Shown here piece after piece: positions 1-64,000 of a stretch of DNA of 64,000 bases. The stretch lies in the NCBI GenBank assembly GCA_029379225.1, contig JAQYWR010000003.1, positions 62,001 to 126,000 of the forward strand, read 5' to 3'. Position 1 is the stretch's first letter, and each line of letters opens with the position of its first letter. A program made the position numbers and the translations under genes. This DNA comes from Nostoc sp. S4. GTDB taxonomy: Bacteria; Cyanobacteriota; Cyanobacteriia; Cyanobacteriales; Nostocaceae. The notes beneath the pieces are model-generated. The model saw only the letters and a list, made by a program, of their open reading frames with translations. It searched no databases and was not told where the DNA came from.

Positions 1-2071
1 CAACTCCAGCTTCAGAAATAATCTTAAACACGCCAATTTCAGCAGTATTACTGACATGAGTGCCGCCACACAATTCCATTGATACGCTAGAAAAATCAAT
101 TACTCGCACATCTTCTCCGTATTTTTCCCCAAACATGGCAACGGCACCCCTAGCTTTAGCTTCTGCTAAAGGTAATACCTCCACTTTTGCGCTATGCGCT
201 TCAGCAATCCAAGTATTTACTTGTTCTTCAATTTGTTGCACTTCCTCTGTTGTCAATGCACGCGGACAGTTGAAGTCAAAGCGCAATCTATCAAAGGAAA
301 CCAGGGAACCTGCTTGCGATATGCCCTCATCGACAATTTTCTTCAACGCTGCTTGCAGTAAGTGGGTTGCAGTATGGTTAGCTTGGGCGCGACGCCGACA
401 TGCACGGTCGATTTGCGCTGTTACAGCATCTCCTACACGCAGTGTACCGCGTTCGATGCGTCCGAAGTGAACAAAGAAATCAGACTCTTTCTTCACATCT
501 TCGACGCGAATCACAATCCCATCACCGGAGATATAACCGCGATCGCCGATTTGTCCCCCAGATTCAGCATAAAATGGCGTTTTGTCAAGGACAATTTGCA
601 CTTGTGTTCCTGCTTCTGCTTCCTGTTGGGAAACACCTTCGACCAAAATCGCTTCGACTTTGGCTGTTGCCGTCGGTTGGGTATAACCTAAGAACTCAGT
701 GGCCTGGATGTGTTCTGCTAATTTGTCGAGGGAACCTTGCACAGTTAAATCGATGCTTTCATGTGCTGCTTTAGCGCGTTCCACCTGCTTTTGCATTTCG
801 GTATCAAAGCCTGCTTCATCCACTGTTAGATGATTTTCTTCCGCGATTTCTTGAGTAAGTTCTAGAGGAAAACCGTAAGTGTCGTATAAAGTGAAGGCAC
901 TTTCACCGCTAATAGAGGTTTTGCCTTGCTGTTTTACCTCTTGGATAATTTCTTCTAAGAGTTTTTCGCCTCTATCCAGCGTTCTCAGGAAATTAGATTC
1001 TTCGCGTTGCAACTCAGCTTTAATTGCTGCTTCCCGTTGCCGCACGTTAGGGTAAGCTGATTCTGAAAGAGCGATCGCAGTTTCCGCAACTTGGGTAGTA
1101 AATTCATCACTAATCCCAATTAATCGTCCATGACGTACCACCCGCCGAATTAATCGCCGCAGCACATAACCCCGTCCGACGTTGGAGGCGCGAATTTCAT
1201 CAGCAATCATGTGGACGACAGCCCGAACGTGGTCGCCAATGACTTTTAGGGAAACTTTGGTTTTTTCATCGCTACTGTGGTAATCAATACCAGCAATTTG
1301 GGCTGCTGTTTGGATAATTGGAAAAATCAGGTCAGTTTCGTAGTTATTCGGCACTTTTTGGAGAATTTGCGCCATTCTTTCCAAACCCATGCCGGTGTCG
1401 ATGTTCTTGTTTTGCAGTGGTGTTAGATTGTCGTCAGTATCCCGGTTATATTGCATGAATACGAGGTTATAGAACTCGATAAACCGGGTGTCGTCTTCTA
1501 AATCTATATTTTTGTCGCCGCGTTCCGGGTGGAAGTCGTAATAAATCTCCGAACAAGGGCCGCAAGGGCCAGTGGGCCCGGACACCCAAAAATTATCGTC
1601 TGCACCCATGCGCTTAATTCTTGTTATCGGCACACCAATTCGATCGCGCCAAATGCCAAAGGCTTCGTCATCATCTTCAAAAACGCTGACAACAAGGTTT
1701 TGGGGAGAAAAGCCAAAGACTTTGGTGGAGATTTCCCAACCCCAAGCGATCGCTTGTTCTTTAAAATAATCACCAAAGCTGAAGTTACCCAGCATTTCAA
1801 AGAACGTGTGATGTCGTTTGGTGCGTCCGACGTTTTCGATATCGTTGGTGCGGATACACTTTTGGGAAGTCGTAGCCCGTTTAAATTCTGGTGTGCGCTG
1901 TCCCAGGAATATCGGCTTAAATGGTAGCATCCCCGCGATCGTCAGCAGCACGGTTGGATCTTCTGGCACGAGGGAGGCACTTGGCAGAATTTGGTGACCC
2001 CGTTGGGCAAAGAAGTCGAGAAATATTTGGCGAATTTCGTTACCGCTTAGGTGTTGGGGATTTGAAGACAT
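1..2071 (-). CDS. alaS: Alanyl-tRNA synthetase, 3' end outside the window
   Basis: This gene encodes the enzyme that charges tRNA-Ala and edits mischarged Ser/Gly. Reading leftward from the ATG at 2071, the protein begins [17 protein letters not shown] and continues into the class II catalytic core ([15 protein letters not shown]). Further on are the editing-domain zinc ligands: an HTATH motif (HxxxH) encoded near 375-390, and the CGGTH motif close to the window edge. About 690 codons are present. The family is usually about 870-880 residues, so only the far C-terminal (C-Ala) part is missing. The reading frame is open throughout. Identity is certain from the N-terminus plus both editing motifs. 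Confidence 0.96.
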
Positions 2072-2351
2072 GGGAGTTTTTAACTTTTGACTGATGACGA
2101 TGAACAGTTAACTATTATCTGACTTTTGACTTTTGCTTTGGCAGTAGGTGTATTTCTATTAGCAGCTTTATATATATATTTTGCATTTTGTTTGATGTTA
2201 CTGCCAGCCAACTGTGCTAATCAGTGAGCTAAATCTAGCGATTGCGATCGTTTTAGGCTATTACCTTACTCTGGTAGGATGTGCGATCGCCAAATACTGG
2301 TTTAAATTAATCCTTAAGAAATAATTTAAAAAATCCATATCTAGGTAAAAA

Positions 2352-2552
2352 ATGGCACTAAAACTGAAAGTATCAAATATTGCTTGTGAAGGATGTGCAC
2401 AAACAATTACTGAATCAATCCATGTTATGGAACCTGAGGCTAAAGTCGATGTCGATGTTAACGCTAAAACTGTCACCGTAGAATCCGCAGCTTCTGAAGA
2501 GTCAATCAAGCAAGTAATTGTTGCTGCTGGTTACGCTGTCGAAGGTTACTGA
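2352..2552 (+). CDS. Heavy-metal-associated (HMA) domain protein, CopZ-like metallochaperone
   Basis: A 66-residue protein consisting of a single HMA (ferredoxin-like beta-alpha-beta) domain. The metal-binding loop is IACEGC, with Cys12 and Cys15 separated by two residues as in copper and other soft-metal chaperones. The usual GM before the first Cys is replaced by NIA. The C-terminal half (VDVNAKTVTVES, then a helix and AAGYAVEGY) matches the domain end. It is likely cytosolic and hands Cu(I) or a similar ion to a P-type ATPase. No such ATPase is in the window, so metal and partner are unknown. Confidence 0.88.
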   Translation: MALKLKVSNIACEGCAQTITESIHVMEPEAKVDVDVNAKTVTVESAASEESIKQVIVAAGYAVEGY

Positions 2553-3796
2553 ATCCGATTCTTACATTTTACAAAAGTTGACATTTTGATAGTTTAGGCT
2601 ACGTTAACAAAACCTTTTTCTCTGATTTTTGCTCTTTTTGTAAGTGGAATTTAACTAATCTATCAACATTAGAGGTACATTTTAAAATCTGGTTTTTTAT
2701 TTAGCTTTGTTTTGTACATTGATGTATTTCTCATAAATTAAAAAATATGAATTAAATCAACAAACACACAAAGCAGAAGTAGACAAGTTTTTTGTGCTGA
2801 TAGTACATTCTAAAAGTTTGGCTCTAAGCTAACTAAAATTAGGACTTTATCGCCTTAGGAATTCTTTTTGGAATTGTAGGGTAAATTTGTCTTTGCAAAA
2901 ACTTCTTCTATAGATAGAAGGCAGTTTTGCACTAATTGATTAACCTTTTTTGTTTTTTAGAATACTCAATTAAAGTCTCATCATAAAGGAAAAGACTTAC
3001 GTGAAACTACTAAATAGAGCGAATCTTCAGTAAGGTAGAAATACACAATTTAAGTTTCAAAACTTAGCTTAAAGCCTGTTTGATTTCTAAATTATGTTGT
3101 CAAGTCAACTCGAAAAAATATAAATAAACTTAGTCTTTAAACCCGTTTCTTGAAGATATCAGGGAGAGTCAAAGTCTCTTTGATTTTAGGAGTAACATAG
3201 AGATGTATTATATTCAATTTGCTCGAATTAGTGTTTATCCTATTGAATAACTTCGGTTTTTACGGTTGAATTAAAAACTTTATAAATTTTTTATTTTTTG
3301 ATTTATCAGCAATTTTGCTGGAAAATATAATGATTATTAAAAATATTCACGTTGATAATTTATTCAGATAAATAATATCCCATAAACTACAGTATGCTTT
3401 TTAGATGAATATAGAATTTTCAGTATTTATACTGTTTTAAAAATATTCTGTAAAGAAGACATTGTTTATTATAAATATGAGTTTCAAAAATTAGAGTAAT
3501 AAAGAGGAACTATTAAGAGGAGATTAAAATTGAGAGTTTTTTATAAATTTAGCGTTAAAAACTCAAATAACAAGAAACATAGATGAGCCAAAAGCATCAT
3601 TAAAAAGTAAAAATCTAAAAATAGAACTAAAAAATAAAAATTTCCCAGAATAAAATTCCCATCTGGAAAACATTGTTATTTCTAAATTATTTGAATTTTT
3701 ACTTTTACCAAATTCGATAAGTTTAGTATTAAGCAACAAGAGCAACATAGTTTTAGTAGTTTAATCTCCTGAAATTGAAAATCCTGTAAAAAAGCA
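2553..3796. other. AT-rich gene-free region, 1.24 kb
   Basis: No convincing gene on either strand. The only longer frames are low-complexity Leu/Phe/Ser/Asn reading frames on the minus strand (3563-3748), which look like products of AT-rich DNA. There is a small perfect palindrome-like hairpin (CAGCAA/TTGCTG) near 3307-3320. The region lies upstream of the diguanylate cyclase and presumably holds its promoter, but no clear -35/-10 pair could be assigned. Confidence 0.5.
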
Positions 3797-4822
3797 ATGA
3801 ATATTTCCATTTTGGTTTTTGGAAATAAGAACTTTCGCAACACGCTTCCAGATCAGTTACATCATGCGATCGCTTTTAATGTAGAAGTTATGGAAAATCT
3901 AAATCAGGCGGTGTCGTACATTCAAATGACACCCCCTGATATCATACTTGTGCAGGCTAGCCTGGATAGCAGTATGGAATTGTGCAATTGGTTGAAAGAC
4001 CAAACAAAACTATCATGGATATACTGTATTCTGTTTGAAGATCGTCTCCAACAACTGACTGATAGAAAAAAGTATGGTTGGGAGAGGGAATTAGAGATGA
4101 CTGCTGCGGCGTTAAAGCAAGGGGCTGATGCTTATATTTGGCATCTGATTGATGAAAGAACAGACTATAGCTTGGCAGAATTGACTGCCAATCATGGGTT
4201 AATACTTGCTCAATTAAACGTTGGCTTGCGGAAAGCGCAAAAATACCGAGATTTGATTCGGACAAATGATTTATTATCAGCGATCGCCTTAGCTGATTCA
4301 TTGACGGAATTAAATAATCGCCGTGCTTTAGAATGGGATTTACCCAGGCAAATTAAAAAAGCGAGAACTCAGAAAACTTCCCTGAGTTTGATTATTTTGG
4401 ATGTAGATCATTTTAAAAAAGTTAATGACACTTATGGCCATTTAGTTGGCGATCGCCTTTTGCAAATCCTGTCTCAGCGTCTACGACATAATCTCCGGTG
4501 TCAAGATACTGCATTTCGTTATGGTGGTGAAGAATTTGTGATTCTTCTGGCTAACACTACCGGTGATGAAGCATTAATCGTAGCCCGTCGTCTCAACCGC
4601 GTAGTCAGCGACGAACCATTTGTACTCAGTAATAAGCAGAAAATTAATATCACCATTAGCTTGGGTACAGCCTGTTTAGAAGCTGACGATGATGAACAAG
4701 GAGAAAGTCTAATCGATCGTGCTGACCAATGCTTACTACAGGCTAAAACTGCTGGGCGTAATCGGGTTATTGACTCGAAGTACTTATCTCATGTCCCACA
4801 TTTGAAAGCTGTGTCTTCGTAA
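3797..4822 (+). CDS. Diguanylate cyclase with degenerate receiver-like N-terminus
   Basis: A 341-residue protein that likely makes cyclic di-GMP from two GTP. Residues 1 to about 125 resemble a response-regulator receiver fold (MNISILVFGN..., PPDIILVQASLD) but lack a clear phospho-acceptor Asp pair. Residues about 165-330 form a GGDEF domain. The active-site loop is an intact GGEEF (residues 243-247), and an RCQD inhibitory I-site (234-237) sits exactly five residues before it, so product feedback inhibition is expected. The ITISLGTA motif follows. The gene stands alone between a long AT-rich spacer and a convergent gene. The ATG at 3797 has no strong Shine-Dalgarno sequence. Confidence 0.92.
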   Translation: MNISILVFGNKNFRNTLPDQLHHAIAFNVEVMENLNQAVSYIQMTPPDIILVQASLDSSMELCNWLKDQTKLSWIYCILFEDRLQQLTDRKKYGWERELEMTAAALKQGADAYIWHLIDERTDYSLAELTANHGLILAQLNVGLRKAQKYRDLIRTNDLLSAIALADSLTELNNRRALEWDLPRQIKKARTQKTSLSLIILDVDHFKKVNDTYGHLVGDRLLQILSQRLRHNLRCQDTAFRYGGEEFVILLANTTGDEALIVARRLNRVVSDEPFVLSNKQKINITISLGTACLEADDDEQGESLIDRADQCLLQAKTAGRNRVIDSKYLSHVPHLKAVSS

Positions 4823-4869
4823 AAGTGGCGAATGAGCATAGGGCATAGAGAGTGTTGAGTTAGGAGTTA

Positions 4870-5574
4870 TTATTTTCCTTTTGTCCCTGCATCATTCTCG
4901 ACTCGCACTCCCAACTTTTGACGACAATCTTCTACCGAACTGCGTTGTCGCATGGCATTAACTAAAGCCTCGTAGCTAGACCAATTTTCTTGCAGCAGGG
5001 TTTTAGCTTGCAGGGCATGAAACCGCAGTTTTTGTTGATAAACTGACTCAGAAAAACCTAAAATTTTCAAGACTTTTATCAACTTATTTTTATCGTCAGT
5101 TCCACCCTCAGCATTATCAAAAACTAGGGTTTCCGCAGCAATACCCGCCATCCAAACAGTGCAATAGCGGTCTAGCATTTGGGCGCTGATTTTACCTACT
5201 TCTAATTGAGATCCTAATTCCGTATCATCAAAAGTAACACCCCCTAGCCCTGCTTGCCCCTGCTTCATGGCTTCCCAAGCACTGAGAGTGTAGCCGATAA
5301 CAGGAATACCCAACAGGTGAGCAACTAAGAAATGTCCTGCTTCATGGTGGATAACGCGATCGCGATGTTCGCTTGAAAAACCAGCAATCCAATCTAAAAA
5401 GATTGTACCGCCCTTGCCCTGCAAGCTAAAACTGTCAAGAGTCGCTATTCCCAAGATGGCGAAGGTCACAAGCGCTGGTACTGTCGGCGATAAATTGATG
5501 AATGGTCCCAATAGTGCTGACAGGGTGATGAGAAAGATAGATATTGCAATTAAATTTAGACTAGTCTGGCTCAT
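4870..5574 (-). CDS. Membrane-anchored M41-like zinc metallopeptidase without AAA domain
   Basis: A 234-residue protein. The N-terminus carries two hydrophobic segments (LNLIAISIFLITLSALLGPF, then VPALVTFAILGIATL). The peptidase signature HHEAGHFLVAHLLG follows, with HEAGH as the zinc-binding HExxH. The GGVTFDD and GIAAETLVF segments resemble the FtsH peptidase (M41) region, but no ATPase module is present, so it is not FtsH itself. Such stand-alone M41-like proteins are known in cyanobacteria; their substrates are not established. It lies downstream of an XRE regulator on the same strand with an 83-bp gap, so co-transcription is possible. Confidence 0.8.
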   Translation of the reverse strand: MSQTSLNLIAISIFLITLSALLGPFINLSPTVPALVTFAILGIATLDSFSLQGKGGTIFLDWIAGFSSEHRDRVIHHEAGHFLVAHLLGIPVIGYTLSAWEAMKQGQAGLGGVTFDDTELGSQLEVGKISAQMLDRYCTVWMAGIAAETLVFDNAEGGTDDKNKLIKVLKILGFSESVYQQKLRFHALQAKTLLQENWSSYEALVNAMRQRSSVEDCRQKLGVRVENDAGTKGK

Positions 5575-5657
5575 TGAGAGTTTTCTTACGATCTGCTTAA
5601 TCTTTCTTCATTATTATCAGGCGATCGCACAGCTCTATATCAAGTGTTTTTTTAAAT

Positions 5658-6002
5658 TCACTCTAATAAGTAACGATAAGTTGCTTTGACAATCTGTGCC
5701 AAAGCATAGGATGTTTCTGGCTCAAGCCGTTTATCACCCAAGAGCAAAATTATAATTTCTTCATCAGTATCTTGCTGTTGTTGTTTTTGGTGAGTCACGA
5801 ATAATTCACCAGGTTGCACTTGTAGCCAGTCACAAAGGGCGATAAACGTCTCCATATCAGGCATATTCCCATTTTCTACTCTAGATAGGGTAGAAGTGCT
5901 GACATTGCCAATCTGTTCGGAGATTTCGCGCAGTCCTTTGCTGCCACGTTTATTGCGGACTAGGGCTGCTAGTCGCTCAATGTCTAAATAGGTATTAGCC
6001 AA
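5658..6002 (-). CDS. XRE-family helix-turn-helix regulator
   Basis: A 114-residue DNA-binding protein. Residues about 8-65 form a Cro/CI-type helix-turn-helix (LREISEQIGNVSTSTLSRVENG, then MPDMETFIALCDWLQVQPGEL). A Gln/Asp-rich linker and a short C-terminal helical segment follow. The start is a TTG at 6002, supported by an AAGGGGA ribosome-binding sequence about 10 bases upstream on the minus strand. It sits between the metallopeptidase gene and the transposase. It could be the repressor of the neighbouring mobile island or a partner of the metallopeptidase; the sequence does not decide. Confidence 0.85.
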   Translation of the reverse strand: MANTYLDIERLAALVRNKRGSKGLREISEQIGNVSTSTLSRVENGNMPDMETFIALCDWLQVQPGELFVTHQKQQQQDTDEEIIILLLGDKRLEPETSYALAQIVKATYRYLLE

Positions 6003-6041
6003 TTAAAATTCCCCTTTTTGTCTGACTAACATCGGATTTAA

Positions 6042-6066
6042 AAACCCCACTAATAAAGTGGGGTTT
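6042..6066 (-). terminator. Rho-independent terminator after the transposase
   Basis: Perfect 9-bp stem AAACCCCAC / GTGGGGTTT with a 7-base loop. On the minus strand the stem is followed by TTTTTAAAT. It lies 12 bases beyond the transposase stop and would end its transcript. Confidence 0.8.
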
Positions 6067-6078
6067 AGGATCTCTTAT

Positions 6079-7485
6079 TTACGAGCAAGAATTGGCGATC
6101 GCGCTTGGCGTAGCTTTTGCGATCGCTCTGGTTAACTCCCGAAACAACATATTGGCAACCTTAGAGCCAAGCTTAGCCTGCAAGTGTTTGCCGTTGAGCA
6201 GCTGCTTTCCGGAAGCATCAACGTTGCTCTTAAGGATTTCTTTATAATCAGCGATTTCTTTACCAATGCGATTATCAGGCAATCGACCGTTAATTTCGAT
6301 TTTAGTGATTACATACTGCCAAAAGTTCATTCGGCACAACGCACTACCGCTACCTTTTTCAACTAGCTTATCGCCAGACTGCTCTAAGACAGTACCCATG
6401 CCTAACCTGAGCTTGAAGGCGTCGCGGCTGCGGTTGCGTTTAACGCGCTTGACGTCGCCGGGGAGAAACTTAACCACAGATTTACCATTTTCGCGGCTGA
6501 CCTGTTTTTTCTTGACTTCCCTAACTTCCCGCTCAATCAACTGTTTGCCGTTGGTCAAAAACGCTTCAAATGGATAGATTCGACTCAGCAGCCTAGCGCG
6601 AATTCTCAGTCCAAAATTGAACTGATCGAAAACCTGATTGTAGGTTTTGAATTGCTCGTGATTGACCAATGGCAAAAGCAATGCCTCTAGGCGTTGCTCC
6701 TCGATGTCGATATCGCATAACCAATCAGCATGAAGTCTGACAATTGGATCTATTTCTAGTCCAAGTTGTAGCGCGATTGATTGCTGGTATATTTTGGTGA
6801 TGGATTTGTAGTTCGCTGGGTGTACTTCTGACTGCCTTTGAGCTAACCAACCCCACAGAGGCGGCACATTTCCCACTTTAGTACTCTGGGTTTTACTGTG
6901 GGCTTTTTCTGGGAACTGCCACGCCAGGGCTTGGCGAATGTAGTTGACTATCGGCGATTGAACGCGGTTGAGATGTTCGAGTTGCTGGACAAGTTCGCGT
7001 ATCTCATCGATTGGCTGTGGGCGGTGCATGAGAAACGAGCGCGGGTTGAGTACGCCTGTTTCTAAATAATTCTCTCGATCCAAAGCGTAAGCAGCCATAG
7101 CCAAAGCATCGGCAGCATCAGATTTATTGGGTAAGTTTTTGCCACCGCGATAACGTTTGAGTTCAACGTGTCCAACCCAAAGTATGTTTATTCCTAAACT
7201 TTCTAAAATCCTTGCCCAAAGACGTGAATAATGATTTCCTGTTGGTTCCAGGATTGCAATATCGGGTTTATTTTCCCTTAGATAATCAGCAAAATCAAAA
7301 GCTGATTTTTGGTTGCTTTTTGGCTTGGGACTAGAGTAGAAACTAGGAAATAAATTTGACGCTTTAACTCTACTTTTCTGCCAATAGTTCTTTAAACCTC
7401 CTAATGGATATTGAGTTAAAATATGACAAGTTACGCTTGACTTACTAACATCAACTCCCAAGGATGTAATCGATTTAATTGTCAT
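6079..7485 (-). CDS. IS110-family-like DEDD transposase/recombinase
   Basis: A 468-residue protein. The N-terminal RuvC-like half shows the DEDD acidic set: Asp12 (SLGVDVSKSSV), Glu80 (ILEPTGNHYS), and Asp123 and Asp126 (NKSDAADALAM). The C-terminal half contains the second IS110-type domain, in which Ser370 (LEQSGDK) sits where the family's nucleophilic serine is found, ahead of a degenerate FWQYVITKIE helix. Both catalytic halves therefore appear intact. It is longer than most IS110 proteins (usually about 300-450). Members of this family recombine DNA guided by a bridge RNA encoded beside the gene. A structured 5' non-coding region lies directly upstream, and a terminator lies directly downstream. 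A Piv-like invertase role is the alternative. Confidence 0.82.
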   Translation of the reverse strand: MTIKSITSLGVDVSKSSVTCHILTQYPLGGLKNYWQKSRVKASNLFPSFYSSPKPKSNQKSAFDFADYLRENKPDIAILEPTGNHYSRLWARILESLGINILWVGHVELKRYRGGKNLPNKSDAADALAMAAYALDRENYLETGVLNPRSFLMHRPQPIDEIRELVQQLEHLNRVQSPIVNYIRQALAWQFPEKAHSKTQSTKVGNVPPLWGWLAQRQSEVHPANYKSITKIYQQSIALQLGLEIDPIVRLHADWLCDIDIEEQRLEALLLPLVNHEQFKTYNQVFDQFNFGLRIRARLLSRIYPFEAFLTNGKQLIEREVREVKKKQVSRENGKSVVKFLPGDVKRVKRNRSRDAFKLRLGMGTVLEQSGDKLVEKGSGSALCRMNFWQYVITKIEINGRLPDNRIGKEIADYKEILKSNVDASGKQLLNGKHLQAKLGSKVANMLFRELTRAIAKATPSAIANSCS

Positions 7486-7511
7486 GGTTCTGCCGATAGT
7501 TGGGATTTTAG

Positions 7512-7781
7512 TATTCGTGTGCCACCACGAATCGATTGAAAAACCCAGTTTTGACGCTTGAATCCCCTAACACCCCACCATTGAGGGGCGCGATTCACTC
7601 TTAACGCTGGGTTTAACCCGGTAGTTCTAGGAAAGTTGCGCTTGAATTAGACAACACCCCACAAATGGGCGTGCGATTCTCTTTTAACGCCCCATTTCCT
7701 AAAAAACAGTGGGGCGGGTGCTTTGGACACAACCCGCGACTCTGGTATTATCCAGAGTTTCGGCTACTGTGTCAGGTAGCC
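7512..7781 (-). ncRNA. Candidate structured RNA upstream of the IS110-like gene (possible bridge RNA)
   Basis: The 370 bases before the transposase start hold no gene but at least six consecutive stem-loops. They are ATTCGTG/CACGAAT (7512-7532), AAACCCAG/CTGGGTTT enclosing CCCCT/AGGGG (7541-7614), CCCCAC/GTGGGG enclosing AAATGGG/CCCATTT (7657-7714), GCGGGT/ACCCGC (7714-7737), ACTCTGG/CCAGAGT (7739-7758) and GGCTAC/GTAGCC (7762-7781). In IS110-group elements the guide RNA is encoded in the 5' non-coding end and read with the transposase, hence the minus-strand call. Ends and transcription are inferred. Two of the stem-loops are diverged copies of one about 84-base unit. Confidence 0.5.
7551..7697. 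repeat. Imperfect tandem duplication, period about 84 bp
   Basis: Shared words recur at offsets of 83-84: CGCTTGAAT (7555, 7639), AACACCCCAC (7569, 7653), GCGATTC (7590, 7673) and TTAACGC (7601, 7684). The two units form the two largest stem-loops of the structured region. Confidence 0.8.
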
Positions 7782-7853
7782 CGCGCAGTGGCGCGATCGC
7801 AATTTTCTTTAACTGCAATTCATCAGGCGGTTTAGATCGTATGTCCTAATTTT

Positions 7854-8138
7854 TTAAGCCTCACGTTGTTCTAAAAACTGCAATGCACCTGCAACAATTT
7901 CGACTCTTTTAATTTCAGTAAGCTCATAATCAGTCATACTAATTATTGGATAATCACGCTTTTTGTATCTCAACTTTAAATGTCTGATGTACATAGGTGG
8001 ATATCCAAATGCACCAGGAATAACTTGTTCCCGAACTATTAAAACTCTTTCACTTTGTGGAATTTCTCCGGAAGAAAAACCGTGTTTAGCTTCTTTGTTT
8101 AAATCGTAATAAACAATGTAATTTATTTCTTTGGTCAT
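7854..8138 (-). CDS. Hypothetical protein, island gene
   Basis: A 94-residue soluble protein with no family I recognise. It has alternating beta-like segments (INYIVYYDL, RVLIVREQVI, RHLKLRYKKRDYPIISM) and a C-terminal helix (TEIKRVEIVAGALQFLEQ). Its ATG overlaps the stop of the upstream gene by four bases (ATGA at 8135-8138), indicating translational coupling with the 108-residue protein. It is the last gene of the leftward mini-gene chain before the structured RNA region. Confidence 0.7.
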   Translation of the reverse strand: MTKEINYIVYYDLNKEAKHGFSSGEIPQSERVLIVREQVIPGAFGYPPMYIRHLKLRYKKRDYPIISMTDYELTEIKRVEIVAGALQFLEQREA

Positions 8139-8461
8139 AATCTGCGGTTTTTGAATCGGTTAGAGTTACAACGCTGCTGTACCTCCTTCAATGCTGAGAG
8201 AATAGCATCGGCATTTTCTTCATAAAAAACTGAGCTATCGCCGTTAAGCCAAGTGACAACAACTACCTTTGTGTCTTCGTCATCCATGACTTGCCGAATT
8301 AGGGCTAAGTTGATCCATCCGGCAGTCGGGGTTTTACAAGTAAACACTGTGGGAACTGATATAATTTGCATAATTTCTTGAGTTCGGTTATGCGGATTCA
8401 AGGCGCGATCGCATTCCTCCTGAAAAAGCACTGCGTTCGCTTTTGGCGTTGGCGTAGCCAT
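8135..8461 (-). CDS. Hypothetical protein, island gene
   Basis: A 108-residue protein of unknown function. The central part (ISVPTVFTCKTPTAGWINLALI, then DTKVVVVTWLNGDSSVFYEENADAI) looks like a small beta-rich fold with a closing helix, and the C-terminus is basic (RCNSNRFKNRRL). The first 25-30 residues are less structured, so the true start could be internal. The stop overlaps the start of the 94-residue gene downstream (ATGA). No signal peptide or membrane segment is visible. Confidence 0.65.
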   Translation of the reverse strand: MATPTPKANAVLFQEECDRALNPHNRTQEIMQIISVPTVFTCKTPTAGWINLALIRQVMDDEDTKVVVVTWLNGDSSVFYEENADAILSALKEVQQRCNSNRFKNRRL

Positions 8462-8479
8462 CGCTAAAAAAATTGAGCC

Positions 8480-8983
8480 TTAAAAATTCCCTGGGGACGT
8501 TTCCAGCGACACTGAAACGTCCCCTGAGTTAAAAGGGATGTCATCGGGGTCAGGCTCCGTTTCGGTAGTCAGGTGTTCAAGTTTTGACTCTGTTTGTTCC
8601 TCCACCTTGGTTTTGTTGGGCTGTTCAAGCAAATTAAGCAACTTGATTAATTCGCTGGCTAGAATTGCCCGCTTTTGGTGCGATAGTCGGCATGACATGG
8701 CATAAAAATGAAACTTGATCAGTGGCAAGTAGTAAGAATCTTGTATGCACATTTCATCTGAGAACCACAATTGGCGCATACAGTTCAAATAAACTCGAAC
8801 TTCTTTGTGAGTTAATTCATGCTTTTTATAGTCCCTAATAATGTATAAAACATGACGGAAATCATCAATGTTTAAGACTTGATACATTTTTAATTTCCAT
8901 AATTTGTGTGCTAGTTTTTTACTGTTCAAGTTTGAAGTGTTTGAATCGTCATCGACCGCGTGGCGTTCACGCGGTTGATGCAT
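8480..8983 (-). CDS. Hypothetical helical protein, island gene
   Basis: A 167-residue protein, unrecognised. Residues about 20-125 are strongly helical, with many aromatic and basic residues (KLAHKLWKLKMYQVLNIDDF, RVYLNCMRQLWFSDEMC, LPLIKFHFYAMSCRLSHQKR), suggesting a compact all-helical fold, possibly nucleic-acid binding. The last 40 residues are acidic and probably disordered (TETEPDPDDIPFNSGDVS). It lies in the same leftward chain, 18 bp from the next gene. Confidence 0.65.
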   Translation of the reverse strand: MHQPRERHAVDDDSNTSNLNSKKLAHKLWKLKMYQVLNIDDFRHVLYIIRDYKKHELTHKEVRVYLNCMRQLWFSDEMCIQDSYYLPLIKFHFYAMSCRLSHQKRAILASELIKLLNLLEQPNKTKVEEQTESKLEHLTTETEPDPDDIPFNSGDVSVSLETSPGNF

Positions 8984-8992
8984 GAAATATGA

Positions 8993-9145
8993 CTATTTCA
9001 AAAACTTGACATCATACTCAATGTCGTGCAAATAGCGCCTGATAATCGCGCCGCACTGCAAAGCATCCCAGTAAGTAACACATCGTCTAACAATAGTTGA
9101 GCCATGATTACGGCGTAGCACAATGCCCCAAGATTTTTGGTTCAT
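8993..9145 (-). CDS. Small coupled ORF, 50 residues
   Basis: The ATG at 9145 overlaps the stop of the upstream 60-residue gene (ATGA at 9142-9145), and the frame runs to a TAG at 8993. The product begins MNQKSWGIVLRRNHG and ends YLHDIEYDVKFLK; it is basic and shows no known motif. The coupling and normal amino-acid composition support it as a real mini-gene. Confidence 0.55.
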   Translation of the reverse strand: MNQKSWGIVLRRNHGSTIVRRCVTYWDALQCGAIIRRYLHDIEYDVKFLK

Positions 9146-9324
9146 AATTGTGACTCGTTAATGTCAGACACCAAGACAAAACTGGCCTGTGGCACACTTC
9201 TACGTAAAAAAATTAGATGTTCTTCGGCGTCGCGGCGATTGACAAATCGTGCGATACATTCGGGCTTACAAGTTTTAGCTGTGCAGAAAATTGCCCAAGG
9301 TTTATAACTGAGTTGAGATTGCAT
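9142..9324 (-). CDS. Small hypothetical protein, 60 residues
   Basis: The start is taken at the ATG at 9324 (MQSQLSYKPWAIFCTAKTC), which has AAGGAA about 10 bases upstream. A longer frame to 9375 would add an unlikely aromatic/Cys-rich leader. The product contains two Cys in AKTCKPEC and a helix with FVNRRDAEEHLIFLRRSVP. The pattern is typical of small proteins carried in cyanobacterial mobile islands, but no function is known. The downstream 50-residue ORF overlaps its stop. Confidence 0.6.
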   Translation of the reverse strand: MQSQLSYKPWAIFCTAKTCKPECIARFVNRRDAEEHLIFLRRSVPQASFVLVSDINESQL

Positions 9325-9375
9325 AATTTCAAATTCCTTGTAAAAAAAACACCAGCGCAAACAGTACCAGTTCAT

Positions 9376-9663
9376 GCTGGTGAATTTCTATAATCCATAA
9401 AAAACGTCTAACTGAGTTGGCTATTGTTGCATAGGCAATTCTCCTTGGATAACCAATTGTCATGGTGAGGGAAGCTGCCAGTAATCAGCTACCGGCAGGT
9501 AATTGGGATATGGTTAAGTCTGTTCGATAATCAGTTTTTGCGTCTAAATTATCCTCCGGTGAAACAGCATGATTTGTGGCGTAATAAGTGATGGGATAAC
9601 GCCAAAATTTAGAAGTCAGAATTTAAAAGTTTATGTCAACTCTTATGTGACTGAACTGTTAAT
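9376..9663. other. Spacer within the leftward mini-gene chain
   Basis: 288 bases without a convincing gene. A short frame on the minus strand from the ATG at 9463 reads into the aromatic leader of the next gene, but its composition is unconvincing. It may hold a promoter for the genes to the left. Confidence 0.4.
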
Positions 9664-9855
9664 TTATGACTCGTCGCCTTCATCAATTCTTGTTCTCTCG
9701 TCGTTTTCTCCTTCGATTTTGATGACTAGTTGATTGTCAGCAATACTCATAGAGTCAAGAGAAAATTCATCTCCAATCTCATCTTCGAGAATTATTACTG
9801 TGTCAGGCGGGAACTGTTGCAGCTTTTCAATTAACTGTTGAACTGTTGAAGTCAT
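9664..9855 (-). CDS. Small acidic hypothetical protein
   Basis: A 63-residue acidic protein (STVQQLIEKLQQFPPDTVI, then LDSMSIADNQLVIKIEGEN). The N-terminal helix followed by a PPDT turn and two strands resembles many small mobile-element proteins of the 'LxxLPpdxxV' type. The start codon follows directly on the TAA stop of the upstream DUF3970-like gene (TAA at 9856-9858, ATG at 9853-9855 on the minus strand), so the two are likely co-translated. Function unknown. Confidence 0.65.
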   Translation of the reverse strand: MTSTVQQLIEKLQQFPPDTVIILEDEIGDEFSLDSMSIADNQLVIKIEGENDERTRIDEGDES

Positions 9856-10059
9856 TTATTGTTCCTCCATTTCTATTGCACTTCTATCGAATTCAACCTC
9901 GCCGTAACGAAACACATCTGTACTTTGACGCATGGGAGAATTTTTTCCCATACTGATAATTTTTAGTGCGCTGATGTAGTCAGATGTTTTTGATAGAAAC
10001 TTACTAAAAGCTTCTACATCTTCAGGAGTTCCTGATAGTCGAATTTTGACTCTGCCCAT
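9856..10059 (-). CDS. DUF3970-like small protein
   Basis: A 67-residue protein beginning MGRVKIRLSGTPEDVEAFSKFL, which resembles the small DUF3970-type proteins (V-K/R-I-x-L-x-G-T-P-E-D/E-V). Start at the ATG at 10059: the frame is open to 10203, but the extra 48 residues are basic, low-quality and do not look like protein. The remainder (SDYISALKIISMG..., VFRYGEVEFDRSAIEMEEQ) fits a beta-alpha-beta fold. It is the first gene of the leftward chain and faces the GCACGTGC operator region. Confidence 0.65.
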   Translation of the reverse strand: MGRVKIRLSGTPEDVEAFSKFLSKTSDYISALKIISMGKNSPMRQSTDVFRYGEVEFDRSAIEMEEQ

Positions 10060-10198
10060 TACTTGTTGTTTAATTCGCCTCCTATTACTAAATGTGCGTT
10101 GGCAAATCACCGCGCAGACACCTAACTGTCTGCACTCTGTTCTCGGTGATTGAGGGTGTTTCCGCGCAAGGTGGCGCGGGTGAGTTGCTCCTGAATTG

Positions 10199-10220
10199 AC
10201 CACGCAAGTTTTAGGCGTGG
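10199..10220. repeat. Short hairpin CCACGC/GCGTGG
   Basis: Six-bp stem with a 10-base loop just left of the operator array, between the two divergent transcription units. Role unclear. Confidence 0.4.
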
Positions 10221-10247
10221 GGGAGCTGGTATTAGTGCAAAATTATC

Positions 10248-10347
10248 TTGCACGTGCTAGTATCTTTTATTAGTTATTGCACGTGCAAGAATATAAGTCA
10301 AGCGTATTTTTATAATGCACGTGCAAAGGCGCACGTTTAGCACGTGC
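10248..10347. promoter_or_regulatory. Array of four GCACGTGC palindromes (candidate operator)
   Basis: Perfect 8-bp palindromes GCACGTGC occur at 10250, 10279, 10317 and 10340, mostly inside a wider (T)TGCACGTGCAA palindrome. A half-site (GCACGT) lies at 10331. They sit between the divergent leftward chain (start 10059) and the rightward ribbon-helix-helix gene (start 10379). Ribbon-helix-helix proteins typically bind such short palindromes cooperatively, so autoregulation and control of both directions is the likely role. Replication iterons are an alternative. Confidence 0.6.
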
Positions 10348-10378
10348 AATAATTGAGGGGTCGCTATGCCTATAACAA

Positions 10379-10743
10379 ATGACAGAAGAAACTACGACAG
10401 ACAAAAAGACAATCAACGCAACAGTGAGGATGTTACCTCAAGATTGGGAAGCTCTGAGGGAGAAAGCATCTCAGCTAGGAATGAACCGGACAGAGTTTTT
10501 TACACAGATAGCGAGGGGAGAAATCAAGCTGGAACACGGTTTACTTCTGGAGGACAAGCAACTCTTGGGGGAATTTTCCGTAGGCTGAAGGAGTTACACG
10601 AAAAGTGTTTAGCTGTGATTGAGTCTCAGGAAAAGCAGATTGAAAGCAGCCTACATGAAAATAAGCAGTTAACAGCAGAAATACAAGATTTATACACACT
10701 CTTAGCTGAGACTTTACAAGAGGACTCATCAAATAGTGAATAA
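10379..10743 (+). CDS. Ribbon-helix-helix DNA-binding protein with coiled-coil tail, split by a -1 frameshift
   Basis: Frame A (10379-10588) gives a clear ribbon-helix-helix protein: INATVRMLPQDWEALREKAS, then MNRTEFFTQIARGEI. It stops at TGA right after LLGEFSVG. The overlapping frame one base back (open to 10743) is nonsense at first. From about 10570 it becomes a good coiled coil (RRLKELHEKCLAVIESQEKQ, then LHENKQLTAEIQDLYTLL). Joining the two at the GGGGG or TTTT runs (10566-10580) gives one plausible protein of about 120 residues, and a terminator follows immediately after the second frame. The change is either programmed slippage, a mutation or a sequencing error. A GAGGGG sequence fits the ATG at 10366 better, but that frame encodes no sensible N-terminus. 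Confidence 0.6.
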
Positions 10744-10775
10744 AACCGTCCTGCCAGTAGAGGTTTGGGCGGTTT
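10742..10775 (+). terminator. Terminator after the ribbon-helix-helix gene
   Basis: AAAACCG/CGGTTTT stem with CC/GG extension, starting at the stop codon of the second frame and ending in TTTT. It supports the idea that the gene ends at 10743. Confidence 0.65.
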
Positions 10776-10906
10776 TGCTTTGTGAGCGATCGCGCTTGAT
10801 GAAGGTTAAGTGTAATTGTGCAGCGCTCATGAAGTGCGATCGTGTTTGTCCAGGGCTGGGGGAGTGGGGGGAGAAGTGCGTAGCTTGCCGCCGTAGGCAT
10901 CGCGGT

Positions 10907-10943
10907 TGACCAATGACCAATGACCAATAACTAATGACCAATG
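10907..10943. repeat. Short tandem repeat (ATGACCA)n
   Basis: Consecutive units of TGACCAA/ATGACCA with one variant (ATAACTA). This is a heptanucleotide-type repeat common between cyanobacterial genes. It reaches up to the ATG of the next gene. Confidence 0.75.
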
Positions 10944-11414
10944 GAAAGACAACCAATTTACATAGCTTATGCCGTAACCGACGACGGGGAAGGACTGACG
11001 CCCATCTGCTGGCACAGTGAAAAACAAAGAGCTGGTGAAGTTGGAGAAGCAATTGCAAAACTTGATGGACTTGATTTCTGGGGAGTATTCGGCTGTAACC
11101 ATGCCGATTATCTAGCAATTAGCACTTTCCCAGATGACCACTCGTTGAACGCAAAAAGCAACGATACTGGCTCACACTCACAAGATGACAAATTGATCGC
11201 AAGTCTAATCGCCAGTAAATTTCACAAACTTGTAGATTGCATATCTTGCCTGGAATCAGACTTAGAGGCGAGTGAATTAGCAGCGATCGTGGCATTTCTC
11301 ATCGACGGACTGCCAGACATAATTAAGTCGTTTCAGCTAGAAGAAAATATTCACGAAATCGCAACAAGCCTTAAGAATAGGCGGCAACAGTCCAGTAACG
11401 TCACTAATAAATAA
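10941..11414 (+). CDS. Hypothetical protein, island gene
   Basis: A 157-residue acidic soluble protein, unrecognised. The first 60 residues look like a small alpha/beta fold (PIYIAYAVTDDGEGLTPICW, then LDGLDFWGVFGCNHADYLAI). The second half is helical (LIASKFHKLVDCISCLESD, SELAAIVAFLIDGLPDIIKS). It begins directly at a heptanucleotide repeat, so its ribosome-binding site overlaps that repeat. Function unknown. Confidence 0.6.
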   Translation: MERQPIYIAYAVTDDGEGLTPICWHSEKQRAGEVGEAIAKLDGLDFWGVFGCNHADYLAISTFPDDHSLNAKSNDTGSHSQDDKLIASLIASKFHKLVDCISCLESDLEASELAAIVAFLIDGLPDIIKSFQLEENIHEIATSLKNRRQQSSNVTNK

Positions 11415-11420
11415 TAACCA

Positions 11421-11582
11421 ATGAACACAACTCGCAATCACAGCAAGGTGATAGCTATCAAAATCTATTTTTGTTTCCGGGCTGGAATGACACCGCGTGA
11501 GACGTTCCGCCATTTAAAAATCAATTACAACACCTGTAGGAGGCATTTTCGTAAGTTTCAACAAATGACTTTAGTCAAATGA
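11421..11582 (+). CDS. Small basic protein, possible helix-turn-helix
   Basis: A 53-residue frame from the ATG at 11421 to the TGA at 11582, 6 bp after the previous gene. The product (NTTRNHSKVIAIKIYFCFRA, then MTPRETFRHLKINYNTCRRH) is very basic. It has a helix-TPRET-helix pattern like the helix-turn-helix of small transposon/resolvase regulators. It could be an excisionase or a DNA-binding remnant. The normal composition and tight spacing support it. Confidence 0.5.
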   Translation: MNTTRNHSKVIAIKIYFCFRAGMTPRETFRHLKINYNTCRRHFRKFQQMTLVK

Positions 11583-11689
11583 CATTGACATTTGACTAAA
11601 AAAACCAAAAAGCCATCAAGCATATTTAGCGATGTCTACGACGGGCTTCGCCTACGTGATGGCTTCCGGATATCTAACTGATAGTAATC

Positions 11690-12370
11690 ATGACACAAAA
11701 TACATATAAAAACAATCTTCCGTGGTCGGAAGAACACGAAGCATTCTGCTATTTGCATCATATTCCCCCGGCTGCTAAATCACTTTGGCAATGGCTAATG
11801 AGGCAAGGGGAAATAGCAGCAGAAATAGAACCAGACTTATCAGAATTTAACGCCACAGTAGCAAAATCACGAGGTAAAGGATATTCGCATAATTACCTCA
11901 AACAGATGTTTGAATTACTGCAATCACATCGTGTTGTGCAGGTAGTTAAGCAGTACAGTTGGAAGATTTTTAAGTTATTAGTTAGACCATTAGATTGGTT
12001 AAAATCACCGAAAAAACAAAACTTACAAAACAGTAACTATAGTTACAATTCACGACCTTCAAATGATAGCAATACCGTTGCCAGTACTATACAGCAGCAG
12101 CATTCTACTAACAAGCAACTGCTCTCAAGTAACGGTATTGATTATGACGATGATGTAACCGAAGTGCTGCAACGTCCAACTCATGAAATTAAGTTGGCAC
12201 TAATCATGTTTCATTTGCGTGGTGGTTTGGAAAAAATTATATATCCAGAAGCTTGGATACGTGATTGTTTGAGAAAACGTTATTGGTTACACCCACGAAA
12301 TTACAGTGTTTTACTTCAAATGTATGGGAACTCTACTGATTGGGAAGATTTATTTCCTAACAGTTGTTAA
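11690..12370 (+). CDS. Hypothetical protein with winged-helix-like N-terminus
   Basis: A 226-residue protein. Residues 10-95 resemble a winged helix-turn-helix of replication/plasmid proteins (HEAFCYLHHIPPAAKSLWQW, then KGYSHNYLKQMFELLQSHRV). A Ser/Asn/Gln-rich linker follows (about residues 105-145). The C-terminal helical segment (EIKLALIMFHLRGGLEKIIY, then AWIRDCLRKRYWL) is similar to the tails of replication-initiation helper proteins. I infer a DNA-binding replication or regulatory role for the island; no exact family is recognised. Confidence 0.6.
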   Translation: MTQNTYKNNLPWSEEHEAFCYLHHIPPAAKSLWQWLMRQGEIAAEIEPDLSEFNATVAKSRGKGYSHNYLKQMFELLQSHRVVQVVKQYSWKIFKLLVRPLDWLKSPKKQNLQNSNYSYNSRPSNDSNTVASTIQQQHSTNKQLLSSNGIDYDDDVTEVLQRPTHEIKLALIMFHLRGGLEKIIYPEAWIRDCLRKRYWLHPRNYSVLLQMYGNSTDWEDLFPNSC

Positions 12371-12400
12371 CTGTACGTATAAAAAAGCTGCAAATAAAAA

Positions 12401-12422
12401 CTGTCTCCATCGCTGGAGACAG
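12401..12422 (-). terminator. Perfect inverted repeat between island genes
   Basis: CTGTCTCC/GGAGACAG with a 6-base loop. The T-rich tail (TTTTTATTT) follows on the minus strand only, so it would work best as a leftward terminator; on the plus strand it may be an mRNA stem. Confidence 0.5.
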
Positions 12423-12444
12423 CGAACATTAAACCAGTCTGATT

Positions 12445-13086
12445 ATGAAACAAATCACATTATTTGACTTACAAGCTTTCACCAAGACTGAAGATAATCC
12501 CGTTTACGATCCGTCCTGGGATGAAGTTGAAACTGCGCCCCAACAGATCAATGACGAACCTTGGAACCTGGCCGATTTTGGTGAAGCACCCCGCAAAGTC
12601 GATGAGGACGGCCAAATTTCTATTTTTTGGGATGATAGCGACGAGCCACCAGATCCAGATGATTATCCTTGCATTGAGGCTTACCTTGAAGCTTGGAGCA
12701 AGTGGGAATTACGTGTTGGGGGGCAAAACTTAGACCCAGAATCACCGTACAAAAGTGTTGGGGGGCAAGTAGTCAGCAACACTCTAGATACTTGTACTGT
12801 CCACACTGGTGAGGTTATCTGTAATACCAAAAAATCTGCCCCCCAACACGATATTCATTGGGTAGAGAAATACTGGGTCGAGCGCTCTGGTAATAAATAT
12901 TGGTATTACCGCTACTGCTGGATGACTGGCCGCAAGATACATCGCTGCTATCTTGGCAGTGTGCATAGCAAGCTAGCCAAACATAAAAAGGCCGATGTCG
13001 AAGTTTGGATCAGCGACGGGCAATCACCTTCTGAGATTCAAAATTTAATTGCGTCTTGGCGTGACCCGAAGCGATCGCAGTCCTAA
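12445..13086 (+). CDS. Hypothetical protein with aromatic/basic C-terminal domain
   Basis: A 213-residue protein. The first 80 residues are acidic and proline-rich (PSWDEVETAPQQINDEPWNL, DDSDEPPDPDDYPCIEAYL). Residues about 138-175 form a striking aromatic/basic module (VEKYWVERSGNKYWYYRYCW, then MTGRKIHRCYLGS) like the short beta domains on cyanobacterial plasmid and phage proteins that may contact DNA. A C-terminal helix follows. It overlaps the convergent gene at 13010-13086. Function unknown. Confidence 0.6.
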   Translation: MKQITLFDLQAFTKTEDNPVYDPSWDEVETAPQQINDEPWNLADFGEAPRKVDEDGQISIFWDDSDEPPDPDDYPCIEAYLEAWSKWELRVGGQNLDPESPYKSVGGQVVSNTLDTCTVHTGEVICNTKKSAPQHDIHWVEKYWVERSGNKYWYYRYCWMTGRKIHRCYLGSVHSKLAKHKKADVEVWISDGQSPSEIQNLIASWRDPKRSQS

Positions 13087-13348
13087 ACTGTCGCAGTTCA
13101 TCCCAGCGCCGGGAAGTAGTTGAGCCAGTACGGCTGTACTGATTCGGGTGAAATTGGGCAATCCTGGTTTCTACAAAAGAGTCGATGAGCTGTAGAATCA
13201 TGTGTTGATCCATCACTAGACCAGAGTCGATGGCATAAGCGTATTCTAAAATCTGTTGTGCCAGTACGATTGGTACGCGGATAGTCTGAGTTTTGCCGTG
13301 GTTCCAAGCTGGCGGGAAGCTGGTGCTGTTTGTTCCTGGTTTGAGCAT
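13010..13348 (-). CDS. Hypothetical small regulator-like protein
   Basis: A 112-residue protein beginning MLKPGTNSTSFPPAWNHGKT, then QTIRVPIVLAQQILEYAYAI. The pattern 'K-T-x-x-I-R-V-P-x-x-L...I-L-x-x-A' is a beta strand followed by a helix, as in ribbon-helix-helix-type proteins widespread in cyanobacteria, so DNA binding is plausible. The C-terminal 30 residues overlap, in the opposite direction, the end of the rightward 213-residue gene and look less conserved. The true end may be earlier in evolution. It lies upstream of no other leftward gene. Confidence 0.6.
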   Translation of the reverse strand: MLKPGTNSTSFPPAWNHGKTQTIRVPIVLAQQILEYAYAIDSGLVMDQHMILQLIDSFVETRIAQFHPNQYSRTGSTTSRRWDELRQFRTAIASGHAKTQLNFESQKVIARR

Positions 13349-13523
13349 TGCACTCTTTGCTGAAAGGCCTGTGTCAAGGCAGGATACAGCGTTTTTGAAG
13401 AAACTGCAACGCTAAAAAATGGCGATCGCCCTGACCAAGAGATAAAGTGCGATCGCGTGTGACTGTCATGTAATTGATTTGGATTTGTATCGGTTTAAGC
13501 CTATCCCTTGTAGACAGGAATTG

Positions 13524-13676
13524 TCACAGATTTGGGTAAATCCGGTCTACCTCGTCCCATGCCTGATTAGTGAGATTCTCTAGTGCCATAGCCAAATATA
13601 AAGGGTGGTCGTACTCCCCTTGCTGCAAGCGTTCAAAGAATATTTCGATTTGCAGGAACAGGAAATAAGGATTCAT
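13524..13676 (-). CDS. 50-residue ORF coupled to the integrase
   Basis: The ATG at 13676 overlaps the integrase stop (ATGA at 13673-13676), and the frame ends at a TGA at 13524. The product (MNPYFLFLQIEIFFERLQQG, then PLYLAMALENLTNQAWDEVD) is a well-behaved helical acidic protein. Coupling to the integrase suggests a directionality factor or integrase partner, which is inference only. Confidence 0.65.
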   Translation of the reverse strand: MNPYFLFLQIEIFFERLQQGEYDHPLYLAMALENLTNQAWDEVDRIYPNL

Positions 13677-14254
13677 AGAGTGTTGATGGCTCCCTTAACG
13701 CGATCGCTATCAATTTCCACATAACCCTCTAGTGACTTGAAGTCCTTGTGGCCAGTAATCTGCTTAATGGTGTAAAGGTCAGTCCCGTTGCGGTGCAGCT
13801 TAGTTATAAAAGTCCGGCGGGTGCTGTGGGTACTGATACCCTTAACCACTAACCCAGCCCGGTCAACAGCTTTACGTAAAATCGCGTCAGCCCAACGGTT
13901 GCTAATTGGTTTAGAGCCGTCACGAGTAGGAAATAGCCATTGGGAGTCACAATCAGATTTGTAAGATAACAGCGACTCAGCCAGAATCGCGTGTACCGGG
14001 ACTTGGCGAGTTTTGCGCTGCCCGTCTGGTGTAGCTTTGCGAGTCCTGGCACGAAAATTGATGTATTCCCGTGGACTGCCATCAGGATTGTAAACATCAG
14101 CGAATTGCAACTTCACCAAAGCCCCCCACCTTTCCCCGGTGTACCAAGCCAGATCTAAAAGTAATTTATATTTTTGGCTTTTTATCTGCTTGCGGATTTT
14201 AGAATATTCCATGTCAGATAAAATAGCTGCTTGTCCGTTGCGATTATTTTTCAT
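13673..14254 (-). CDS. Tyrosine recombinase/integrase, catalytic domain only
   Basis: A 193-residue site-specific recombinase. All catalytic residues are visible: Arg42 (TGERWGAL), a Lys in GQRKTRQVP (about residue 81), His143 and Arg146 (STHSTRRTF), His169 (TGHKDF) and the nucleophile Tyr178 (EGYVEID). It lacks the usual N-terminal SAM-like core-binding and arm-binding domains (typical integrases are 300-400 residues), and the upstream DNA shows no missing coding sequence. Such minimal integrases occur on plasmids and in integron- or invertase-like systems. It likely mediates integration of the island, resolution of multimers or inversion. A 17-bp imperfect inverted repeat lies just upstream. 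Confidence 0.85.
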   Translation of the reverse strand: MKNNRNGQAAILSDMEYSKIRKQIKSQKYKLLLDLAWYTGERWGALVKLQFADVYNPDGSPREYINFRARTRKATPDGQRKTRQVPVHAILAESLLSYKSDCDSQWLFPTRDGSKPISNRWADAILRKAVDRAGLVVKGISTHSTRRTFITKLHRNGTDLYTIKQITGHKDFKSLEGYVEIDSDRVKGAINTL

Positions 14255-14271
14255 CTGTTTGAACTTTGAAG

Positions 14272-14312
14272 ATGTTCCGGATTAACCACTGCAACTGGTT
14301 AAACCGGAACAT
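14272..14312. repeat. Inverted repeat upstream of the integrase (candidate recombination or operator site)
   Basis: Arms of 17 bp with one mismatch: ATGTTCCGG + TT + AACCA on the left, TGGTT + AA + CCGGAACAT on the right, around a 7-base centre CTGCAAC. The size (two about 13-17-bp arms and a 7-bp spacer) matches the core sites used by tyrosine recombinases. It lies 18 bp upstream of the integrase start. An operator or a leftward mRNA hairpin are alternatives. Confidence 0.55.
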
Positions 14313-14472
14313 TTTCCATTTTGGCTATTAGTAAAAAGTGGTTCAATCCTAATCTGGGCAAGCTTTCAAAGTCCTCAGCAATTGTTCTGCTTTTACATAA
14401 AAGAAGAAGATTTACAGAAATTTAGCCAACGCATACAACAGATTTATGACGCTGAAATTTGCGGATAAATAA

Positions 14473-15219
14473 ATGGCAGGCGAAATCGTATTAGCTGGCA
14501 AAGAAAAGATAGTTTTAGCAGTAAATAGGAATAATTACAGGTCAGTAGTTTCCGAAGTCCTAGCAAATAGAAATTTAATCGAAAACAGAGACATTGGGGA
14601 CTTTGTAGGTTTACCAGTTGAAGACTATGTTCGCGCCAAAGTAGAAACAATAAAATTAAGCGTATTTTTCTTTAATTATCAACAACCACCATTCAGAGAA
14701 AGACAAGGTTTTAGGTTTGTTCGGGTAACCTATAATATCCCCGATGTCAACAAAGCCAAGCTAGATTGGCTGACGATTAAAAATGCTTGTGGAGGAGCAG
14801 AGGGTTACACCTGGGGAAGATTCCGAGCCACTGCAAACCTAAGCAATGGTAGACAGATGCAAGTCTACGGTGGCAGTGATGAGACAGCTGCAAATATGTT
14901 GCGCTCATTGGCAGCGTTCTCAACTGCCAAGATACTCACCATGACAGTAGCGGAGGAAAAGAAAGAGGGAAGACGGGCAGAAAATAAAAGAATGTACAAA
15001 GAGACGACACGAGTATATCCGGCGTTTTTTAGTGTTTTAAATTTTGAAAAAGTAGTAGTAGAGGAACAAAGAGAATACTCAGGATTTAATGCTACTCTTG
15101 CCGGAGATTTTCGGCGTAGCCGCACAAAAAAAGTTCCACTTTGGGTAAATAAAGAGCCTTCAAATGCTAGAGCAATAATTACTGAAGCTTTACGAGTTAA
15201 AGGAGTAACACAAGACTAA
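14473..15219 (+). CDS. Unrecognised protein A of the structural-looking block
   Basis: A 248-residue soluble basic protein, first of the rightward 7.5 kb block. No known family. The middle (RQGFRFVRVTYNIPDVNKAK, then WGRFRATANLSNGRQMQVYG) is beta-rich. The C-terminus is basic (DFRRSRTKKVPLW). The helical ETAANMLRSLAAFS segment precedes a charged stretch (EEKKEGRRAENKR). Its stop overlaps the start of gene B (TAATG), so the two are coupled. A structural or nucleic-acid-binding role in a particle is possible but unproven. Confidence 0.65.
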   Translation: MAGEIVLAGKEKIVLAVNRNNYRSVVSEVLANRNLIENRDIGDFVGLPVEDYVRAKVETIKLSVFFFNYQQPPFRERQGFRFVRVTYNIPDVNKAKLDWLTIKNACGGAEGYTWGRFRATANLSNGRQMQVYGGSDETAANMLRSLAAFSTAKILTMTVAEEKKEGRRAENKRMYKETTRVYPAFFSVLNFEKVVVEEQREYSGFNATLAGDFRRSRTKKVPLWVNKEPSNARAIITEALRVKGVTQD

Positions 15220-16007
15220 TGACATTAGAAAAATTAACTATTAAGCAAAAAATAGTTGTAACGCTTGACCACAATAGTGGAACTAACGTTGTTCCAATTT
15301 TCAATTATGTTCCCTATACCAAATCAGGTTACAGACTGATTGATGAGTACTTAGAAATAAATAATTTGAAAGCAGTTAGCTGGATATATTCCTTGACTCC
15401 AGTTGAATTCCCGGTTTTCGAGTTGGAGGATAGCGAGTCTAAACAATTGCTCACAGCAATTAACTTGGAGTGGAACTCTCCGAGAATTCAACTTGATGTA
15501 GTTTGTCAAATAGGCAGCAATCAAGAGTGGCAAAGAATAGCAGCCTACTCACTATTAAATCCCGACCCCTATCCTTACAGAGAATATTCTCTAGGTGACC
15601 ATAGTTTAGGTAACAATGCAATGATTGGACTACAAATACAAGATGCCAATTATGGTTTACTGCAAAGTAGCACCGCCGGAGAAGATAAGGTAATAGCTTA
15701 TGCTGATTTAACACGTCAAATAACTATCGAAAAATTAGTAGATACATCCGTCAAAATAGCGAATAACATTACTAATATTGCAGCAACAATCATCAACAGC
15801 AATGCCAATAGAAAAGGTTTAACGCTGTTTAATAGCAGTGAGAAAAACGTATTTATAGACAGCGTTTCGAGTGTCAGTCCTAGTAGTCATCTAGTAGAGC
15901 TTGAACCGGGGGACTATTGGGAATCTCCTGCACCAATTTACTTAGGTGCTTACTATGGCATTGTGGATTCTGGCAGCACTGCAATAGACATTAGGGAGTT
16001 TGTCTAA
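15219..16007 (+). CDS. Unrecognised protein B, virion-protein-like C-terminus
   Basis: A 262-residue protein coupled to gene A (the ATG shares the A of the TAA stop). It is mostly beta-rich. The C-terminal 70 residues (KGLTLFNSSEKNVFIDSVSS, then LVELEPGDYWESPAPIYLGA) look like a compact beta-sandwich. It has the 'L-F-N-S-S-x-x-x-V-F/Y-I' and 'L-x-P-G-x-Y-W-E' pattern seen in small phage capsid-decoration or tail-associated domains. That resemblance is my reading, not a database match. Confidence 0.6.
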   Translation: MTLEKLTIKQKIVVTLDHNSGTNVVPIFNYVPYTKSGYRLIDEYLEINNLKAVSWIYSLTPVEFPVFELEDSESKQLLTAINLEWNSPRIQLDVVCQIGSNQEWQRIAAYSLLNPDPYPYREYSLGDHSLGNNAMIGLQIQDANYGLLQSSTAGEDKVIAYADLTRQITIEKLVDTSVKIANNITNIAATIINSNANRKGLTLFNSSEKNVFIDSVSSVSPSSHLVELEPGDYWESPAPIYLGAYYGIVDSGSTAIDIREFV

Positions 16008-16008
16008 G

Positions 16009-17655
16009 ATGTTTGCAGATAGTCCTGGAGGCTTACTCGCAGAAAAAGCCAAATCTTTTTTTATAGATACTGTGCAAAACAGTCCTGCTAGTAGATTTTT
16101 TCGCGAGCAAGCACCACCTATTTATGAGTACTTACAAGAGATAGCAATTGCCAAACTTATATACGATGAATGCACAGTTGGCGTAGAAATTAATGGAATG
16201 TTGCTTGTTTGGCGAAATCCAGCATGTCAGCCACGCCAACCACCACCACTCCCCCTCCCATCCTCACAGCCAATACAAGAGGCTTTTAGTCCAGTTTCAT
16301 GCAGTTCAGGACTACCAGCATTGAGCATTTCTCACTTACGGCGTTTTCAAAACTCTGAATATAACAACTCCATAATTAGACAAATAGATTGCGAAATACT
16401 TAAAGTTGAGTATCCCAAAGAATACCATTATATTTCTAACAATCACCAAGTTGTTTTTCAAGGTGCAAAAGTTACTGTAGGCGTCACAATTCAAACTACA
16501 GGAGATGTAACCCAAAATATCAAAGAAACCTACACATATGATATTTACCCAGGGTCAAATACAGACAGCTTTAGAGACCCATATAATTATGCTTCTTACA
16601 ATGAAGGCACTGAAGAATACACACTTTTTGGATATGTCGGCGTACTAGGTAGCGTAGTCGGTTTTGCTAAATATAACGCCAAACCAGTATCAAACTTCCT
16701 TTGGAAATACCGTGAACAGTATTATCAAACTCCCTATGTAGACAATAATGACCATCTGACTGGTCAGATAGGAATTTATCGTCAAGTGTGGGTTATTGAA
16801 AGTTTTTGTGGCAACTACAAAAAACCTCCATTACCACCACCTCCACCACGACCACCCAAAAAAAAGGACTGTTGTATGTGTTGTCCAGGGCAGGAAAATA
16901 ACGATGCCTTACTCAAGCTAATACTAAAACGCATTGGGTCTTTACCCGCAGATGTCCCAGCTAGCTACTTAACTAAAAACGGAGTGCAACCAGCACAACT
17001 TAAAAAAGTTGAAAGCCTAACACAGTTTATTGCTTGGTTTGCTGAAAGATTTGATGAAACTGTAGGCGAATTTGAAATTACTATCGATGTGGATGATGCC
17101 GATTTAACTAAAGAAGGTAAGCAAACACAAACTATTCGCCTGCCTAATCTTGCAGAATCAATCGCTGAAATGTTTTCATTGATGATTCATTTTAATATTA
17201 ATAATGAATTGATTCTTAATATCGTTAATCGAACCTTAATCGAGTCAGGACAAATCAAACAAAGTGAATTCAAGACTTACAGTGCTTTAAATGCACTCAT
17301 AGATTATGTAGGATTTCATACCACTTCCGAAGTTCAAAAAATGCCACTAAGCTTCACGGTTGGGGAACAATCCTTTGACAAGTTATTGAAAGAATCAGAG
17401 CAAAGCGTCTCAGTACTAACCTACAACGAAAAAGAAACTCTGATTGCCAAAATGCAATCTCTTTTGCAAGCTGCTGCAATTACTAGAGCCGTGCATTACA
17501 AACGCACAGGCGGTAATCAACAACAGATTGCTAGCAAAATAAAAAATGATTTACTGACCTTGCTGGGTGAGAGTGGCACTATCACCGACCAAGTAAAAGC
17601 TTTCATTACAGATATTGACCAGGTATACAATGGCGTCGATAATAAATCTAAGTAG
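16009..17655 (+). CDS. Unrecognised large protein C with polyproline/Cys linker
   Basis: A 548-residue protein. The ATG at 16009 is chosen over a TTG at 16000 because it directly follows the TAA of gene B. It is built of an N-terminal 280-residue part with a Pro-rich loop (PACQPRQPPPLPLPSSQP), then KKPPLPPPPPRPPKKK immediately followed by CCMCCPG (near residue 290), then a helical acidic C-terminal part (SLTQFIAWFAERFDETVGEF..., LAESIAEMFSLMIHFNINNE). The Pro/Cys linker looks like a hinge with possible metal or disulfide cross-linking. It resembles a receptor-binding or spike protein in layout only. Confidence 0.6.
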   Translation: MFADSPGGLLAEKAKSFFIDTVQNSPASRFFREQAPPIYEYLQEIAIAKLIYDECTVGVEINGMLLVWRNPACQPRQPPPLPLPSSQPIQEAFSPVSCSSGLPALSISHLRRFQNSEYNNSIIRQIDCEILKVEYPKEYHYISNNHQVVFQGAKVTVGVTIQTTGDVTQNIKETYTYDIYPGSNTDSFRDPYNYASYNEGTEEYTLFGYVGVLGSVVGFAKYNAKPVSNFLWKYREQYYQTPYVDNNDHLTGQIGIYRQVWVIESFCGNYKKPPLPPPPPRPPKKKDCCMCCPGQENNDALLKLILKRIGSLPADVPASYLTKNGVQPAQLKKVESLTQFIAWFAERFDETVGEFEITIDVDDADLTKEGKQTQTIRLPNLAESIAEMFSLMIHFNINNELILNIVNRTLIESGQIKQSEFKTYSALNALIDYVGFHTTSEVQKMPLSFTVGEQSFDKLLKESEQSVSVLTYNEKETLIAKMQSLLQAAAITRAVHYKRTGGNQQQIASKIKNDLLTLLGESGTITDQVKAFITDIDQVYNGVDNKSK

Positions 17656-18508
17656 TAGAGTCATTCGTGCTACTGCTGTTCCCAATGGTAAAAGAGTTGT
17701 TTTAAATTCCGCATCCGCACAAGGTGGATTTTTTGGGTTTTTAGGGTCTAATGCCCAATCCTTACTAAAAGGTTTATTTTCTTTAATCTCCCAAGGATTA
17801 ACGTGGACATTTACCTCTATTTGGACAGCAATAGTAGTTGCTAACAGTTTCATATTCAATTTTAATTTCAATATCGGTGATGCTGAAATTCAGGCACAAA
17901 TTGACAATAGCTTTGTCACCATCGCTGGCTTACTAGGGCAGGCAGCAGGGAAGACACTTGGATATCTTGCCTGTGGGGCTTTACCTGCTTTGGGAGTTTT
18001 CGTCATTAGTCCTACGGTTTTTGAAGCGATCGCCCCAAAAATAACAGAGGAACTTCTAGAACAACTAGCGAGCGAATATTCAACAATTATCTATCAAAGC
18101 TCTCGGCTGCTTCTAAATGCTGGATTTCTGTGGCTATACGGTAGTATTCGCCGTACTTTCCGGGGAAGTGATAACGATTTAAAAAATCGTTTGAAAGCAG
18201 CAGGTGCAAACGAAGAAAAAATTAAACAAGAACTAGAAACTAGAAGTAAACCGTTTGTTCTTTCTCAAAAAATACAAGAACGTGTTGACTCAATCCAAGG
18301 TAAAAAGACCAGAGCATTTGTTGACCAAGCTTACCAAGAATTTGGTGTGGCTTGTACAGAAGCGGGTTATGTAGTAGCAGGTGCGTTGGATTCTTATATT
18401 TATCAAAAAAATCTTGTTAATAATCAAAATCTAATTGAAATCCAATTTGATAATAATAACAATCCGGTGGTTAGAGAAGTTACTACAGTAAATATTCAAC
18501 CACATTAA
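17630..18508 (+). CDS. Unrecognised membrane protein D
   Basis: About 292 residues. The start is taken at the ATG at 17630 (MASIINLSSRVIRATAVPNG), which overlaps the end of gene C by 26 bases; an upstream TTG (17615) is less likely. Hydrophobic segments lie at about residues 45-75 (LISQGLTWTFTSIWTAIVVA) and 105-135 (GYLACGALPALGVFVISPTV), with a third near SRLLLNAGFLWLYG. A charged helical stretch (LKNRLKAAGANEEKIKQELE) follows. It could be a membrane component of a virus-like particle or of its assembly or lysis machinery. Confidence 0.6.
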   Translation: MASIINLSSRVIRATAVPNGKRVVLNSASAQGGFFGFLGSNAQSLLKGLFSLISQGLTWTFTSIWTAIVVANSFIFNFNFNIGDAEIQAQIDNSFVTIAGLLGQAAGKTLGYLACGALPALGVFVISPTVFEAIAPKITEELLEQLASEYSTIIYQSSRLLLNAGFLWLYGSIRRTFRGSDNDLKNRLKAAGANEEKIKQELETRSKPFVLSQKIQERVDSIQGKKTRAFVDQAYQEFGVACTEAGYVVAGALDSYIYQKNLVNNQNLIEIQFDNNNNPVVREVTTVNIQPH

Positions 18509-18983
18509 TAATCGGTTTACCACTGGAATTGATGGAGACTGTAAAGGGTATAGTTGCGCTACCACTGAATACAGCATTATCACCATCGTAGCTAAAGTTA
18601 GTATAATTATTTCCGGCTGAATTACTAGTATTATCAGCTTCTTTACTTTGCAAATAAGACGCTATTTCTATTAATGATTGGGCGGCGGTAGAACTTTTAA
18701 AAGTTCCGTTGCTGCCACTACTAAAACCCAAATTTGTGAGATATTCGCTAGCAGTTAATTCGATGCTACCTGTAGCCGTAATTGTTGGGACAGAAGGAAT
18801 ACTAAAAGAAATTGCTACCGAACCCGTGTTGACGTTGAAATCAAGAGTTACGTAATTACGCTTATTTGGATTAATTGTTGTATCTGCTTCGCCATTTTTG
18901 AGAAAAGTTACAAGCTCAATCAGTGCATTTTCGGCGCTGGTTGATTTTAAAGTGCCGTTGGTTCCAGGTATTACGGAGGTCAT
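18483..18983 (-). CDS. Duplicated-domain beta protein E, on the opposite strand
   Basis: A 166-residue Ser/Thr/Asn-rich protein made of two about 80-residue copies. GTNGTLKSTSAENALIELV aligns with GSNGTFKSSTAAQSLIEIA, NKRNYVTLDFNVNTGSVAIS aligns with NNYTNFSYDGDNAVFSGSAT, and both copies end near ...EYL. There is no signal peptide. It is the only leftward gene inside the rightward block and its 3' end overlaps the end of gene D by 26 bp. It looks like a small surface or decoration protein, possibly an inserted cassette. Confidence 0.65.
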   Translation of the reverse strand: MTSVIPGTNGTLKSTSAENALIELVTFLKNGEADTTINPNKRNYVTLDFNVNTGSVAISFSIPSVPTITATGSIELTASEYLTNLGFSSGSNGTFKSSTAAQSLIEIASYLQSKEADNTSNSAGNNYTNFSYDGDNAVFSGSATIPFTVSINSSGKPIINVVEYLL

Positions 18984-19121
18984 AGTTACCTTTGAAAAAT
19001 CGTCTAATAAAAATGCAAACCCTTTGGGTTTATGTTATAACGCGAGGCTGAAAAACATTATATATTCAATTTTCTTTTGGGCAGTATTAATTTAGACCCC
19101 TAAACTTTAAAGGTTAAAGAT
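18984..19121. promoter_or_regulatory. Divergent intergenic region between E and F
   Basis: This 138-bp spacer must hold promoters for the leftward gene E and the rightward gene F. It contains a tight palindrome AAACCCTTTGGGTTT (19017-19031) and a TATGTTATAACG stretch resembling a -10 region. No definite promoter can be set. Confidence 0.4.
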
Positions 19122-19709
19122 ATGGCTCGACGGTTTAATAATTTAAAATCAGCTTTGAGATATTTACGCCCTCCGGGAGCAAATGAAAACTCTGTAGTTC
19201 CAGACGCGCCAGAAGGAACGCAATTAAGGAAATTTCAGGACTTTAAAGCGGGCAAAGTAGTTGTTAAGATTACTCGCAATGCAGATAGCCTCCCTGGTAA
19301 CGAAACCTTTTGCTCTCTCAAAGCTTTTGCTGATTTGAGTACCTCTACTACCAGATACTTGGTTAATATTTCAGGCAGGGCATTGTCTGGTATTGCAAAC
19401 ACAGGTTTAAATGCTTCAGATGATTTAAATATTGATACGACTCCAGCAAATAATGTCGGGTTGGAGAAAGTTAAAGGTTTTGTACCAGCCAAAGCTACTG
19501 TTTCAGTTATCCCAACAGGTGCTGGCTCACCAACTCAATCAAAAATAACTGGAAATAGCTACAAAAAGAAAACAACAAAAACATATACTTATCCTTTTGG
19601 TATTGGTACAACACACAACACCTACAAAAGCGTTAAAGCTGCAATTATTGCTAAGGTTGCGGCTGGAGACGCTAATCGTAGTGTATCTTTCAAAGCTGAG
19701 AAATTTTAA
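19122..19709 (+). CDS. Unrecognised protein F, candidate major structural protein
   Basis: A 195-residue basic protein. The N-terminus (MARRFNNLKSALRYLRPPGA) is basic and proline-kinked. The body is beta-rich and Ser/Thr/Gly-rich (KVVVKITRNADSLPGNETFC, TRYLVNISGRALSGIANTGL). The C-terminus includes KKKTTKTYTYPFGIGTTHNT. Its size, strand content, separate promoter region and position suggest an abundant structural subunit; this is inference. No homologue family is recognised. Confidence 0.55.
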   Translation: MARRFNNLKSALRYLRPPGANENSVVPDAPEGTQLRKFQDFKAGKVVVKITRNADSLPGNETFCSLKAFADLSTSTTRYLVNISGRALSGIANTGLNASDDLNIDTTPANNVGLEKVKGFVPAKATVSVIPTGAGSPTQSKITGNSYKKKTTKTYTYPFGIGTTHNTYKSVKAAIIAKVAAGDANRSVSFKAEKF

Positions 19710-19711
19710 TT

Positions 19712-19945
19712 ATGCTTGAAGGCATTCTGGAGTTAAGTATTGTTACAACTGAGGGAATGTCTGAGAGTGAATCATTGAAACTAATCGAGCAATTAGAATG
19801 TGCTGAACTGGCTCAACAACGTTTTATTCAAGGCTCGATTAGTTTTGAAGATTATCTAGATATTCTTGAGTTGTGCGAAGTTGATATTGATGATTACTTA
19901 GAAATAGTTGATGAGAATCTTGAAACGGCAGTAATCGTTGTTTAA
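19712..19945 (+). CDS. Small acidic protein G
   Basis: A 77-residue acidic protein two bases downstream of gene F. It has two helices (SLKLIEQLECAELAQQRFIQ, then ISFEDYLDILELCEVDIDDY) and a hydrophobic C-terminus (ETAVIVV). The acidic character opposite a basic neighbour suggests a partner or scaffold for F, which is speculation. Unknown family. Confidence 0.6.
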   Translation: MLEGILELSIVTTEGMSESESLKLIEQLECAELAQQRFIQGSISFEDYLDILELCEVDIDDYLEIVDENLETAVIVV

Positions 19946-19986
19946 GACTTATTCAAAGCTGCAACTCAGTTGAAAAATAGTTAGTT

Positions 19987-20469
19987 ATGAGTAACCCAGT
20001 TTTACAACTTGGCAACTCAAGTAACTGGGAAAGCGTTTACACAAGTTCAGTGAATGCAGTAGTTAGTGCTGATGGTCAAAGTTATAGACCAATTCCCACA
20101 ATTACAATTCCAATACTGCTGGATAAGCACATCATCGCAGTTTCAGTTACTTGTAGTACTGCTAAGCCAACTTGGTATTTTGGTGGTTTTATCAATCAAA
20201 AAATTGCTTTAGGGATACTGGTTGGAGGATTGCCAGATTCTGAGGCTGTACAAAAGCGCAAAATCTGGCTCAACCGAATTACTTTAATTATCTTTCCGAA
20301 GCTGACTGAGACTTATTCACTTTCGCTTGATGTTCCTAAGTGGTTTCAAGATGTCAGTTTTAGTGTCTTTAAATATATTGGGACTGAATCTGATACTACG
20401 GAAGATTTGATTAATCAAGTTATTAATGTAGATTTACCACGAATTGAAAGTAAAATTGATGCTCTTTAA
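19987..20469 (+). CDS. Unrecognised beta-rich protein H
   Basis: A 160-residue protein (PTITIPILLDKHIIAVSVTC, then KIWLNRITLIIFPKLTETYS) with alternating strands typical of a beta-sandwich and a short C-terminal helix (EDLINQVINVDLPRIESKID). No signal peptide. It lies in the same rightward run as F and G. A minor structural protein of the putative particle is possible. Confidence 0.55.
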   Translation: MSNPVLQLGNSSNWESVYTSSVNAVVSADGQSYRPIPTITIPILLDKHIIAVSVTCSTAKPTWYFGGFINQKIALGILVGGLPDSEAVQKRKIWLNRITLIIFPKLTETYSLSLDVPKWFQDVSFSVFKYIGTESDTTEDLINQVINVDLPRIESKIDAL

Positions 20470-20539
20470 ATTCTCAATTTGGGTATCAATTAGCTGTTTA
20501 TTAATGCTCAATAACTTTTGCCAATGTCCACTACATACA

Positions 20540-20899
20540 ATGGTTGACTTAAAAAACTCAATTGATTTATTATTAGGAATTTTCGCGCTGGTTGCTATCG
20601 TCTATCGGATCAGCCACATGGAGGCAGCAATTTATCGAGAAATTGATAAGGTTTCAGATGAACTTAGAAAAGAAGTGCATCTAATTCAAATGGATTTCTT
20701 TACACATAAAACTGATTATACAGTTCGTAAGGAATGGCAATCTGATGTGGCACGCGGATTGAAACAGATGATTAAGCACAAATTCAGTAGGTTGAATTTT
20801 CATATTATTGATATCCAACGCCACTTAGAAAAACAAACTGGGTTTATTGTTCGCTCTCAACCTGTCGCTGACCCAGATGAAGACGAAAATGAAAATTAA
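20540..20899 (+). CDS. Membrane-anchored coiled-coil protein I
   Basis: About 119 residues from the ATG at 20540; the frame is open to 20444, overlapping gene H, and that longer form adds a hydrophobic Cys-rich leader. It has one membrane segment (SIDLLLGIFALVAIVYRISH) followed by an amphipathic coiled coil (EAAIYREIDKVSDELRKEVH, then LIQMDFFTHK) and an acidic tail. The layout resembles phage spanin or holin-associated proteins and lies directly before the holin-like gene J. Confidence 0.6.
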   Translation: MVDLKNSIDLLLGIFALVAIVYRISHMEAAIYREIDKVSDELRKEVHLIQMDFFTHKTDYTVRKEWQSDVARGLKQMIKHKFSRLNFHIIDIQRHLEKQTGFIVRSQPVADPDEDENEN

Positions 20900-20951
20900 C
20901 TTTTAAGTTTGGGAATACTATCAACACATCAATGAAGGAGAAATAATCTAA

Positions 20952-21140
20952 ATGTCTAAATCAACTCTCAACACTGTTAGCACAATCGTAGGTCTAATTG
21001 CAGCTGGTTCCAGCTTACTTGGCAGCACTGGGGTGATTAATCACGGTGTCGCTAGCACCATCAGCGGTTTTGCTACTGCCATACTGGGTTATTTGGTACA
21101 CCAACCTGCTGCTGACGAGCAGCCACAACCTCAAAAGTAA
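20952..21140 (+). CDS. Small holin-like membrane protein J
   Basis: A 62-residue protein with two predicted membrane helices (TVSTIVGLIAAGSSLLGSTG, then VASTISGFATAILGYLVHQP) and a short charged Pro/Gln tail, the usual holin topology. A good AAGGAGA Shine-Dalgarno sequence lies at 20935. Its position beside a membrane coiled-coil protein and before the LamG protein supports a lysis or membrane role. Confidence 0.65.
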   Translation: MSKSTLNTVSTIVGLIAAGSSLLGSTGVINHGVASTISGFATAILGYLVHQPAADEQPQPQK

Positions 21141-21150
21141 TTAGGTAAGT

Positions 21151-21972
21151 ATGCCATTAGTAAAAGCGTCAAAAGGACAAGATAGCCCTAGCGGAATATC
21201 ACTGCCTACCGAGATTAGAACAAGTGCAAATGATGCCGATTATGTATTTATGATTGACGCATCAGGCGCACCCTACAAAATTACTAAGGCTAATTTCTTA
21301 GCTGGTTTATCAAGTGGAACAACTAGCGGTGGAACTAGCGGTGGTACAAATTTAAATTCTTCGTTAATCTTCGGTTCGCATTTTGAAAGTTTGATAGATG
21401 TCAAAGGTCATACAATAGCTGGTGGTGCTGTAATTAGTGGTGACCAGAAATATTTTGGCTCATCGTCTTTATACTGTGATGGTTCCGCTGCATCTTACGC
21501 CACTGTTTCAGATCCTAATAGTGACTTTAGTATTGCTGATAGCGAGAATTTCACTTTTGCGAGTTTTCTTCATTTTATAGCTTTACCAAGTGCTTACGGT
21601 TTTGCACCTTTTCTACAAATAGGCAGCAATCTTGGAACTAATGGTTTTAGAGTTGGTTGGGATAATGAAACAGGAGGATTGATTCAACTGTTTTTAGGTG
21701 GCACGGATTTTTATTTCCCTTGGGCACCAAGTATTAATACTTGGTATTATTTCAGTTTAGAAAGAAATAATGGTTCTGTAATTTGTAAAATTGATGGCAG
21801 TCAGATTGGAAATTCAATTAATAAAGCATCTGCAATTGTTGGTGGTAGCAACATATTAATTGGCGGTGCTAGTGCTGCCACATCACAAAGAATGAGAGGT
21901 TACTTTGATGAACTGATTTTTTCTAGAAGTTATCTAGCAATTACTAGTAAACCAACACAAGCATTTTCTTAA
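21151..21972 (+). CDS. LamG/concanavalin-fold protein K with tail-fibre-like N-terminus
   Basis: A 273-residue protein. Residues 1-55 contain the motif ADYVFMIDASGAPYKITKAN, the short N-terminal attachment module typical of phage tail-fibre and baseplate proteins. A Gly/Ser/Thr linker follows (SSGTTSGGTSGGT). Residues about 70-265 form a LamG-type beta-sandwich (KYFGSSSLYCDGSAASYATV, NTWYYFSLERNNGSVICKID, then GYFDELIFSRS), normally a carbohydrate-binding or surface-binding fold. It starts 11 bp after gene J and closes the block. It is the strongest hint that the block is virus-derived: a receptor-binding protein. Confidence 0.78.
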   Translation: MPLVKASKGQDSPSGISLPTEIRTSANDADYVFMIDASGAPYKITKANFLAGLSSGTTSGGTSGGTNLNSSLIFGSHFESLIDVKGHTIAGGAVISGDQKYFGSSSLYCDGSAASYATVSDPNSDFSIADSENFTFASFLHFIALPSAYGFAPFLQIGSNLGTNGFRVGWDNETGGLIQLFLGGTDFYFPWAPSINTWYYFSLERNNGSVICKIDGSQIGNSINKASAIVGGSNILIGGASAATSQRMRGYFDELIFSRSYLAITSKPTQAFS

Positions 21973-22121
21973 TTAAATGCCTATTGAGTATTACATCCGC
22001 TTCACACACGTGTTAAAAGGCTCTGGCGTCGATGACTCCTGTGGGGATTCTCTTTAACTAGTTGCGCTCTCAATTCCCCAAGCACTTGTCTAAATTTTTT
22101 CTATGTATATTTACTTAGAAT

Positions 22122-23003
22122 TTATTGATTCATTTCCAGCAGTTGAGGAACTGTTACAAATCGGTAGCCTTGCTGTTTAAGTCCACTAATGATTTGTGGT
22201 AATGCTTGTACAGTTCTTTCCCGATTACCCCCCCCATCGTGCATTAAAACAATAGAACCGGGTTTGGCACCTTTCAACACATTATTTACAAATGCTTGAG
22301 GTTTAGCATGAGGGTCAGTATCAGCCGAAGTTAACGACCACATCACTATAGTATCTTTCTGGTTTTTAGCATAGGCGGCTAGTCCATTGTTTAAAAAGCC
22401 TCCTGGAGGACGAAACAAAGAAGTTTTGACACCTGTAGTTTTATAAATCAGGTCAGCTGTGCGTTCAATTTCACTTTTGGCTGTGGCTTCATCCATCCGC
22501 CGATACCAATGATGCCAAGTATGATTACCAATAACATATCCCTCAGCTACTTCTCGCTTTGCAAGGTCAGGATGTTCTTGTAAGGCTTGTCCTACCAAAA
22601 AAAATGTTGCCTTAACTTGATTTTTATCGAGAATATCTAATATTTGTGAGGTTGTATTTTGCCAAGGGCCATCATCAATAGTCAGAGCAATAACTTTATC
22701 ATTGTTATGAAGTTGGGCGTGATAAACAATTTTTCCCTGATATTGAGTTGGTACGGTAAAGATAAGGTTTTGTACTTTGGGTGGTGACGACAACTGAGTG
22801 TTAACTAATTTGTGAAGCTGTTTTGTTGGAATCTGTAGAGTTGGCGATAAATTTACGGGCTGATTTATCTTTGAGAAGAAAGTATTTGGTGCAGTGCTAC
22901 AAGCTGTGGTCAAATTAGCAACAGAACTGATAATTGTGACAATACCAATTATCTTTTGAGGCTTAGGGCAATTTTTTATCATGTAATTTTTCCAAAAACT
23001 CAC
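22122..23003 (-). CDS. Polysaccharide deacetylase (NodB domain), probable lipoprotein
   Basis: A 293-residue carbohydrate esterase family 4 protein that removes N- or O-acetyl groups from glycans such as peptidoglycan or exopolysaccharide. Visible motifs are TIDDGPW (catalytic/metal Asp), HTWHH (metal His pair) and RPPGG, with a final VLMHDGG. The N-terminus has a hydrophobic segment ending ANLTTAC, a possible lipobox. The start at 23003 gives basic residues before the hydrophobic core. It stands alone at the right border of the island. Confidence 0.9.
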   Translation of the reverse strand: MSFWKNYMIKNCPKPQKIIGIVTIISSVANLTTACSTAPNTFFSKINQPVNLSPTLQIPTKQLHKLVNTQLSSPPKVQNLIFTVPTQYQGKIVYHAQLHNNDKVIALTIDDGPWQNTTSQILDILDKNQVKATFFLVGQALQEHPDLAKREVAEGYVIGNHTWHHWYRRMDEATAKSEIERTADLIYKTTGVKTSLFRPPGGFLNNGLAAYAKNQKDTIVMWSLTSADTDPHAKPQAFVNNVLKGAKPGSIVLMHDGGGNRERTVQALPQIISGLKQQGYRFVTVPQLLEMNQ

Positions 23004-23414
23004 CCAATGATAGACTATAGTTTTGCTTTTGGGAGGAGAACAAATTTGAAAGCACTGAGTACTGAGTCACCAAAGTTTAAATGCTTGTAGTCAAGCTGTG
23101 GTTTTAACTTATGGCTGAACGCTAAGTAAGAGACTTTGAAAAAATTAATTATCGAAAAACTTTTTGCTCAATTTCTGCTTCACAACTTAGATAATCAATT
23201 TAGCTTCGTAAGCTACTTGCGCGATCGTGGTTATTCTAAAGTCTGTAAATTAGGACTTACGCAAGTGTTATATTTTTTTGGCAGAGGTTGAAACAACTCA
23301 AAAGTCCAAAATCTAATTTTTGACCTTTGACTTTTGACTTAAGAGCAGGGGCTGATCCTTGAGTGTTAACCTTCATAATGAAAGATAGATGTGCCAGTTG
23401 CCTAAGCCCTGTCC
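23004..23414. other. Intergenic region with a lone element end
   Basis: 411 bases without a gene. It contains one AGGACTTACGCAAGTG element end (23252-23270) and otherwise AT-rich sequence. The upstream part probably holds the promoter of the leftward deacetylase. Confidence 0.5.
23252..23270. repeat. Solo end of the AGGACTTACGCA repeat family
   Basis: AGGACTTACGCAAGTGTTA matches the terminal sequence of the palindromic element at 32704-32874. No partner inverted copy is seen nearby. Confidence 0.6.
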
Positions 23415-24614
23415 ATGAAACGTTATCAACACAAACGATCGCAGCGGCGTCAGCTAACATCCCGTTGGATTGGAATAGCGATCGCCTTCTATGCTTTCAT
23501 CGCCATTGGCATTGCCGAAGCTGGGCTGGGGGTGCTGTTACCGTCCATCCTGTCTACTTACCAACTGACTCCAGCAACTGTGACCCTGCTGTTTGTCAGT
23601 CAAATTAGTGGATACATTGTTGCTGCCTTCAGCAGTAGTTTGGTCAGTAGCCGTTTAGGGCTGGCGCGAATGCTCCTGATTGCTGCCAGTGCCCTGACAA
23701 GTGCGCTGCTCATTTATGCCCTGTCCCCCTACTGGTCGATCGTGGTCATTGCAGGAACCTTACTGGGGCTGGGGATTGGTTTAATTGATGCAGGCATCAA
23801 CACCTACATTGTGCAGGACTCGCGGAGTGCAAATCTAATCGGTTCGCTTCATGCCTTCTATGGCATTGGCGCATTCCTGGGGCCGACGGTGGCAACGACG
23901 CTGTTAGCTGTTGGTATAAATTGGCGGCAAGTGTATCTGGTCTTAGCCAGTGTGGTCAGTGTATTAGTAATAGGTCTTATCAGCGTCATTCTCTGTCGCT
24001 ATCAGCCGATGATGGCAAGGGTAACGACATCTGAGACGACTGCGGTTGCAAATTTGCAGCGAGCGCTTCATTATCCTACTGTGCTGTTAACCGGGCTGCT
24101 CTTGCTGGTGTATGTGGGCACTGAAGCCTCGGTTGGTAACTGGGCATACACAGTACAATCTGTTGCCCGACAAACACCTAAATTGATTGCAGGATACAGT
24201 GTAAGTGCATATTGGATGGGGCTGACGATTGGACGCTTCAGTCTGAGTTACTGCTTGAAACGGCTGGGTGCCGTTCGCACCATCAGCTTATCTTTGAGTC
24301 TATTGACCATCGGTTTGGTTGCCTGGTGGCTCTTACCCAATCCGTGGATCGGCTTACCATTGATTGGCTTTGCCTTAGCCGCCATCTTCCCCGCTACTAT
24401 TTGGCTGATTCCCCAACGAGTGCCAGAACCGCTCGTGCCTGCGGCAGTGGGTTTTGCTACCAGTAGCGCCAGTTTTGGAGCAGCGATCGTGCCGACGGGA
24501 GTAGGCTGGTTGGCGAACTGGGCAGGTTTGGATATCATCCCCATGTTGATGCTGCCACCCGCAATTGTGATGATCGGTATACATTGCTGGTTAGTTCAAC
24601 ATCAGCAATCTTAA
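23415..24614 (+). CDS. Major facilitator superfamily transporter
   Basis: A 399-residue integral membrane protein with about 12 hydrophobic helices, e.g. IAIAFYAFIAIGIAEAGLGV, VVIAGTLLGLGIGLIDAGIN and PLIGFALAAIFPATIWLIP. The loop 2-3 region (SSRLGLARMLLIA) resembles the MFS signature. The glycine-rich helix 4-5 (GIGAFLGPTVATTLL) resembles the FucP/YbjJ-like subgroup. The substrate cannot be told. The Met at 23415 is followed by a basic stretch (KRYQHKRSQRRQ), as expected for a cytoplasmic N-terminus. Its base composition is GC-richer than its neighbours, hinting at transfer. Confidence 0.87.
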   Translation: MKRYQHKRSQRRQLTSRWIGIAIAFYAFIAIGIAEAGLGVLLPSILSTYQLTPATVTLLFVSQISGYIVAAFSSSLVSSRLGLARMLLIAASALTSALLIYALSPYWSIVVIAGTLLGLGIGLIDAGINTYIVQDSRSANLIGSLHAFYGIGAFLGPTVATTLLAVGINWRQVYLVLASVVSVLVIGLISVILCRYQPMMARVTTSETTAVANLQRALHYPTVLLTGLLLLVYVGTEASVGNWAYTVQSVARQTPKLIAGYSVSAYWMGLTIGRFSLSYCLKRLGAVRTISLSLSLLTIGLVAWWLLPNPWIGLPLIGFALAAIFPATIWLIPQRVPEPLVPAAVGFATSSASFGAAIVPTGVGWLANWAGLDIIPMLMLPPAIVMIGIHCWLVQHQQS

Positions 24615-24865
24615 GGAATATTGAATGATGTCACAAAGAGTTGTTAAGCGCATCTAACTGAATACTATTTCAATTTATTAAATATCTGCAAAAATATTCA
24701 TCCAAATGCTTTGAAATTTTTTGTAGATATTTTTTGATAATTTTTTATCTATTTACTAATCAAAAAATATAGCTTGATGACAGATGTTTTATCTATCACT
24801 AGAATGATGGCTACTTTGCAAATCGCAGACATAATGTGACGTGAGTAAGTATAAGACATCAAAAA

Positions 24866-25087
24866 ATGATTATGGCTGAGCAATTTAAGAAGGGCGATCG
24901 CGTTGAATGGAAAACTTCACAAGGCGAGACAACTGGTGAAGTAGTAAAGAAAATCACCTCACCTACAGATATTAAAGAACACCATATTGCTGCCAGTGAA
25001 GATAACCCCCAGTACATGGTGGAAAGCGATCGCACAGGAAAACAGGCTGCTCATAAGCCTGATGCTCTTGAAAAGCTAGAAGAGTAA
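24866..25087 (+). CDS. DUF2945 (Tudor-like) small protein
   Basis: A 73-residue protein matching the DUF2945/hypervirulence-associated Tudor-like family (FKKGDRVEWKTSQGETTGEV, then YMVESDRTGKQAAHKPDALE). Two Met codons (24866 and 24872) are both possible starts. It is followed after 9 bp by the DUF3140 gene, so the two form a small operon. The family occurs in stress-related bacterial contexts; the molecular role is unknown. Confidence 0.85.
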   Translation: MIMAEQFKKGDRVEWKTSQGETTGEVVKKITSPTDIKEHHIAASEDNPQYMVESDRTGKQAAHKPDALEKLEE

Positions 25088-25096
25088 TGCTTAGCT

Positions 25097-25423
25097 ATGA
25101 GTAAAGATAATAAATCAGTCATTGAGGAGTTTCGTCAAGCTGTCAATATGACACCCAAGGAACTAGAGGCTTGGCTAGATACAGACGAGTCACAAAGTGT
25201 CGGGCAAAAGGATGGTGACGACGAGTCGATTGGTCATAAATCCGGGCGGCGTATTATCGAATTGTTAGAGAAAAAAGATGACTATAGCGACGATGACCTC
25301 GCGCACATGAAGAAAGTAATTAGTTATGTCCATCGTCATAGCGCACAGCAACCCTCAGGTGATTTAGAACATACACGCTGGTACTACTCTTTAAAAAATT
25401 GGGGACACGACCCACTCAAGTGA
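25097..25423 (+). CDS. DUF3140 protein
   Basis: A 108-residue protein with the DUF3140 pattern: VIEEFRQAVNMTPKELEAWL near the start, SGRRIIELLEKKDDYSDDDL in the middle and LEHTRWYYSLKNWGHDP at the end. DUF2945 and DUF3140 genes are commonly neighbours. The C-terminal RWxxSLxNWGHDP is diagnostic. Likely cytosolic and helical; function not established. Confidence 0.88.
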   Translation: MSKDNKSVIEEFRQAVNMTPKELEAWLDTDESQSVGQKDGDDESIGHKSGRRIIELLEKKDDYSDDDLAHMKKVISYVHRHSAQQPSGDLEHTRWYYSLKNWGHDPLK

Positions 25424-25523
25424 AGTAGCTTATAGGTGGCTGCAAACAGCAACTTACTTATTTTTACCAGAAACCAAGGACGAACAGAACTTTACTTTGG
25501 GGTTTTGTCTGTAACAAAGGTCA

Positions 25524-26195
25524 TTAAACAATGGCACATTTACTGAGAATAACTTCCAACCCATTTTGTATCTGCTTAAGTTCTTGGCACTTTTGGTCAA
25601 TGCACGCTTTGTCAGCTTCCCGTTGTTCCAAAGTTTCGCTGTGGGCTTTCTCCTGCTGTTCTAAAAGATTTTCATAAAGTGCGATCGCTTCTGCAATGAC
25701 TCGACTGGCTGATTCCAGAAATTAAATGAACTCTGTTTTCACCTGCAACTATAGGATTTTGACTTTTTACAAATTTTTCGATTCTCTGTTTCACCTGCTC
25801 ACGTCCCTTGTCACTACGCACTAAATCTATAAAATTTCCTACTACAAAAAGATTGTTAGCAGGTTCATTTTCTTTGCCATAATTTAGTTGAGTTTTCAAA
25901 TCTTGGAGTAACTTGCGTTCTACTTGAGTTAAAGAACATGAGGCATTAGTTAGAAAAATAACTGCATCAGCATCTTTAAGAAGTTTTTGAGTTATCTTAG
26001 TGCGGTCAGGGTGTTCATTTAATCCTGGAGAATCTACAATTTCTACCCCACTACTACATAACTCTAAATCAGGATGCTCAAAAACAATCTCATCAATTTG
26101 AGAATCAGCCAATTCCTCACTTAGACAATCTATAGCTGCATTTTCTGAAATCGTTGCCTTTAGTTGATACTCTTCAAAGAACCGCTTCCGTTCAG
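25524..26195 (-). pseudogene. Remnant of a dynamin-like GTPase gene
   Basis: Reading leftward, one frame carries the middle of a dynamin-family G domain (RFFEEYQLKATISENAAIDC, VEIVDSPGLNEHPDRTKITQ with the G3 DSPG, VVGNFIDLVRSDKG with the G4-like NFID). The G1/Walker A part is missing at the right end. After HLISGIS the frame changes (about 25715). Another frame supplies only the C-terminal coil (SRVIAEAIALYENLLEQQEK ... ILSKCAIV, stop at 25524). The whole central stalk region is therefore deleted. Bacterial dynamins act in membrane remodelling; this copy cannot be functional. Confidence 0.75.
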
Positions 26196-26197
26196 CA

Positions 26198-26398
26198 ATG
26201 CAATTGCAAGATTTTAGCCGAAGAAACGCTGAAATTGATGGTGTCAGAGGAATGTTATTCGTGGCTTTAGCAGATTACAGCAATCCCCATCTACTCGAAG
26301 AAACTTGTGCAGCTGGTCAATTACGCAGACTTGAATGTGCTTGGGTGAACAGACAATTGTTGCAACTTATCAAGTACAGAATGAAGTTTGAGCAGTGA
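26198..26398 (+). pseudogene. Truncated fragment of an unknown gene
   Basis: A 66-codon frame (EIDGVRGMLFVALADYSNPH, then LRRLECAWVNRQLLQLIKYR) with normal protein composition that begins abruptly where the leftward dynamin remnant ends. Its stop overlaps the GTG start of the next broken gene (GTGA). It is probably the 3' end of a gene truncated by the rearrangement that joined the two remnants. Confidence 0.45.
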
Positions 26399-26918
26399 GC
26401 GATCGCCTGTCTCATCTCCAAGATAAAATCTGTGAAGATGCTCTGACTGTAATTAATCGCTGCGAATTACATGATGAGCTTGATTTTCTATTTCCCGAAA
26501 TTACCCGTATAAAAATCATGATTTAGCAGTCTTAGATTCGTGGCAAAATCATGTTGATTGGATGCGCTCCCTTCCTCAATCTGAATTAAAACTTTTAAGT
26601 AGCGCTGATTTTAATAGTGCAGATACTCACTACTCCACAATCAATTTAGTAGAACCACCAGAACAATTAGTATATAAGAATTTAATTGAAAAGTCTCATT
26701 TCTATTCGCTTCGTGACCAGTTACTATTTATGTTCGAGCCTGAACTACGTAGAGAGTACGAATTTTATATTAGCGAACAAGCTAAAATTACTGGTTATAA
26801 AACATTAGTGGAATCTAGTTTGCAGCAGGCATCAGACCTAACTGTTGCTAATCTTTTTTACTACTTCAATATTAGAGATGAATCTGAAAATGAGATAGAA
26901 GTGGCTTCAGATAACTAA
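26395..26918 (+). pseudogene. Unknown gene with a one-base frameshift
   Basis: From the GTG at 26395 one frame reads VSDRLSHLQDKICEDALTVI ... FPEITRI and then hits TAG at 26523-26525. Restoring one A in the run of five at about 26511-26515 lets reading continue as NHDLAVLDSWQNHVDWMRSL into the frame that ends at 26918 (MFEPELRREYEFYISEQAKI, VANLFYYFNIRDES). The joined product would be about 175 residues, of unknown family. A sequencing error is possible. Confidence 0.6.
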
Positions 26919-27014
26919 AAGAGCTAAAGCAATTTTTTAAATAAATAGTGCTTTCTAGTCTGCAAAGGCGGACTTTTTTGTGTAACTGCAAACTAGGTTT
27001 GCTCAGATGCAAAA

Positions 27015-27890
27015 TTACTCAAATACTACTGTTCTATTACCATAAACTAATACACGATTTTGTAAGTGCGATCGCACTGCTCTTGCTAATACAACTCGCT
27101 CTAAATCTTTGCCTTTTCTCACCAAATCATCAACTTCATCTCGGTGACTAACTCGCACTACATCCTGTTCAATAATTGGCCCTGCATCTAAATCAGGAGT
27201 GGCATAATGAGCAGTTGCACCAATAATTTTTACACCACGTTCAAAAGCTCGGTGATAAGGGTTTGCTCCGACAAAAGCTGGTAAAAATGAATGATGAATA
27301 TTGATAACTTGCGGAAATTGATTAATAAAATCTGCACTCACAATCTGCATATATTTTGCCAATACAACTAAATCGATTTTGTATTGCCGCAGTAATTCTA
27401 ATTGTTGGATTTCTTGTTCTAGTTTGTTTTCTTTAGTAATGGAAATATACTTATAGTCGATACCAAATTGCTCTGCTACAACTTTTAAACTAGAATGATT
27501 ACTAATAATTAAAGGAATTTCAGCAATAAATTCTTTGGCACGTTGTCGCCAAATTAAGTCAAATAAACAATGGTCTTGGCGGCTGACCCAAATAGCAATT
27601 CGGGGTACAGTATCAGAAAAATGTAGTTCCCATTTAGCGTCTAAAGGTTGAGCGAACACTTCGTGATGCTTCGCAAACGCATTAAATGCAGGTGCAATAA
27701 ACTCTCGCGGCAAATTGAACCCTTCTAACTGCCATTCAATGCGGGTCAGGAATAACCCAGCCGCAAAATCTGTATGCTGATCGGCATGGATAATATTACC
27801 ACCATTAGAATAAATGAAATTGGCAAATTTTGCCACTAATCCCCGTTGGTCAGGGCAGGAAATTAGCAATATTGCTGTTTTATTTATCAT
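27015..27890 (-). CDS. purU: Formyltetrahydrofolate deformylase
   Basis: A 291-residue enzyme that hydrolyses 10-formyl-tetrahydrofolate to formate and tetrahydrofolate, feeding purine synthesis and one-carbon balance. Residues 1-85 form the regulatory ACT domain (TAILLISCPDQRGLVAKFAN). Residues about 90-291 form the formyltransferase-fold catalytic domain (PRIAIWVSRQDHCLFDLI, VINIHHSFLPAFVGANPYHR with the catalytic His, and GATAHYATPDLDAGPIIEQD with the catalytic Asp). Length is typical for PurU. It is followed at a distance by unrelated remnants and preceded by the ABC-2 operon on the same strand (26-bp gap). Confidence 0.95.
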   Translation of the reverse strand: MINKTAILLISCPDQRGLVAKFANFIYSNGGNIIHADQHTDFAAGLFLTRIEWQLEGFNLPREFIAPAFNAFAKHHEVFAQPLDAKWELHFSDTVPRIAIWVSRQDHCLFDLIWRQRAKEFIAEIPLIISNHSSLKVVAEQFGIDYKYISITKENKLEQEIQQLELLRQYKIDLVVLAKYMQIVSADFINQFPQVINIHHSFLPAFVGANPYHRAFERGVKIIGATAHYATPDLDAGPIIEQDVVRVSHRDEVDDLVRKGKDLERVVLARAVRSHLQNRVLVYGNRTVVFE

Positions 27891-27916
27891 GAAATATTAT
27901 CTGATTTTTAAATTAT

Positions 27917-28543
27917 TTATTTAGTATTAGTTGGTGTTGGCAGAGGAAGAGTGGTTGGTAAAGGTGTTGATTTAATATTATCTACGGGTTCTTTCCACTC
28001 TGATAATTCCCGATTCACGGCATTTTCAAAATCTGTTGATACCAATAGCACATTGATATTTCCATCTGGTTTGCTAACTGGGTCTGCTTGAGCGTACAAT
28101 AAACTACCGTTAAAGTTCTTTTTACCTAAAATCAACTGATGGTTTTGTTTGTTTTTTAAGATAATATTAATAGTTGCTTGTGGTTGCTCTAAAGCGAATT
28201 CTCCAAGCTGATTTGCGGGAGTTGCCAAAGTACGCTCGCTCTTACCCTTGACTAACAAATCCATCAAATAAGAAACAATAGCGTCATTTGCTGGTTCCGA
28301 TATTGGAGATTTAATTAACCATTTGGAGTTACTAGATTGATTGTTACGTTCCAGATTTAAGGTGAGTTTTTTTGTTTTTACTGTTAAAGCCTGCACATCA
28401 TCTTCGGCAAAAGAGAAAATTTGCTGTTTTTGCTCTTTAATCTCTTCTCGTTGAGTAGCAGCCTTAATTTCATGGAAGTATACAAAACTGCCTAAACCCA
28501 ATGCTAGCAGTATCAAAATTAAAGTTGTTCGTGGGAATTTCAT
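27917..28543 (-). CDS. DUF4340 protein of a gliding-type ABC-2 operon
   Basis: A 208-residue protein with one N-terminal membrane anchor (TLILILLALGLGSFVYFHEI) and an extracytoplasmic DUF4340-like domain (FAEDDVQALTVKTKKLTLNL, SYLMDLLVKGKSERTL, GKKNFNGSLLYAQ). It ends in a Pro/Thr-rich tail (TLPLPTPTNTK). It follows the GldG-like gene in the same direction. DUF4340 proteins regularly accompany GldG-type ABC auxiliary proteins. The family is often longer, so this is a short member. Confidence 0.8.
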   Translation of the reverse strand: MKFPRTTLILILLALGLGSFVYFHEIKAATQREEIKEQKQQIFSFAEDDVQALTVKTKKLTLNLERNNQSSNSKWLIKSPISEPANDAIVSYLMDLLVKGKSERTLATPANQLGEFALEQPQATINIILKNKQNHQLILGKKNFNGSLLYAQADPVSKPDGNINVLLVSTDFENAVNRELSEWKEPVDNIKSTPLPTTLPLPTPTNTK

Positions 28544-28648
28544 TTTTTGTCATTTGTTATTAGAAGTAAGGACTGGAGACTAGCGAGTAGGGAAAAGTTT
28601 TATGAATGCTCAGTTTCCAATACCCAATTCCCAGTACCCACTCTCTTT

Positions 28649-30388
28649 TTACCTTCGTTTCCACCAAAGAATAATTGCTACTGCAAACCCAATTAGGGGT
28701 AAAACTAACACAGATGATACTGTTAAAAGATTAGCTTGGGTGGTTGTCAGGGTTATCCGGCGATTTTTTGGTTCTTTGGGGCGAATAGAAAGGGGTTGCT
28801 TATCTTGTTGATTCAACCAGGTAACTGAGTTGAGAAATACATCTCCATTTAGTTGCCTTTGAAACAAGCCATCAGTAGCAAAGTTAGAATTTCCGAAAAC
28901 GACTAAGCGTGACTCGGTGGGTGTTTGAGATGAGGGAGAGGGGGGAGTTTTGCTTTGGGTGGTTGGTGATGCTAGGGGTGAAGGTGTGGCAGAGGGAGGA
29001 GTTTTGCTTTGAGTGGTTGGTGATGCTAGGGGTGAAGGTGTGGCAGAGGGAGGAGTTTTGCTTTGGGTGGTTGGTGATGCGAGGGGGGAAGGTGTGGGTG
29101 AAGCTTGGGGAGTGGGTGTAGATTGGGGTGTTTGTTTTCTTGTTAAAGCAACGCCTAAGACCAGAGGCCCTTTGAGATCTTTATCTGGATTAAATTCTAA
29201 TTTTTCGCTTTCTAGGTCGCTTTCTGCCCAGCTACTAGGATAGGGTTTGGTTTGCAGTAGAGGAGTGGCTTGGATACCGGGTACAGAGGTAATTTCCAGA
29301 GGTCGGGCGATAGGATAAAAAGAAATATCGTTGCGGAAATCTTGGGTAATCGGATGTTGTCCGTATTCTGTTACTAAGGGCGTGGCGGGGCCGAGTCCTA
29401 CGACGCTTTGGGCTGAAACATCTACTGCTAAACGATTATCCAGACGAACACCCCACTCTTTTAGCAAGCTGTCAAGTTTGGAATTGGTATTAGGATCGAT
29501 CATCAGCAGTAAGTTACCGCCTTGATTCAAATATTCTTCCAAGGCTTTAACTTCGGCTTCAAACAGCTCTCGCTTTGGTCCAGCTACTATGACGACAGCG
29601 GCATCTTGAGGAACTTTCGGGTTTTCTGCTAAATTCAGCGGTGATGTTGTGTAATTTTTATCGTTTAATCCTTGAATTGCTTGCGATATTGCACCTTGAC
29701 CGGGTGAAAGTTGGTGTTCGCCATGACCTTGGAGTAAGTAAACTTTGGTTGTGTTTGAACTTGTTAGTTGTTGCAGGCGACTAGTTAATTTGACTTCTGA
29801 GAGCCGTTCATTTTGATTTATTGTTTGGACTAATTGCCTTTTGTTGCCAGATTCTAGGTATACTTCGCCATAATCTTTAACACCGAATTTTTCTGCCAGT
29901 CCTGGTCTAAGTTGAGGATTTATATATTCAAAATTAAATTTTGAGCTTTGTCGGCGATAATTTTCTAATAATTCTTGGTCTTGGGGATTCTGGTTAATAT
30001 CAAACACCCAGACTTTAACTGGCTGTGGAAGAACTTTCACCAATTCGCGCGACTGAGGCGCAAGGGTAAACAATTGAGTTTCTGTAAAATCTGTTCGGAA
30101 GTGATAGCGAGTTCCTAAAAAGTTAATCAATCCTAAAATTACTAATACTGCCAGAGTTGCTACCAAGGCATTAGTCCCAGCTAGGGTAGACCGCCGCTTC
30201 CACCAGTTAGTTTGGTAGCTTTGCCATATTATCCACAACCCAATAATGACAATTCCTGTAATTAGGAATATTAATGGAATTAGTCCCCATTGTTCAGAAA
30301 CTAACCCAACTGTTAACCCTACTGTAACTAGGAACGGGCCTAGCCAAAACAGATATTTCCACAGTTTATTTCTTGTGACTATCTTCAT
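28649..30388 (-). CDS. GldG-like ABC-2 transporter auxiliary protein
   Basis: A 579-residue protein. It has two or three N-terminal membrane helices (LFWLGPFLVTVGLTVGLVSE, LIPLIFLITGIVIIGLWIIW, TLAVLVILGLINFLGTRYHF). A large extracytoplasmic GldG/DUF4350-type domain follows (RTDFTETQLFTLAPQSRELV, VYLLQGHGEHQLSPGQGAIS, NQGGNLLLMIDPNT). Then come a Pro/Ser/Thr repeat region at about residues 428-482 and a C-terminal helix (LVLPLIGFAVAIILWWKRR). It belongs with the permease and ATPase upstream (6-bp and 0-bp gaps). The transported substrate is unknown. Confidence 0.87.
   Translation of the reverse strand: MKIVTRNKLWKYLFWLGPFLVTVGLTVGLVSEQWGLIPLIFLITGIVIIGLWIIWQSYQTNWWKRRSTLAGTNALVATLAVLVILGLINFLGTRYHFRTDFTETQLFTLAPQSRELVKVLPQPVKVWVFDINQNPQDQELLENYRRQSSKFNFEYINPQLRPGLAEKFGVKDYGEVYLESGNKRQLVQTINQNERLSEVKLTSRLQQLTSSNTTKVYLLQGHGEHQLSPGQGAISQAIQGLNDKNYTTSPLNLAENPKVPQDAAVVIVAGPKRELFEAEVKALEEYLNQGGNLLLMIDPNTNSKLDSLLKEWGVRLDNRLAVDVSAQSVVGLGPATPLVTEYGQHPITQDFRNDISFYPIARPLEITSVPGIQATPLLQTKPYPSSWAESDLESEKLEFNPDKDLKGPLVLGVALTRKQTPQSTPTPQASPTPSPLASPTTQSKTPPSATPSPLASPTTQSKTPPSATPSPLASPTTQSKTPPSPSSQTPTESRLVVFGNSNFATDGLFQRQLNGDVFLNSVTWLNQQDKQPLSIRPKEPKNRRITLTTTQANLLTVSSVLVLPLIGFAVAIILWWKRR
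28944..29105. repeat. 54-bp in-frame tandem repeat, three copies
   Basis: Copies start near 28944, 28998 and 29052 with few changes. Each encodes the 18-residue unit SPLASPTTQSKTPPSATP in the GldG-like protein, a flexible periplasmic linker. The copy number may vary between strains. Confidence 0.9.
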
Positions 30389-30393
30389 AATGA

Positions 30394-31206
30394 CTAATTA
30401 CGCTGAAAACGCAGTGCATCTATTGATTGAGCTGTGAGAAAGATGCCCAAAGAAATATAACTGGCAAATAAAATCAAGGCGCTGGTATCGAAAATGCCTT
30501 GAATAAGGGTGTTGTAATGTTTCAGCAACGACAGGTAACCTATGGCTTCGCCCAGAGGATTCGGGACAATTTTGGCGATTAAGTCAATCAATAATAATAA
30601 TAAGATGACTCCGAAGGTAAGAACGGCAGATAGAATTGTGCTGTCTGTTAATGAAGAAATAAACATTCCTAAAGATAAAATTGCTGCTGCTAGTAAGATT
30701 AATCCCAAATGACCCAGTAAGATAATTGTCAGTGTCATTGGTGGATTTGAACCGCTGATGGCGATCGCTTCAAACACTAGCATGGGTATGACCATTGTGG
30801 TAAAAAATGTTAGCACGCCTAATAATTTACCTACAGCTACCGCCCAGTTCGTGATTGGTGACGTGGCTAATAGTTCTAAAGTGCCCCGTTTGCGTTCTTC
30901 GGCATAAAGTCCCATCGACAAAATTGGCAAGATAAACAATAGTAACCACCCCATGCGATCCAAAAATGCGCGAATAAATTCGTAGGGCACATCTATTGGC
31001 GGAATTGGTACTCCTAGTTGTTGTCCTTGTAAATCTAAGGCTGCGACTGCTGGCAATATGCCATCTGGCCCCACCAAAATCATGATGAAAAATAACCCGG
31101 CGATGAACCAAAATACACTCGCGATCGCATAAGCCAAAGGTGATACAAAATAACTCTGTAACTCTCGGCGATAAATGGCAATAATATTACTCAGTACTAC
31201 ACCCAT
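30394..31206 (-). CDS. ABC-2 type transporter permease
   Basis: A 270-residue membrane protein with six hydrophobic helices (PLAYAIASVFWFIAGLFFIM, MGWLLLFILPILSMGLYAEE, AVAVGKLLGVLTFFTTMVIP, ILLGHLGLILLAAAILSLGM, and others). The signature EERKRGTLELLATSPITNW after helix 2 is typical of ABC-2 permeases of the GldF/NosY type. Its start directly abuts the ATPase gene stop, and it is followed by the GldG-like gene, so the set forms one exporter-like complex in the cytoplasmic membrane. Confidence 0.92.
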   Translation of the reverse strand: MGVVLSNIIAIYRRELQSYFVSPLAYAIASVFWFIAGLFFIMILVGPDGILPAVAALDLQGQQLGVPIPPIDVPYEFIRAFLDRMGWLLLFILPILSMGLYAEERKRGTLELLATSPITNWAVAVGKLLGVLTFFTTMVIPMLVFEAIAISGSNPPMTLTIILLGHLGLILLAAAILSLGMFISSLTDSTILSAVLTFGVILLLLLIDLIAKIVPNPLGEAIGYLSLLKHYNTLIQGIFDTSALILFASYISLGIFLTAQSIDALRFQRN

Positions 31207-32199
31207 TTATGCGGCTTCTCCTTGTGTGGCTGCTTCTAAATTCTTTTCTTCTGTGGTCAGTTGCAAGAACACATCTTCTAAGGTAGCGTTAACTCGCCGC
31301 AATTCATGTAAAGCAAATCCTGCACGCACTAATGTTATGGCAATATCTTTTCCTGGTTCTTTCCCTGGTTGCGATATCACCCGCAGGTAAGCCCGATTTG
31401 CCTGGGGTTGATGAGTGTGTATTCCCACTGTCGGGATTGATTCTACCAAACTCACACCCGCCACATTTTGTAATACCTGTTTGGCGAGGGCGGCTTCTCC
31501 TTCTATTTCGATTTCATACCCCGAGCCACCTGTCAATTGGGTCATCAAATTTTCTGGTGTATTAGTTGCGACTACTTTACCGCGATTGATGATAGCGACG
31601 CGGCTACAAGTCATACTCACTTCTGGGAGAATGTGTGTAGAGAGAATAATTGTGTGAGTACCAGCAAGACTTTTAATTAAATTTCGCACTTCAATTATTT
31701 GCCTGGGATCGAGTCCTACGGTGGGTTCATCGAGAATGATTGCTGGAGGATCGTGGACGATCGCTTGAGCAATTCCCACCCGTTGGCGATATCCTTTAGA
31801 AAGTTTGCGAATAATTACCCGACGTTTATCTTGTAAGTTACAACGTTCGATTGCTGCTATCACCTTATTAGTGCGATCGCCTGCTGGAACTCCTTTAATT
31901 CGCGCCACAAAATGTAAAAATCCTTCTACCGTCATATCTGGATATAACGGCGGTGTTTCTGGTAGATAACCAATTCTTTGGCGCACAGCCAGGGAATTTT
32001 CATGGACATCATAACCAGCAATCCGGGCATTTCCATTGGTTGCTGGTAAATAACCAGCCAGAATCCGCATGGTTGTGGTTTTACCAGCACCATTCGGCCC
32101 CAATAAGCCTAAAATTTCTCCTGGTTCGACGCTAAAAGTGACATCAGTAATCGCTGGGGTAGAACCGTATATTTTACTTAGATGCTCGACTTCAATCAT
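31207..32199 (-). CDS. ABC-2 type transporter ATP-binding protein
   Basis: A 330-residue ATPase driving the neighbouring permease. Motifs: Walker A GPNGAGKTTT (about residues 34-43), Q-loop GYLPETPPLYPDMT, signature LSKGYRQRVGIAQ, Walker B AIILDEPTVGLDP and H-loop LSTHIL. The C-terminal extension (YEIEIEGEAALAKQVLQNVA, HELRRVNATLEDVFLQLT) resembles the GldA/NodI-type regulatory part. It is the first gene of the leftward operon ATPase-permease-GldG-DUF4340. Confidence 0.94.
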   Translation of the reverse strand: MIEVEHLSKIYGSTPAITDVTFSVEPGEILGLLGPNGAGKTTTMRILAGYLPATNGNARIAGYDVHENSLAVRQRIGYLPETPPLYPDMTVEGFLHFVARIKGVPAGDRTNKVIAAIERCNLQDKRRVIIRKLSKGYRQRVGIAQAIVHDPPAIILDEPTVGLDPRQIIEVRNLIKSLAGTHTIILSTHILPEVSMTCSRVAIINRGKVVATNTPENLMTQLTGGSGYEIEIEGEAALAKQVLQNVAGVSLVESIPTVGIHTHQPQANRAYLRVISQPGKEPGKDIAITLVRAGFALHELRRVNATLEDVFLQLTTEEKNLEAATQGEAA

Positions 32200-32328
32200 C
32201 GTTAGTGGCGATCGTAAATTAGAAGATATCTAATCATCTTAGATCGCGATATTGGGCATGGGGGATTGGGCTAGAATTTAAAAAACTAAAGAACTTACAT
32301 TTTTTGTCGATTTCTGATGATTCGAGTT

Positions 32329-32370
32329 TTGAACTTGGAACTTTAATCTTTCAACTCGAACCTTGAGCCT
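32329..32370. repeat. Single diverged copy of the 42-bp repeat unit
   Basis: Begins TTGAACTTGGAACTT and ends ACTCGAACCTTGAGCCT, exactly 42 bases before the next TTGAA. It aligns end to end with the tandem unit at 55177-55430. Confidence 0.65.
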
Positions 32371-32534
32371 TTGAATCCACATTCCCTACCTTAACTGTCA
32401 CAAACGGAAATTACTGATAGAAAAAAGGGAAGGAAGAATAAAAACAAGCATTTTCAGTTAAAAAAGATATTTGAGCAACCATGAATTGCCAAAAATCGGA
32501 TCAAAACCTATAGTCAGTGATTGACCGCCCTAAA

Positions 32535-32564
32535 TATGGGACGGGTGAGGACGCCCATCCCATA
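32535..32564. repeat. GC-rich hairpin in spacer
   Basis: TATGGGA/TCCCATA stem with an inner GGG/CCC pairing around GTGAGGACG, followed by AAAAAAG on the plus strand. It resembles a common cyanobacterial intergenic hairpin and does not lie directly after a gene. Confidence 0.6.
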
Positions 32565-32703
32565 AAAAAGTCGGCACAATAAAACCAAACCATGTGAAGA
32601 AAGATTAACTAGACTAAAACTCTCTTTCCTCCTACCTCCTGCCTTACCTCAACGATAAATTGTCCTACCCACCTACTTAAAAAATATGAAATATTTTTTT
32701 ATC

Positions 32704-32874
32704 AGGACTTAGGCACTGACTACGATTTTACGTCATTACCAGCGTACCCCTGCTCTTAAGCAAGCTACGCGAGTGCGTCTAGTAGAGTTTGCAAGTAATC
32801 GCCAAAAACTCTGGGATTGCTTCCCTATACTACGTTCCGGTCGCAATGACATTGGGAGTGCTTGCGTAAGTCCT
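32704..32874. repeat. Small palindromic element with AGGACTTA...TAAGTCCT ends (MITE-like)
   Basis: About 171 bp. The left end is AGGACTTAGGCACTGAC; the right end read in reverse is AGGACTTACGCAAGCACT. No coding capacity. A further solo end lies at 23252. Confidence 0.6.
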
Positions 32875-33427
32875 ATTTATTTTGAAGTTACTTAATAGCA
32901 CTAATTCTTAATTAGCTTTAGTAAATCTTCCTAACAGCTAGTTCCTATATACTAAATCTGTCTTTTCCTTTGGATGTGACAGTTATAAATGCAGAAGGTG
33001 GGTTTAAGACAAGCAGCCCTTGAGCGTCTACGCTCTAAGTAAATCATTCCAATAACGCTTGACTGTACGCTAAATTTCTTCATTGAGTCGCAATAGAGGA
33101 GTGTAGAGTATTTTTCTTGACTATAGTTACTTCTAAAATCTTACTTAGGAGGAATGAATTTCTACAGAGTATGCCTCAAGCTAGATATAACAGACTATGA
33201 AGTCTAACTTATAAGTTAAGTAAATCTTTATAAGTTATGCTAAGGCAAAAGTTTACTAATCCAATTCAACTTCAATAAAATATAATCAAAAGTTACCAGA
33301 CAAAGTATAGATAGTATTCTTTGTGTTTGATTAACTATTCTGATTGTTGCAAGAAAGAGTATTATCTTGAATTTGAACTTTTTGATGTTAAAAAGAAATA
33401 GAAATTTAGATATTGGAGAGAATCGTT

Positions 33428-33622
33428 ATGAGTACAGTTAACTTAGTACAGCTACAGAAAAATTTGAATGAAGTTACTTATCCACTAAGCAAACAAGATT
33501 TGCTTAAATATGCTGAAGAAAAAGGTATTGATGAGCGTGTTCTGCGAGCTTTGAAGCAGTTGCCTTTAAAACAGTATGAAACTTTAGATGACGTTAGCAA
33601 AGCTTTAAGTGAAACAGAATAA
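33428..33622 (+). CDS. DUF2795 small protein
   Basis: 64 residues from the ATG at 33428, which has GGAGAG 6-11 bases upstream; the frame opens five codons earlier at 33413 but without a better site. The sequence (QKNLNEVTYPLSKQDLLKYA, VLRALKQLPLKQYETLDDVS) matches the DUF2795 family of small helical proteins, in which a helical repeat ends in 'L...LP...Y...DV'. Function unknown. Confidence 0.87.
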   Translation: MSTVNLVQLQKNLNEVTYPLSKQDLLKYAEEKGIDERVLRALKQLPLKQYETLDDVSKALSETE

Positions 33623-34081
33623 GGTAACTCCAAGAAATATATAGGATTAGTATTTGATTTTTGAAAAACTCAGTACTACTTCCAGAGCTTTTTACCTGTT
33701 CCCTGTTCCCTCCCTCACAAATAATTTCAGGAATCAAACCAGATTCCTATAGCAGTTCTCGTTTTGTTCCAATACAGCCAGAACCCCAAAGAGGATTTGC
33801 TCCCAAACAAACACTCCCCTCCCCACTAGTGGGAAGGGGTTGGGAGTGGGGTTAAAGCGTATTTTATCTAAATGAGAACCGCTGTAAATTATCTCGTTTA
33901 CTTGTTCTACTTACCAGCTTATTGAGAATAAATTTTTTCTTGACATGATATGGTCACCCTACACCCCAACTACTTGTCCCTCTGGTTACACTAGCAAAAG
34001 TAAAGGAGCACGATCTAGTTTTAACAAGGGATAGCCTTTTATCATCTCCACAATAAGTTAACTGCTAATTTTTACAGTCAT
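33623..34081. other. Intergenic region between DUF2795 and the TPR gene
   Basis: 459 bases; besides the MITE-like element (33748-33886) nothing coding is seen. The sequence before 34082 lacks a strong Shine-Dalgarno sequence. Confidence 0.5.
33748..33886. repeat. MITE-like element with TATAGCAGTTCTC / GAGAACCGCTGTA ends
   Basis: About 139 bp with imperfect inverted ends (TATAGCAGTTCTCGTTT; AAATGAGAACCGCTGTA). It has a central 12-bp palindrome CCCACTAGTGGG (33822-33833) flanked by CCCCTC/AAGGGG. It forms a long hairpin and does not code for protein. Confidence 0.65.
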
Positions 34082-35407
34082 ATGCACGAACAAAAAACCC
34101 AGATTTATTTAAATACAGTTGCGGCACTGCTTAATTGTTCTACAAATGAGGAAGTGATGCATATATTAGCAGCTAACTCTTGTTGGATAGATGAAGAGTT
34201 TTTAATTGTAATGGCACAAACCGCAGAGAAGATAGCTTCAGTTGGTCGCAATCATACAGCAAATTGGTTACTCTCTTTAAAAGACAAGTTAGCTGCTGAT
34301 TTATTAAAACCAGCAACTTCTTTGGAATTGGAGCTTGAGCGCCTTTTCTTAATTGAAGTGTTGGAGACAATTCAAAAAAATCCGAACACACAGATGGCGT
34401 ACCTGTTATTAGTCGCAAATCAAGACAAGCTCAATGACAAATTGGTTGATGTATTGCAGGCTTGGGCAAGAGATGTCTTGTCTAAAATGGAGGAAATAAC
34501 AGGACTATGTACTGCACAAACTCTTGTCGATTTCAGTAACCTAATGAAGGAGTTTTCCGTAGGTAACTTAGAAATTAACATTGAGTTGGCAATTATCGGT
34601 TATCAAGTAGCTGCGACGCTGATTACACGCGATCGCTTTCCTTATCAATGGGCAATTATACAAAATAATCTTGGGCTTGCCTACTCGAGCCGTCTTCGTG
34701 GTTCACTCGCCCAGAATCGAGAACTGGCTATTTTTTATCATACCCAAGCCTTACAGGAACACACACGCGCATACTTTCCCTTTGACTGGGCAAGAGGGCA
34801 AAGTAATCTTGGGCTTGCCTACTCGGAACGTATTTATGGCATCAAAGCAGATAATTTGGAATTAGCTATTGGGTGCTACCAACAAGCATTACAAGAAAAC
34901 ATCCGTTCTCATTTCCCGCAAATTTGGGCAAGAACACAAAACAATCTCGCAATTGCCTACTCAAACCGTGTTTATGGTGAAAAAGCTGAGAATGTAGAAC
35001 TAGCGATTTCCTGTTACAAACAAGCATTACTAGAATACACGCTCTCTGGCTACCCAGAAATGTGGGCAGCAATACACAATAATTTAGGGAATGCCTACTG
35101 CCGTCGGAGTGGAAATAAAGCAGAGAATCTGGAATTAGCAATTGAGTGCTATCAACAGGCTTTGCAGCAATACAGCCGCGAACGCTTTCCCGAAACCTGG
35201 GCAAAAACACAAAACCATCTGGGACTAGCTTTTTGTGAACGTCTCTATGGTTCAGTTGCCGAGAACTTGGAACGAGCAATACAATGCTTTAACCAAGCTT
35301 TGCAGGAATACACACAGCAAAAGTTTCCTCAAATGTGGACACAGGTGCAAAATCATCTTGCACTTGCTTACAGCAAACGCCAAGTTATTGAAGGTAGTCA
35401 GAATTAA
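34082..35407 (+). CDS. Tetratricopeptide-like repeat protein
   Basis: A 441-residue protein. Residues 1-185 are helical without clear repeats. From about residue 187 to the end there are about five copies of a roughly 50-residue TPR-like unit. The consensus is 'F-P-x-x-W-A-x-x-Q-N-N-L-G-L-A-Y-S-x-R', a short linker, 'A-E-N-L-E-L-A-I-x-C-Y-x-Q-A-L-Q-E-Y-T'. This is the CHAT/TPR type common in cyanobacteria (here without a CHAT peptidase domain). It is probably a protein-protein interaction scaffold; the partner is unknown. No signal peptide. Confidence 0.85.
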   Translation: MHEQKTQIYLNTVAALLNCSTNEEVMHILAANSCWIDEEFLIVMAQTAEKIASVGRNHTANWLLSLKDKLAADLLKPATSLELELERLFLIEVLETIQKNPNTQMAYLLLVANQDKLNDKLVDVLQAWARDVLSKMEEITGLCTAQTLVDFSNLMKEFSVGNLEINIELAIIGYQVAATLITRDRFPYQWAIIQNNLGLAYSSRLRGSLAQNRELAIFYHTQALQEHTRAYFPFDWARGQSNLGLAYSERIYGIKADNLELAIGCYQQALQENIRSHFPQIWARTQNNLAIAYSNRVYGEKAENVELAISCYKQALLEYTLSGYPEMWAAIHNNLGNAYCRRSGNKAENLELAIECYQQALQQYSRERFPETWAKTQNHLGLAFCERLYGSVAENLERAIQCFNQALQEYTQQKFPQMWTQVQNHLALAYSKRQVIEGSQN

Positions 35408-35623
35408 TTATGGCTGACGCAGGGACAAGGGGACGCAATAGACACGCGCACGCTCTGATGCGGAGAATTATTGAATTATAAGTGATTAGTTGGACTGTGA
35501 TGCTGTTGTGAATTTTAGTAGTGGCAGAGTGAGTTTATGGTGAGAAAGTGACTTTTTTCTCTATTACCCGGATAATAGAAATGTATATGGTATTGACGAC
35601 GTTAACAGAGGGTATGCCTTATT

Positions 35624-35854
35624 ATGCAAACCTTGAAACTTCGTAAAGTTGGAAACACTTTGAGATTAGTCACTGTAAAGAGAAGATTTCTTTTAATTGT
35701 GACTACCCCTCGAAATGCTCAAGCACGCCGTAATGCTCAAGCACGCCGTAATATTCAAGAAATATCTCGCCAATCTAAATTTGATAAGGCTATGGAAGCT
35801 TATAAGCAAGTAAGTAAACAGTATAGGAATGCGCTTCGTGAGTTAGCTAAGTGA
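35624..35854 (+). CDS. AbrB-like antitoxin with aberrant centre
   Basis: A 76-residue partner of the Doc toxin. The N-terminus (MQTLKLRKVGNTLRL) starts as an AbrB/MazE swapped-hairpin DNA-binding domain ('L-R-K-V-G-N-S-L'), and the C-terminus (SKFDKAMEAYKQVSKQYRNA, then LRELAK) is the usual toxin-binding helix. The middle departs from the family: it is shortened and carries an exact 18-bp duplication (ARRNAQ twice; near 35713-35750). Function may be altered. The stop overlaps the toxin GTG start. Confidence 0.65.
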   Translation: MQTLKLRKVGNTLRLVTVKRRFLLIVTTPRNAQARRNAQARRNIQEISRQSKFDKAMEAYKQVSKQYRNALRELAK

Positions 35855-36249
35855 ATGATATTTTTTGGTTGAGTGAGGAAGTTATTTTAGCTATGCACGA
35901 AGAACAACTAGCTGAACACGGTGGTCTTCCTGGTATAAGAGATACTAATCTGCTCTCAGCTAGTTTAGCAAGACCTTTAAATTTATATGCTTATGGCGAA
36001 CCTACACCAACTATTTTTGAATTAGCAGCAGCTTATGCTTTTGCGTTTGCTAAGAACCATCTATTTGTAGATGGTAATAAAAGGGTATCTTTCGTTTCAA
36101 TGGCTACTTTTCTTATATTAAATGGATATTCTTTAATAGTACCAGAAGATGAAGTTGTATTAATGATAAGAAGACTTTCAACTGATAAAGAAAGTCAAGA
36201 GTCTATAACCGAATGGGTAAAAGAAAATTCTAGAAAAATAAGTAATTAA
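35851..36249 (+). CDS. Doc-family (Fic-fold) toxin
   Basis: A 132-residue toxin of the death-on-curing family, which phosphorylates elongation factor Tu and stops translation. The conserved Fic motif is HLFVDGNKR (residues 70-78; family H-x-F-x-D-G-N-K-R), so the active site looks intact. LSEEVILAMHEEQLAEHGG and GIRDTNLLSASLARP are typical of the N-terminal part. Start at GTG 35851, overlapping the antitoxin stop by four bases, the usual translational coupling. Confidence 0.92.
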   Translation: MNDIFWLSEEVILAMHEEQLAEHGGLPGIRDTNLLSASLARPLNLYAYGEPTPTIFELAAAYAFAFAKNHLFVDGNKRVSFVSMATFLILNGYSLIVPEDEVVLMIRRLSTDKESQESITEWVKENSRKISN

Positions 36250-36458
36250 TTTGTTACAAAAAATTTTATTTAGAGTTTTACAATCTGAGTACAAGTTAGA
36301 TATTTTTTATGAATGCTCTAAATACCATCAGCTATGAATAATTTCACGACCAACTCAAAGCACAGAATTATGTAATTGATTTTGGATAGGAAAATTTAGC
36401 CCAATCTATCTTTCGACTATCAACTATTAACAATGGGAGCCATGTATTGTTGAATAAA

Positions 36459-37682
36459 TTATATTAAAGTAACTTTTTGAGTTTGAGTATAACTTGGCAA
36501 AACTTGAGCGAGTTTTGCATCATTCATATACAAATGACGTTCCAATACAACAGAAATAATATCTCGAAAATCAGTAGTGATTGCTAAGTCTCGCTGTTGA
36601 TATAGTTGGCTTGTCGATAGACCAGGCCATTCACCATAAACTTTACCACCACGAACACCGCCCAAAACCCACATTACATTTCCATGTCCGTGGTCAGTGC
36701 CACCATTACCATTTTCTGCCACTGTACGACCAAATTCGGACATCACCATAATTACTGTGTTTGGGTAAACTGCTCCTAAACCTTTTACTAAAACTGCTAA
36801 ACCATCTCCTAGTTTTTGCAAGTTTTGTGCCAACTGTCCCTGACTACTACCCTGATTAACGTGGGTATCCCAACCACCCAAAGCCATGAATCCTAGCTCA
36901 ATTCTGGGGTCTTTCACCATTAATTTTGCCAGCCGTTGAGCATCTCCAGCAAAGCCATAAGGTAAGGGCGCACCATTATTCGCCATTTTCATTTCTGCAT
37001 CTAAGTCATTCATTAAAGCCTGACGTGCCATTTTGCCTTCACGATAGGTCTGACTCAAGACATCATTACTACTATAAAGTTTGTCAAAGGCGGTTCTGAT
37101 TTGGGGACGATCGAGTGGTAAACGGGCGCTAGAGTTGTTACCTAATGCTAAATTGGCTACAGGCATTCGCCCAGATAAAATTGCAGGTGTCGTTGGGCCT
37201 ACACTTATTGCTTGAATTGGTGTATGTCCAGAAAGTACGCCCAATAGCCGATTCATCCAACCATCATCACTTCGTTTGACACCAGGGATACCACTTTCCA
37301 TGTAGAATTGAGCATCAAAGTGCGATCGCGTTGGGTCTGAAGAACCAGATGCATGAACAAATGCTAAACTTTTGTCCTGCCAAAAGGGCATCAAACTAGC
37401 CAACGCTGGATGCAATCCAAAACGTCCATCTAAATCTAAAACTCCTCCCTCCTTTCCAGGTTGGGGTATGGCAATTTTTGGTCTTGCTTGATAGTAAGCT
37501 GTTTGTGAGTAGGGAACTACTACGCTTAAACCATCTACTGCTCCCCGCAAAAAGATGACAATTAACCGTTTTGGGTTAGTGTTGGAAGTAGCGGATCTGG
37601 CTATCCAAGCATTGCTACTGATAGCTGCGATGGCTGAAGTGGAAAATATTCCCGATTGAATTAAAAAATCACGTCGTTTCAT
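36459..37682 (-). CDS. DUF1501 secreted protein
   Basis: A 407-residue protein of the DUF1501 family (sulfatase-like fold). It has a Tat-like signal sequence (MKRRDFLIQSGIFSTSAIAA). Family motifs: RLIVIFLRGAVDGLSVVVPY, FVHASGSSDPTRSHFDAQ, GFMALGGWDTHVNQGSSQGQ, MVMSEFGRTVAENGNGGTDH and VLGGVRGGKVYGEWPGL. It is the last gene of the leftward ECF operon and follows the DUF1800 gene, its normal partner. Probably periplasmic or on the outer envelope; the reaction is unknown. Confidence 0.93.
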   Translation of the reverse strand: MKRRDFLIQSGIFSTSAIAAISSNAWIARSATSNTNPKRLIVIFLRGAVDGLSVVVPYSQTAYYQARPKIAIPQPGKEGGVLDLDGRFGLHPALASLMPFWQDKSLAFVHASGSSDPTRSHFDAQFYMESGIPGVKRSDDGWMNRLLGVLSGHTPIQAISVGPTTPAILSGRMPVANLALGNNSSARLPLDRPQIRTAFDKLYSSNDVLSQTYREGKMARQALMNDLDAEMKMANNGAPLPYGFAGDAQRLAKLMVKDPRIELGFMALGGWDTHVNQGSSQGQLAQNLQKLGDGLAVLVKGLGAVYPNTVIMVMSEFGRTVAENGNGGTDHGHGNVMWVLGGVRGGKVYGEWPGLSTSQLYQQRDLAITTDFRDIISVVLERHLYMNDAKLAQVLPSYTQTQKVTLI

Positions 37683-37725
37683 ATTTCAAAATCCTCAGTT
37701 ATCGAGTGTTGGTCTGTGGCGGATT

Positions 37726-39261
37726 TTAACGGCGCATAAATTCGGGACTACCCAAGATTAAAGCAGCCCTTAGTTGTGGAGGACTGGAGGCGATCGCACT
37801 TTGGGTTTGAGGAGAAAAAGAATTACCCAATGTATCGGCTAGTTGTAAAGCATCCACAGGTTGAATCGGATTAATTTGGTCGTTGTTATCTTGATTGTTT
37901 GGTATTGTCGATAGCTGCAAACGCCCAGAAGCGATCGCAGTGGCAAAACTGAGACGGCGGTTCATTGCATCAGGATTCAACCATGCTTGTTGGGTGTTTT
38001 TATAACCTTCCGGAGTTTGATAGCCATAGAGCGGCATCCCCAATTGTTGTAATATCTTGACAATTGGTTTGGTATTTTTCACTTCGCTACCTGTTGCCCG
38101 TACCGCAGATATAGCATATTCATAAGGGGTTTTGAATTTGGTATTGAAGTTTTTCGAGTCCCAAAATTCTTTACTGTGGAATAGGGTATCTAACACAGCC
38201 CGAATATCGCCATCTGTGGATAGAAAGCGCTCTGTCAGATGGTCTACTAAAGCACTAGGCGGGTTATCCAGGACAAAATACTGAGCTAATTTGTAGCTTA
38301 TATGATGTGCGGTAGCAGGACTGCGAGCCAAAATATCTAGGGCTTGTTCTCCCTCAGCCATCCCACTGCCCTTAATTGTCTGCTTAAGGAAAACTTTGTC
38401 ACCAAAATCATGGCGCTTCGGGTCGAAGTAAAATCCCGAACTATCATTTATCTGCTGCTTAGGACGACTAAATCCCCAACCAGTCAAAATTCGTGCTAAA
38501 GCAATCACATCTTGCTGGGTATAACCGCCATCCACGCCAAGGGTGTGTAACTCCATTAGCTCGCGGGCATAATTCTCGTTCAAACCCTGAAATCTCCCAC
38601 GAGCGCCAGGGCTACCGGGAGCAGTATTCTGCCAATTGTCCAAGTAAAATAGCATCGCTGGATGGCGAGCCGTCGCTCCTAGTAAGTCACGAAAACGACC
38701 AAGGGCGTAGGGTCTAATTGCTTGTTGTTCGTAAGCACCCACCAAGAGGCGTAGACGCGAAGCGGCTTGTCGGGAGACATCGCGTCCTTTGTTTGCATAG
38801 ACGTTGAAGTGGTTGTACCAGAAGTCCACCATCACTTCTTGTAGTTGTCTATTACTTATAGTCGCTTGTAATAATCGTGCCTGCACTGACTCTGCTAACA
38901 CTTCTCTAGCTCTTTTCTGGGCAGCCAGTCTCTGTTCGGGAGTAGTTTTTTGTCCTGGAGAAGTTCTGCTGTATTCATTCAGTAGTTGTGCTGAAGTTAG
39001 TTGTAAAGTATTTAGCTGTAAAAGCTGAGCGTTAAGACTTGGCGATTCCGGGATAGAATTGGGTGAGAGTTGTTGTTGAATGTAACGCTCTACACCCATC
39101 GACTCGACTTTTTGGATATCACCGGGGCGAGGGCCGAAACTAATGCGATTAATTACATGTAGTATTTTGGGGTTAACAGGTGCGTTAGCTGCATTACTCG
39201 GAGCAATACCTCCTAGTGAAATAAATAGCAGCAATAGTAAGTATTTTGGCTTCCAAGTCAT
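37726..39261 (-). CDS. DUF1800 secreted protein
   Basis: A 511-residue protein. Start at the ATG at 39261 (MTWKPKYLLLLLFISLGGIA), which gives a clean signal peptide ending SNAANA and lies 4 bp after the upstream gene. The longer frame to 39321 would overlap that gene. Family features: HVINRISFGPRPGDIQKVES, QLQEVMVDFWYNHFNVYANK, NENYARELMELHTLGVDGGY, VIALARILTGWGFSRP and PPQLRAALILGSPEFMRR. DUF1800 and DUF1501 proteins are commonly encoded together and may act as a pair outside the cytoplasm. Confidence 0.93.
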   Translation of the reverse strand: MTWKPKYLLLLLFISLGGIAPSNAANAPVNPKILHVINRISFGPRPGDIQKVESMGVERYIQQQLSPNSIPESPSLNAQLLQLNTLQLTSAQLLNEYSRTSPGQKTTPEQRLAAQKRAREVLAESVQARLLQATISNRQLQEVMVDFWYNHFNVYANKGRDVSRQAASRLRLLVGAYEQQAIRPYALGRFRDLLGATARHPAMLFYLDNWQNTAPGSPGARGRFQGLNENYARELMELHTLGVDGGYTQQDVIALARILTGWGFSRPKQQINDSSGFYFDPKRHDFGDKVFLKQTIKGSGMAEGEQALDILARSPATAHHISYKLAQYFVLDNPPSALVDHLTERFLSTDGDIRAVLDTLFHSKEFWDSKNFNTKFKTPYEYAISAVRATGSEVKNTKPIVKILQQLGMPLYGYQTPEGYKNTQQAWLNPDAMNRRLSFATAIASGRLQLSTIPNNQDNNDQINPIQPVDALQLADTLGNSFSPQTQSAIASSPPQLRAALILGSPEFMRR

Positions 39262-39265
39262 AGAA

Positions 39266-39742
39266 TTAATTTTGCTTTGGCGGCTGATTGGGTGCGGGTT
39301 TCTTGTACATGCGATCGGCAAATTTCTGGCGTTGAGCGGGATTTAAGATTTCACGGATGGCAAGAGTATTTTCAAACTGAGCATCAGCAAGCTGCTGTTT
39401 TATGACTTTGATTTGGTTATATTTATCGCGTACCTGTTGAGTGGAAGCCGTCCCCGCTATCAGGTCATGTAATTCCTGTTGTGCTTGACGCACTGCCTGC
39501 CTTTTTTGCGTCATCTGCTGTTTTGATTGAGTACGAATCTGCTTAATTTGTTGTATTTGCTGTGGTGTCAAGTTCAAATCTTTAATCCATCCCCCCGATC
39601 GAGTGCGATGCCCAGGAGGCGAATTTGTGGGGATTTGAGCAATGACTTGGTGTGATAAAGTTGGTTTGGTCAAAGCGATCGCACTACCACCAAGAGTAAT
39701 AATCATAGCTGCGCCGATCGCTACACGATTTAACACCATCAA
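39266..39742 (-). CDS. Spy/CpxP-like periplasmic protein
   Basis: A 158-residue protein with an N-terminal signal sequence (VAIGAAMIITLGGSAIAL). Its helical body carries the LTPQQIQQIKQIR (LTxxQ-like) motif and an Arg/Gln-rich coil (KRQAVRQAQQELHDLIAG), ending NPAQRQKFADRMYKKPAP. Such proteins sense or chaperone misfolded periplasmic proteins or metals and often sit with ECF sigma factors. Here it lies between the anti-sigma and DUF1800 genes, so it may modulate the envelope response. Confidence 0.82.
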   Translation of the reverse strand: MMVLNRVAIGAAMIITLGGSAIALTKPTLSHQVIAQIPTNSPPGHRTRSGGWIKDLNLTPQQIQQIKQIRTQSKQQMTQKRQAVRQAQQELHDLIAGTASTQQVRDKYNQIKVIKQQLADAQFENTLAIREILNPAQRQKFADRMYKKPAPNQPPKQN

Positions 39743-39769
39743 AGTTATCTCCCTTAAATATCAAGTAAA

Positions 39770-40105
39770 TTAATCACTATTTAAATTTGTAAAATGCCAG
39801 ACATCACTTTCTGGATATTCGTTAACAGTACCTTGCCAATTACTCTCGATAAAAGTTTGCAAAGTGGCAAGTTCGGCCTCACTCGGTTTGGCAGGCACTA
39901 AGGCACGGTAGCTGACAAAAGCAGCTACTAATCCAGCTGCAATCATCGGTGGAACTAGCCACCGCGAACGACGAGGTAAAGGTTGAATTGATGTTTCTAC
40001 CTGTTGGAGAATTTTTTGTGACAAATCAGGGGAAGCTGGGGGAACTTCTGGGCTATGTTGACGCATAAAGTTAACCAAGTCGCGGTCGTCATCAGGATTA
40101 GTCAT
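39770..40105 (-). CDS. Putative anti-sigma factor (single-pass membrane)
   Basis: A 111-residue protein with a cytoplasmic N-terminal part (LVNFMRQHSPEVPPASPDLS), one membrane helix (WLVPPMIAAGLVAAFVSYRA) and a short periplasmic tail. It starts inside the stop of the ECF sigma gene (ATGA at 40102-40105), which is the usual arrangement for a sigma/anti-sigma pair. No zinc-binding HxxxCxxC motif is visible, so the sigma-binding mode differs from classical ZAS proteins. Confidence 0.75.
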   Translation of the reverse strand: MTNPDDDRDLVNFMRQHSPEVPPASPDLSQKILQQVETSIQPLPRRSRWLVPPMIAAGLVAAFVSYRALVPAKPSEAELATLQTFIESNWQGTVNEYPESDVWHFTNLNSD

Positions 40106-40698
40106 AGCTGCACTCCTTGTTGCTGAAGAAATTGACGCATCGCAGCACGGGCATGGAATAGGCGAGACTTAACTGTTCCTATGGGAATGGCTAGAATTTC
40201 TGCAATCTCTTTTTGCGGAACTTCCTCTAAGTCATGTAAAACTATTATCGTGCGGTGGTCAAAGCTGAGATTTGCCAATCCCCGTTGGACTAAATCTTGA
40301 TAATGCAAATTTATAATATCTGGGGCTTCTTGTTGTGTAGAAGTTTTTTTGCCCAAAGACTGCAATTGAGTCCGTCGCTGGACGGTTGCCTGTCGTTCGT
40401 CAGCAGCCAAATTCCAAGCAATCCGGTAAAGCCAAGTAGAAAATTTTGCAGTTTGGCGAAACTTGGGCAATCCTTTCCAAGCTCGTAAAAACACTTCCTG
40501 CACTAGATCGTCAAGGCAGGATGGCTCGCATAGTTGATAGAGAATTGACCTTACCCTTTGCTGATGGCGACAATAAAGTTGCCCGTAGCTTTGGGTATCA
40601 CCCCCCAGACACCGCTGTACCAAATAACTATCAATTTCATTTTCTGATTTGCCGTTGAATTGGCTATCCCGTGAAAGCTTGGTTGGCACAATTAACAC
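40102..40698 (-). CDS. ECF-type RNA polymerase sigma factor
   Basis: A 198-residue sigma-70 family protein. Region 2 (YGQLYCRHQQRVRSILYQLC, DDLVQEVFLRAWKGLPKFRQ, FSTWLYRIAWNLAADERQ) and region 4 (FDHRTIIVLHDLEEVPQKEI, AEILAIPIGTVKSRLFHARA) are both complete. It heads the leftward operon with anti-sigma, Spy-like, DUF1800 and DUF1501 genes and probably transcribes it in response to envelope stress. The start at 40698 is the first in-frame codon; the first 20 residues are poorly conserved. Confidence 0.93.
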   Translation of the reverse strand: MLIVPTKLSRDSQFNGKSENEIDSYLVQRCLGGDTQSYGQLYCRHQQRVRSILYQLCEPSCLDDLVQEVFLRAWKGLPKFRQTAKFSTWLYRIAWNLAADERQATVQRRTQLQSLGKKTSTQQEAPDIINLHYQDLVQRGLANLSFDHRTIIVLHDLEEVPQKEIAEILAIPIGTVKSRLFHARAAMRQFLQQQGVQL

Positions 40699-40812
40699 CT
40701 GAGGCGTTCTCCTGCATCCGTTTCGTGGCTTGTAATTATTAGACCGGATGAGTGGGAGAAAGGTTCAAAAGAAACTTCTAAGCAATCACAATCCTCTATT
40801 GGTTTGCCCATT

Positions 40813-40947
40813 TATAGCAGGGGGCAGGAGGCAGCAGGCAGCAGGCAGCAGGCAGCAGGCAGAAGGCAGCAGGCAGGAGGTAAAACATTATACTATTCCT
40901 AACATCCAGGCTTTCAAGATGTCATAACCTTTAATTCGATTGCTATA
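40813..40947. repeat. TATAGCA...TGCTATA element with heptanucleotide repeats
   Basis: Inverted 7-bp ends TATAGCA (40813) and TGCTATA (40941). Inside lie about eight units of the CAGGCAG-type heptamer (40822-40880), then a conserved stretch from GGAGGTAAAACATTA to TTCGATTGCTATA. The latter recurs at 46205-46278 with about three or four differences. Non-coding; part of the 319-bp spacer between the ECF gene and hpnH. Confidence 0.8.
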
Positions 40948-41017
40948 AATAGAAAAGCGGAACAACTCCTGCTCCGCTCAATGCCAGTCCGTAACTTAAA
41001 TGTTTTAATTACTACTT

Positions 41018-42037
41018 TTAATTCCTCCCAAACACACTAGTAAGGGCACGCGCCATATTTTGCGGTTGCATCGCATCCATTGCGGCGGTGGGTTCATAGC
41101 CACAGTGAACCATGCAGTCGGCACACTTGGGATTACCACTCGCACGGCCGTATTGACTCCAGTCAGTTTGAGCGAGTAATTCCTGGAAACTAGAGTAATA
41201 ACCCTCGTTCAGCAGATAGCAAGGTTTTTGCCAACCGAGAACGCTATAGCTTGGGCTACCCCAAGGGGTACATTCGTAGTCCTTCTCACCGATGAGAAAA
41301 TCTAGGAATAGCGGATTATGATTGAAGTTCCAATTTTTTCTACCAGTTTTGTATGGAGTCAGAATTTCTCGGAACAGGGCGCGTGTTTGTTCTCGTTGGA
41401 GAAAATGATCTTGATCTGGTGCCCACTCATAACTATAGCCAGGAGAAATCATCATCCCGTCGGTATTGAGTGTTTCCAGAAAATCAAAGAACTCTTGCAT
41501 ATCTTTGGGGTTAGTGCCCTCAAAGATAGTAGTATTAGTGGTGACCCGAAAGCCTTTAGCTTTGGCAGCGCGAATCGCTTGAACTGCAATATCAAAAACA
41601 CCTTTGCGATCGACACAGCGATCGTGCAACTCTTGCATCCCATCTAGATGTACGCTGAAAGTCAGATAAGGGGAAGGTTGGAACTTATGCAGGCTTTTTT
41701 CTAACAACAAACCATTGGTACACAAATAAATATACTTTTTGCGCTCGATTAATCCCCGCACAATCTCATCAATTTGCGGATGTAGCAGAGGTTCTCCGCC
41801 AGGAATTGAGACAACCGGTGCCCCACACTCTTCCACTGCGGCAAAGCACTGTTGTGGGGTGAGATTTTGCTTTAATATTTCCTTTGGATGTTGGATTTTA
41901 CCACAACCACTACACGCTAGATTACACCGAAAAAGAGGTTCCAACATCAATACTAATGGAAAGCGTTTGCGCCCCAACAGACGTTGAGTCACAAGATACT
42001 TGCCGATATCTATAGCTTGTTGTAGATTAACTGCCAT
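41018..42037 (-). CDS. hpnH: Hopanoid biosynthesis radical SAM protein HpnH (adenosyl-hopene synthase)
   Basis: A 339-residue radical S-adenosylmethionine enzyme. It adds the 5'-deoxyadenosyl group to diploptene, the first step to extended C35 hopanoids. The iron-sulfur cluster motif is CNLACSGC (family CxxxCxxC). [17 protein letters not shown] and [14 protein letters not shown] are typical, and the C-terminal [15 protein letters not shown] forms the HpnH-specific Cys region. It lies 63 bp downstream of hpnA on the same strand. Length is normal for the family. Confidence 0.95.
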
Positions 42038-42100
42038 TATTCCGATCGCTCCTCTTTAAGATATAGAAACACCACTGTAGAGGCACAAAGTATTGCGCTC

Positions 42101-43111
42101 TTATTTGCGCTCATTGACGTAACCTTGGGCAACAAACCAATCTACAGCATCTTGGAGTGCGCCATTGAGAGGAGATTGTGGTAATCCCAACTCTCGCACT
42201 GCCTTAGTGGCATTGTAATACATAGGTTGTTTCGCCATCCGCACGCCATCTATAGGTACTGAAGGCGATTTTCCCAATGGTGCGAGAATCTTTTCATCAA
42301 CCCAAGCAACACTTAGGGGTAACCAAGCAGGTATACTTCGTTGCGGTGCTGGTAAACCTGTGATATCAGCGAGTTGTTCGAGTAGTTGCTTGAGGCTAAG
42401 GTTTTGGTGACCTAAAATATAGCGATCGCCAGATTTACCTCGTTCCAAAGCCAGTAAATGTCCCCATGCGACATCGCGCACATCGATAAAATTCAAACCA
42501 GTATCCAAGTAAAAGGGCATTTCTTTCCGCAAAAACCGCAGTATTATATCACCTGTGGGAGTGGGTTTGATATCCAACGCTCCAATGGGGCTGCTGGGAT
42601 TAACTATAACTACCTCTTGACCTTGAGCAGCCGCTTGCATAGCTTCTTGTTCGGCCAAAAATTTAGACTTTTTGTAGTTACCCACCAACTTGTCCAACGG
42701 ACTCTGATGCGTTTCATCAACGACTTCACCAGATAACCCCACGCCAATGGCCGCCACTGAACTGGTATAAATGGTACGCTCAATCCCTGCTTTTTCGGCT
42801 GCTACTAATACATTGCGCGTACCTAAAACATTATGACGGTAAAGTAACTCCCGGTCTGCTTGCCAGAGAGAATAATGGGCTGCCACATGAAACAGGTATT
42901 GACAATCGCTCATCTGTTGCCACAGATTTGCATTGTTTAAATCGCCTTTGACAATTTCCACCTCCAAATCGCAGAGATTTTGCAGCTTACTGCTAGGGCG
43001 TACCAGTGCTTTGACTGTGTATCCTTGTTGCAGCAGCAACCGCACCAAGTGGGCACCAATAAAACCGGTACCTCCGGTGACAAAAACCCTTTTAGATTTT
43101 GGATTTATCAA
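42101..43111 (-). CDS. hpnA: Hopanoid-associated sugar epimerase HpnA
   Basis: A 336-residue NAD(P)-dependent short-chain epimerase/dehydratase. It has the Rossmann motif GGTGFIGAHLVRLL (TGxxGxxG), the active-site Ser region IYTSSVAAIGVG and YKKSKFLAEQEA, where the YxxxK Tyr-Lys pair lies. The VRPSSKLQNLCDLEVEIVKG and FIDVRDVAWGHLLALERGKS segments fit HpnA. It is paired with hpnH downstream; the hopane squalene cyclase gene is not in the window. The exact sugar substrate is unclear. Confidence 0.9.
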   Translation of the reverse strand: MINPKSKRVFVTGGTGFIGAHLVRLLLQQGYTVKALVRPSSKLQNLCDLEVEIVKGDLNNANLWQQMSDCQYLFHVAAHYSLWQADRELLYRHNVLGTRNVLVAAEKAGIERTIYTSSVAAIGVGLSGEVVDETHQSPLDKLVGNYKKSKFLAEQEAMQAAAQGQEVVIVNPSSPIGALDIKPTPTGDIILRFLRKEMPFYLDTGLNFIDVRDVAWGHLLALERGKSGDRYILGHQNLSLKQLLEQLADITGLPAPQRSIPAWLPLSVAWVDEKILAPLGKSPSVPIDGVRMAKQPMYYNATKAVRELGLPQSPLNGALQDAVDWFVAQGYVNERK

Positions 43112-43208
43112 TTTGGAATTCTCCCATTTTTAATGGATACAGAAATTTTGCACCAAGTAATGTAAATTTCTGAATTTGAGTAGTTATCCCCATTTAAAAA
43201 TCTCAAAT

Positions 43209-45884
43209 CTAAAACTTTTTGCGAGGAAACCAATCATCCAAAATGGTGTAAACTACCGGCACAACCAGCAAGCTGAGGATAGTGGAAGTTACTAGTCCCC
43301 CAGCGATCGCTACGGCCATTGGCGATCGCAATTCGGAACCAGCACCCAGACCTAAGGCGATCGGTAGCATTCCTAAAAGCGTAGAAGCGGTGGTCATCAT
43401 AATCGGCCTAAGGCGCACTAGTCCAGTATTCAGGATTGCTTCAGTGCGGTTTAAGCCAGCACTGCGTAGCTGATTAATGTAATCTACCAATAAAATCGCA
43501 TTTTTGTTTGCTAGTCCCAACAAAAACACGAAGCCAATCAGTGAGATCATCCCAAAGTCGCTCTTGGTAATCAGTAGCGCTAACATCGCTCCTATGAGTG
43601 CTAAAGGTAAAGATACACCAATAACCAGAGGATCTACCCAAGTTTTAAATAGCAAAATCAGTACCACAACAATACACAGGGCAGAGAGAGCCAGAGTACT
43701 GCCGAAACTGCCAAAAACTTCGTTCAATTTGGCAGAGTCTCCTCCCAAATCTAAGGAAACATCTGACGGCAATACTGCATTAGCTTCAGCTACTACTTTG
43801 TCAGTAGCATCACCCAAGGTCAGATCCTTGCCAAGATTAGCACTGACATAGGCTACCCGCTGATTATTCAAACGCTCAATTTGAAATACTGTACCTTGTG
43901 AATTTGTTTCTCCTGTAACTGTGACATCTACAAATCCCGGTATTCTCTCAATCCTCTCTTTAATTGCTTTGACAGCTTTGCTCAGAGATTGAAGATTGTT
44001 ACCGCGTAATGCCACCTCTAAAGGTTTTTGACCGCCGCTATCAACAAATTTAATATCTTCAATACTGGTACTAACGCCAGGAAGAATCGGTAAGGAGGAG
44101 CGCAGTTGGTCTTGTAATTGGGCAGTTGTGATTTTTCGGTCTTCTTTGAGCCTTACATATAGCGTACCTTTGTTCGGCTCACCTTCACGAGAACCAACGG
44201 TGGTAAATACCGTTTCCACTGCTGGGTCTTTTCTCACCACTGCTTCGAGTTTCTTCGCAACCTCAAGGGAATCGTTTAAGGGATTCGGGATTGGGGATTG
44301 GGAATTGGGGATTGGCGATTGGGATAAAAGAGAATTTACTCCTCCTGCTTGCCCTAAGCCAGGGATTTTTGGCAAGGGAGCCGTATAAGTAATATTGAAT
44401 TCCCCACGGTCTAATTTGGGGATAAATCCTTTAGGAATCAGTGGAATTAGTGCTATACCTGCAATAAAACTGAGTACAGCTAATCCAATAACTATTTTGC
44501 GGTGATTTAAAGACCAGCTGAGCAAGTTTCTATAAGATTGGGCAAACCTCAGCCAGGTTTTTGCTTCGCGACGAGGGGAGGTAGAGGATTTTGGTTTTAG
44601 CCAGTAGATAGCCAGAACTGGAGATAAAGTCCGAGCTACTAGCATAGAAGCGAGCATTGCGGCTGAAACAGTAATGCCAAATGGCTTGAAGAATTGACCT
44701 ATTACCCCACCCATTAAACCTATGGGTAGAAAAACCGCTACTGCTGTCAAGGTGGCTGCTGTAACTGTCAATCCAATCTCATTTGTAGCTAAAAGTGCTG
44801 CTTGGCGGGGATTTTCTCCATCATCGACGTGTCGCATGATGTTTTCTACATCCACGATCGCATCATCAACAATACTGCCAATCACCAAAGCTAAAGCCAG
44901 CAACGTAATTGTCTCTAAATTGAAGCCATAAATCGCCATGACGATAAATGTCGCCAAAATGGACGTAGGAATCGCCAATGCAGAAATTAAGGTGGCTCGC
45001 CAGTTCCACAAAAATGGAAAGATGACGATGATGGACAGCAAGATTGCTTCTAGGAGAGCATCGATTGTTGATTGGGTGGCTTGGCGGATATATTTTGCTT
45101 GAGTCGCAGCTAAAGTGAGGTTGACATCTTTGAGGGTAGAGCGCAGCCTTTGAACTTCTTTTTCAACTGAATTCACTACTTCTAGGGTGTTTGCATTACC
45201 GCGTTTGATTACCTGAAATGCAAGCGCATCTTGGCCGTTAAAGCGGACTAATGTAGACCCTTGTTTGCTCAAAGACGTTGCACTGAGGTTTGATCGATCT
45301 AAGGGAGTTGCAGTTGCATCGCCCAGCAGTGAAACTTTAAGAACTCCTGGTAGTTTAGCAATCGCACTGACAATTTGCTCTTTGGCCAACTTAGTCAAAT
45401 CTGTGAGATTTCGGGTTGGACTTTCAATCGCATAGCTAATGGCGGCTGATTCGTTCAAGTTCAAGGGAATAATTTTAGAAGTTGCTCCCTGAGGTAGAGT
45501 CACCTGTTTAAGAGCGGTTTCAACTTCTTTGGTCGATGTTTCTAGATTCGTACCAACAGCAAAAGCTAGACTAACGGCTGTTTGACCGGGATAGGTGGAT
45601 GAGCGGATATTTTCCAATCCTTGTAGGGAATGCAGGCGTTCCTCTACGGCTTTGGTGAGCTTGGCCTCTGTATCTACGGCAGTTGTTAGGGGGGCTGTAG
45701 CATTCACAACTACCACTGGAAAGGTAATATCTGGAAACAATGCATACTTAAGCGAACTGAAAGCAAGAATACCTGCTACCGTGACGGCAATCCAAAAACT
45801 GACCGTCAGCCACGAAAATTTAATCGCTAATTTGGAGATATTGAAGAGTTCTCGTGCGGATTTTGAGCTAGAAAGCTTTACCAT
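43209..45884 (-). CDS. RND-family efflux transporter (AcrB/CzcA-like)
   Basis: An 891-residue inner-membrane pump, shorter than the usual 1020-1050 residues because both periplasmic loops are reduced. Twelve membrane helices are arranged as in the family (VSFWIAVTVAGILAFSSLKY first). Family motifs include FPDITFPVVVVNATAP, GSIVDDAIVDVENIMRH (helix 4 aspartates), FLLGLANKNAILLVDY and GSELRSPMAVAIAGGLVTST. No adaptor or outer-membrane channel gene is adjacent. A run SLLSQSPIPNSQSPIPNP in a periplasmic loop is encoded by noncoding-type heptamer repeats. Substrate unknown. Confidence 0.9.
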   Translation of the reverse strand: MVKLSSSKSARELFNISKLAIKFSWLTVSFWIAVTVAGILAFSSLKYALFPDITFPVVVVNATAPLTTAVDTEAKLTKAVEERLHSLQGLENIRSSTYPGQTAVSLAFAVGTNLETSTKEVETALKQVTLPQGATSKIIPLNLNESAAISYAIESPTRNLTDLTKLAKEQIVSAIAKLPGVLKVSLLGDATATPLDRSNLSATSLSKQGSTLVRFNGQDALAFQVIKRGNANTLEVVNSVEKEVQRLRSTLKDVNLTLAATQAKYIRQATQSTIDALLEAILLSIIVIFPFLWNWRATLISALAIPTSILATFIVMAIYGFNLETITLLALALVIGSIVDDAIVDVENIMRHVDDGENPRQAALLATNEIGLTVTAATLTAVAVFLPIGLMGGVIGQFFKPFGITVSAAMLASMLVARTLSPVLAIYWLKPKSSTSPRREAKTWLRFAQSYRNLLSWSLNHRKIVIGLAVLSFIAGIALIPLIPKGFIPKLDRGEFNITYTAPLPKIPGLGQAGGVNSLLSQSPIPNSQSPIPNPLNDSLEVAKKLEAVVRKDPAVETVFTTVGSREGEPNKGTLYVRLKEDRKITTAQLQDQLRSSLPILPGVSTSIEDIKFVDSGGQKPLEVALRGNNLQSLSKAVKAIKERIERIPGFVDVTVTGETNSQGTVFQIERLNNQRVAYVSANLGKDLTLGDATDKVVAEANAVLPSDVSLDLGGDSAKLNEVFGSFGSTLALSALCIVVVLILLFKTWVDPLVIGVSLPLALIGAMLALLITKSDFGMISLIGFVFLLGLANKNAILLVDYINQLRSAGLNRTEAILNTGLVRLRPIMMTTASTLLGMLPIALGLGAGSELRSPMAVAIAGGLVTSTILSLLVVPVVYTILDDWFPRKKF
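44280..44325. repeat. Heptamer repeat inside the RND gene
   Basis: Repeats of the GGGATTG/GGGAATTG type, common between Nostoc genes, here read in frame as QSPIPNSQSPIPN in the pump's periplasmic loop. Confidence 0.8.
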
Positions 45885-46429
45885 CTTAGAAAATTATCGT
45901 GCGGGTAGACACAATTATTTAGTCATGCTACAGCAATCGCCTTCGGTTTGCGAGTTTTGGTCACCACCAAATGGCAATACTACTGATTGTTACTCAAATT
46001 ATGACAAAATTTTTAATCAGAAAGAATTCAAGTGTCAGGAGGAGCAACTAAAGTTGAAAATTTAGAAGTACTGTTAGCAATCGACGAGGCAGTGCAATTT
46101 AGAACTCAGTAAACCTTATCTGGTGACTTTTTGCGAAATTCCCTACTTCAAGCATTGCTATGAGCTATTTGCGATCGCTTGCGAAGATATAGCAAAAGGC
46201 AGAGGGCAGGAGGTAAAACATTACTATTCCTAACATCTAGGCTTTCAAGATGTCCTAACCTTTAATTCGATTGCTATATCTTTCAAAAGTCAATCTTCGA
46301 TCCGATTCTAGACCAAAAGACACCCCATGTCGTGTTTTTTGTCAACTGATTTAGCCAGCAGACTTGCTAATATTGCCTTGAGCATCATCTAGTTAATACT
46401 TACCAAACTCCAAAATATCGAGAGCGCTA
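45885..46429. other. Intergenic region between the RND pump and nucleosidase genes
   Basis: 545 bases. It contains a second TATAGCA...TGCTATA element (46188-46278). A plus-strand frame extending out of the RND gene's antisense to 46065 has poor composition and was not called. Confidence 0.55.
46188..46278. repeat. Second TATAGCA...TGCTATA element
   Basis: 91 bp, with ends TATAGCA and TGCTATA. The segment from GGCAGGAGG to the right end is nearly identical to 40872-40947. The heptamer part is much shorter here. Confidence 0.8.
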
Positions 46430-47125
46430 GTGCCTAATTTTTTATCCCACGACATAATTCTCGTGCCTCAAGGAGCTGAATATCAAGCAGTTTGTCGCGG
46501 ATTACGCCATGTTACTAACTACGTCCCAGCAGTATTAGCCATACCTATTGGGATGAAGCCTTTACTTCAATACCTGCAACAATCGATAGAAAATGGACAA
46601 TTTCTGGCTGGGTCGAGAGTGTTGCTCGTAGGTTTATGCGGTAGCTTGAGCGATAGCTACACTGTTGGGGATATTGTGCTGTATCAAGATTGTGTTTATC
46701 AAGGCAAACGCCAAGAATGCGATCGCACTTTTACTACACAATTACACTCAGCACTCACCACTCCCCATTCTCAATTGAATTTAGTCAAAGCTTTGACAAG
46801 CGATCGCCTCATTTGGTCTGCGTCCCAAAAACGCCGTTTGGCAGAGACTTTGGCGGTTGATGTTGTTGATATGGAAGGATTTGCTGCCCTTGAGTTTTTC
46901 AATGCAGTTGGGATTGCAGTGGCAATGCTGCGAGTAGTTAGCGATGATTGTCAGCACGATATCCCCGACCTCACCCCAGCAATCAATTCTGATGGTTCCC
47001 TGCGTCCTTTGCCTTTAGCTATGGGAATGCTTCGACAACCCCTTGGTGCTACTCGGCTGATTCAAGGTTCATTAATAGGACTCAAAGTGTTAAAACAAGT
47101 TACAAATCAGTTGTTTTCTGCGTAA
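46430..47125 (+). CDS. Nucleoside phosphorylase-like protein (HpnG-like)
   Basis: A 231-residue member of the PNP/MTAN fold. Motifs: VLLVGLCGSLSDSYTVGDIV (phosphate/ribose-binding GxCGxL) and VDVVDMEGFAALEFFNAVGI, with the catalytic-type DMEG...A. It starts with a GTG at 46430. In hopanoid loci an HpnG phosphorylase releases adenine from adenosyl-hopane after HpnH. Its location near hpnH/hpnA, though on the opposite strand and 2.7 kb away from hpnA, fits that role, but a general nucleosidase is also possible. Confidence 0.75.
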   Translation: MPNFLSHDIILVPQGAEYQAVCRGLRHVTNYVPAVLAIPIGMKPLLQYLQQSIENGQFLAGSRVLLVGLCGSLSDSYTVGDIVLYQDCVYQGKRQECDRTFTTQLHSALTTPHSQLNLVKALTSDRLIWSASQKRRLAETLAVDVVDMEGFAALEFFNAVGIAVAMLRVVSDDCQHDIPDLTPAINSDGSLRPLPLAMGMLRQPLGATRLIQGSLIGLKVLKQVTNQLFSA

Positions 47126-47241
47126 GGACTTCCAGACAATAAATTAACCAATTTATTTAGATGATAGTTTTGTTTCTCCCCCTGCTCAGAGCCCCTCTGC
47201 CTACACAACGATTGATTATTTTTGTAATTGTCAGTCCCTAA

Positions 47242-50200
47242 TTATGGTCCCCATACATCCGCAGCACTGTAATTCTTTGCCCGAATTAGCTCAGACTGAG
47301 CAATTTTGACATCATCTTCAGCAACGGCGCGGGCTGTATCCGCCTCTTGCATCGCTTCGCTGGATGCATTAATTTCTTGATACTTGGCGAGTTCTTGTTG
47401 AGCATTTTTCAGCCGTGTTTGAGCAGCCTCCAGTTTGGCTTCAGCGGCCCGAACAGTAGCGCGGTTTCGCAATCCAAACTGTGCCCATTCTCGCTTCATA
47501 GGTGCGTGCAAGTAAGCATCCCGCTCCTCTGGCAAGTTTCTGTAAGCCTGCTCGGCATTGTACTTTCGTTGCTGAGCTGCTGTGAGTTCAGTTTCCGCTC
47601 GTCTGACTGCTGCGGCATCGCTTGCTGGCGTGTTCTTCAAAGCTTCGGTTTTTGTTGTTAGCTCTTTCGTGGCTGCATCCAATTCATCATAAATCTCTGT
47701 CCGCTTTGTGCTGTTGGTTCCCCAGACGCTATTGTAAATTTCTTGGGTTTGCGAATACAGCGGATCGGAGCTTTGCATCGGTTCAGACCATGCCTTTTGC
47801 ACTACATCCTTGCGGATTTGCAGATGGTTTGCTAAGTCATCGGGATTAGCGAATGTACCCTCCCCTACCTTCATGCGGGCGGCGTTATACCACTGACGAG
47901 CGTGGCGGGCTTCATGGTAAGACACCTCCACCATGTCAAAAAATTCTCGTTCGCTAATTTCATTTTTGACAAACCATTCTTCCGGCAATTTCATTGACCA
48001 GCTTTTGGCATCAAAAAATCCTACCTTGCCCTTGACACTGCTTGCAGCAATCGCAGGCACTCCATCCGAGGCTAGGCGTTTATTTACAACCTCAGCCACT
48101 AAACCCGGTCTAGCGCCAACCGGAATGCCTCCCCAAGATTTCATGGCTTCGGCTCCAGCCGTACCTGCCGCAGGTGCGGTGGCTGCGGGAGCTTCTGGTT
48201 CTGGATTGCCTTGGCGCTGATTGAGGCGCGATCGCAATTCAGAAGCTCCTTGTGCGCCTTCTGTGCCTTCGGCAGCCGTCGCCCCACTACCTGGCATTTC
48301 CGGCTTGACCCCTTTTGCTGCTGCTGCCGCTTCAACACCAACGGCTAGGGCACTGGTTAGTGTGACAATTCCCAATTCAATTTTTTTATTAAACGCTTCA
48401 GCTTCGGCAGCTGTTACCGCTTCTTTGGTCACCAGTTCGGTATCTTCCCCAGCAGAGGCTCCGCGAGCAGCAGCTAAATCGTTGGCTCGTGAGTCTGCTT
48501 TTAATGCTCCGGCTGCGGCAACACCTACAGCGATCGCTGCTCCACCCATTGTCCCCACCACTCCTGCGACCATTGCAATGAACAGACCAGCATCAATGGC
48601 AAATTTAGCGGCGGCGGCGGCGGTATCTTTGACATCTCGCTCATCATTCATCATTGGTAGATAAACTGCTCGCGACCAATTACGCGAACCACCGCCACTA
48701 AAAAGTGCGGCATGAACTGGAGCGAAGTCAAGGGCATCAGCATCGCCCCCTTCCACCTTGTCACGCACGTTTTGAATATTTTCAAGCACCTTGCTCAGTG
48801 TTGTTCGTACATTTCCAAGCCCTCCCTGAACCTGGTCGTTAGCAGCAAACGGATCGGCAGGCAACCCTCCCCCTGCATCTGGTACCTTGTCATAGGATTG
48901 ATTGGCAAAAACACTTAGCGCTCCCTGATTATCGGCAGCATAGAGGGCAGGCCAAGCGTTAAAGATGAGTGCAATCTCGGCAGTCACTTTATCCCAGGTA
49001 CTTTTCACCCATTGCCAGCTTGTCATACCCTCGTAGAGAACAATGTCCTGGAAGCTTTCAGTCGGGTTACCCGGATCGAATTGACGGCGATCGAGTCCCA
49101 CATGGATCTGCTTGAGTTCTTCTAGGTGCTGTTGGTGATTCTGCACCACTTTTGCCAGTTGAGCCTGTTCTTTGAGCTTTTCGGTTGGAGAAGGCCCGCT
49201 CAAAGCAGGAGCTGTTGCTGCCGTCATTAACTTACTGGCCGCTTTCGGGCTGAGGAGTTTGGTTGAGGGAATGATGCCAAACTCAGCCATTTCGGCTACG
49301 ACTTTTTCTTCATTTTTGTAGAGGTTGTCAGTTACTTTGGCAAGAACTTCTTGCTTAAATTGAGCATACTTACCTTTAACTTGGGGAATCGCCTCTGGGT
49401 CTACTCCCCGCTTCACACTGCGATTCCATAAATAGGGACTGCCTTCAACCGCTGCCTCAAAGCCGCCACCAAAACTCGCCCAGCAGCGCTCCAGCGCTGA
49501 CTCATCTCCTGGCCCGACCCAACCTAAACCCAGGTCAGTCGCTTTATCAATCAACTTCAGCTTTTCTCCATCGGTTGCAACTGACCAATCAGTAATGTCT
49601 TTAAATGCAGATTGTGAGAAATCTTGCAGAGCTTTATCAATTAATTTACGGGCATCTGTTTGGGCTGCTGTGGGAGTACTAGCATTAGGTGCCGTTCCAG
49701 GAGCAGAAGTACCTTGGGGCGTAGACATACCGCCCGTCTGGTCATCTCGCTGCAAAACACCGTCAAGTGTAGAGCCTGTGTGCTGCACGACATGGGTTAA
49801 TTGATGGGTGGGTCTTTTAGCTGCTCCAAAGTAGATGTCTTGTTTGTGTGTGAATGACTGAGCATTTAAGTCTTGGCTCATCTGCACCGCTTTATCGTCC
49901 AGATGCTCCCCCACCCGAAAGCGCGGTTCCATCAACGATTGTCCTGCTTTCGGTAATTGCCTACCTTCAATGCTGGCATTCAATCGACTATCAATATTAT
50001 CCCCTAGCTGTAGGTCCTCATCAGTAGCCGATTGTCTGGCTGGCTTAGTTTGTACTTTCTCTTCTTCCTCCTCACAAGCTGTACATTTGCGCTGCAAGGA
50101 ATCTTGTACGGGGTGTACGCTAGGAGCATTAACTCGATTTGGCACAACCATCTGCATTACCTGATTTGCCATCCAATCTGCTTCTTGCTCATACTTATCC

Positions 50201-50490
50201 CCTGGTTCTCCCACTGTCAGTTTTGGTTGGGGACGATGCAAAGCTATACGACTAATGTCGTGAACAAAAGACCGTTGCTCAATAGTTTCTGATAACAAAG
50301 ATTCCTCATCAGCAGACTGCTCTTGTTCGAGGTCGGTTGATTCTGAGGTTGCTGTTTGGATGAGATTATTCGTTGGTAAACCAAAGCCTCGCACTGGATT
50401 TGCCAACGTCGGAGTATTTGGTGAGACGAGCGATGGATTTGAAAAATTTGATTTACCTGCTTTTTTGTGCCCAAACGTGTAATCGTTCAT
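47242..50490 (-). CDS. eCIS-core (DUF4157) protein with C-terminal HExxH module
   Basis: About 1082 residues. Start at the ATG at 50490 (MNDYTFGHKKAGKSNFSNPS), which has AAAGGGTGAG upstream. Numbering below follows the frame from 50550. Residues 105-255 form the DUF4157 core (GDNIDSRLNASIEGRQLPKA, SQDLNAQSFTHKQDIYFG). Its zinc motif reads HQLTH (249-253) instead of HELTH, and the segment before it is shortened. Long helical parts, an Ala/Gly-rich membrane-like stretch (about 645-680, GLFIAMVAGVVGTMGGAAIA), a Pro/Ala/Glu linker and a second motif SYHEARHARQW (HEARH 879-883) follow, then a coiled coil. DUF4157 proteins are often cargo of contractile injection systems; no such system is nearby. 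Confidence 0.75.
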   Translation of the reverse strand: MNDYTFGHKKAGKSNFSNPSLVSPNTPTLANPVRGFGLPTNNLIQTATSESTDLEQEQSADEESLLSETIEQRSFVHDISRIALHRPQPKLTVGEPGDKYEQEADWMANQVMQMVVPNRVNAPSVHPVQDSLQRKCTACEEEEEKVQTKPARQSATDEDLQLGDNIDSRLNASIEGRQLPKAGQSLMEPRFRVGEHLDDKAVQMSQDLNAQSFTHKQDIYFGAAKRPTHQLTHVVQHTGSTLDGVLQRDDQTGGMSTPQGTSAPGTAPNASTPTAAQTDARKLIDKALQDFSQSAFKDITDWSVATDGEKLKLIDKATDLGLGWVGPGDESALERCWASFGGGFEAAVEGSPYLWNRSVKRGVDPEAIPQVKGKYAQFKQEVLAKVTDNLYKNEEKVVAEMAEFGIIPSTKLLSPKAASKLMTAATAPALSGPSPTEKLKEQAQLAKVVQNHQQHLEELKQIHVGLDRRQFDPGNPTESFQDIVLYEGMTSWQWVKSTWDKVTAEIALIFNAWPALYAADNQGALSVFANQSYDKVPDAGGGLPADPFAANDQVQGGLGNVRTTLSKVLENIQNVRDKVEGGDADALDFAPVHAALFSGGGSRNWSRAVYLPMMNDERDVKDTAAAAAKFAIDAGLFIAMVAGVVGTMGGAAIAVGVAAAGALKADSRANDLAAARGASAGEDTELVTKEAVTAAEAEAFNKKIELGIVTLTSALAVGVEAAAAAKGVKPEMPGSGATAAEGTEGAQGASELRSRLNQRQGNPEPEAPAATAPAAGTAGAEAMKSWGGIPVGARPGLVAEVVNKRLASDGVPAIAASSVKGKVGFFDAKSWSMKLPEEWFVKNEISEREFFDMVEVSYHEARHARQWYNAARMKVGEGTFANPDDLANHLQIRKDVVQKAWSEPMQSSDPLYSQTQEIYNSVWGTNSTKRTEIYDELDAATKELTTKTEALKNTPASDAAAVRRAETELTAAQQRKYNAEQAYRNLPEERDAYLHAPMKREWAQFGLRNRATVRAAEAKLEAAQTRLKNAQQELAKYQEINASSEAMQEADTARAVAEDDVKIAQSELIRAKNYSAADVWGP

Positions 50491-50550
50491 CTCACCCTTT
50501 CTCCATTGGTGGGTAAAGCCCCGATTTTTACTTTCACGCCTTTTTAGCAA

Positions 50551-51045
50551 ATTTTACAATTTGTGTAAATGCGATCGCTATCGACTTTAGTCTAGTTACT
50601 GATATTTTCTAATAATGATAATCTAATAGCAGCTTTAGTGTATCCAGCTACAATTGAGTCCGGTAATCTTCGTCAAGTAACTTCTCAGCAATAGCATATT
50701 TGACTTGCCATAATTTTTATATTCTCTAAAACTGCACCGTATGATTGACATATATTTCAACTTCTTTCCCTGCTGGCAAAAACCAAATGTTAGTTTTTTG
50801 TAGCATTTGGGTAATTACTTGTTGCGTCCAACCAGTGCAACTAATACCGAGTTCACGCTTCTTTTATTAGTTGCTACGTTTCCAAATATAAGCTCATAAC
50901 ACCAATTTAATAACAACCATTTTATGGTGTTAGTTTGAATCGTAATACTCATTTTTTATTAACAAAAATTTTAATAAATTTCTCTTGATAATAAAAAACG
51001 TAATATTCCTATTTGAATAATTTACTCACAAAAAACTTAGTCTGC
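50551..51045. other. AT-rich intergenic region
   Basis: 495 bases between two leftward genes; no gene or strong repeat seen. Confidence 0.5.
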
Positions 51046-51522
51046 TTAAGGTGCTTTTGGGAAGATTGTATCGCTGATGGTGCGTTCAGCAATGGGAACT
51101 GAAAGCACAATGGAAGTCGTGACTGTCGCGTAAGGAATGAAGCGATCGACGACTTGCTCTAGGTGACTGACAGATGTCACGGCCACCTTAACCAAATAAT
51201 GATCGTTACCCGCCACTCGATAGCAAGATAGGACTTCAGGACATTCATGTAGCAGCGATCGCATTCTGTAGCATCCTTCTCCAAATGCTTTGATTGTGAT
51301 GAAAGCTGTGATGGTTAACCCTAACTTGTCTAAATCCAACTTAGCTTGATACCCAGTAATAATCCCTGATTCTTCGAGTCGGCGGACTCTTTCTGCAACT
51401 GCTGGTGCAGATAATCCCACTCGTTTCCCCAATTCTTTAAAAGGAATCCGGGCATCTTCTTGCAGGATCGTGAGAATCTGCCAACTTGTCCGATCTAAAA
51501 GCTTCTGGACATTGTGTATCAC
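51046..51522 (-). CDS. Lrp/AsnC-family transcriptional regulator
   Basis: A 158-residue regulator. Residues 8-60 form the AsnC winged helix (ILTILQEDARIPFKELGKRV, GLSAPAVAERVRRLEESGII). Residues 65-150 form the RAM/ligand-binding domain (LTITAFITIKAFGEGCYRMR, CYRVAGNDHYLVKVAVTSVS). It starts at a GTG (51522) and is transcribed divergently from the DsbA-like gene across a 141-bp AT-rich spacer, so it probably controls the three-gene redox operon in response to a small molecule. It ends ERTISDTIFPKAP. Confidence 0.92.
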   Translation of the reverse strand: MIHNVQKLLDRTSWQILTILQEDARIPFKELGKRVGLSAPAVAERVRRLEESGIITGYQAKLDLDKLGLTITAFITIKAFGEGCYRMRSLLHECPEVLSCYRVAGNDHYLVKVAVTSVSHLEQVVDRFIPYATVTTSIVLSVPIAERTISDTIFPKAP

Positions 51523-51663
51523 TTGATTAAATAAATAAGGTTTAAATTTGCAAATACCTTTTTATTTTAAGTGTAAGGTCTTTAATTAATTACTTTATAT
51601 ATTTATTTTGGCATATTTGATTTATAGAATTAAATGTATTAACTGGAGTAATTTATCTAGTCT
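51523..51663. promoter_or_regulatory. Divergent promoter region of the AsnC regulator and redox operon
   Basis: A 141-bp AT-rich spacer between back-to-back genes, where an Lrp/AsnC protein would be expected to bind. It contains TTTATTTTAAGTG and TTATATATTTATTTTGG stretches that could serve as -10 regions. No exact site assigned. Confidence 0.45.
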
Positions 51664-52308
51664 ATGACTCTAGCGATCGCCATCACCTCAGATTTTATTT
51701 GCCCCTGGTGTTTGGTTGCACATATACGGCTGAATCGAGCTATTGAACAACTCAGCTCTCCTATTGCCATTCAACGAATCTGGTATCCCTTTGAGCTAAA
51801 CCCTGATATGCCCATAGCAGGTATGGATCGCAAAACTTATCGTTCTCAAAAATTTGGCAGTTGGGAACATTCGCAATTGTTAGACGCAAAAACAATACAG
51901 GCTACTCTTGCAGATGAAATTGACTTTCGCTATGACTTGATGCAGGTGACACCCAACACGCTCAATGCTCATCGCTTGACTTGGTTGGCAACTGGGGAAG
52001 GTAAAGCAACGCAGATGGCTGAAAGTATCCTAGCCGCCTACTTCACACAAGGGCAAAATATTGGTGAAATTGAAATCTTAGTCAATCTTGCGGTTGAGGT
52101 TGGCATTGATGCAGGTAAAGCCAAAGCATTCTTGCTGTCTACTCAAGGCATTCAGTCAGTCAAGCAATTGGAACAGCAAGCGAGTGCCCAAGGGATTCAC
52201 GGCGTTCCAGCGATTCGCATTGGGAAAAAGATTTTATCAGGGGCACAACCTGTTGAGGTATTTGTAGCTGCTTTGCAAGCCCAGATAAATGAATTGCAGG
52301 TAGTATGA
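51664..52308 (+). CDS. DsbA-family (FrnE-like) oxidoreductase
   Basis: A 214-residue thioredoxin-fold protein with the redox motif CPWC in DFICPWCLVAHIRLNRAIEQ near the N-terminus and no signal peptide, so cytosolic. The helical insertion (NTLNAHRLTWLATGEGKATQ) and the cis-Pro region HGVPAIRIGKKILSGAQP are typical of the FrnE/2-hydroxychromene isomerase-like group. It is the first gene of a rightward set with two flavoproteins. It likely reduces or isomerises a small molecule or protein thiol. Confidence 0.9.
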   Translation: MTLAIAITSDFICPWCLVAHIRLNRAIEQLSSPIAIQRIWYPFELNPDMPIAGMDRKTYRSQKFGSWEHSQLLDAKTIQATLADEIDFRYDLMQVTPNTLNAHRLTWLATGEGKATQMAESILAAYFTQGQNIGEIEILVNLAVEVGIDAGKAKAFLLSTQGIQSVKQLEQQASAQGIHGVPAIRIGKKILSGAQPVEVFVAALQAQINELQVV

Positions 52309-52546
52309 CCAAGCCCGCAATGAGAGCAGGTGTATGGTGTGGGGTGTAGGGGAAGATACCTAGCTTGAAAATGGGAATTGGGCATGGGGTATTGAAAGAG
52401 AGATTTTCATGTTTGGTTGTAGGATTTTCCCGTGATTGACTAACTTGAAACCCCACTTTCAAGTATGGGGTTCCCCACACCCTACACCCTACCCCCTACA
52501 CCCTGTTCATAAGGTATTTACTTGGTTCTTTTTACTTTATATATCT
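52309..52546. repeat. Spacer with heptamer repeats and a hairpin
   Basis: Contains GTGTGGGGTGTAGGGG (about 52335) and, in the opposite orientation, CACCCTACACCCTACCCCC (about 52478-52502). These are heptanucleotide-type repeats that can pair. An AACCCCA/TGGGGTT hairpin (52449-52472) lies between them. Together they could form a long stem in the mRNA between the DsbA-like and flavoprotein genes. Confidence 0.6.
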
Positions 52547-53824
52547 ATGACAGATCGGTCAAACTTATCTTCTCAAATCAGAAAAGTCAGACTCTACGGA
52601 CAACCAAACTCGCCACAAGCTTATGAAATTCGAGATTTTCTCAATCGTAGTGTTGTTGAGTTTGATTGGATTGAGCTTGACTGTGATGAAGATTGTTATC
52701 AAGCACTCGGTTTAGCAGTGTTAAGCGATATCTGCTTGCCAGTTGTGGAATTTCTCGATGGTACGCAGATATTTGCTCCCACGATTCGGGAGATCGCCCA
52801 ACGCCTGGGTTGGGTGACACAACCCAAGTTTAAAGAATACGATCTCTCAATTTATGGAGCGGGACCTGCTGGGTTAAGTGCTGCGGTTTATGCTGCATCT
52901 GAAGGATTACGCACGGTTTTAATTGAACGCCATGCCGTTGGCGGACAGGCTGGCACGAGTTCATTGATTGAGAACTACATGGGATTCCCCCAAGGAATTA
53001 GCGGCGCTGACTTGGCAGAACGAGCGCGTCAGCAAGCAGTTAAATTCGGAGTTGAATTGTTACTCTTGCGCGAAGGGATTAAAGCCGAATTCAAAAACAA
53101 CCGTATTTATGTAGACATGGCAGATGGTAGCAAAATGATTGCTCGTGCCAACATTTGTGCCACAGGAGTTGAGTATCAACGGCTGAATCTTGCTAATGAA
53201 GACCGATTTCTCAATGTCGGGTTGTTTTATGGTGCTGGTGTTAGCGAAGCACTAATGTGTCAGGGAAAACATATTTTTGTTGTGGGTGGTGGTAACTCAG
53301 CTGGTCAAGCTGCAATCTATTTCTCCGAGCAGGCCAAAAAGGTAACTATGCTGGTTCGGGGTGATGATTTGGCAGCGACTCTATCCCAGTACCTGATTAA
53401 CCGAATTACAAACACTAGCAATATTGAAGTACTTTTCAACGCCCAGGTGACAGGGCTAGCTGGAGATACAACACTGCAACAAATCGAGATTAGCAACAGC
53501 CGTGATGGTTCAGTGCAGCAGATTGATACGCAACGCCTGTTTGTGTGTATTGGTGGTGCGCCCAACACAGAATGGGCGAAGGATACGAATATTATTCGCG
53601 ATCGCGCAGGTTATTTAATTACAGGTTCAGACCTGCTCAAGGAGGGTTGTTTGCCTAAATGTTGGACACTTGAACGCGACCCGTTCTTTTTAGAAACCAG
53701 CGTTCCTGGTTCATTTGCAGCTGGGGATGTCCGGCACAGTTCAATTAAACGAGTTGCTTCAGCTGTGGGTGAAGGAGCAATGGCAGTGACGTTTGTCCAC
53801 AAGTATTTGGAGTCAACAGGATGA
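52547..53824 (+). CDS. Flavoprotein: glutaredoxin-like domain fused to thioredoxin-reductase-like domain without CxxC
   Basis: 425 residues from the ATG at 52547 (MTDRSNLSSQIRKVRLYG); the frame opens earlier but runs through the repeat spacer. Residues 10-88 are a glutaredoxin-like fold whose CxxC is replaced by NSPQ (GQPNSPQAYEIRDFLN). Residues 95-425 are a pyridine-nucleotide-disulfide reductase fold with FAD (YGAGPAGLSAAVYAA), NADPH (VVGGGNSAGQAAIYFSEQAK) and second FAD (SVPGSFAAGDVRHSS) motifs. The redox disulfide of thioredoxin reductase is absent (FYGAGVSEALMCQGK). It probably supplies electrons to the next gene's product or reduces a small molecule. Confidence 0.82.
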   Translation: MTDRSNLSSQIRKVRLYGQPNSPQAYEIRDFLNRSVVEFDWIELDCDEDCYQALGLAVLSDICLPVVEFLDGTQIFAPTIREIAQRLGWVTQPKFKEYDLSIYGAGPAGLSAAVYAASEGLRTVLIERHAVGGQAGTSSLIENYMGFPQGISGADLAERARQQAVKFGVELLLLREGIKAEFKNNRIYVDMADGSKMIARANICATGVEYQRLNLANEDRFLNVGLFYGAGVSEALMCQGKHIFVVGGGNSAGQAAIYFSEQAKKVTMLVRGDDLAATLSQYLINRITNTSNIEVLFNAQVTGLAGDTTLQQIEISNSRDGSVQQIDTQRLFVCIGGAPNTEWAKDTNIIRDRAGYLITGSDLLKEGCLPKCWTLERDPFFLETSVPGSFAAGDVRHSSIKRVASAVGEGAMAVTFVHKYLESTG

Positions 53825-54990
53825 AATCGACAGGTAATCGTGCCATTGTCATTGGTGGCTCGTTAGCAGGACTATTTACTGGTACACTCTTGCGCTCCAT
53901 AGGTTGGCAGGTAGATATTTATGAGCGATCGCCTCACACACTCGATAGTCGTGGGGGCGGTGTCGTCTTGCAGCCAGATGTAGTAGAGGCATTTCAAAGG
54001 GCAGGAATTCCCCACGAGGCTTTAGGTGTGCCAGCACGCGAGCGCTACTATCTGCAACGGGATGGCAGCATCCAGCGCATGGCGATGCGTCAAACTTTAA
54101 CCTCTTGGAATCTGCTTTATGGCAACCTGCGGCGACATTTTCCAGATGTCCACTACCATCAAGGAAAAGTGCTGACAAATTTTCAACAGGAAGGCGAACA
54201 GGTTGTTGCGATTTTTGCTGATGGTACTCGTGAAATTAGTGATTTATTAATCGGTGCTGATGGTGCAAATTCCACCATGCGTCAACTGCTGTTGCCGACT
54301 TACAGCCCGCTATATGCTGGTTATGTTGGCTATCGCGGCTTGGTTAACGAATCAGATTTAGACCCAGAAACGGCGGCAATTTTCACAGAACGATTTGTGT
54401 TCTATCAGTTTCGCAATTCTCATATTCTGCAATATGTAGTTCCCGGAGAGAATGAGTCACTGATGCCAGGAGAACGGCGGTTTAACTGGGTTTGGTATGT
54501 CAATTACGACCAAAAGACGGAACTGCCTCGCATTCTGACAGACAAGCATAACAAACAGCGAGACTACTCGATTCCACCGGGAATGATGGCTGTTGGCGTT
54601 GAAGACCAAATGCGCTCCTATGCAAACCGCGTGCTGGTGACGCCATTTCAGAAATTAATTGCAGCGACAAAAGAGCCGTTTGTCCAAGCTATTTTGGATC
54701 TAGGTGTGCCGCAAATGGCATTCGGTCGGATGGCGCTACTTGGGGATGCGGCATTTATTCCTCGACCGCATACAGCAGCGAGTGTATCTAAAGGAGCTGC
54801 AAACGCGATCGCTCTTGCTGATGCCTTGGTTGCTCAGAATCATCATGTTCCTAGTGCGCTGAATATCTGGGAAACCGAGCAGCTGAGATTGGGAATGCAT
54901 TTGTGGAAAACTGGACAGGATCTAGGTGAGCGTTCTCAGTTTATGTATGGCACTAGTCGGTTTGATGAGCCGATTGTACAACAGGCTTAA
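53821..54990 (+). CDS. FAD-dependent monooxygenase (PHBH fold)
   Basis: A 389-residue flavin hydroxylase. It has the FAD-binding motif AIVIGGSLAGLFTGTLLRSI, the DG motif LLIGADGANSTMRQ and the second FAD motif MALLGDAAFIPRPHTAASVS, followed by KGAANAIALADAL. These fit group A aromatic-type monooxygenases, close in pattern to 2,6-dihydroxypyridine hydroxylase-like proteins. Its start overlaps the previous gene by four bases (ATGA), so the flavoproteins are co-translated, and the preceding flavoprotein may be its reductant. Substrate unknown. Confidence 0.87.
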   Translation: MKSTGNRAIVIGGSLAGLFTGTLLRSIGWQVDIYERSPHTLDSRGGGVVLQPDVVEAFQRAGIPHEALGVPARERYYLQRDGSIQRMAMRQTLTSWNLLYGNLRRHFPDVHYHQGKVLTNFQQEGEQVVAIFADGTREISDLLIGADGANSTMRQLLLPTYSPLYAGYVGYRGLVNESDLDPETAAIFTERFVFYQFRNSHILQYVVPGENESLMPGERRFNWVWYVNYDQKTELPRILTDKHNKQRDYSIPPGMMAVGVEDQMRSYANRVLVTPFQKLIAATKEPFVQAILDLGVPQMAFGRMALLGDAAFIPRPHTAASVSKGAANAIALADALVAQNHHVPSALNIWETEQLRLGMHLWKTGQDLGERSQFMYGTSRFDEPIVQQA

Positions 54991-55029
54991 AAGTTTATAT
55001 CTCAAGCTCCAAATCAGTCAACCTCATTC

Positions 55030-55494
55030 ATGAGCCTCAGCCGTTTTGAAGCGTTTAATGTTGAAACGACTGGCAAAGCCTTCTTCGATTATTTCATAAT
55101 CATTTACAAACAGCCTTTGAGATCAATTCCATCACCACAGCGTGCGATCGGCTTTCAAAATCTCAGCTTTCAACCTTTGAACTCGGAAGTTGCACCTTTT
55201 TGCTTGAATGTTGAGCCTTTGAACTCGGAAGTTGCACCTTTTTACTCGAATATTGAGCCTGTGAACTCGAAAGTTGCACCTTTTTACTCGAATGTTGAGC
55301 CTGTGAACTCGAAAGTTGCACCTTTTTACTCGAACATTGAGCCTTTGAACTCGGAAGTTGCACCTTTTTACTCGAACGTTGAGCCTCTGAACTCGGAATG
55401 TCATGCTTTGAACTCCAACATCCAAGTTCTGAGCTTCAATGTTACACCTCAAAAGTACAACTACCGAGCTATTTTCTACAACGCTGCTTTTTGA
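55030..55494 (+). other. Open frame across 42-bp repeats, doubtful gene
   Basis: A 154-codon frame whose central part is five to six copies of the 14-residue unit EPLNSEVAPFYSNV. It is open because the repeat is a multiple of three without stops; the opposite strand is open for the same reason (RVKRCNFRVQRLNV). No signal peptide or homologous domain is visible. A repeat array is the better description; a small repeat protein cannot be excluded. Confidence 0.3.
55177..55430. repeat. 42-bp tandem repeat, about five full copies plus partial ones
   Basis: Copies begin at 55177, 55219, 55261, 55303 and 55345, with a partial copy at 55387. The unit starts TTGAACTCGGAAGTTGCACC and ends ACTCGAATGTTGAGCCT. 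Copies differ by a few bases. There are no unique spacers. A single diverged unit exists at 32329. Confidence 0.92.
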
Positions 55495-55962
55495 GACTTA
55501 GGCTTTCCAGATTTCCGAGCAAATCGTTGTCCCATTTCCCCAACCACTGCATCTAAACCCGCACCTTGTCCACTGGCTTTGGCGTAGTTATATACCTGCA
55601 ACGCGGCTGCATAAGCAAGCTTCGCTACCAACTGCAAGAACTGTATCATCTACCAATTCTTGTAACTGCGTCAACGACAGCAACACCGGATACAACGCTT
55701 CAAATAATTGCACGTCTTTCCGCATCTCATTTAAGTTGAACGATCGCGGTAAAAACTCTGGATTCTGCGCCGCCACCTCTAATGCTTTGCTGACAAAGGC
55801 ACGACTCTTATCTCCCATCTTCGGTAAAGCTTTCCGCTCCTCGGAACTCAAATCAACCAAAAATGGTAACTTTTCTTTAATGGAGCTAATTGCTTGCAAC
55901 ACTGCATCTCTCTCTGTTTGCGACAATGTTGCGCTAATTGGGGTCATAGACATAGAAATCAC
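55476..55962 (-). pseudogene. Unknown helical protein gene with a 4-bp duplication frameshift
   Basis: The intact frame (55588-55962, 124 residues) reads TLSQTERDAVLQAISSIKEK, LVDLSSEERKALPKMGDKSR and LSLTQLQELVDDT, then turns to nonsense at SEACLCSRVAGI. Removing one copy of a duplicated AAGC (55613-55620) lets it continue as YAAALQVYNYAKASGQGAGL, then EMGQRFARKSGKPKSQKAA, to a stop at 55476. This looks like a natural C-terminus. The original protein would be about 160 residues, of a family I cannot name. Recent inactivation or a sequencing error. Confidence 0.75.
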
Positions 55963-56045
55963 TCTCTAGTATGTTTCTCAAATCTAGAGTGCCCAGATAT
56001 ACAATTCAAATTTATACTTGCAAAGCTAAGCTGGAAATTAAGAAA

Positions 56046-56150
56046 TATAGCAGTTGCCAGGTAGATTAGGACATAATGACAAGCGTGAGTCTCAGTAATA
56101 CTAAGGTTTTTACCTCCTGCCTCCTGCCTTCTGCCCCCTGCCTTCTGCTA
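56046..56150. repeat. Third TATAGCA element, opposite orientation
   Basis: Begins TATAGCAGTTGCCAGG and ends in heptamer repeats (CTCCTGC, CTTCTGC) followed by TGCTA. The TTTTACCTCCTGCCTCCTGC stretch is the reverse complement of the shared part of the other two elements. Confidence 0.65.
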
Positions 56151-56201
56151 GAATTTCAGATTTTAGATTGAGCGACACCAGAGCAATCCCAAATCCCAAA
56201 T

Positions 56202-58544
56202 CTAAAATTTAAAATTCTCCAACAAAGACTGATTGGGTGTTAACTCAGTTGTAAAACGGCTGTAAACAATTTGGGTTGGATGCCAAGAAGAAAACCAGTA
56301 GGAATCTTGAATAATTTGGTAAGAACTACTCGAAGAAGGCAATTCAAACTGAACCAAACTTAAGTTATTTAACCCAACTACTTCTCGCCCTTCTTGAAAC
56401 CAGCGAGATTTCCAAAACATTAGAGGTTGTAAATATCGCCTTTTGGTATTTTCTGCTCGTTTCCAAGGAGCTATAAATGATGAGATATCTGCTGTGCAGC
56501 CAGAAGTCTGAGCGGTTTGTCGAATTATCCATTCCAGCACACAATACCAGTCAGGATCAGTTAATCGCTGGGGTTGGTGTAGCCGAGTGCTGGGGTAGCG
56601 TTTGGCAGTAAAGGTTTCGTGGTGTAATTTTTTGTCAGAAATTTCTACTATATTGGCAGGATTCACCCATCCGATCCAATATCGCAGCTTTTCTGCTAAT
56701 AACCAATCTTTTATTCGTGTATGAATTAGCCGCGTTAACGGTTCTTCATTCTTCAGGGCACTAGAAGTTAACTGTACTAAAACCGATCGCAATTGCGAAT
56801 CGGTGCGTGCATAAGACAAGCGAGCTGCAAAACTGTAGTGAATATCTCCAGATAAAATAATCACTTGTTGACGTTGCTCAAACAAAGTATTGAGGAATTT
56901 TGCCAGTGCTTCAACATTAATGTTCCAAGCATCACCAACATCTGTAGAAAAAACTTTCTCTTGTTGTAAATGCCAATGGTGAATCCAATCAATCACTTGT
57001 GAACCGAATACATTCGTGGGTGCGATCGCAAATGTGGCTTGAATCTGAGTTTCTTGAGCAATTTGTCGTAAAGGTAAAACTAGTTGCTGCTTAAAGGCTT
57101 GTGGACATAACAGCATCGGTGGAGCAATCGCTTTTTGCTCGGCTGGGTAACCCCTTCTGGTGCGTGTATCCAAGACAATCACTTCATGACAATTGCTCTG
57201 GACTATGTAGTTCCAACTAAGTGCTTCTGGATGTCGAGCCAGAACGAACACTGAACCGTCTCGCACTAACATCGGTAAACCTGTGTGCGGATCGCTCGGT
57301 GGCATACCAAGATAACGAGCGATCGCTCCATCGGTCTTTGGATCTTTGCCTTGCTTGGCTGACCAAGCTTGTACAGCAGCTAGCAGTTTTTCTCCAGGTT
57401 GACCTTCTATAAATTGCCCAGGTGTATTGCCCCAAGCTTGAAACAGCGTGTAGGCTAATAAAGCATTTTGTACTACTCGCCGCCCTAAGGGACGCCCCAG
57501 CACTCGCAAACACCAAGCTTGGTTCAAATTCCAGTCATCACTAACATCATGGTCATCAAAGATGGTGTAGGTGGGAATATTGGCAAGGGCACGCCGTACT
57601 TTTCCCAGCGTATAAATAAATTGTCGCAAATTCCGGACTGCCCGGTTCCAGTTTTGGATCGCTCGGCGATCGCGTTTTACTTGGCGTCCTTTGGGAAATG
57701 CGATCGGCCAGCACACTGGTGACCACGTTAATAAATAAGTAGCGTAATACTCGCCCAAGCTCAACAGATGACTGGCAACTTTCTCAGATTTATGATGTAA
57801 TCCTGCGGTCAAGCCGGCTTCATTTGTCACAACTTTTGCCCGCTCTCCGGGGAGCAGTTCCTTGGGAGTGCAGTATGTTCCACCCACAGGGAGTTGTTCT
57901 TCCCAACCCAGTAGAGCATCCCCCAGAGTAGTCGCAACCCACAGCGACGGATCTGCTACATCATCACCGTAAATTTGATCCCCAGTCAGGAATAGCTGAT
58001 GAGGACGACGTTGGGCTTGATTTGCAGATGCTTCAATTAGGCAATCGAGAATCGGTAGGGCATCAAGCCCAGAACCATGAGGTTTCCGACAGGAAGAATG
58101 GACAATTTGCAAATCTTCGAGACGGTTGGGCGGTAGGGCAAAGGTTGGTTTTTGATGCTCAAAGTAGCTGATGTTAACTGTAGGGTAGGAGTTTGAGCAT
58201 AATGCTTGTTGTAGGGATTGGGGAGTCTGGTTTGCAACAATCAACTGGAGGTCATATGCATAAATGGTATCGCTAGTTAAGCAATATCCAACTGGAGAGT
58301 GAGCGGTGACAGCAACAACGTGAAGATACTTACCCAAAGCAACAGTAGAGCGTTCCCCTTGCAATAAGCAATTTTCTAGCACTTCACCATCATTTATTGT
58401 GTCATAAACCTTGAGTTCTACCTGACAAGCTTGTTTGAGCGCCAGCCATACTGTTACTGATTCAGCTTGAGTATGTTTAAGAATTGGCCCCGCCAAAACT
58501 AGCGGTAGTCTTTGGAAAAACTCTTCTCCGGCTTGGTACTTCAT
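56202..58544 (-). CDS. PhoD-like phosphatase/phosphodiesterase
   Basis: About 780 residues from the ATG at 58544 (MKYQAGEEFFQRLPLVLAGP); a TTG at 58580 is an alternative. It has an N-terminal Ig-like beta domain (ESVTVWLALKQACQVELKVY), then a metallophosphatase core. Metal-ligand motifs are LFLTGDQIYGDDVADP, TIFDDHDVSDDWNLN and VIILSGDIHYSFAARLS. These match the PhoD/purple-acid-like group, which hydrolyses phosphomono- or diesters. No signal peptide is seen, unlike secreted PhoD, so it is probably cytosolic. Length exceeds classical PhoD (about 580) because of a C-terminal extension. Confidence 0.85.
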   Translation of the reverse strand: MKYQAGEEFFQRLPLVLAGPILKHTQAESVTVWLALKQACQVELKVYDTINDGEVLENCLLQGERSTVALGKYLHVVAVTAHSPVGYCLTSDTIYAYDLQLIVANQTPQSLQQALCSNSYPTVNISYFEHQKPTFALPPNRLEDLQIVHSSCRKPHGSGLDALPILDCLIEASANQAQRRPHQLFLTGDQIYGDDVADPSLWVATTLGDALLGWEEQLPVGGTYCTPKELLPGERAKVVTNEAGLTAGLHHKSEKVASHLLSLGEYYATYLLTWSPVCWPIAFPKGRQVKRDRRAIQNWNRAVRNLRQFIYTLGKVRRALANIPTYTIFDDHDVSDDWNLNQAWCLRVLGRPLGRRVVQNALLAYTLFQAWGNTPGQFIEGQPGEKLLAAVQAWSAKQGKDPKTDGAIARYLGMPPSDPHTGLPMLVRDGSVFVLARHPEALSWNYIVQSNCHEVIVLDTRTRRGYPAEQKAIAPPMLLCPQAFKQQLVLPLRQIAQETQIQATFAIAPTNVFGSQVIDWIHHWHLQQEKVFSTDVGDAWNINVEALAKFLNTLFEQRQQVIILSGDIHYSFAARLSYARTDSQLRSVLVQLTSSALKNEEPLTRLIHTRIKDWLLAEKLRYWIGWVNPANIVEISDKKLHHETFTAKRYPSTRLHQPQRLTDPDWYCVLEWIIRQTAQTSGCTADISSFIAPWKRAENTKRRYLQPLMFWKSRWFQEGREVVGLNNLSLVQFELPSSSSSYQIIQDSYWFSSWHPTQIVYSRFTTELTPNQSLLENFKF

Positions 58545-58580
58545 TACAAATAGTTGACATGAAAGTAGTGATGTTATCAA

Positions 58581-59044
58581 TGTATTGCTTTAACTTCTAA
58601 CGATTGACAGATAATGCGATCGCTAGACAATACATCTATTTTCAAAGGTTGATTTGCCGGACATGATATAACTTTCCTCACCGGAGGCAGAGCCTCTCTA
58701 GCTCCACTCGATTTGTGAACTCCACTTACAGTAACCCAGAGATTTCTTTTTCAGGATAGTAGTTTTACTTACTACTGGGCAATTTGGCTTTATATTCTAT
58801 GCATAGCCCAAAACTTAGATTTGGCAATAACTGCGAGTCAGTTCTAACTACGTCAACAAATGTAAAGATGATGCCATTAAATTTCTCATATTTTAATTAA
58901 ATTTCCTCTAAAAAGGCTAAGTTTGTTTGCTTAGGAAACAAATTAAAAGTTGTGTCAGTCGTAAGACCTACGAAAATTGACGTACCAACTATGGTTGGAA
59001 ATTTTCACTTACAACTAGTTAAAAATACTCAAAACAGGTAAATT
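58581..59044. other. Intergenic region
   Basis: 464 bases between divergent genes; no gene seen. It presumably holds both promoters. Confidence 0.5.
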
Positions 59045-59650
59045 ATGAATAATCAAAATTTCCTGCAAACTTCGATGAGGTTTGCAAAAGTTTCTTTGGC
59101 TGCGGCTACATTAATGACTGCTTCTGTTGGCCCCGCCTTTGCTGCCGACAAAGTAGAAATTTTAGGTGCAGATTACGGTGGTAATGGTTGCCCTGGCGGA
59201 TCTGCTAGTGTAAGTGTCAGCCCTGACGGTCAAGAGCTAAGTATTTTATTTGATAAGTTTATGGCCATAGGGAATAACGCAGCAGAAAGACGCAAAAGCT
59301 GTAATTTAAGCATTCCGATTAAAGTACCTCAAGGCTTTCAAATTTCCCTTTACGATGCCGATTATCGGGGCTATGTTGCTCCCTCGACAATTGGCAGACT
59401 AAGAGCAGAGTACTTTTTTGCCGGTCAGCGTGGCCCTGTTTTTTCTCGGACATTTAGAGGCGAAAGTGACTACAATGTTCGGGATAAATTAGTGACTGTG
59501 GCTGATGTCTGGTCAGGCTGTGGCGACAGTGTAAATATGCGGGTGAATGCTGCGATGACCGCCAGTGGTCAAGGGATGGCAACTGTTGATTCCTTTGACC
59601 TTGCACACCGTGGTTTAGTTTATCACATCAAATATCGCCAGTGTCGGTAG
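59045..59650 (+). CDS. DUF4360 secreted protein
   Basis: A 201-residue exported protein. A signal peptide (FAKVSLAAATLMTASVGPAF, cleaved after AFA) is followed by a DUF4360 domain: ILGADYGGNGCPGGSASVSV, LSILFDKFMAIG, RKSCNLSIPIKVPQGFQISL and GRLRAEYFFAG. Cysteines (NGCPGG, KSCNLS, SGCGDS, RQCR) suggest two disulfides. The family is a small beta-sandwich found in cyanobacteria and fungi; the role is unknown, probably at the cell surface. Confidence 0.93.
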   Translation: MNNQNFLQTSMRFAKVSLAAATLMTASVGPAFAADKVEILGADYGGNGCPGGSASVSVSPDGQELSILFDKFMAIGNNAAERRKSCNLSIPIKVPQGFQISLYDADYRGYVAPSTIGRLRAEYFFAGQRGPVFSRTFRGESDYNVRDKLVTVADVWSGCGDSVNMRVNAAMTASGQGMATVDSFDLAHRGLVYHIKYRQCR

Positions 59651-59844
59651 GTAATACTATTAAATCAGCGAAGAGTAAAACAGGCGTATGGTGGAGGATT
59701 TCAACCCACCACCAACGCTTACACCTTTTTCGTTGGGTCAAAGTCCCAACGAACAAAACTGACAACTAATAACTTAAGTGTTAATTATCTAAACTCAACT
59801 CAATTGAGCCATAACTGACAGCTTGAGTTAATATTTGCAGTCGC

Positions 59845-61236
59845 TCAATTGTGAGCAATACCTTCTTGACGTGCAGCGCGTTGTACAGCAGCAGCGACCG
59901 CAGTGACAACGCGCTCATCAAAGACTGAAGGAATAATATGTTCCCGATCCAAGTCTGAAGGCTTGACCAAAGAAGCGATCGCAGTTGCAGCTTCTAAGTA
60001 CATCGTAGTGGTAATTGTCTGTGCCCGACAATCTAAAGCACCACGGAATACTCCTGGAAAAGCTAAAACGTTATTGATTTGGTTTGGATAATCACTGCGA
60101 CCAGTGGCGATGACAGCAACATTTTTGTGAACTAATTCTGGCTGAATTTCTGGAATCGGATTAGCCATTGCAAATACAATTGGGTCTTTCGCCATCGATT
60201 GCACCATCTCTGGTGTCAAAACTCCTGGTACGCTGACTCCAATAAAAACATCTGCGCCTTGCATTGCACCTGCTAAGGTACCTTGAGCTTTCACAGCAAA
60301 TTCGAGTTTTTCTTCTGTTAAATCGTTGCGGCTAGTAGAAATAATTCCTTTAGAGTCGCACATCCAGATTTTTTCTACCCCAGCTTTCTTCAGTAAGCGA
60401 GCGATCGCTACTCCAGCAGCGCCGGCACCGTTAATCACGATGCGGATTTCGCCGATTGCTTTATGTACCAACTTCAAGGCATTAAACAAGGCTGCTAAAG
60501 TGACAATTGCCGTACCGTGTTGGTCGTCATGAAAAACCGGAATATCTAATTCCTGTCGTAATCTCTGTTCAATTTCAAAACAACGTGGCGCCGCAATATC
60601 TTCTAAATTCACACCACCAAACACCGGAGCGAGATTTTTGACAGTTTGGATAATCTCATTTGTATTTTGGGTAGCAAGGCAGATGGGGAAAGCATCCAGT
60701 CCTGCAAATTCCTTAAATAGCATCGCTTTGCCTTCCATAACTGGTAGTGCAGCAGCAGGGCCGAGATTTCCCAAACCTAAAACCGCACTCCCATCTGTAA
60801 CAATGGCAACAGTATTTTGTTTAATGGTTAACTTGTAAACTTCTTCTGGATCTTGAGCGATCGCAGTACAAATTCGACCGACTCCGGGTGTATACGCCAT
60901 TGCTAAATCAGACACACTTTTTAAGGGAATTCTGCTAGCAATGCTGATTTTACCACCGCGATGCAAATTGAAGGTGCGATCGTAGACACTGAGTAATTTA
61001 ATATCTGGTAGTACTTTGACTGCTTGCACAATCGTCTCAGCATGTTCGGTACTAGCAGCATCAACAGTAATATCGCGGGTAGACTCGTTGCGGCTTTGGT
61101 CGATTAAATCAATTTGACCGATATTACCACCAGTAGTGGCGATCGCTTGGGTTAGCGACGCCAACATTCCCACGCGATTGGGAATCTGCAAGCGGAGCGT
61201 CAAACTAAAACTAGAATTAGGAGTGAGGTCTGCCAT
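59845..61236 (-). CDS. NAD(P)-dependent malic enzyme with N-terminal ACT domain
   Basis: A 463-residue enzyme converting malate to pyruvate and CO2. Residues 1-90 form an ACT regulatory domain (LRLQIPNRVGMLASLTQAIA). The catalytic part has AMAYTPGVGRICTAIAQDPE, VTDGSAVLGLGNLGPAAALP, GVNLEDIAAPRCFEIEQRLR (metal-binding ED), PVFHDDQHGTAIVTLAALFN and the Rossmann motif IVINGAGAAGVAIARLLKKA. The ACT fusion is usual for cyanobacterial and archaeal forms and suggests allosteric control. Cofactor preference cannot be read with certainty. Confidence 0.95.
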   Translation of the reverse strand: MADLTPNSSFSLTLRLQIPNRVGMLASLTQAIATTGGNIGQIDLIDQSRNESTRDITVDAASTEHAETIVQAVKVLPDIKLLSVYDRTFNLHRGGKISIASRIPLKSVSDLAMAYTPGVGRICTAIAQDPEEVYKLTIKQNTVAIVTDGSAVLGLGNLGPAAALPVMEGKAMLFKEFAGLDAFPICLATQNTNEIIQTVKNLAPVFGGVNLEDIAAPRCFEIEQRLRQELDIPVFHDDQHGTAIVTLAALFNALKLVHKAIGEIRIVINGAGAAGVAIARLLKKAGVEKIWMCDSKGIISTSRNDLTEEKLEFAVKAQGTLAGAMQGADVFIGVSVPGVLTPEMVQSMAKDPIVFAMANPIPEIQPELVHKNVAVIATGRSDYPNQINNVLAFPGVFRGALDCRAQTITTTMYLEAATAIASLVKPSDLDREHIIPSVFDERVVTAVAAAVQRAARQEGIAHN

Positions 61237-62095
61237 TTTGATTTGGGATTTTAAGTTTTAGATTTTATACTGAATTGCTTGATAAAAATCTAGACAAAAG
61301 CTAAAATACAGTGTTTTCCTCAAGTCAATTTTAAATCCGTAGACTGGGTTTACGCAGCTTAACGCACCTTTACCAATTAATAAAACTCTACAGAAAATAT
61401 TTTTAACTTGCCAAAATTAAGGTAGTTTTGTGTGAGAGTCAGAGCAAATCAAGGCTTTTCCTTTCTAAATCACTAGTGTTCAGATTTCCTGACTTAAAGA
61501 TGCATCATGACTCACTTTTTTTGCCAAACATTGATTGTGACATCTTGATTAGCACTCCTAAAACTTGCTTTCAATATCAGCACTAATTAAAAAATCTAAT
61601 TTCCACTGGAGTTACGATCTAAATAAGCCTTATCTGTTAACTTTTTGCGTGTCCTCTGTTTTCTGTGCGGTTAGCTATTTTATAACTTATCGGCGTCCAA
61701 TGAAAATGCTTGATAAATTAAAAGCAGTCTGTTTGGCTAATTTAACATAAATTAACAGTTAATCTATGTAAATTGTGCCTTAGGGGCGATCGCCTACAGA
61801 ATTTTCTCTTCAGTTTCCTAATAGGAATTACTACATCAAATATTACCTATTCTTTAGCATCATTTACTGAATCGAGATTTTAAATTTTACCAGCCATAAA
61901 TTATATTAATCAGTTATTTTTTGATAAAATCCAGCCCAGTTTAACTTCAAGGGAAATTCTACAGTCGCTAAAAACAAGTTGCAAATAAATAATATATCTT
62001 AAGTGTGAGGTCAATTCCAGGAATTAGCAGACAAATTGATACAAACACGAGATCGACTTCCAAAAATTTACTTTTACCTGATACCTAGCCGTGAC
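61237..62095. other. Long intergenic region upstream of the sensor kinase
   Basis: About 860 bases. A 61-codon plus-strand frame at 61565-61750 has no homologous features and is probably spurious. No repeat of note. The region probably holds the promoters of the leftward malic enzyme and the rightward kinase. Confidence 0.5.
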
Positions 62096-63238
62096 ATGAC
62101 TTTACAATCTTCTCGTTCTGACAAAATTCTGGTTGTTGATGACTCTCCTGATAATGTGTTTTTAATCAAAACTATTTTGGAGGAAGAAGGTTATACCATT
62201 AGCACCGCAGAAAATGGTATTTCAGCATTAGCGCAATTGCAAGCATCTCCTTGTGACTTGGTGCTGTTGGATTTGATGATGCCAGGTATGGACGGATACG
62301 AAGTTACTAAATATATTCGCGGTAAAATGAAGTTATCACAATATATTCCCATACTGCTAATCACTGCCCACGATACGCCCAACGTTGCCCAGGGATTGGA
62401 TTTGGGTGCTGATGATTTTATCCGCAAACCTGTAACGGTAGACGAGTTACTAGCAAGAGTGCGATCGCTTTTGCGTTTGAAGCGTAGTATGGATGAACGC
62501 GATGAAATAGCACGCCAGCGAGAAGATTTTGTCTCCCGCCTCACCCACGACTTACGTACTCCCTTAGTAGCTGCCGATCGCATGTTAATGCTATTCCAAC
62601 AAGGCGCTTTAGGAGTATTATCAGCGCAAATGCAGGAAGTAATTGCGATCATGGCTCGCAGCAATATCAACCTGCTTTCTATGGTTAATACCTTATTAGA
62701 AGTTTATCGCTTTGAAGCAGGTCGTAAGACTTTGGCACTGCAACCTGTTAATTTAGCACAGTTACTACAGGAGGTAGCTGGAGAATTGACACCTCTAGCT
62801 CAAGAGAAAACACTGTCTATAAATCTGGAATTGAGTGAGGACTTAAACATAAATACAACACTCGGCGATCGTTTAGAATTACATCGTTTATTCACTAATC
62901 TAATCGGCAATGCAATTAAATTTACCGAGTCTGGTTCAGTGACTATTCGTCTTACTTCTCAAACAAAATTTGACAAAAATAGCCAATATCAATTGTCTGG
63001 AAAATCTGATGCCAACTATATTAGTGTTGAGATAGCCGATACTGGCCCGGGTGTTTCTTATGAAGAACAAAGCACCATATTTGAAAGATTTCGCCAAGGC
63101 ACTCACAAGAGTTCTGGTACAGGCTTAGGACTCTACCTTGCTCGTCGAATAGTTGAAGCGCATCAAGGCGTTATTTTACTAAATTCCGAATTAGGTAAAG
63201 GTAGTAAATTTATTGTACTTTTACCCAAAAAAATATAA
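62096..63238 (+). CDS. Response regulator-histidine kinase fusion
   Basis: 380 residues from the ATG at 62096 (MTLQSSRSDKILVVDDSP); a TTG 60 bases upstream is less likely. Residues 10-130 form a receiver domain with acidic pocket VVDDS, phospho-acceptor Asp in CDLVLLDLMMPGMDGYEV and Lys in FIRKPVT. Residues 150-380 form a histidine kinase with H-box FVSRLTHDLRTPLVAADRM, N-box LHRLFTNLIGNAIKFTESGS, and G-boxes IADTGPGVS and GTGLGLYLARRIVEAHQG. It has no membrane segment, so it is a cytosolic phosphorelay node, of a type common in cyanobacteria. Signal and partner unknown. Confidence 0.93.
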   Translation: MTLQSSRSDKILVVDDSPDNVFLIKTILEEEGYTISTAENGISALAQLQASPCDLVLLDLMMPGMDGYEVTKYIRGKMKLSQYIPILLITAHDTPNVAQGLDLGADDFIRKPVTVDELLARVRSLLRLKRSMDERDEIARQREDFVSRLTHDLRTPLVAADRMLMLFQQGALGVLSAQMQEVIAIMARSNINLLSMVNTLLEVYRFEAGRKTLALQPVNLAQLLQEVAGELTPLAQEKTLSINLELSEDLNINTTLGDRLELHRLFTNLIGNAIKFTESGSVTIRLTSQTKFDKNSQYQLSGKSDANYISVEIADTGPGVSYEEQSTIFERFRQGTHKSSGTGLGLYLARRIVEAHQGVILLNSELGKGSKFIVLLPKKI

Positions 63239-63388
63239 TAAATCTAATAATTAAAAATTATCAATCCATCAGTATTTGAAATTCTCCACAAGACAAGCTT
63301 TTTGTAAGGTAGCAAAGCTGTAGGGTGTTACCACAAATATACTGAGGCAGCGCTAGGATTAAAGAAGTAGTTGTTTATAGCACAAAAA

Positions 63389-64000
63389 ATGATTACCACT
63401 GAATTATCTAACGTTGGTGATACAATCCAGAATCAGCGTAAATTTTTTCAAACTGGCAAAACTAAAGATGTAAATTTTCGGCTTGAGCAACTCCAAACAC
63501 TCAAGCAAGCAATTATTGAACATAAACAAGAAATAATCCAGGCCTTAGAAGCAGATTTACATAAACCAGAAGTCGAGACTTATCTAACAGAAATCAGCGT
63601 CATTAAAGAAATTGATTATGCTATAAAACATCTCAAAACCTGGACTAAGCCTAAAAAAGCACCCGTTTCCTTCGATTTTTTTTCCTACTCAGCTAGCATT
63701 TATCCAGAACCACTAGGAGTTGTGTTAATTATCGGCCCTTGGAACTATCCATTTCACTTAATGATTTTTCCGTTAATAGGTGCGATCGCCGCCGGAAATT
63801 GTGCAATTATTAAACCGTCAGAAATTGCCTCCCATACTTCTGGTATTGTCTCTAAAATTATTACCAAATATTTTCAACCAGCTTATATTGCAGTAGTCGA
63901 GGGAGGCATAGAAGCGAGTGGAAAACTACTAGCAGAAAAATTTGACCATATCTTTTTTACTGGTGGCACAGCCGTGGGCAAAATTGTTATGGCAGCAGCG
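63389..64000 (+). CDS. Aldehyde dehydrogenase, 3' end outside the window
   Basis: 204 codons from the ATG at 63389 (MITTELSNVGDTIQNQRKFF) to the window edge. The sequence matches the N-terminal half of class 3-type aldehyde dehydrogenases: LEALQ-type helices (KQAIIEHKQEIIQALEADLH), PLGVVLIIGPWNYPFHLMIF (the conserved PWN) and GCAIIKPSE. HIFFTGGTAVGKIVMAAA is the cofactor-binding G-x-x-x-x-G segment. It resembles cyanobacterial fatty or carotenoid-derived aldehyde dehydrogenases. The catalytic Cys lies beyond the edge. It starts 150 bp after the kinase. Confidence 0.93.
   Translation, partial: MITTELSNVGDTIQNQRKFFQTGKTKDVNFRLEQLQTLKQAIIEHKQEIIQALEADLHKPEVETYLTEISVIKEIDYAIKHLKTWTKPKKAPVSFDFFSYSASIYPEPLGVVLIIGPWNYPFHLMIFPLIGAIAAGNCAIIKPSEIASHTSGIVSKIITKYFQPAYIAVVEGGIEASGKLLAEKFDHIFFTGGTAVGKIVMAAA

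Follow-up and report, generated by a model that had tools for sequence, protein, structure and literature searches.

The window, a stretch of 64,000 nucleotides from Nostoc sp. S4 (contig JAQYWR010000003.1; host genome 7.66 Mb), carries a compact gene block between positions 14473 and 21972. The ORF list returned exactly the gene map described before, with ten rightward genes and a single leftward one, several of them overlapping by a few bases (Table 1). Pfam searches with the ten genes upstream of the LamG gene gave no significant match, and PHROGs searches with ten genes (all but the one starting at 19712) gave one only in the LamG gene. An Rfam scan of positions 5000-24700 returned nothing and no tRNA was found in the window. 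Among named genomes, Nostoc sp. PA-18-2419 comes closest, with 96% in gene A. Compared with this strain, ten block genes show dN/dS values of 0.05-0.20 (gene C, split into two frames there, was computed in two parts) and have thus been maintained under purifying selection; the LamG gene gave 0.34 with dS saturated.

Table 1 Features of the element and its left side in the window (positions in window coordinates).
Feature	Position	Strand	Basis or remark
Insertion-sequence transposase	6079..7485	-	Left side of foreign stretch
Small regulator-like protein, family [13]	10379..10588	+	A relative scores to RHH_1 slightly under cutoff
Family n124	11690..12370	+	Equivalent position in Trichormus (L076) and Nostoc LEGE 06077 (L094)
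Family n76, partner of n124	12445..13086	+	Family
Family [16], small protein	13010..13348	-	Family
Family n125, small gene adjoining recombinase	13524..13676	-	Family
Short tyrosine recombinase, 193 aa	13673..14254	-	Pfam Phage_integrase, E 1.3e-17
Palindromic site	14273..14311	.	15-bp arms with one mismatch, 9-bp spacer, conserved intergenic stretch
Gene A, 248 aa, core family	14473..15219	+	Profile/gene search across genomes
Gene B, 262 aa	15219..16007	+	Predicted single jelly-roll (1-174) and second beta-sandwich (175-262)
Gene C, 551 aa	16000..17655	+	C-terminal part conserved, proline-rich middle variable
Gene D, 297 aa	17615..18508	+	Membrane-type protein, long helices
Family [10], two-repeat protein	18483..18983	-	Sequence; repeat by eye
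f29 protein, 195 aa	19122..19709	+	Same module place as f3 of other relatives
Family [21], small acidic protein behind f29	19712..19945	+	Family
160-aa protein, also in sister element type	19987..20469	+	Family
Family [11]	20444..20899	+	N-terminal hydrophobic segments, coiled-coil-like tail
Family [22], 62-aa hydrophobic protein	20952..21140	+	Weak holin score, phrog_3428, E 0.23
LamG-type receptor-binding protein	21151..21972	+	PHROG and phage-protein matches

The gene block of the earlier note is real, but its coordinates take in only the structural half of a larger element, which also spans 10379-14254; its start is probably close to 7854. Five related genomes have the left flank up to position 5614 (5647 in one) at 1.4-2.3 kb from sequence beginning at window position 24650 or later, which places the foreign stretch within approximately 5615-24649. 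The transposase, which we take to be of the IS110 type, is a possible cause of the loss of the element's left arm. Between the two edges tested, the longest direct repeat measured 14 bases. For the gene at 22122-23003, presumably a polysaccharide deacetylase gene, the close homologues in 14 congeneric genomes are either on a different contig from the homologue of the left flank or over 0.5 Mb away from it; the site has therefore been rearranged beyond the element itself. A stretch of 38-49 bp between [10] and f29 (18996-19044) recurs elsewhere in the genome (contig C96), with two further copies in genome G042 (contig C57). Outside the element, the window holds a small ORF built of LNSEVAPFYSNVEP-type repeats (55030-55494) and a large protein (47242-50550), one stretch of which appears to resemble the DUF4157 domain, a frequent companion of extracellular contractile injection systems.

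Co-occurring homologues in other cyanobacteria, whose search the earlier note had proposed, were found with a profile of the fused D-A protein in 27 of 386 genomes of the phylum, own included, distributed over ten families; two of these gave a partial match only (E near 1e-11). Searching with gene A identified relatives in 18 of 148 related genomes, again including the own one, and scanning the genome_contigs collection for a pattern turned up 25 loci from 19 genomes, every one cyanobacterial according to its title. A module map was drawn from 56 loci, all picked via matches to the A or D-A profile, so that counts over them are biased; nor are they independent, since several elements enter twice under two sources (e.g., L025 and L075, L026 and L080, L033/L034 and L089/L090).

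The elements of this family measure 18-21 kb. Two of them are complete circular plasmids, unnamed14 of Tolypothrix sp. PCC 7601 (20,757 bp) and pMIC7113.08 of Allocoleopsis franciscana PCC 7113 (20,803 bp). This pair, NZ_CP064893.1 and NC_019743.1, carries A, B, C and D plus f3 or f29 and hence combines a circular replicon with virion-type genes. Both plasmids are typed as non-mobilizable and are devoid of annotated head or tail genes. Tolypothrix sp. PCC 7601 is a strain maintained in laboratory culture. The title of another contig with the module (L093) reads cov_235.7, possibly indicating a multi-copy state; read coverage was dropped as a sign of this for want of a baseline.

In other strains the element is chromosomal, with tandem copies at a tRNA-Phe gene in two assemblies. 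The metagenome assembly of Goleter apudmare contains two tandem copies that repeat at exactly 18,006 bp and are identical over 18,067 bp, the overhang being a 61-bp repeat present in three copies. The first 44 bases of this repeat equal the 3' part of the tRNA-Phe that ARAGORN calls in a Calothrix locus (L098); the 5' half is absent from the Goleter stretch, where ARAGORN calls no tRNA. Calothrix sp. HK-06 has two copies at a distance of 20,327 bp, with an identical run of 17,682 bp that begins inside a tRNA-Phe gene. Among 28 loci run through ARAGORN, five contained a tRNA: Phe in L098, L030 and L042, Thr in L088 and Cys in L092. Direct repeats at a tRNA gene, which together with a recombinase mark an integrative element, were thus seen in relatives, not in the window. 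The Goleter element also encodes a MerR-like regulator with a long DDAT peptide repeat (L033, 14417-15034).

Between the recombinase gene and A, a conserved intergenic stretch (14300-14447) holds the palindrome. A DNA search of 53 congeneric genomes detected part or all of the stretch between these genes in 25, own included, and it is also found in elements that lack A-D. Short matches from this search were not recognisable as CRISPR spacers. In 14 of 17 sequences 12 or 13 of 13 arm positions of the palindrome pair (in L155 at another place), whereas 60 mononucleotide shuffles of each reached at most 10-12. The window's genome contains the site at a single place, allowing up to 3 mismatches. 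This counts against an integration (att) site; likelier roles, for which the palindrome is a candidate judging from its sequence, are that of an operator or of a site where the short recombinase acts in resolution. Relatives encode tyrosine recombinases and, in many cases, a primase-helicase. Their replication genes comprise D5/VapE-type primase-helicases, a DnaB-type protein or the n124/n76 pair, the last being common to the window, L076 and L094. From its position, we infer a replication role for n124.

Of the 56 loci, 54 contain C and 55 contain D. In 38 loci A forms the C-terminal and D the N-terminal part of one fused D-A protein, and in the remaining 18, the window included, A is separate. 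A single 785-aa frame even joins f3, D and A in Nostocales cyanobacterium HT-58-2 (L084); this locus is missing C, B, [5] and [4] and is probably a decayed copy. In the f3-D-A model the A domain reached a pLDDT of 88-98 over model residues 601-730, with weaker stretches on both sides. Fold searching with this model identified no known virion fold, the A domain being barely covered by the matches listed, and returned one BFVD match at E ≤ 0.001, the nameless entry A0A510E869 (E 1.8e-5). A fold's absence from the VIA list carries no negative weight. PDB sequences gave no match to the B profile, and best E-values of 0.07 for A and 0.25 for f3. Gene C of one relative (L030) contains collagen-like repeats.

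In the structure and fold check named in the earlier note, B is predicted to contain a single jelly-roll, but the jelly-roll matches are not virus-specific and the f3-D-A model, as described above, led to no known virion fold. A bacterial appendage protein is one of the matches of B, and members of Singelaviria were absent among the 50 matches listed. B was recognised by profile in 42 of 56 loci, and the region behind its jelly-roll varies among relatives (one row, L092:4654-5679, appeared non-homologous and was taken out of the alignment). The lack of a profile match in 14 loci and the variable rear part fit a spike better than a capsid protein, and based on the predicted model B may form a spike- or penton-like base.

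The f29 protein is a candidate for the major structural protein. In other relatives its position is occupied by f3 (~225 aa, with an internal duplication seen by eye). f3 is found in 36 and f29 in 14 of the 56 loci; one or the other is present in 50 and both together never. Treating the two as one family was rejected, as hhalign shows no relation between them. A small acidic protein ([5] or [21]) is encoded in 49 loci and [4] in 36. At the end of the module, we attribute a lysis-type role to [11]. The hydrophobic segments of [11] and the hydrophobic [22], together with the membrane-type D, bear out the membrane proteins noted before in the block.

The claim of a receptor-binding-type LamG protein at the right end was likewise borne out. 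The product contains the quoted motif ADYVFMIDASGAPYKITKAN, and its residues 82-260 match three PHROG families (best E 1.9e-10), two of which are named virion structural protein. The same residues matched 48 records, structural proteins from Synechococcus phages, at ~30% identity. A homologue in Nostoc PA-18-2419 is 40% identical and lies at a different place in the module.

Pairwise distances of structural genes correlate with one another (e.g., A-C 0.72, A-f3 0.83, f3-[4] 0.86), the lowest values being 0.17 for f29-B (28 pairs) and 0.22 for A-f29 (21 pairs). They do not correlate with those of the recombinase (-0.14 to 0.27) or the primase-helicase (-0.08 to 0.09), all these values being indicative, as relatedness is not corrected for and the primase-helicase family mixes types. 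This pattern suggests joint transfer of the structural cassette and exchange of the genes for integration and replication, as in temperate viruses.

A packaging ATPase, noted as missing, was indeed not recognised in the copy of the window. Some relatives do encode P-loop ATPases, those of family [28] being present at 9 of the 56 loci. The P-loop ATPases show weak HerA/FtsK and AAA scores, and two score weakly to the terminase P-loop profile phrog_2666 (E 0.0042 and 0.0019). Some apparently carry an N-terminal membrane segment; in Pfam they gave no score to Zot, the ATPase typical of filamentous phages (Inoviridae). Querying the window's genome with one relative's ATPase, in a search run without positive control, detected none. 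With no recognisable ATPase or large primase-helicase, and with an insertion sequence on its left, the window copy may be defective or rely on a different module.

Sequence around some of the matches to the stretch between recombinase and A revealed further elements (L151-L155, L157, L158, L160, L163, L167 and L168) that carry the same recombinase, with A-D replaced. In varying subsets they share n124/n76 or a primase-helicase, f29, [21], the 19987 family and [11]/[22]/[23]. In place of A-D, this sister type has four protein families, their members chosen by position, with lengths of 101-119 aa, 137-175 aa (Cys-rich), 767-904 aa and 273-321 aa. The 767-904 aa protein contains collagen-like and coiled-coil stretches in the five loci scanned and is split by an inserted gene in L151. 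An assignment of the ~280-aa protein as a form of A was discarded, since hhalign gave no relation above 30% probability. The sister elements apparently represent a second interchangeable structural type.

Viral databases held no relative of the proteins queried, neither IMG/VR (A, B, fused D-A and the 19987 protein) nor INPHARED (A, the 19987 protein and f29), and no description of the element family was found in the literature at title and abstract level. The view that the block is without a recognised terminase, portal, tail or packaging gene held for the ten genes searched in each of Pfam and PHROGs; nor did these profiles detect an HK97-fold capsid protein, though a strongly diverged one might escape them. 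No double jelly-roll protein was identified among the models, f29, C, the second half of f3, [4] and the 19987 protein yielding no usable one. B is the one predicted single-jelly-roll protein, and no pair was seen. Pfam named no relaxase in the part of the relatives' genes that was scanned. The searches made brought up no homologues belonging to a known non-viral system, which the earlier note regarded as refuting its reading, though B has a bacterial appendage protein among its fold matches.

Taken together, we favour, with some reserve, a reading in which the block represents the late, structural half of a temperate virus-like element of 18-21 kb that resides in cyanobacteria and would form a tailless, membrane-associated particle. 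Of the novel tailless or membrane-associated virus originally proposed, the virus-like and probably tailless character stands; the virion, the identity of its major capsid protein and the mechanism of packaging are what we infer. Switching on the late operon would lead to such a particle, with f29 (or f3) and its small acidic partner as the main building block and D-A as a membrane-anchored component. C might serve as fibre or stalk, and B as the jelly-roll base bearing exchangeable receptor-binding modules, with the LamG protein as an additional receptor binder. The membrane proteins [11]/[22] would act in exit, and packaging could be driven by the P-loop ATPase in copies that have one. A further-reaching version is tentative and, in our view, rather doubtful: a virion architecture of its own, unrelated to known capsid lineages, with a membrane-anchored D-A, a shell or coat of f29/f3 with the acidic partner, collagen-like fibres and a jelly-roll spike, distributed across cyanobacterial families in at least two interchangeable structural types (A-D versus the large collagen-like protein).

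The strongest rival, although we consider it unlikely, is a non-viral family of integrative plasmids with a surface-fibre or adhesion module, spread by transformation or helpers. A-D and f29/f3 would then form a cell-surface appendage and the LamG protein would bind neighbours or surfaces, which accounts for the missing capsid signatures as well as for the missing matches in viral databases. It agrees less well with fibre parts that score to phage tail-fibre and virion families, with small hydrophobic holin-like proteins at the module end and with a module that varies independently of the replication genes, as in temperate viruses. The non-mobilizable typing of both plasmids and the lack of a named relaxase in the part of the relatives' genes scanned also speak against it.

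A satellite or domesticated particle, the other option raised originally, is not favoured, since relatives carry their own integration and replication genes and are found as plasmids, as tandem copies and in ten families. A satellite packaged in the capsid of a tailed helper phage and bringing its own receptor-binding parts would explain the unrecognised capsid and terminase, the element size and the own recombinase and replication genes. We nevertheless hold it to be quite improbable: no gene redirecting portal, capsid or terminase was recognised, the module is large and goes beyond fibres in encoding a membrane-type and a jelly-roll protein, and its spread over ten families argues against it. 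Least probable, and already disfavoured, is a decayed tailed prophage that retained fibre and lysis genes; the LamG protein and fibre-like repeats do match tailed-phage proteins, but 54 of the 56 loci have this core set in common, the two complete plasmids have no annotated head or tail genes and the block genes are under purifying selection.

The temperate virus-like element favoured here shares features with several known systems. Corticovirus/tectivirus-type tailless internal-membrane phages (Varidnaviria) and their proviruses also have small temperate genomes, integrated or plasmid-borne, and membrane and spike-type proteins. As described for marine Vibrio, prophages of this type measure 12.1-15.1 kb and one group is plasmid-borne (PMC11630473). 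In contrast, the present family has 18-21 kb, an ATPase in part of the loci and no identified double jelly-roll, and no sequence relation to these phages was found. Among single-jelly-roll membrane viruses, P23-77 and the halophilic sphaerolipoviruses resemble it in genome size, in the single jelly-roll and second beta domain of B and in the P-loop ATPase of some relatives, but no pair of jelly-roll capsid proteins was seen in the family and B gave no profile match in 14 of 56 loci. Like phage-plasmids of the P1 or N15 type, the family combines a circular replicon with virion-type genes, and the recombinase with its adjoining palindrome is reminiscent of cre/lox; however, the element has only ~20 kb and no recognised tail module. 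PICI-type phage satellites are similar in size and in having their own integrase and replication genes, whereas the present element has a conserved structural-type module and no recognised interference or packaging-redirection gene. The kind, provirus or phage-plasmid, is therefore known, while this gene set was not found described for the proteins and terms searched. To our knowledge, non-tailed viruses of cyanobacteria are hardly known. If particles are made, a major photosynthetic phylum would gain a group of tailless temperate viruses, perhaps with a novel type of virion construction.
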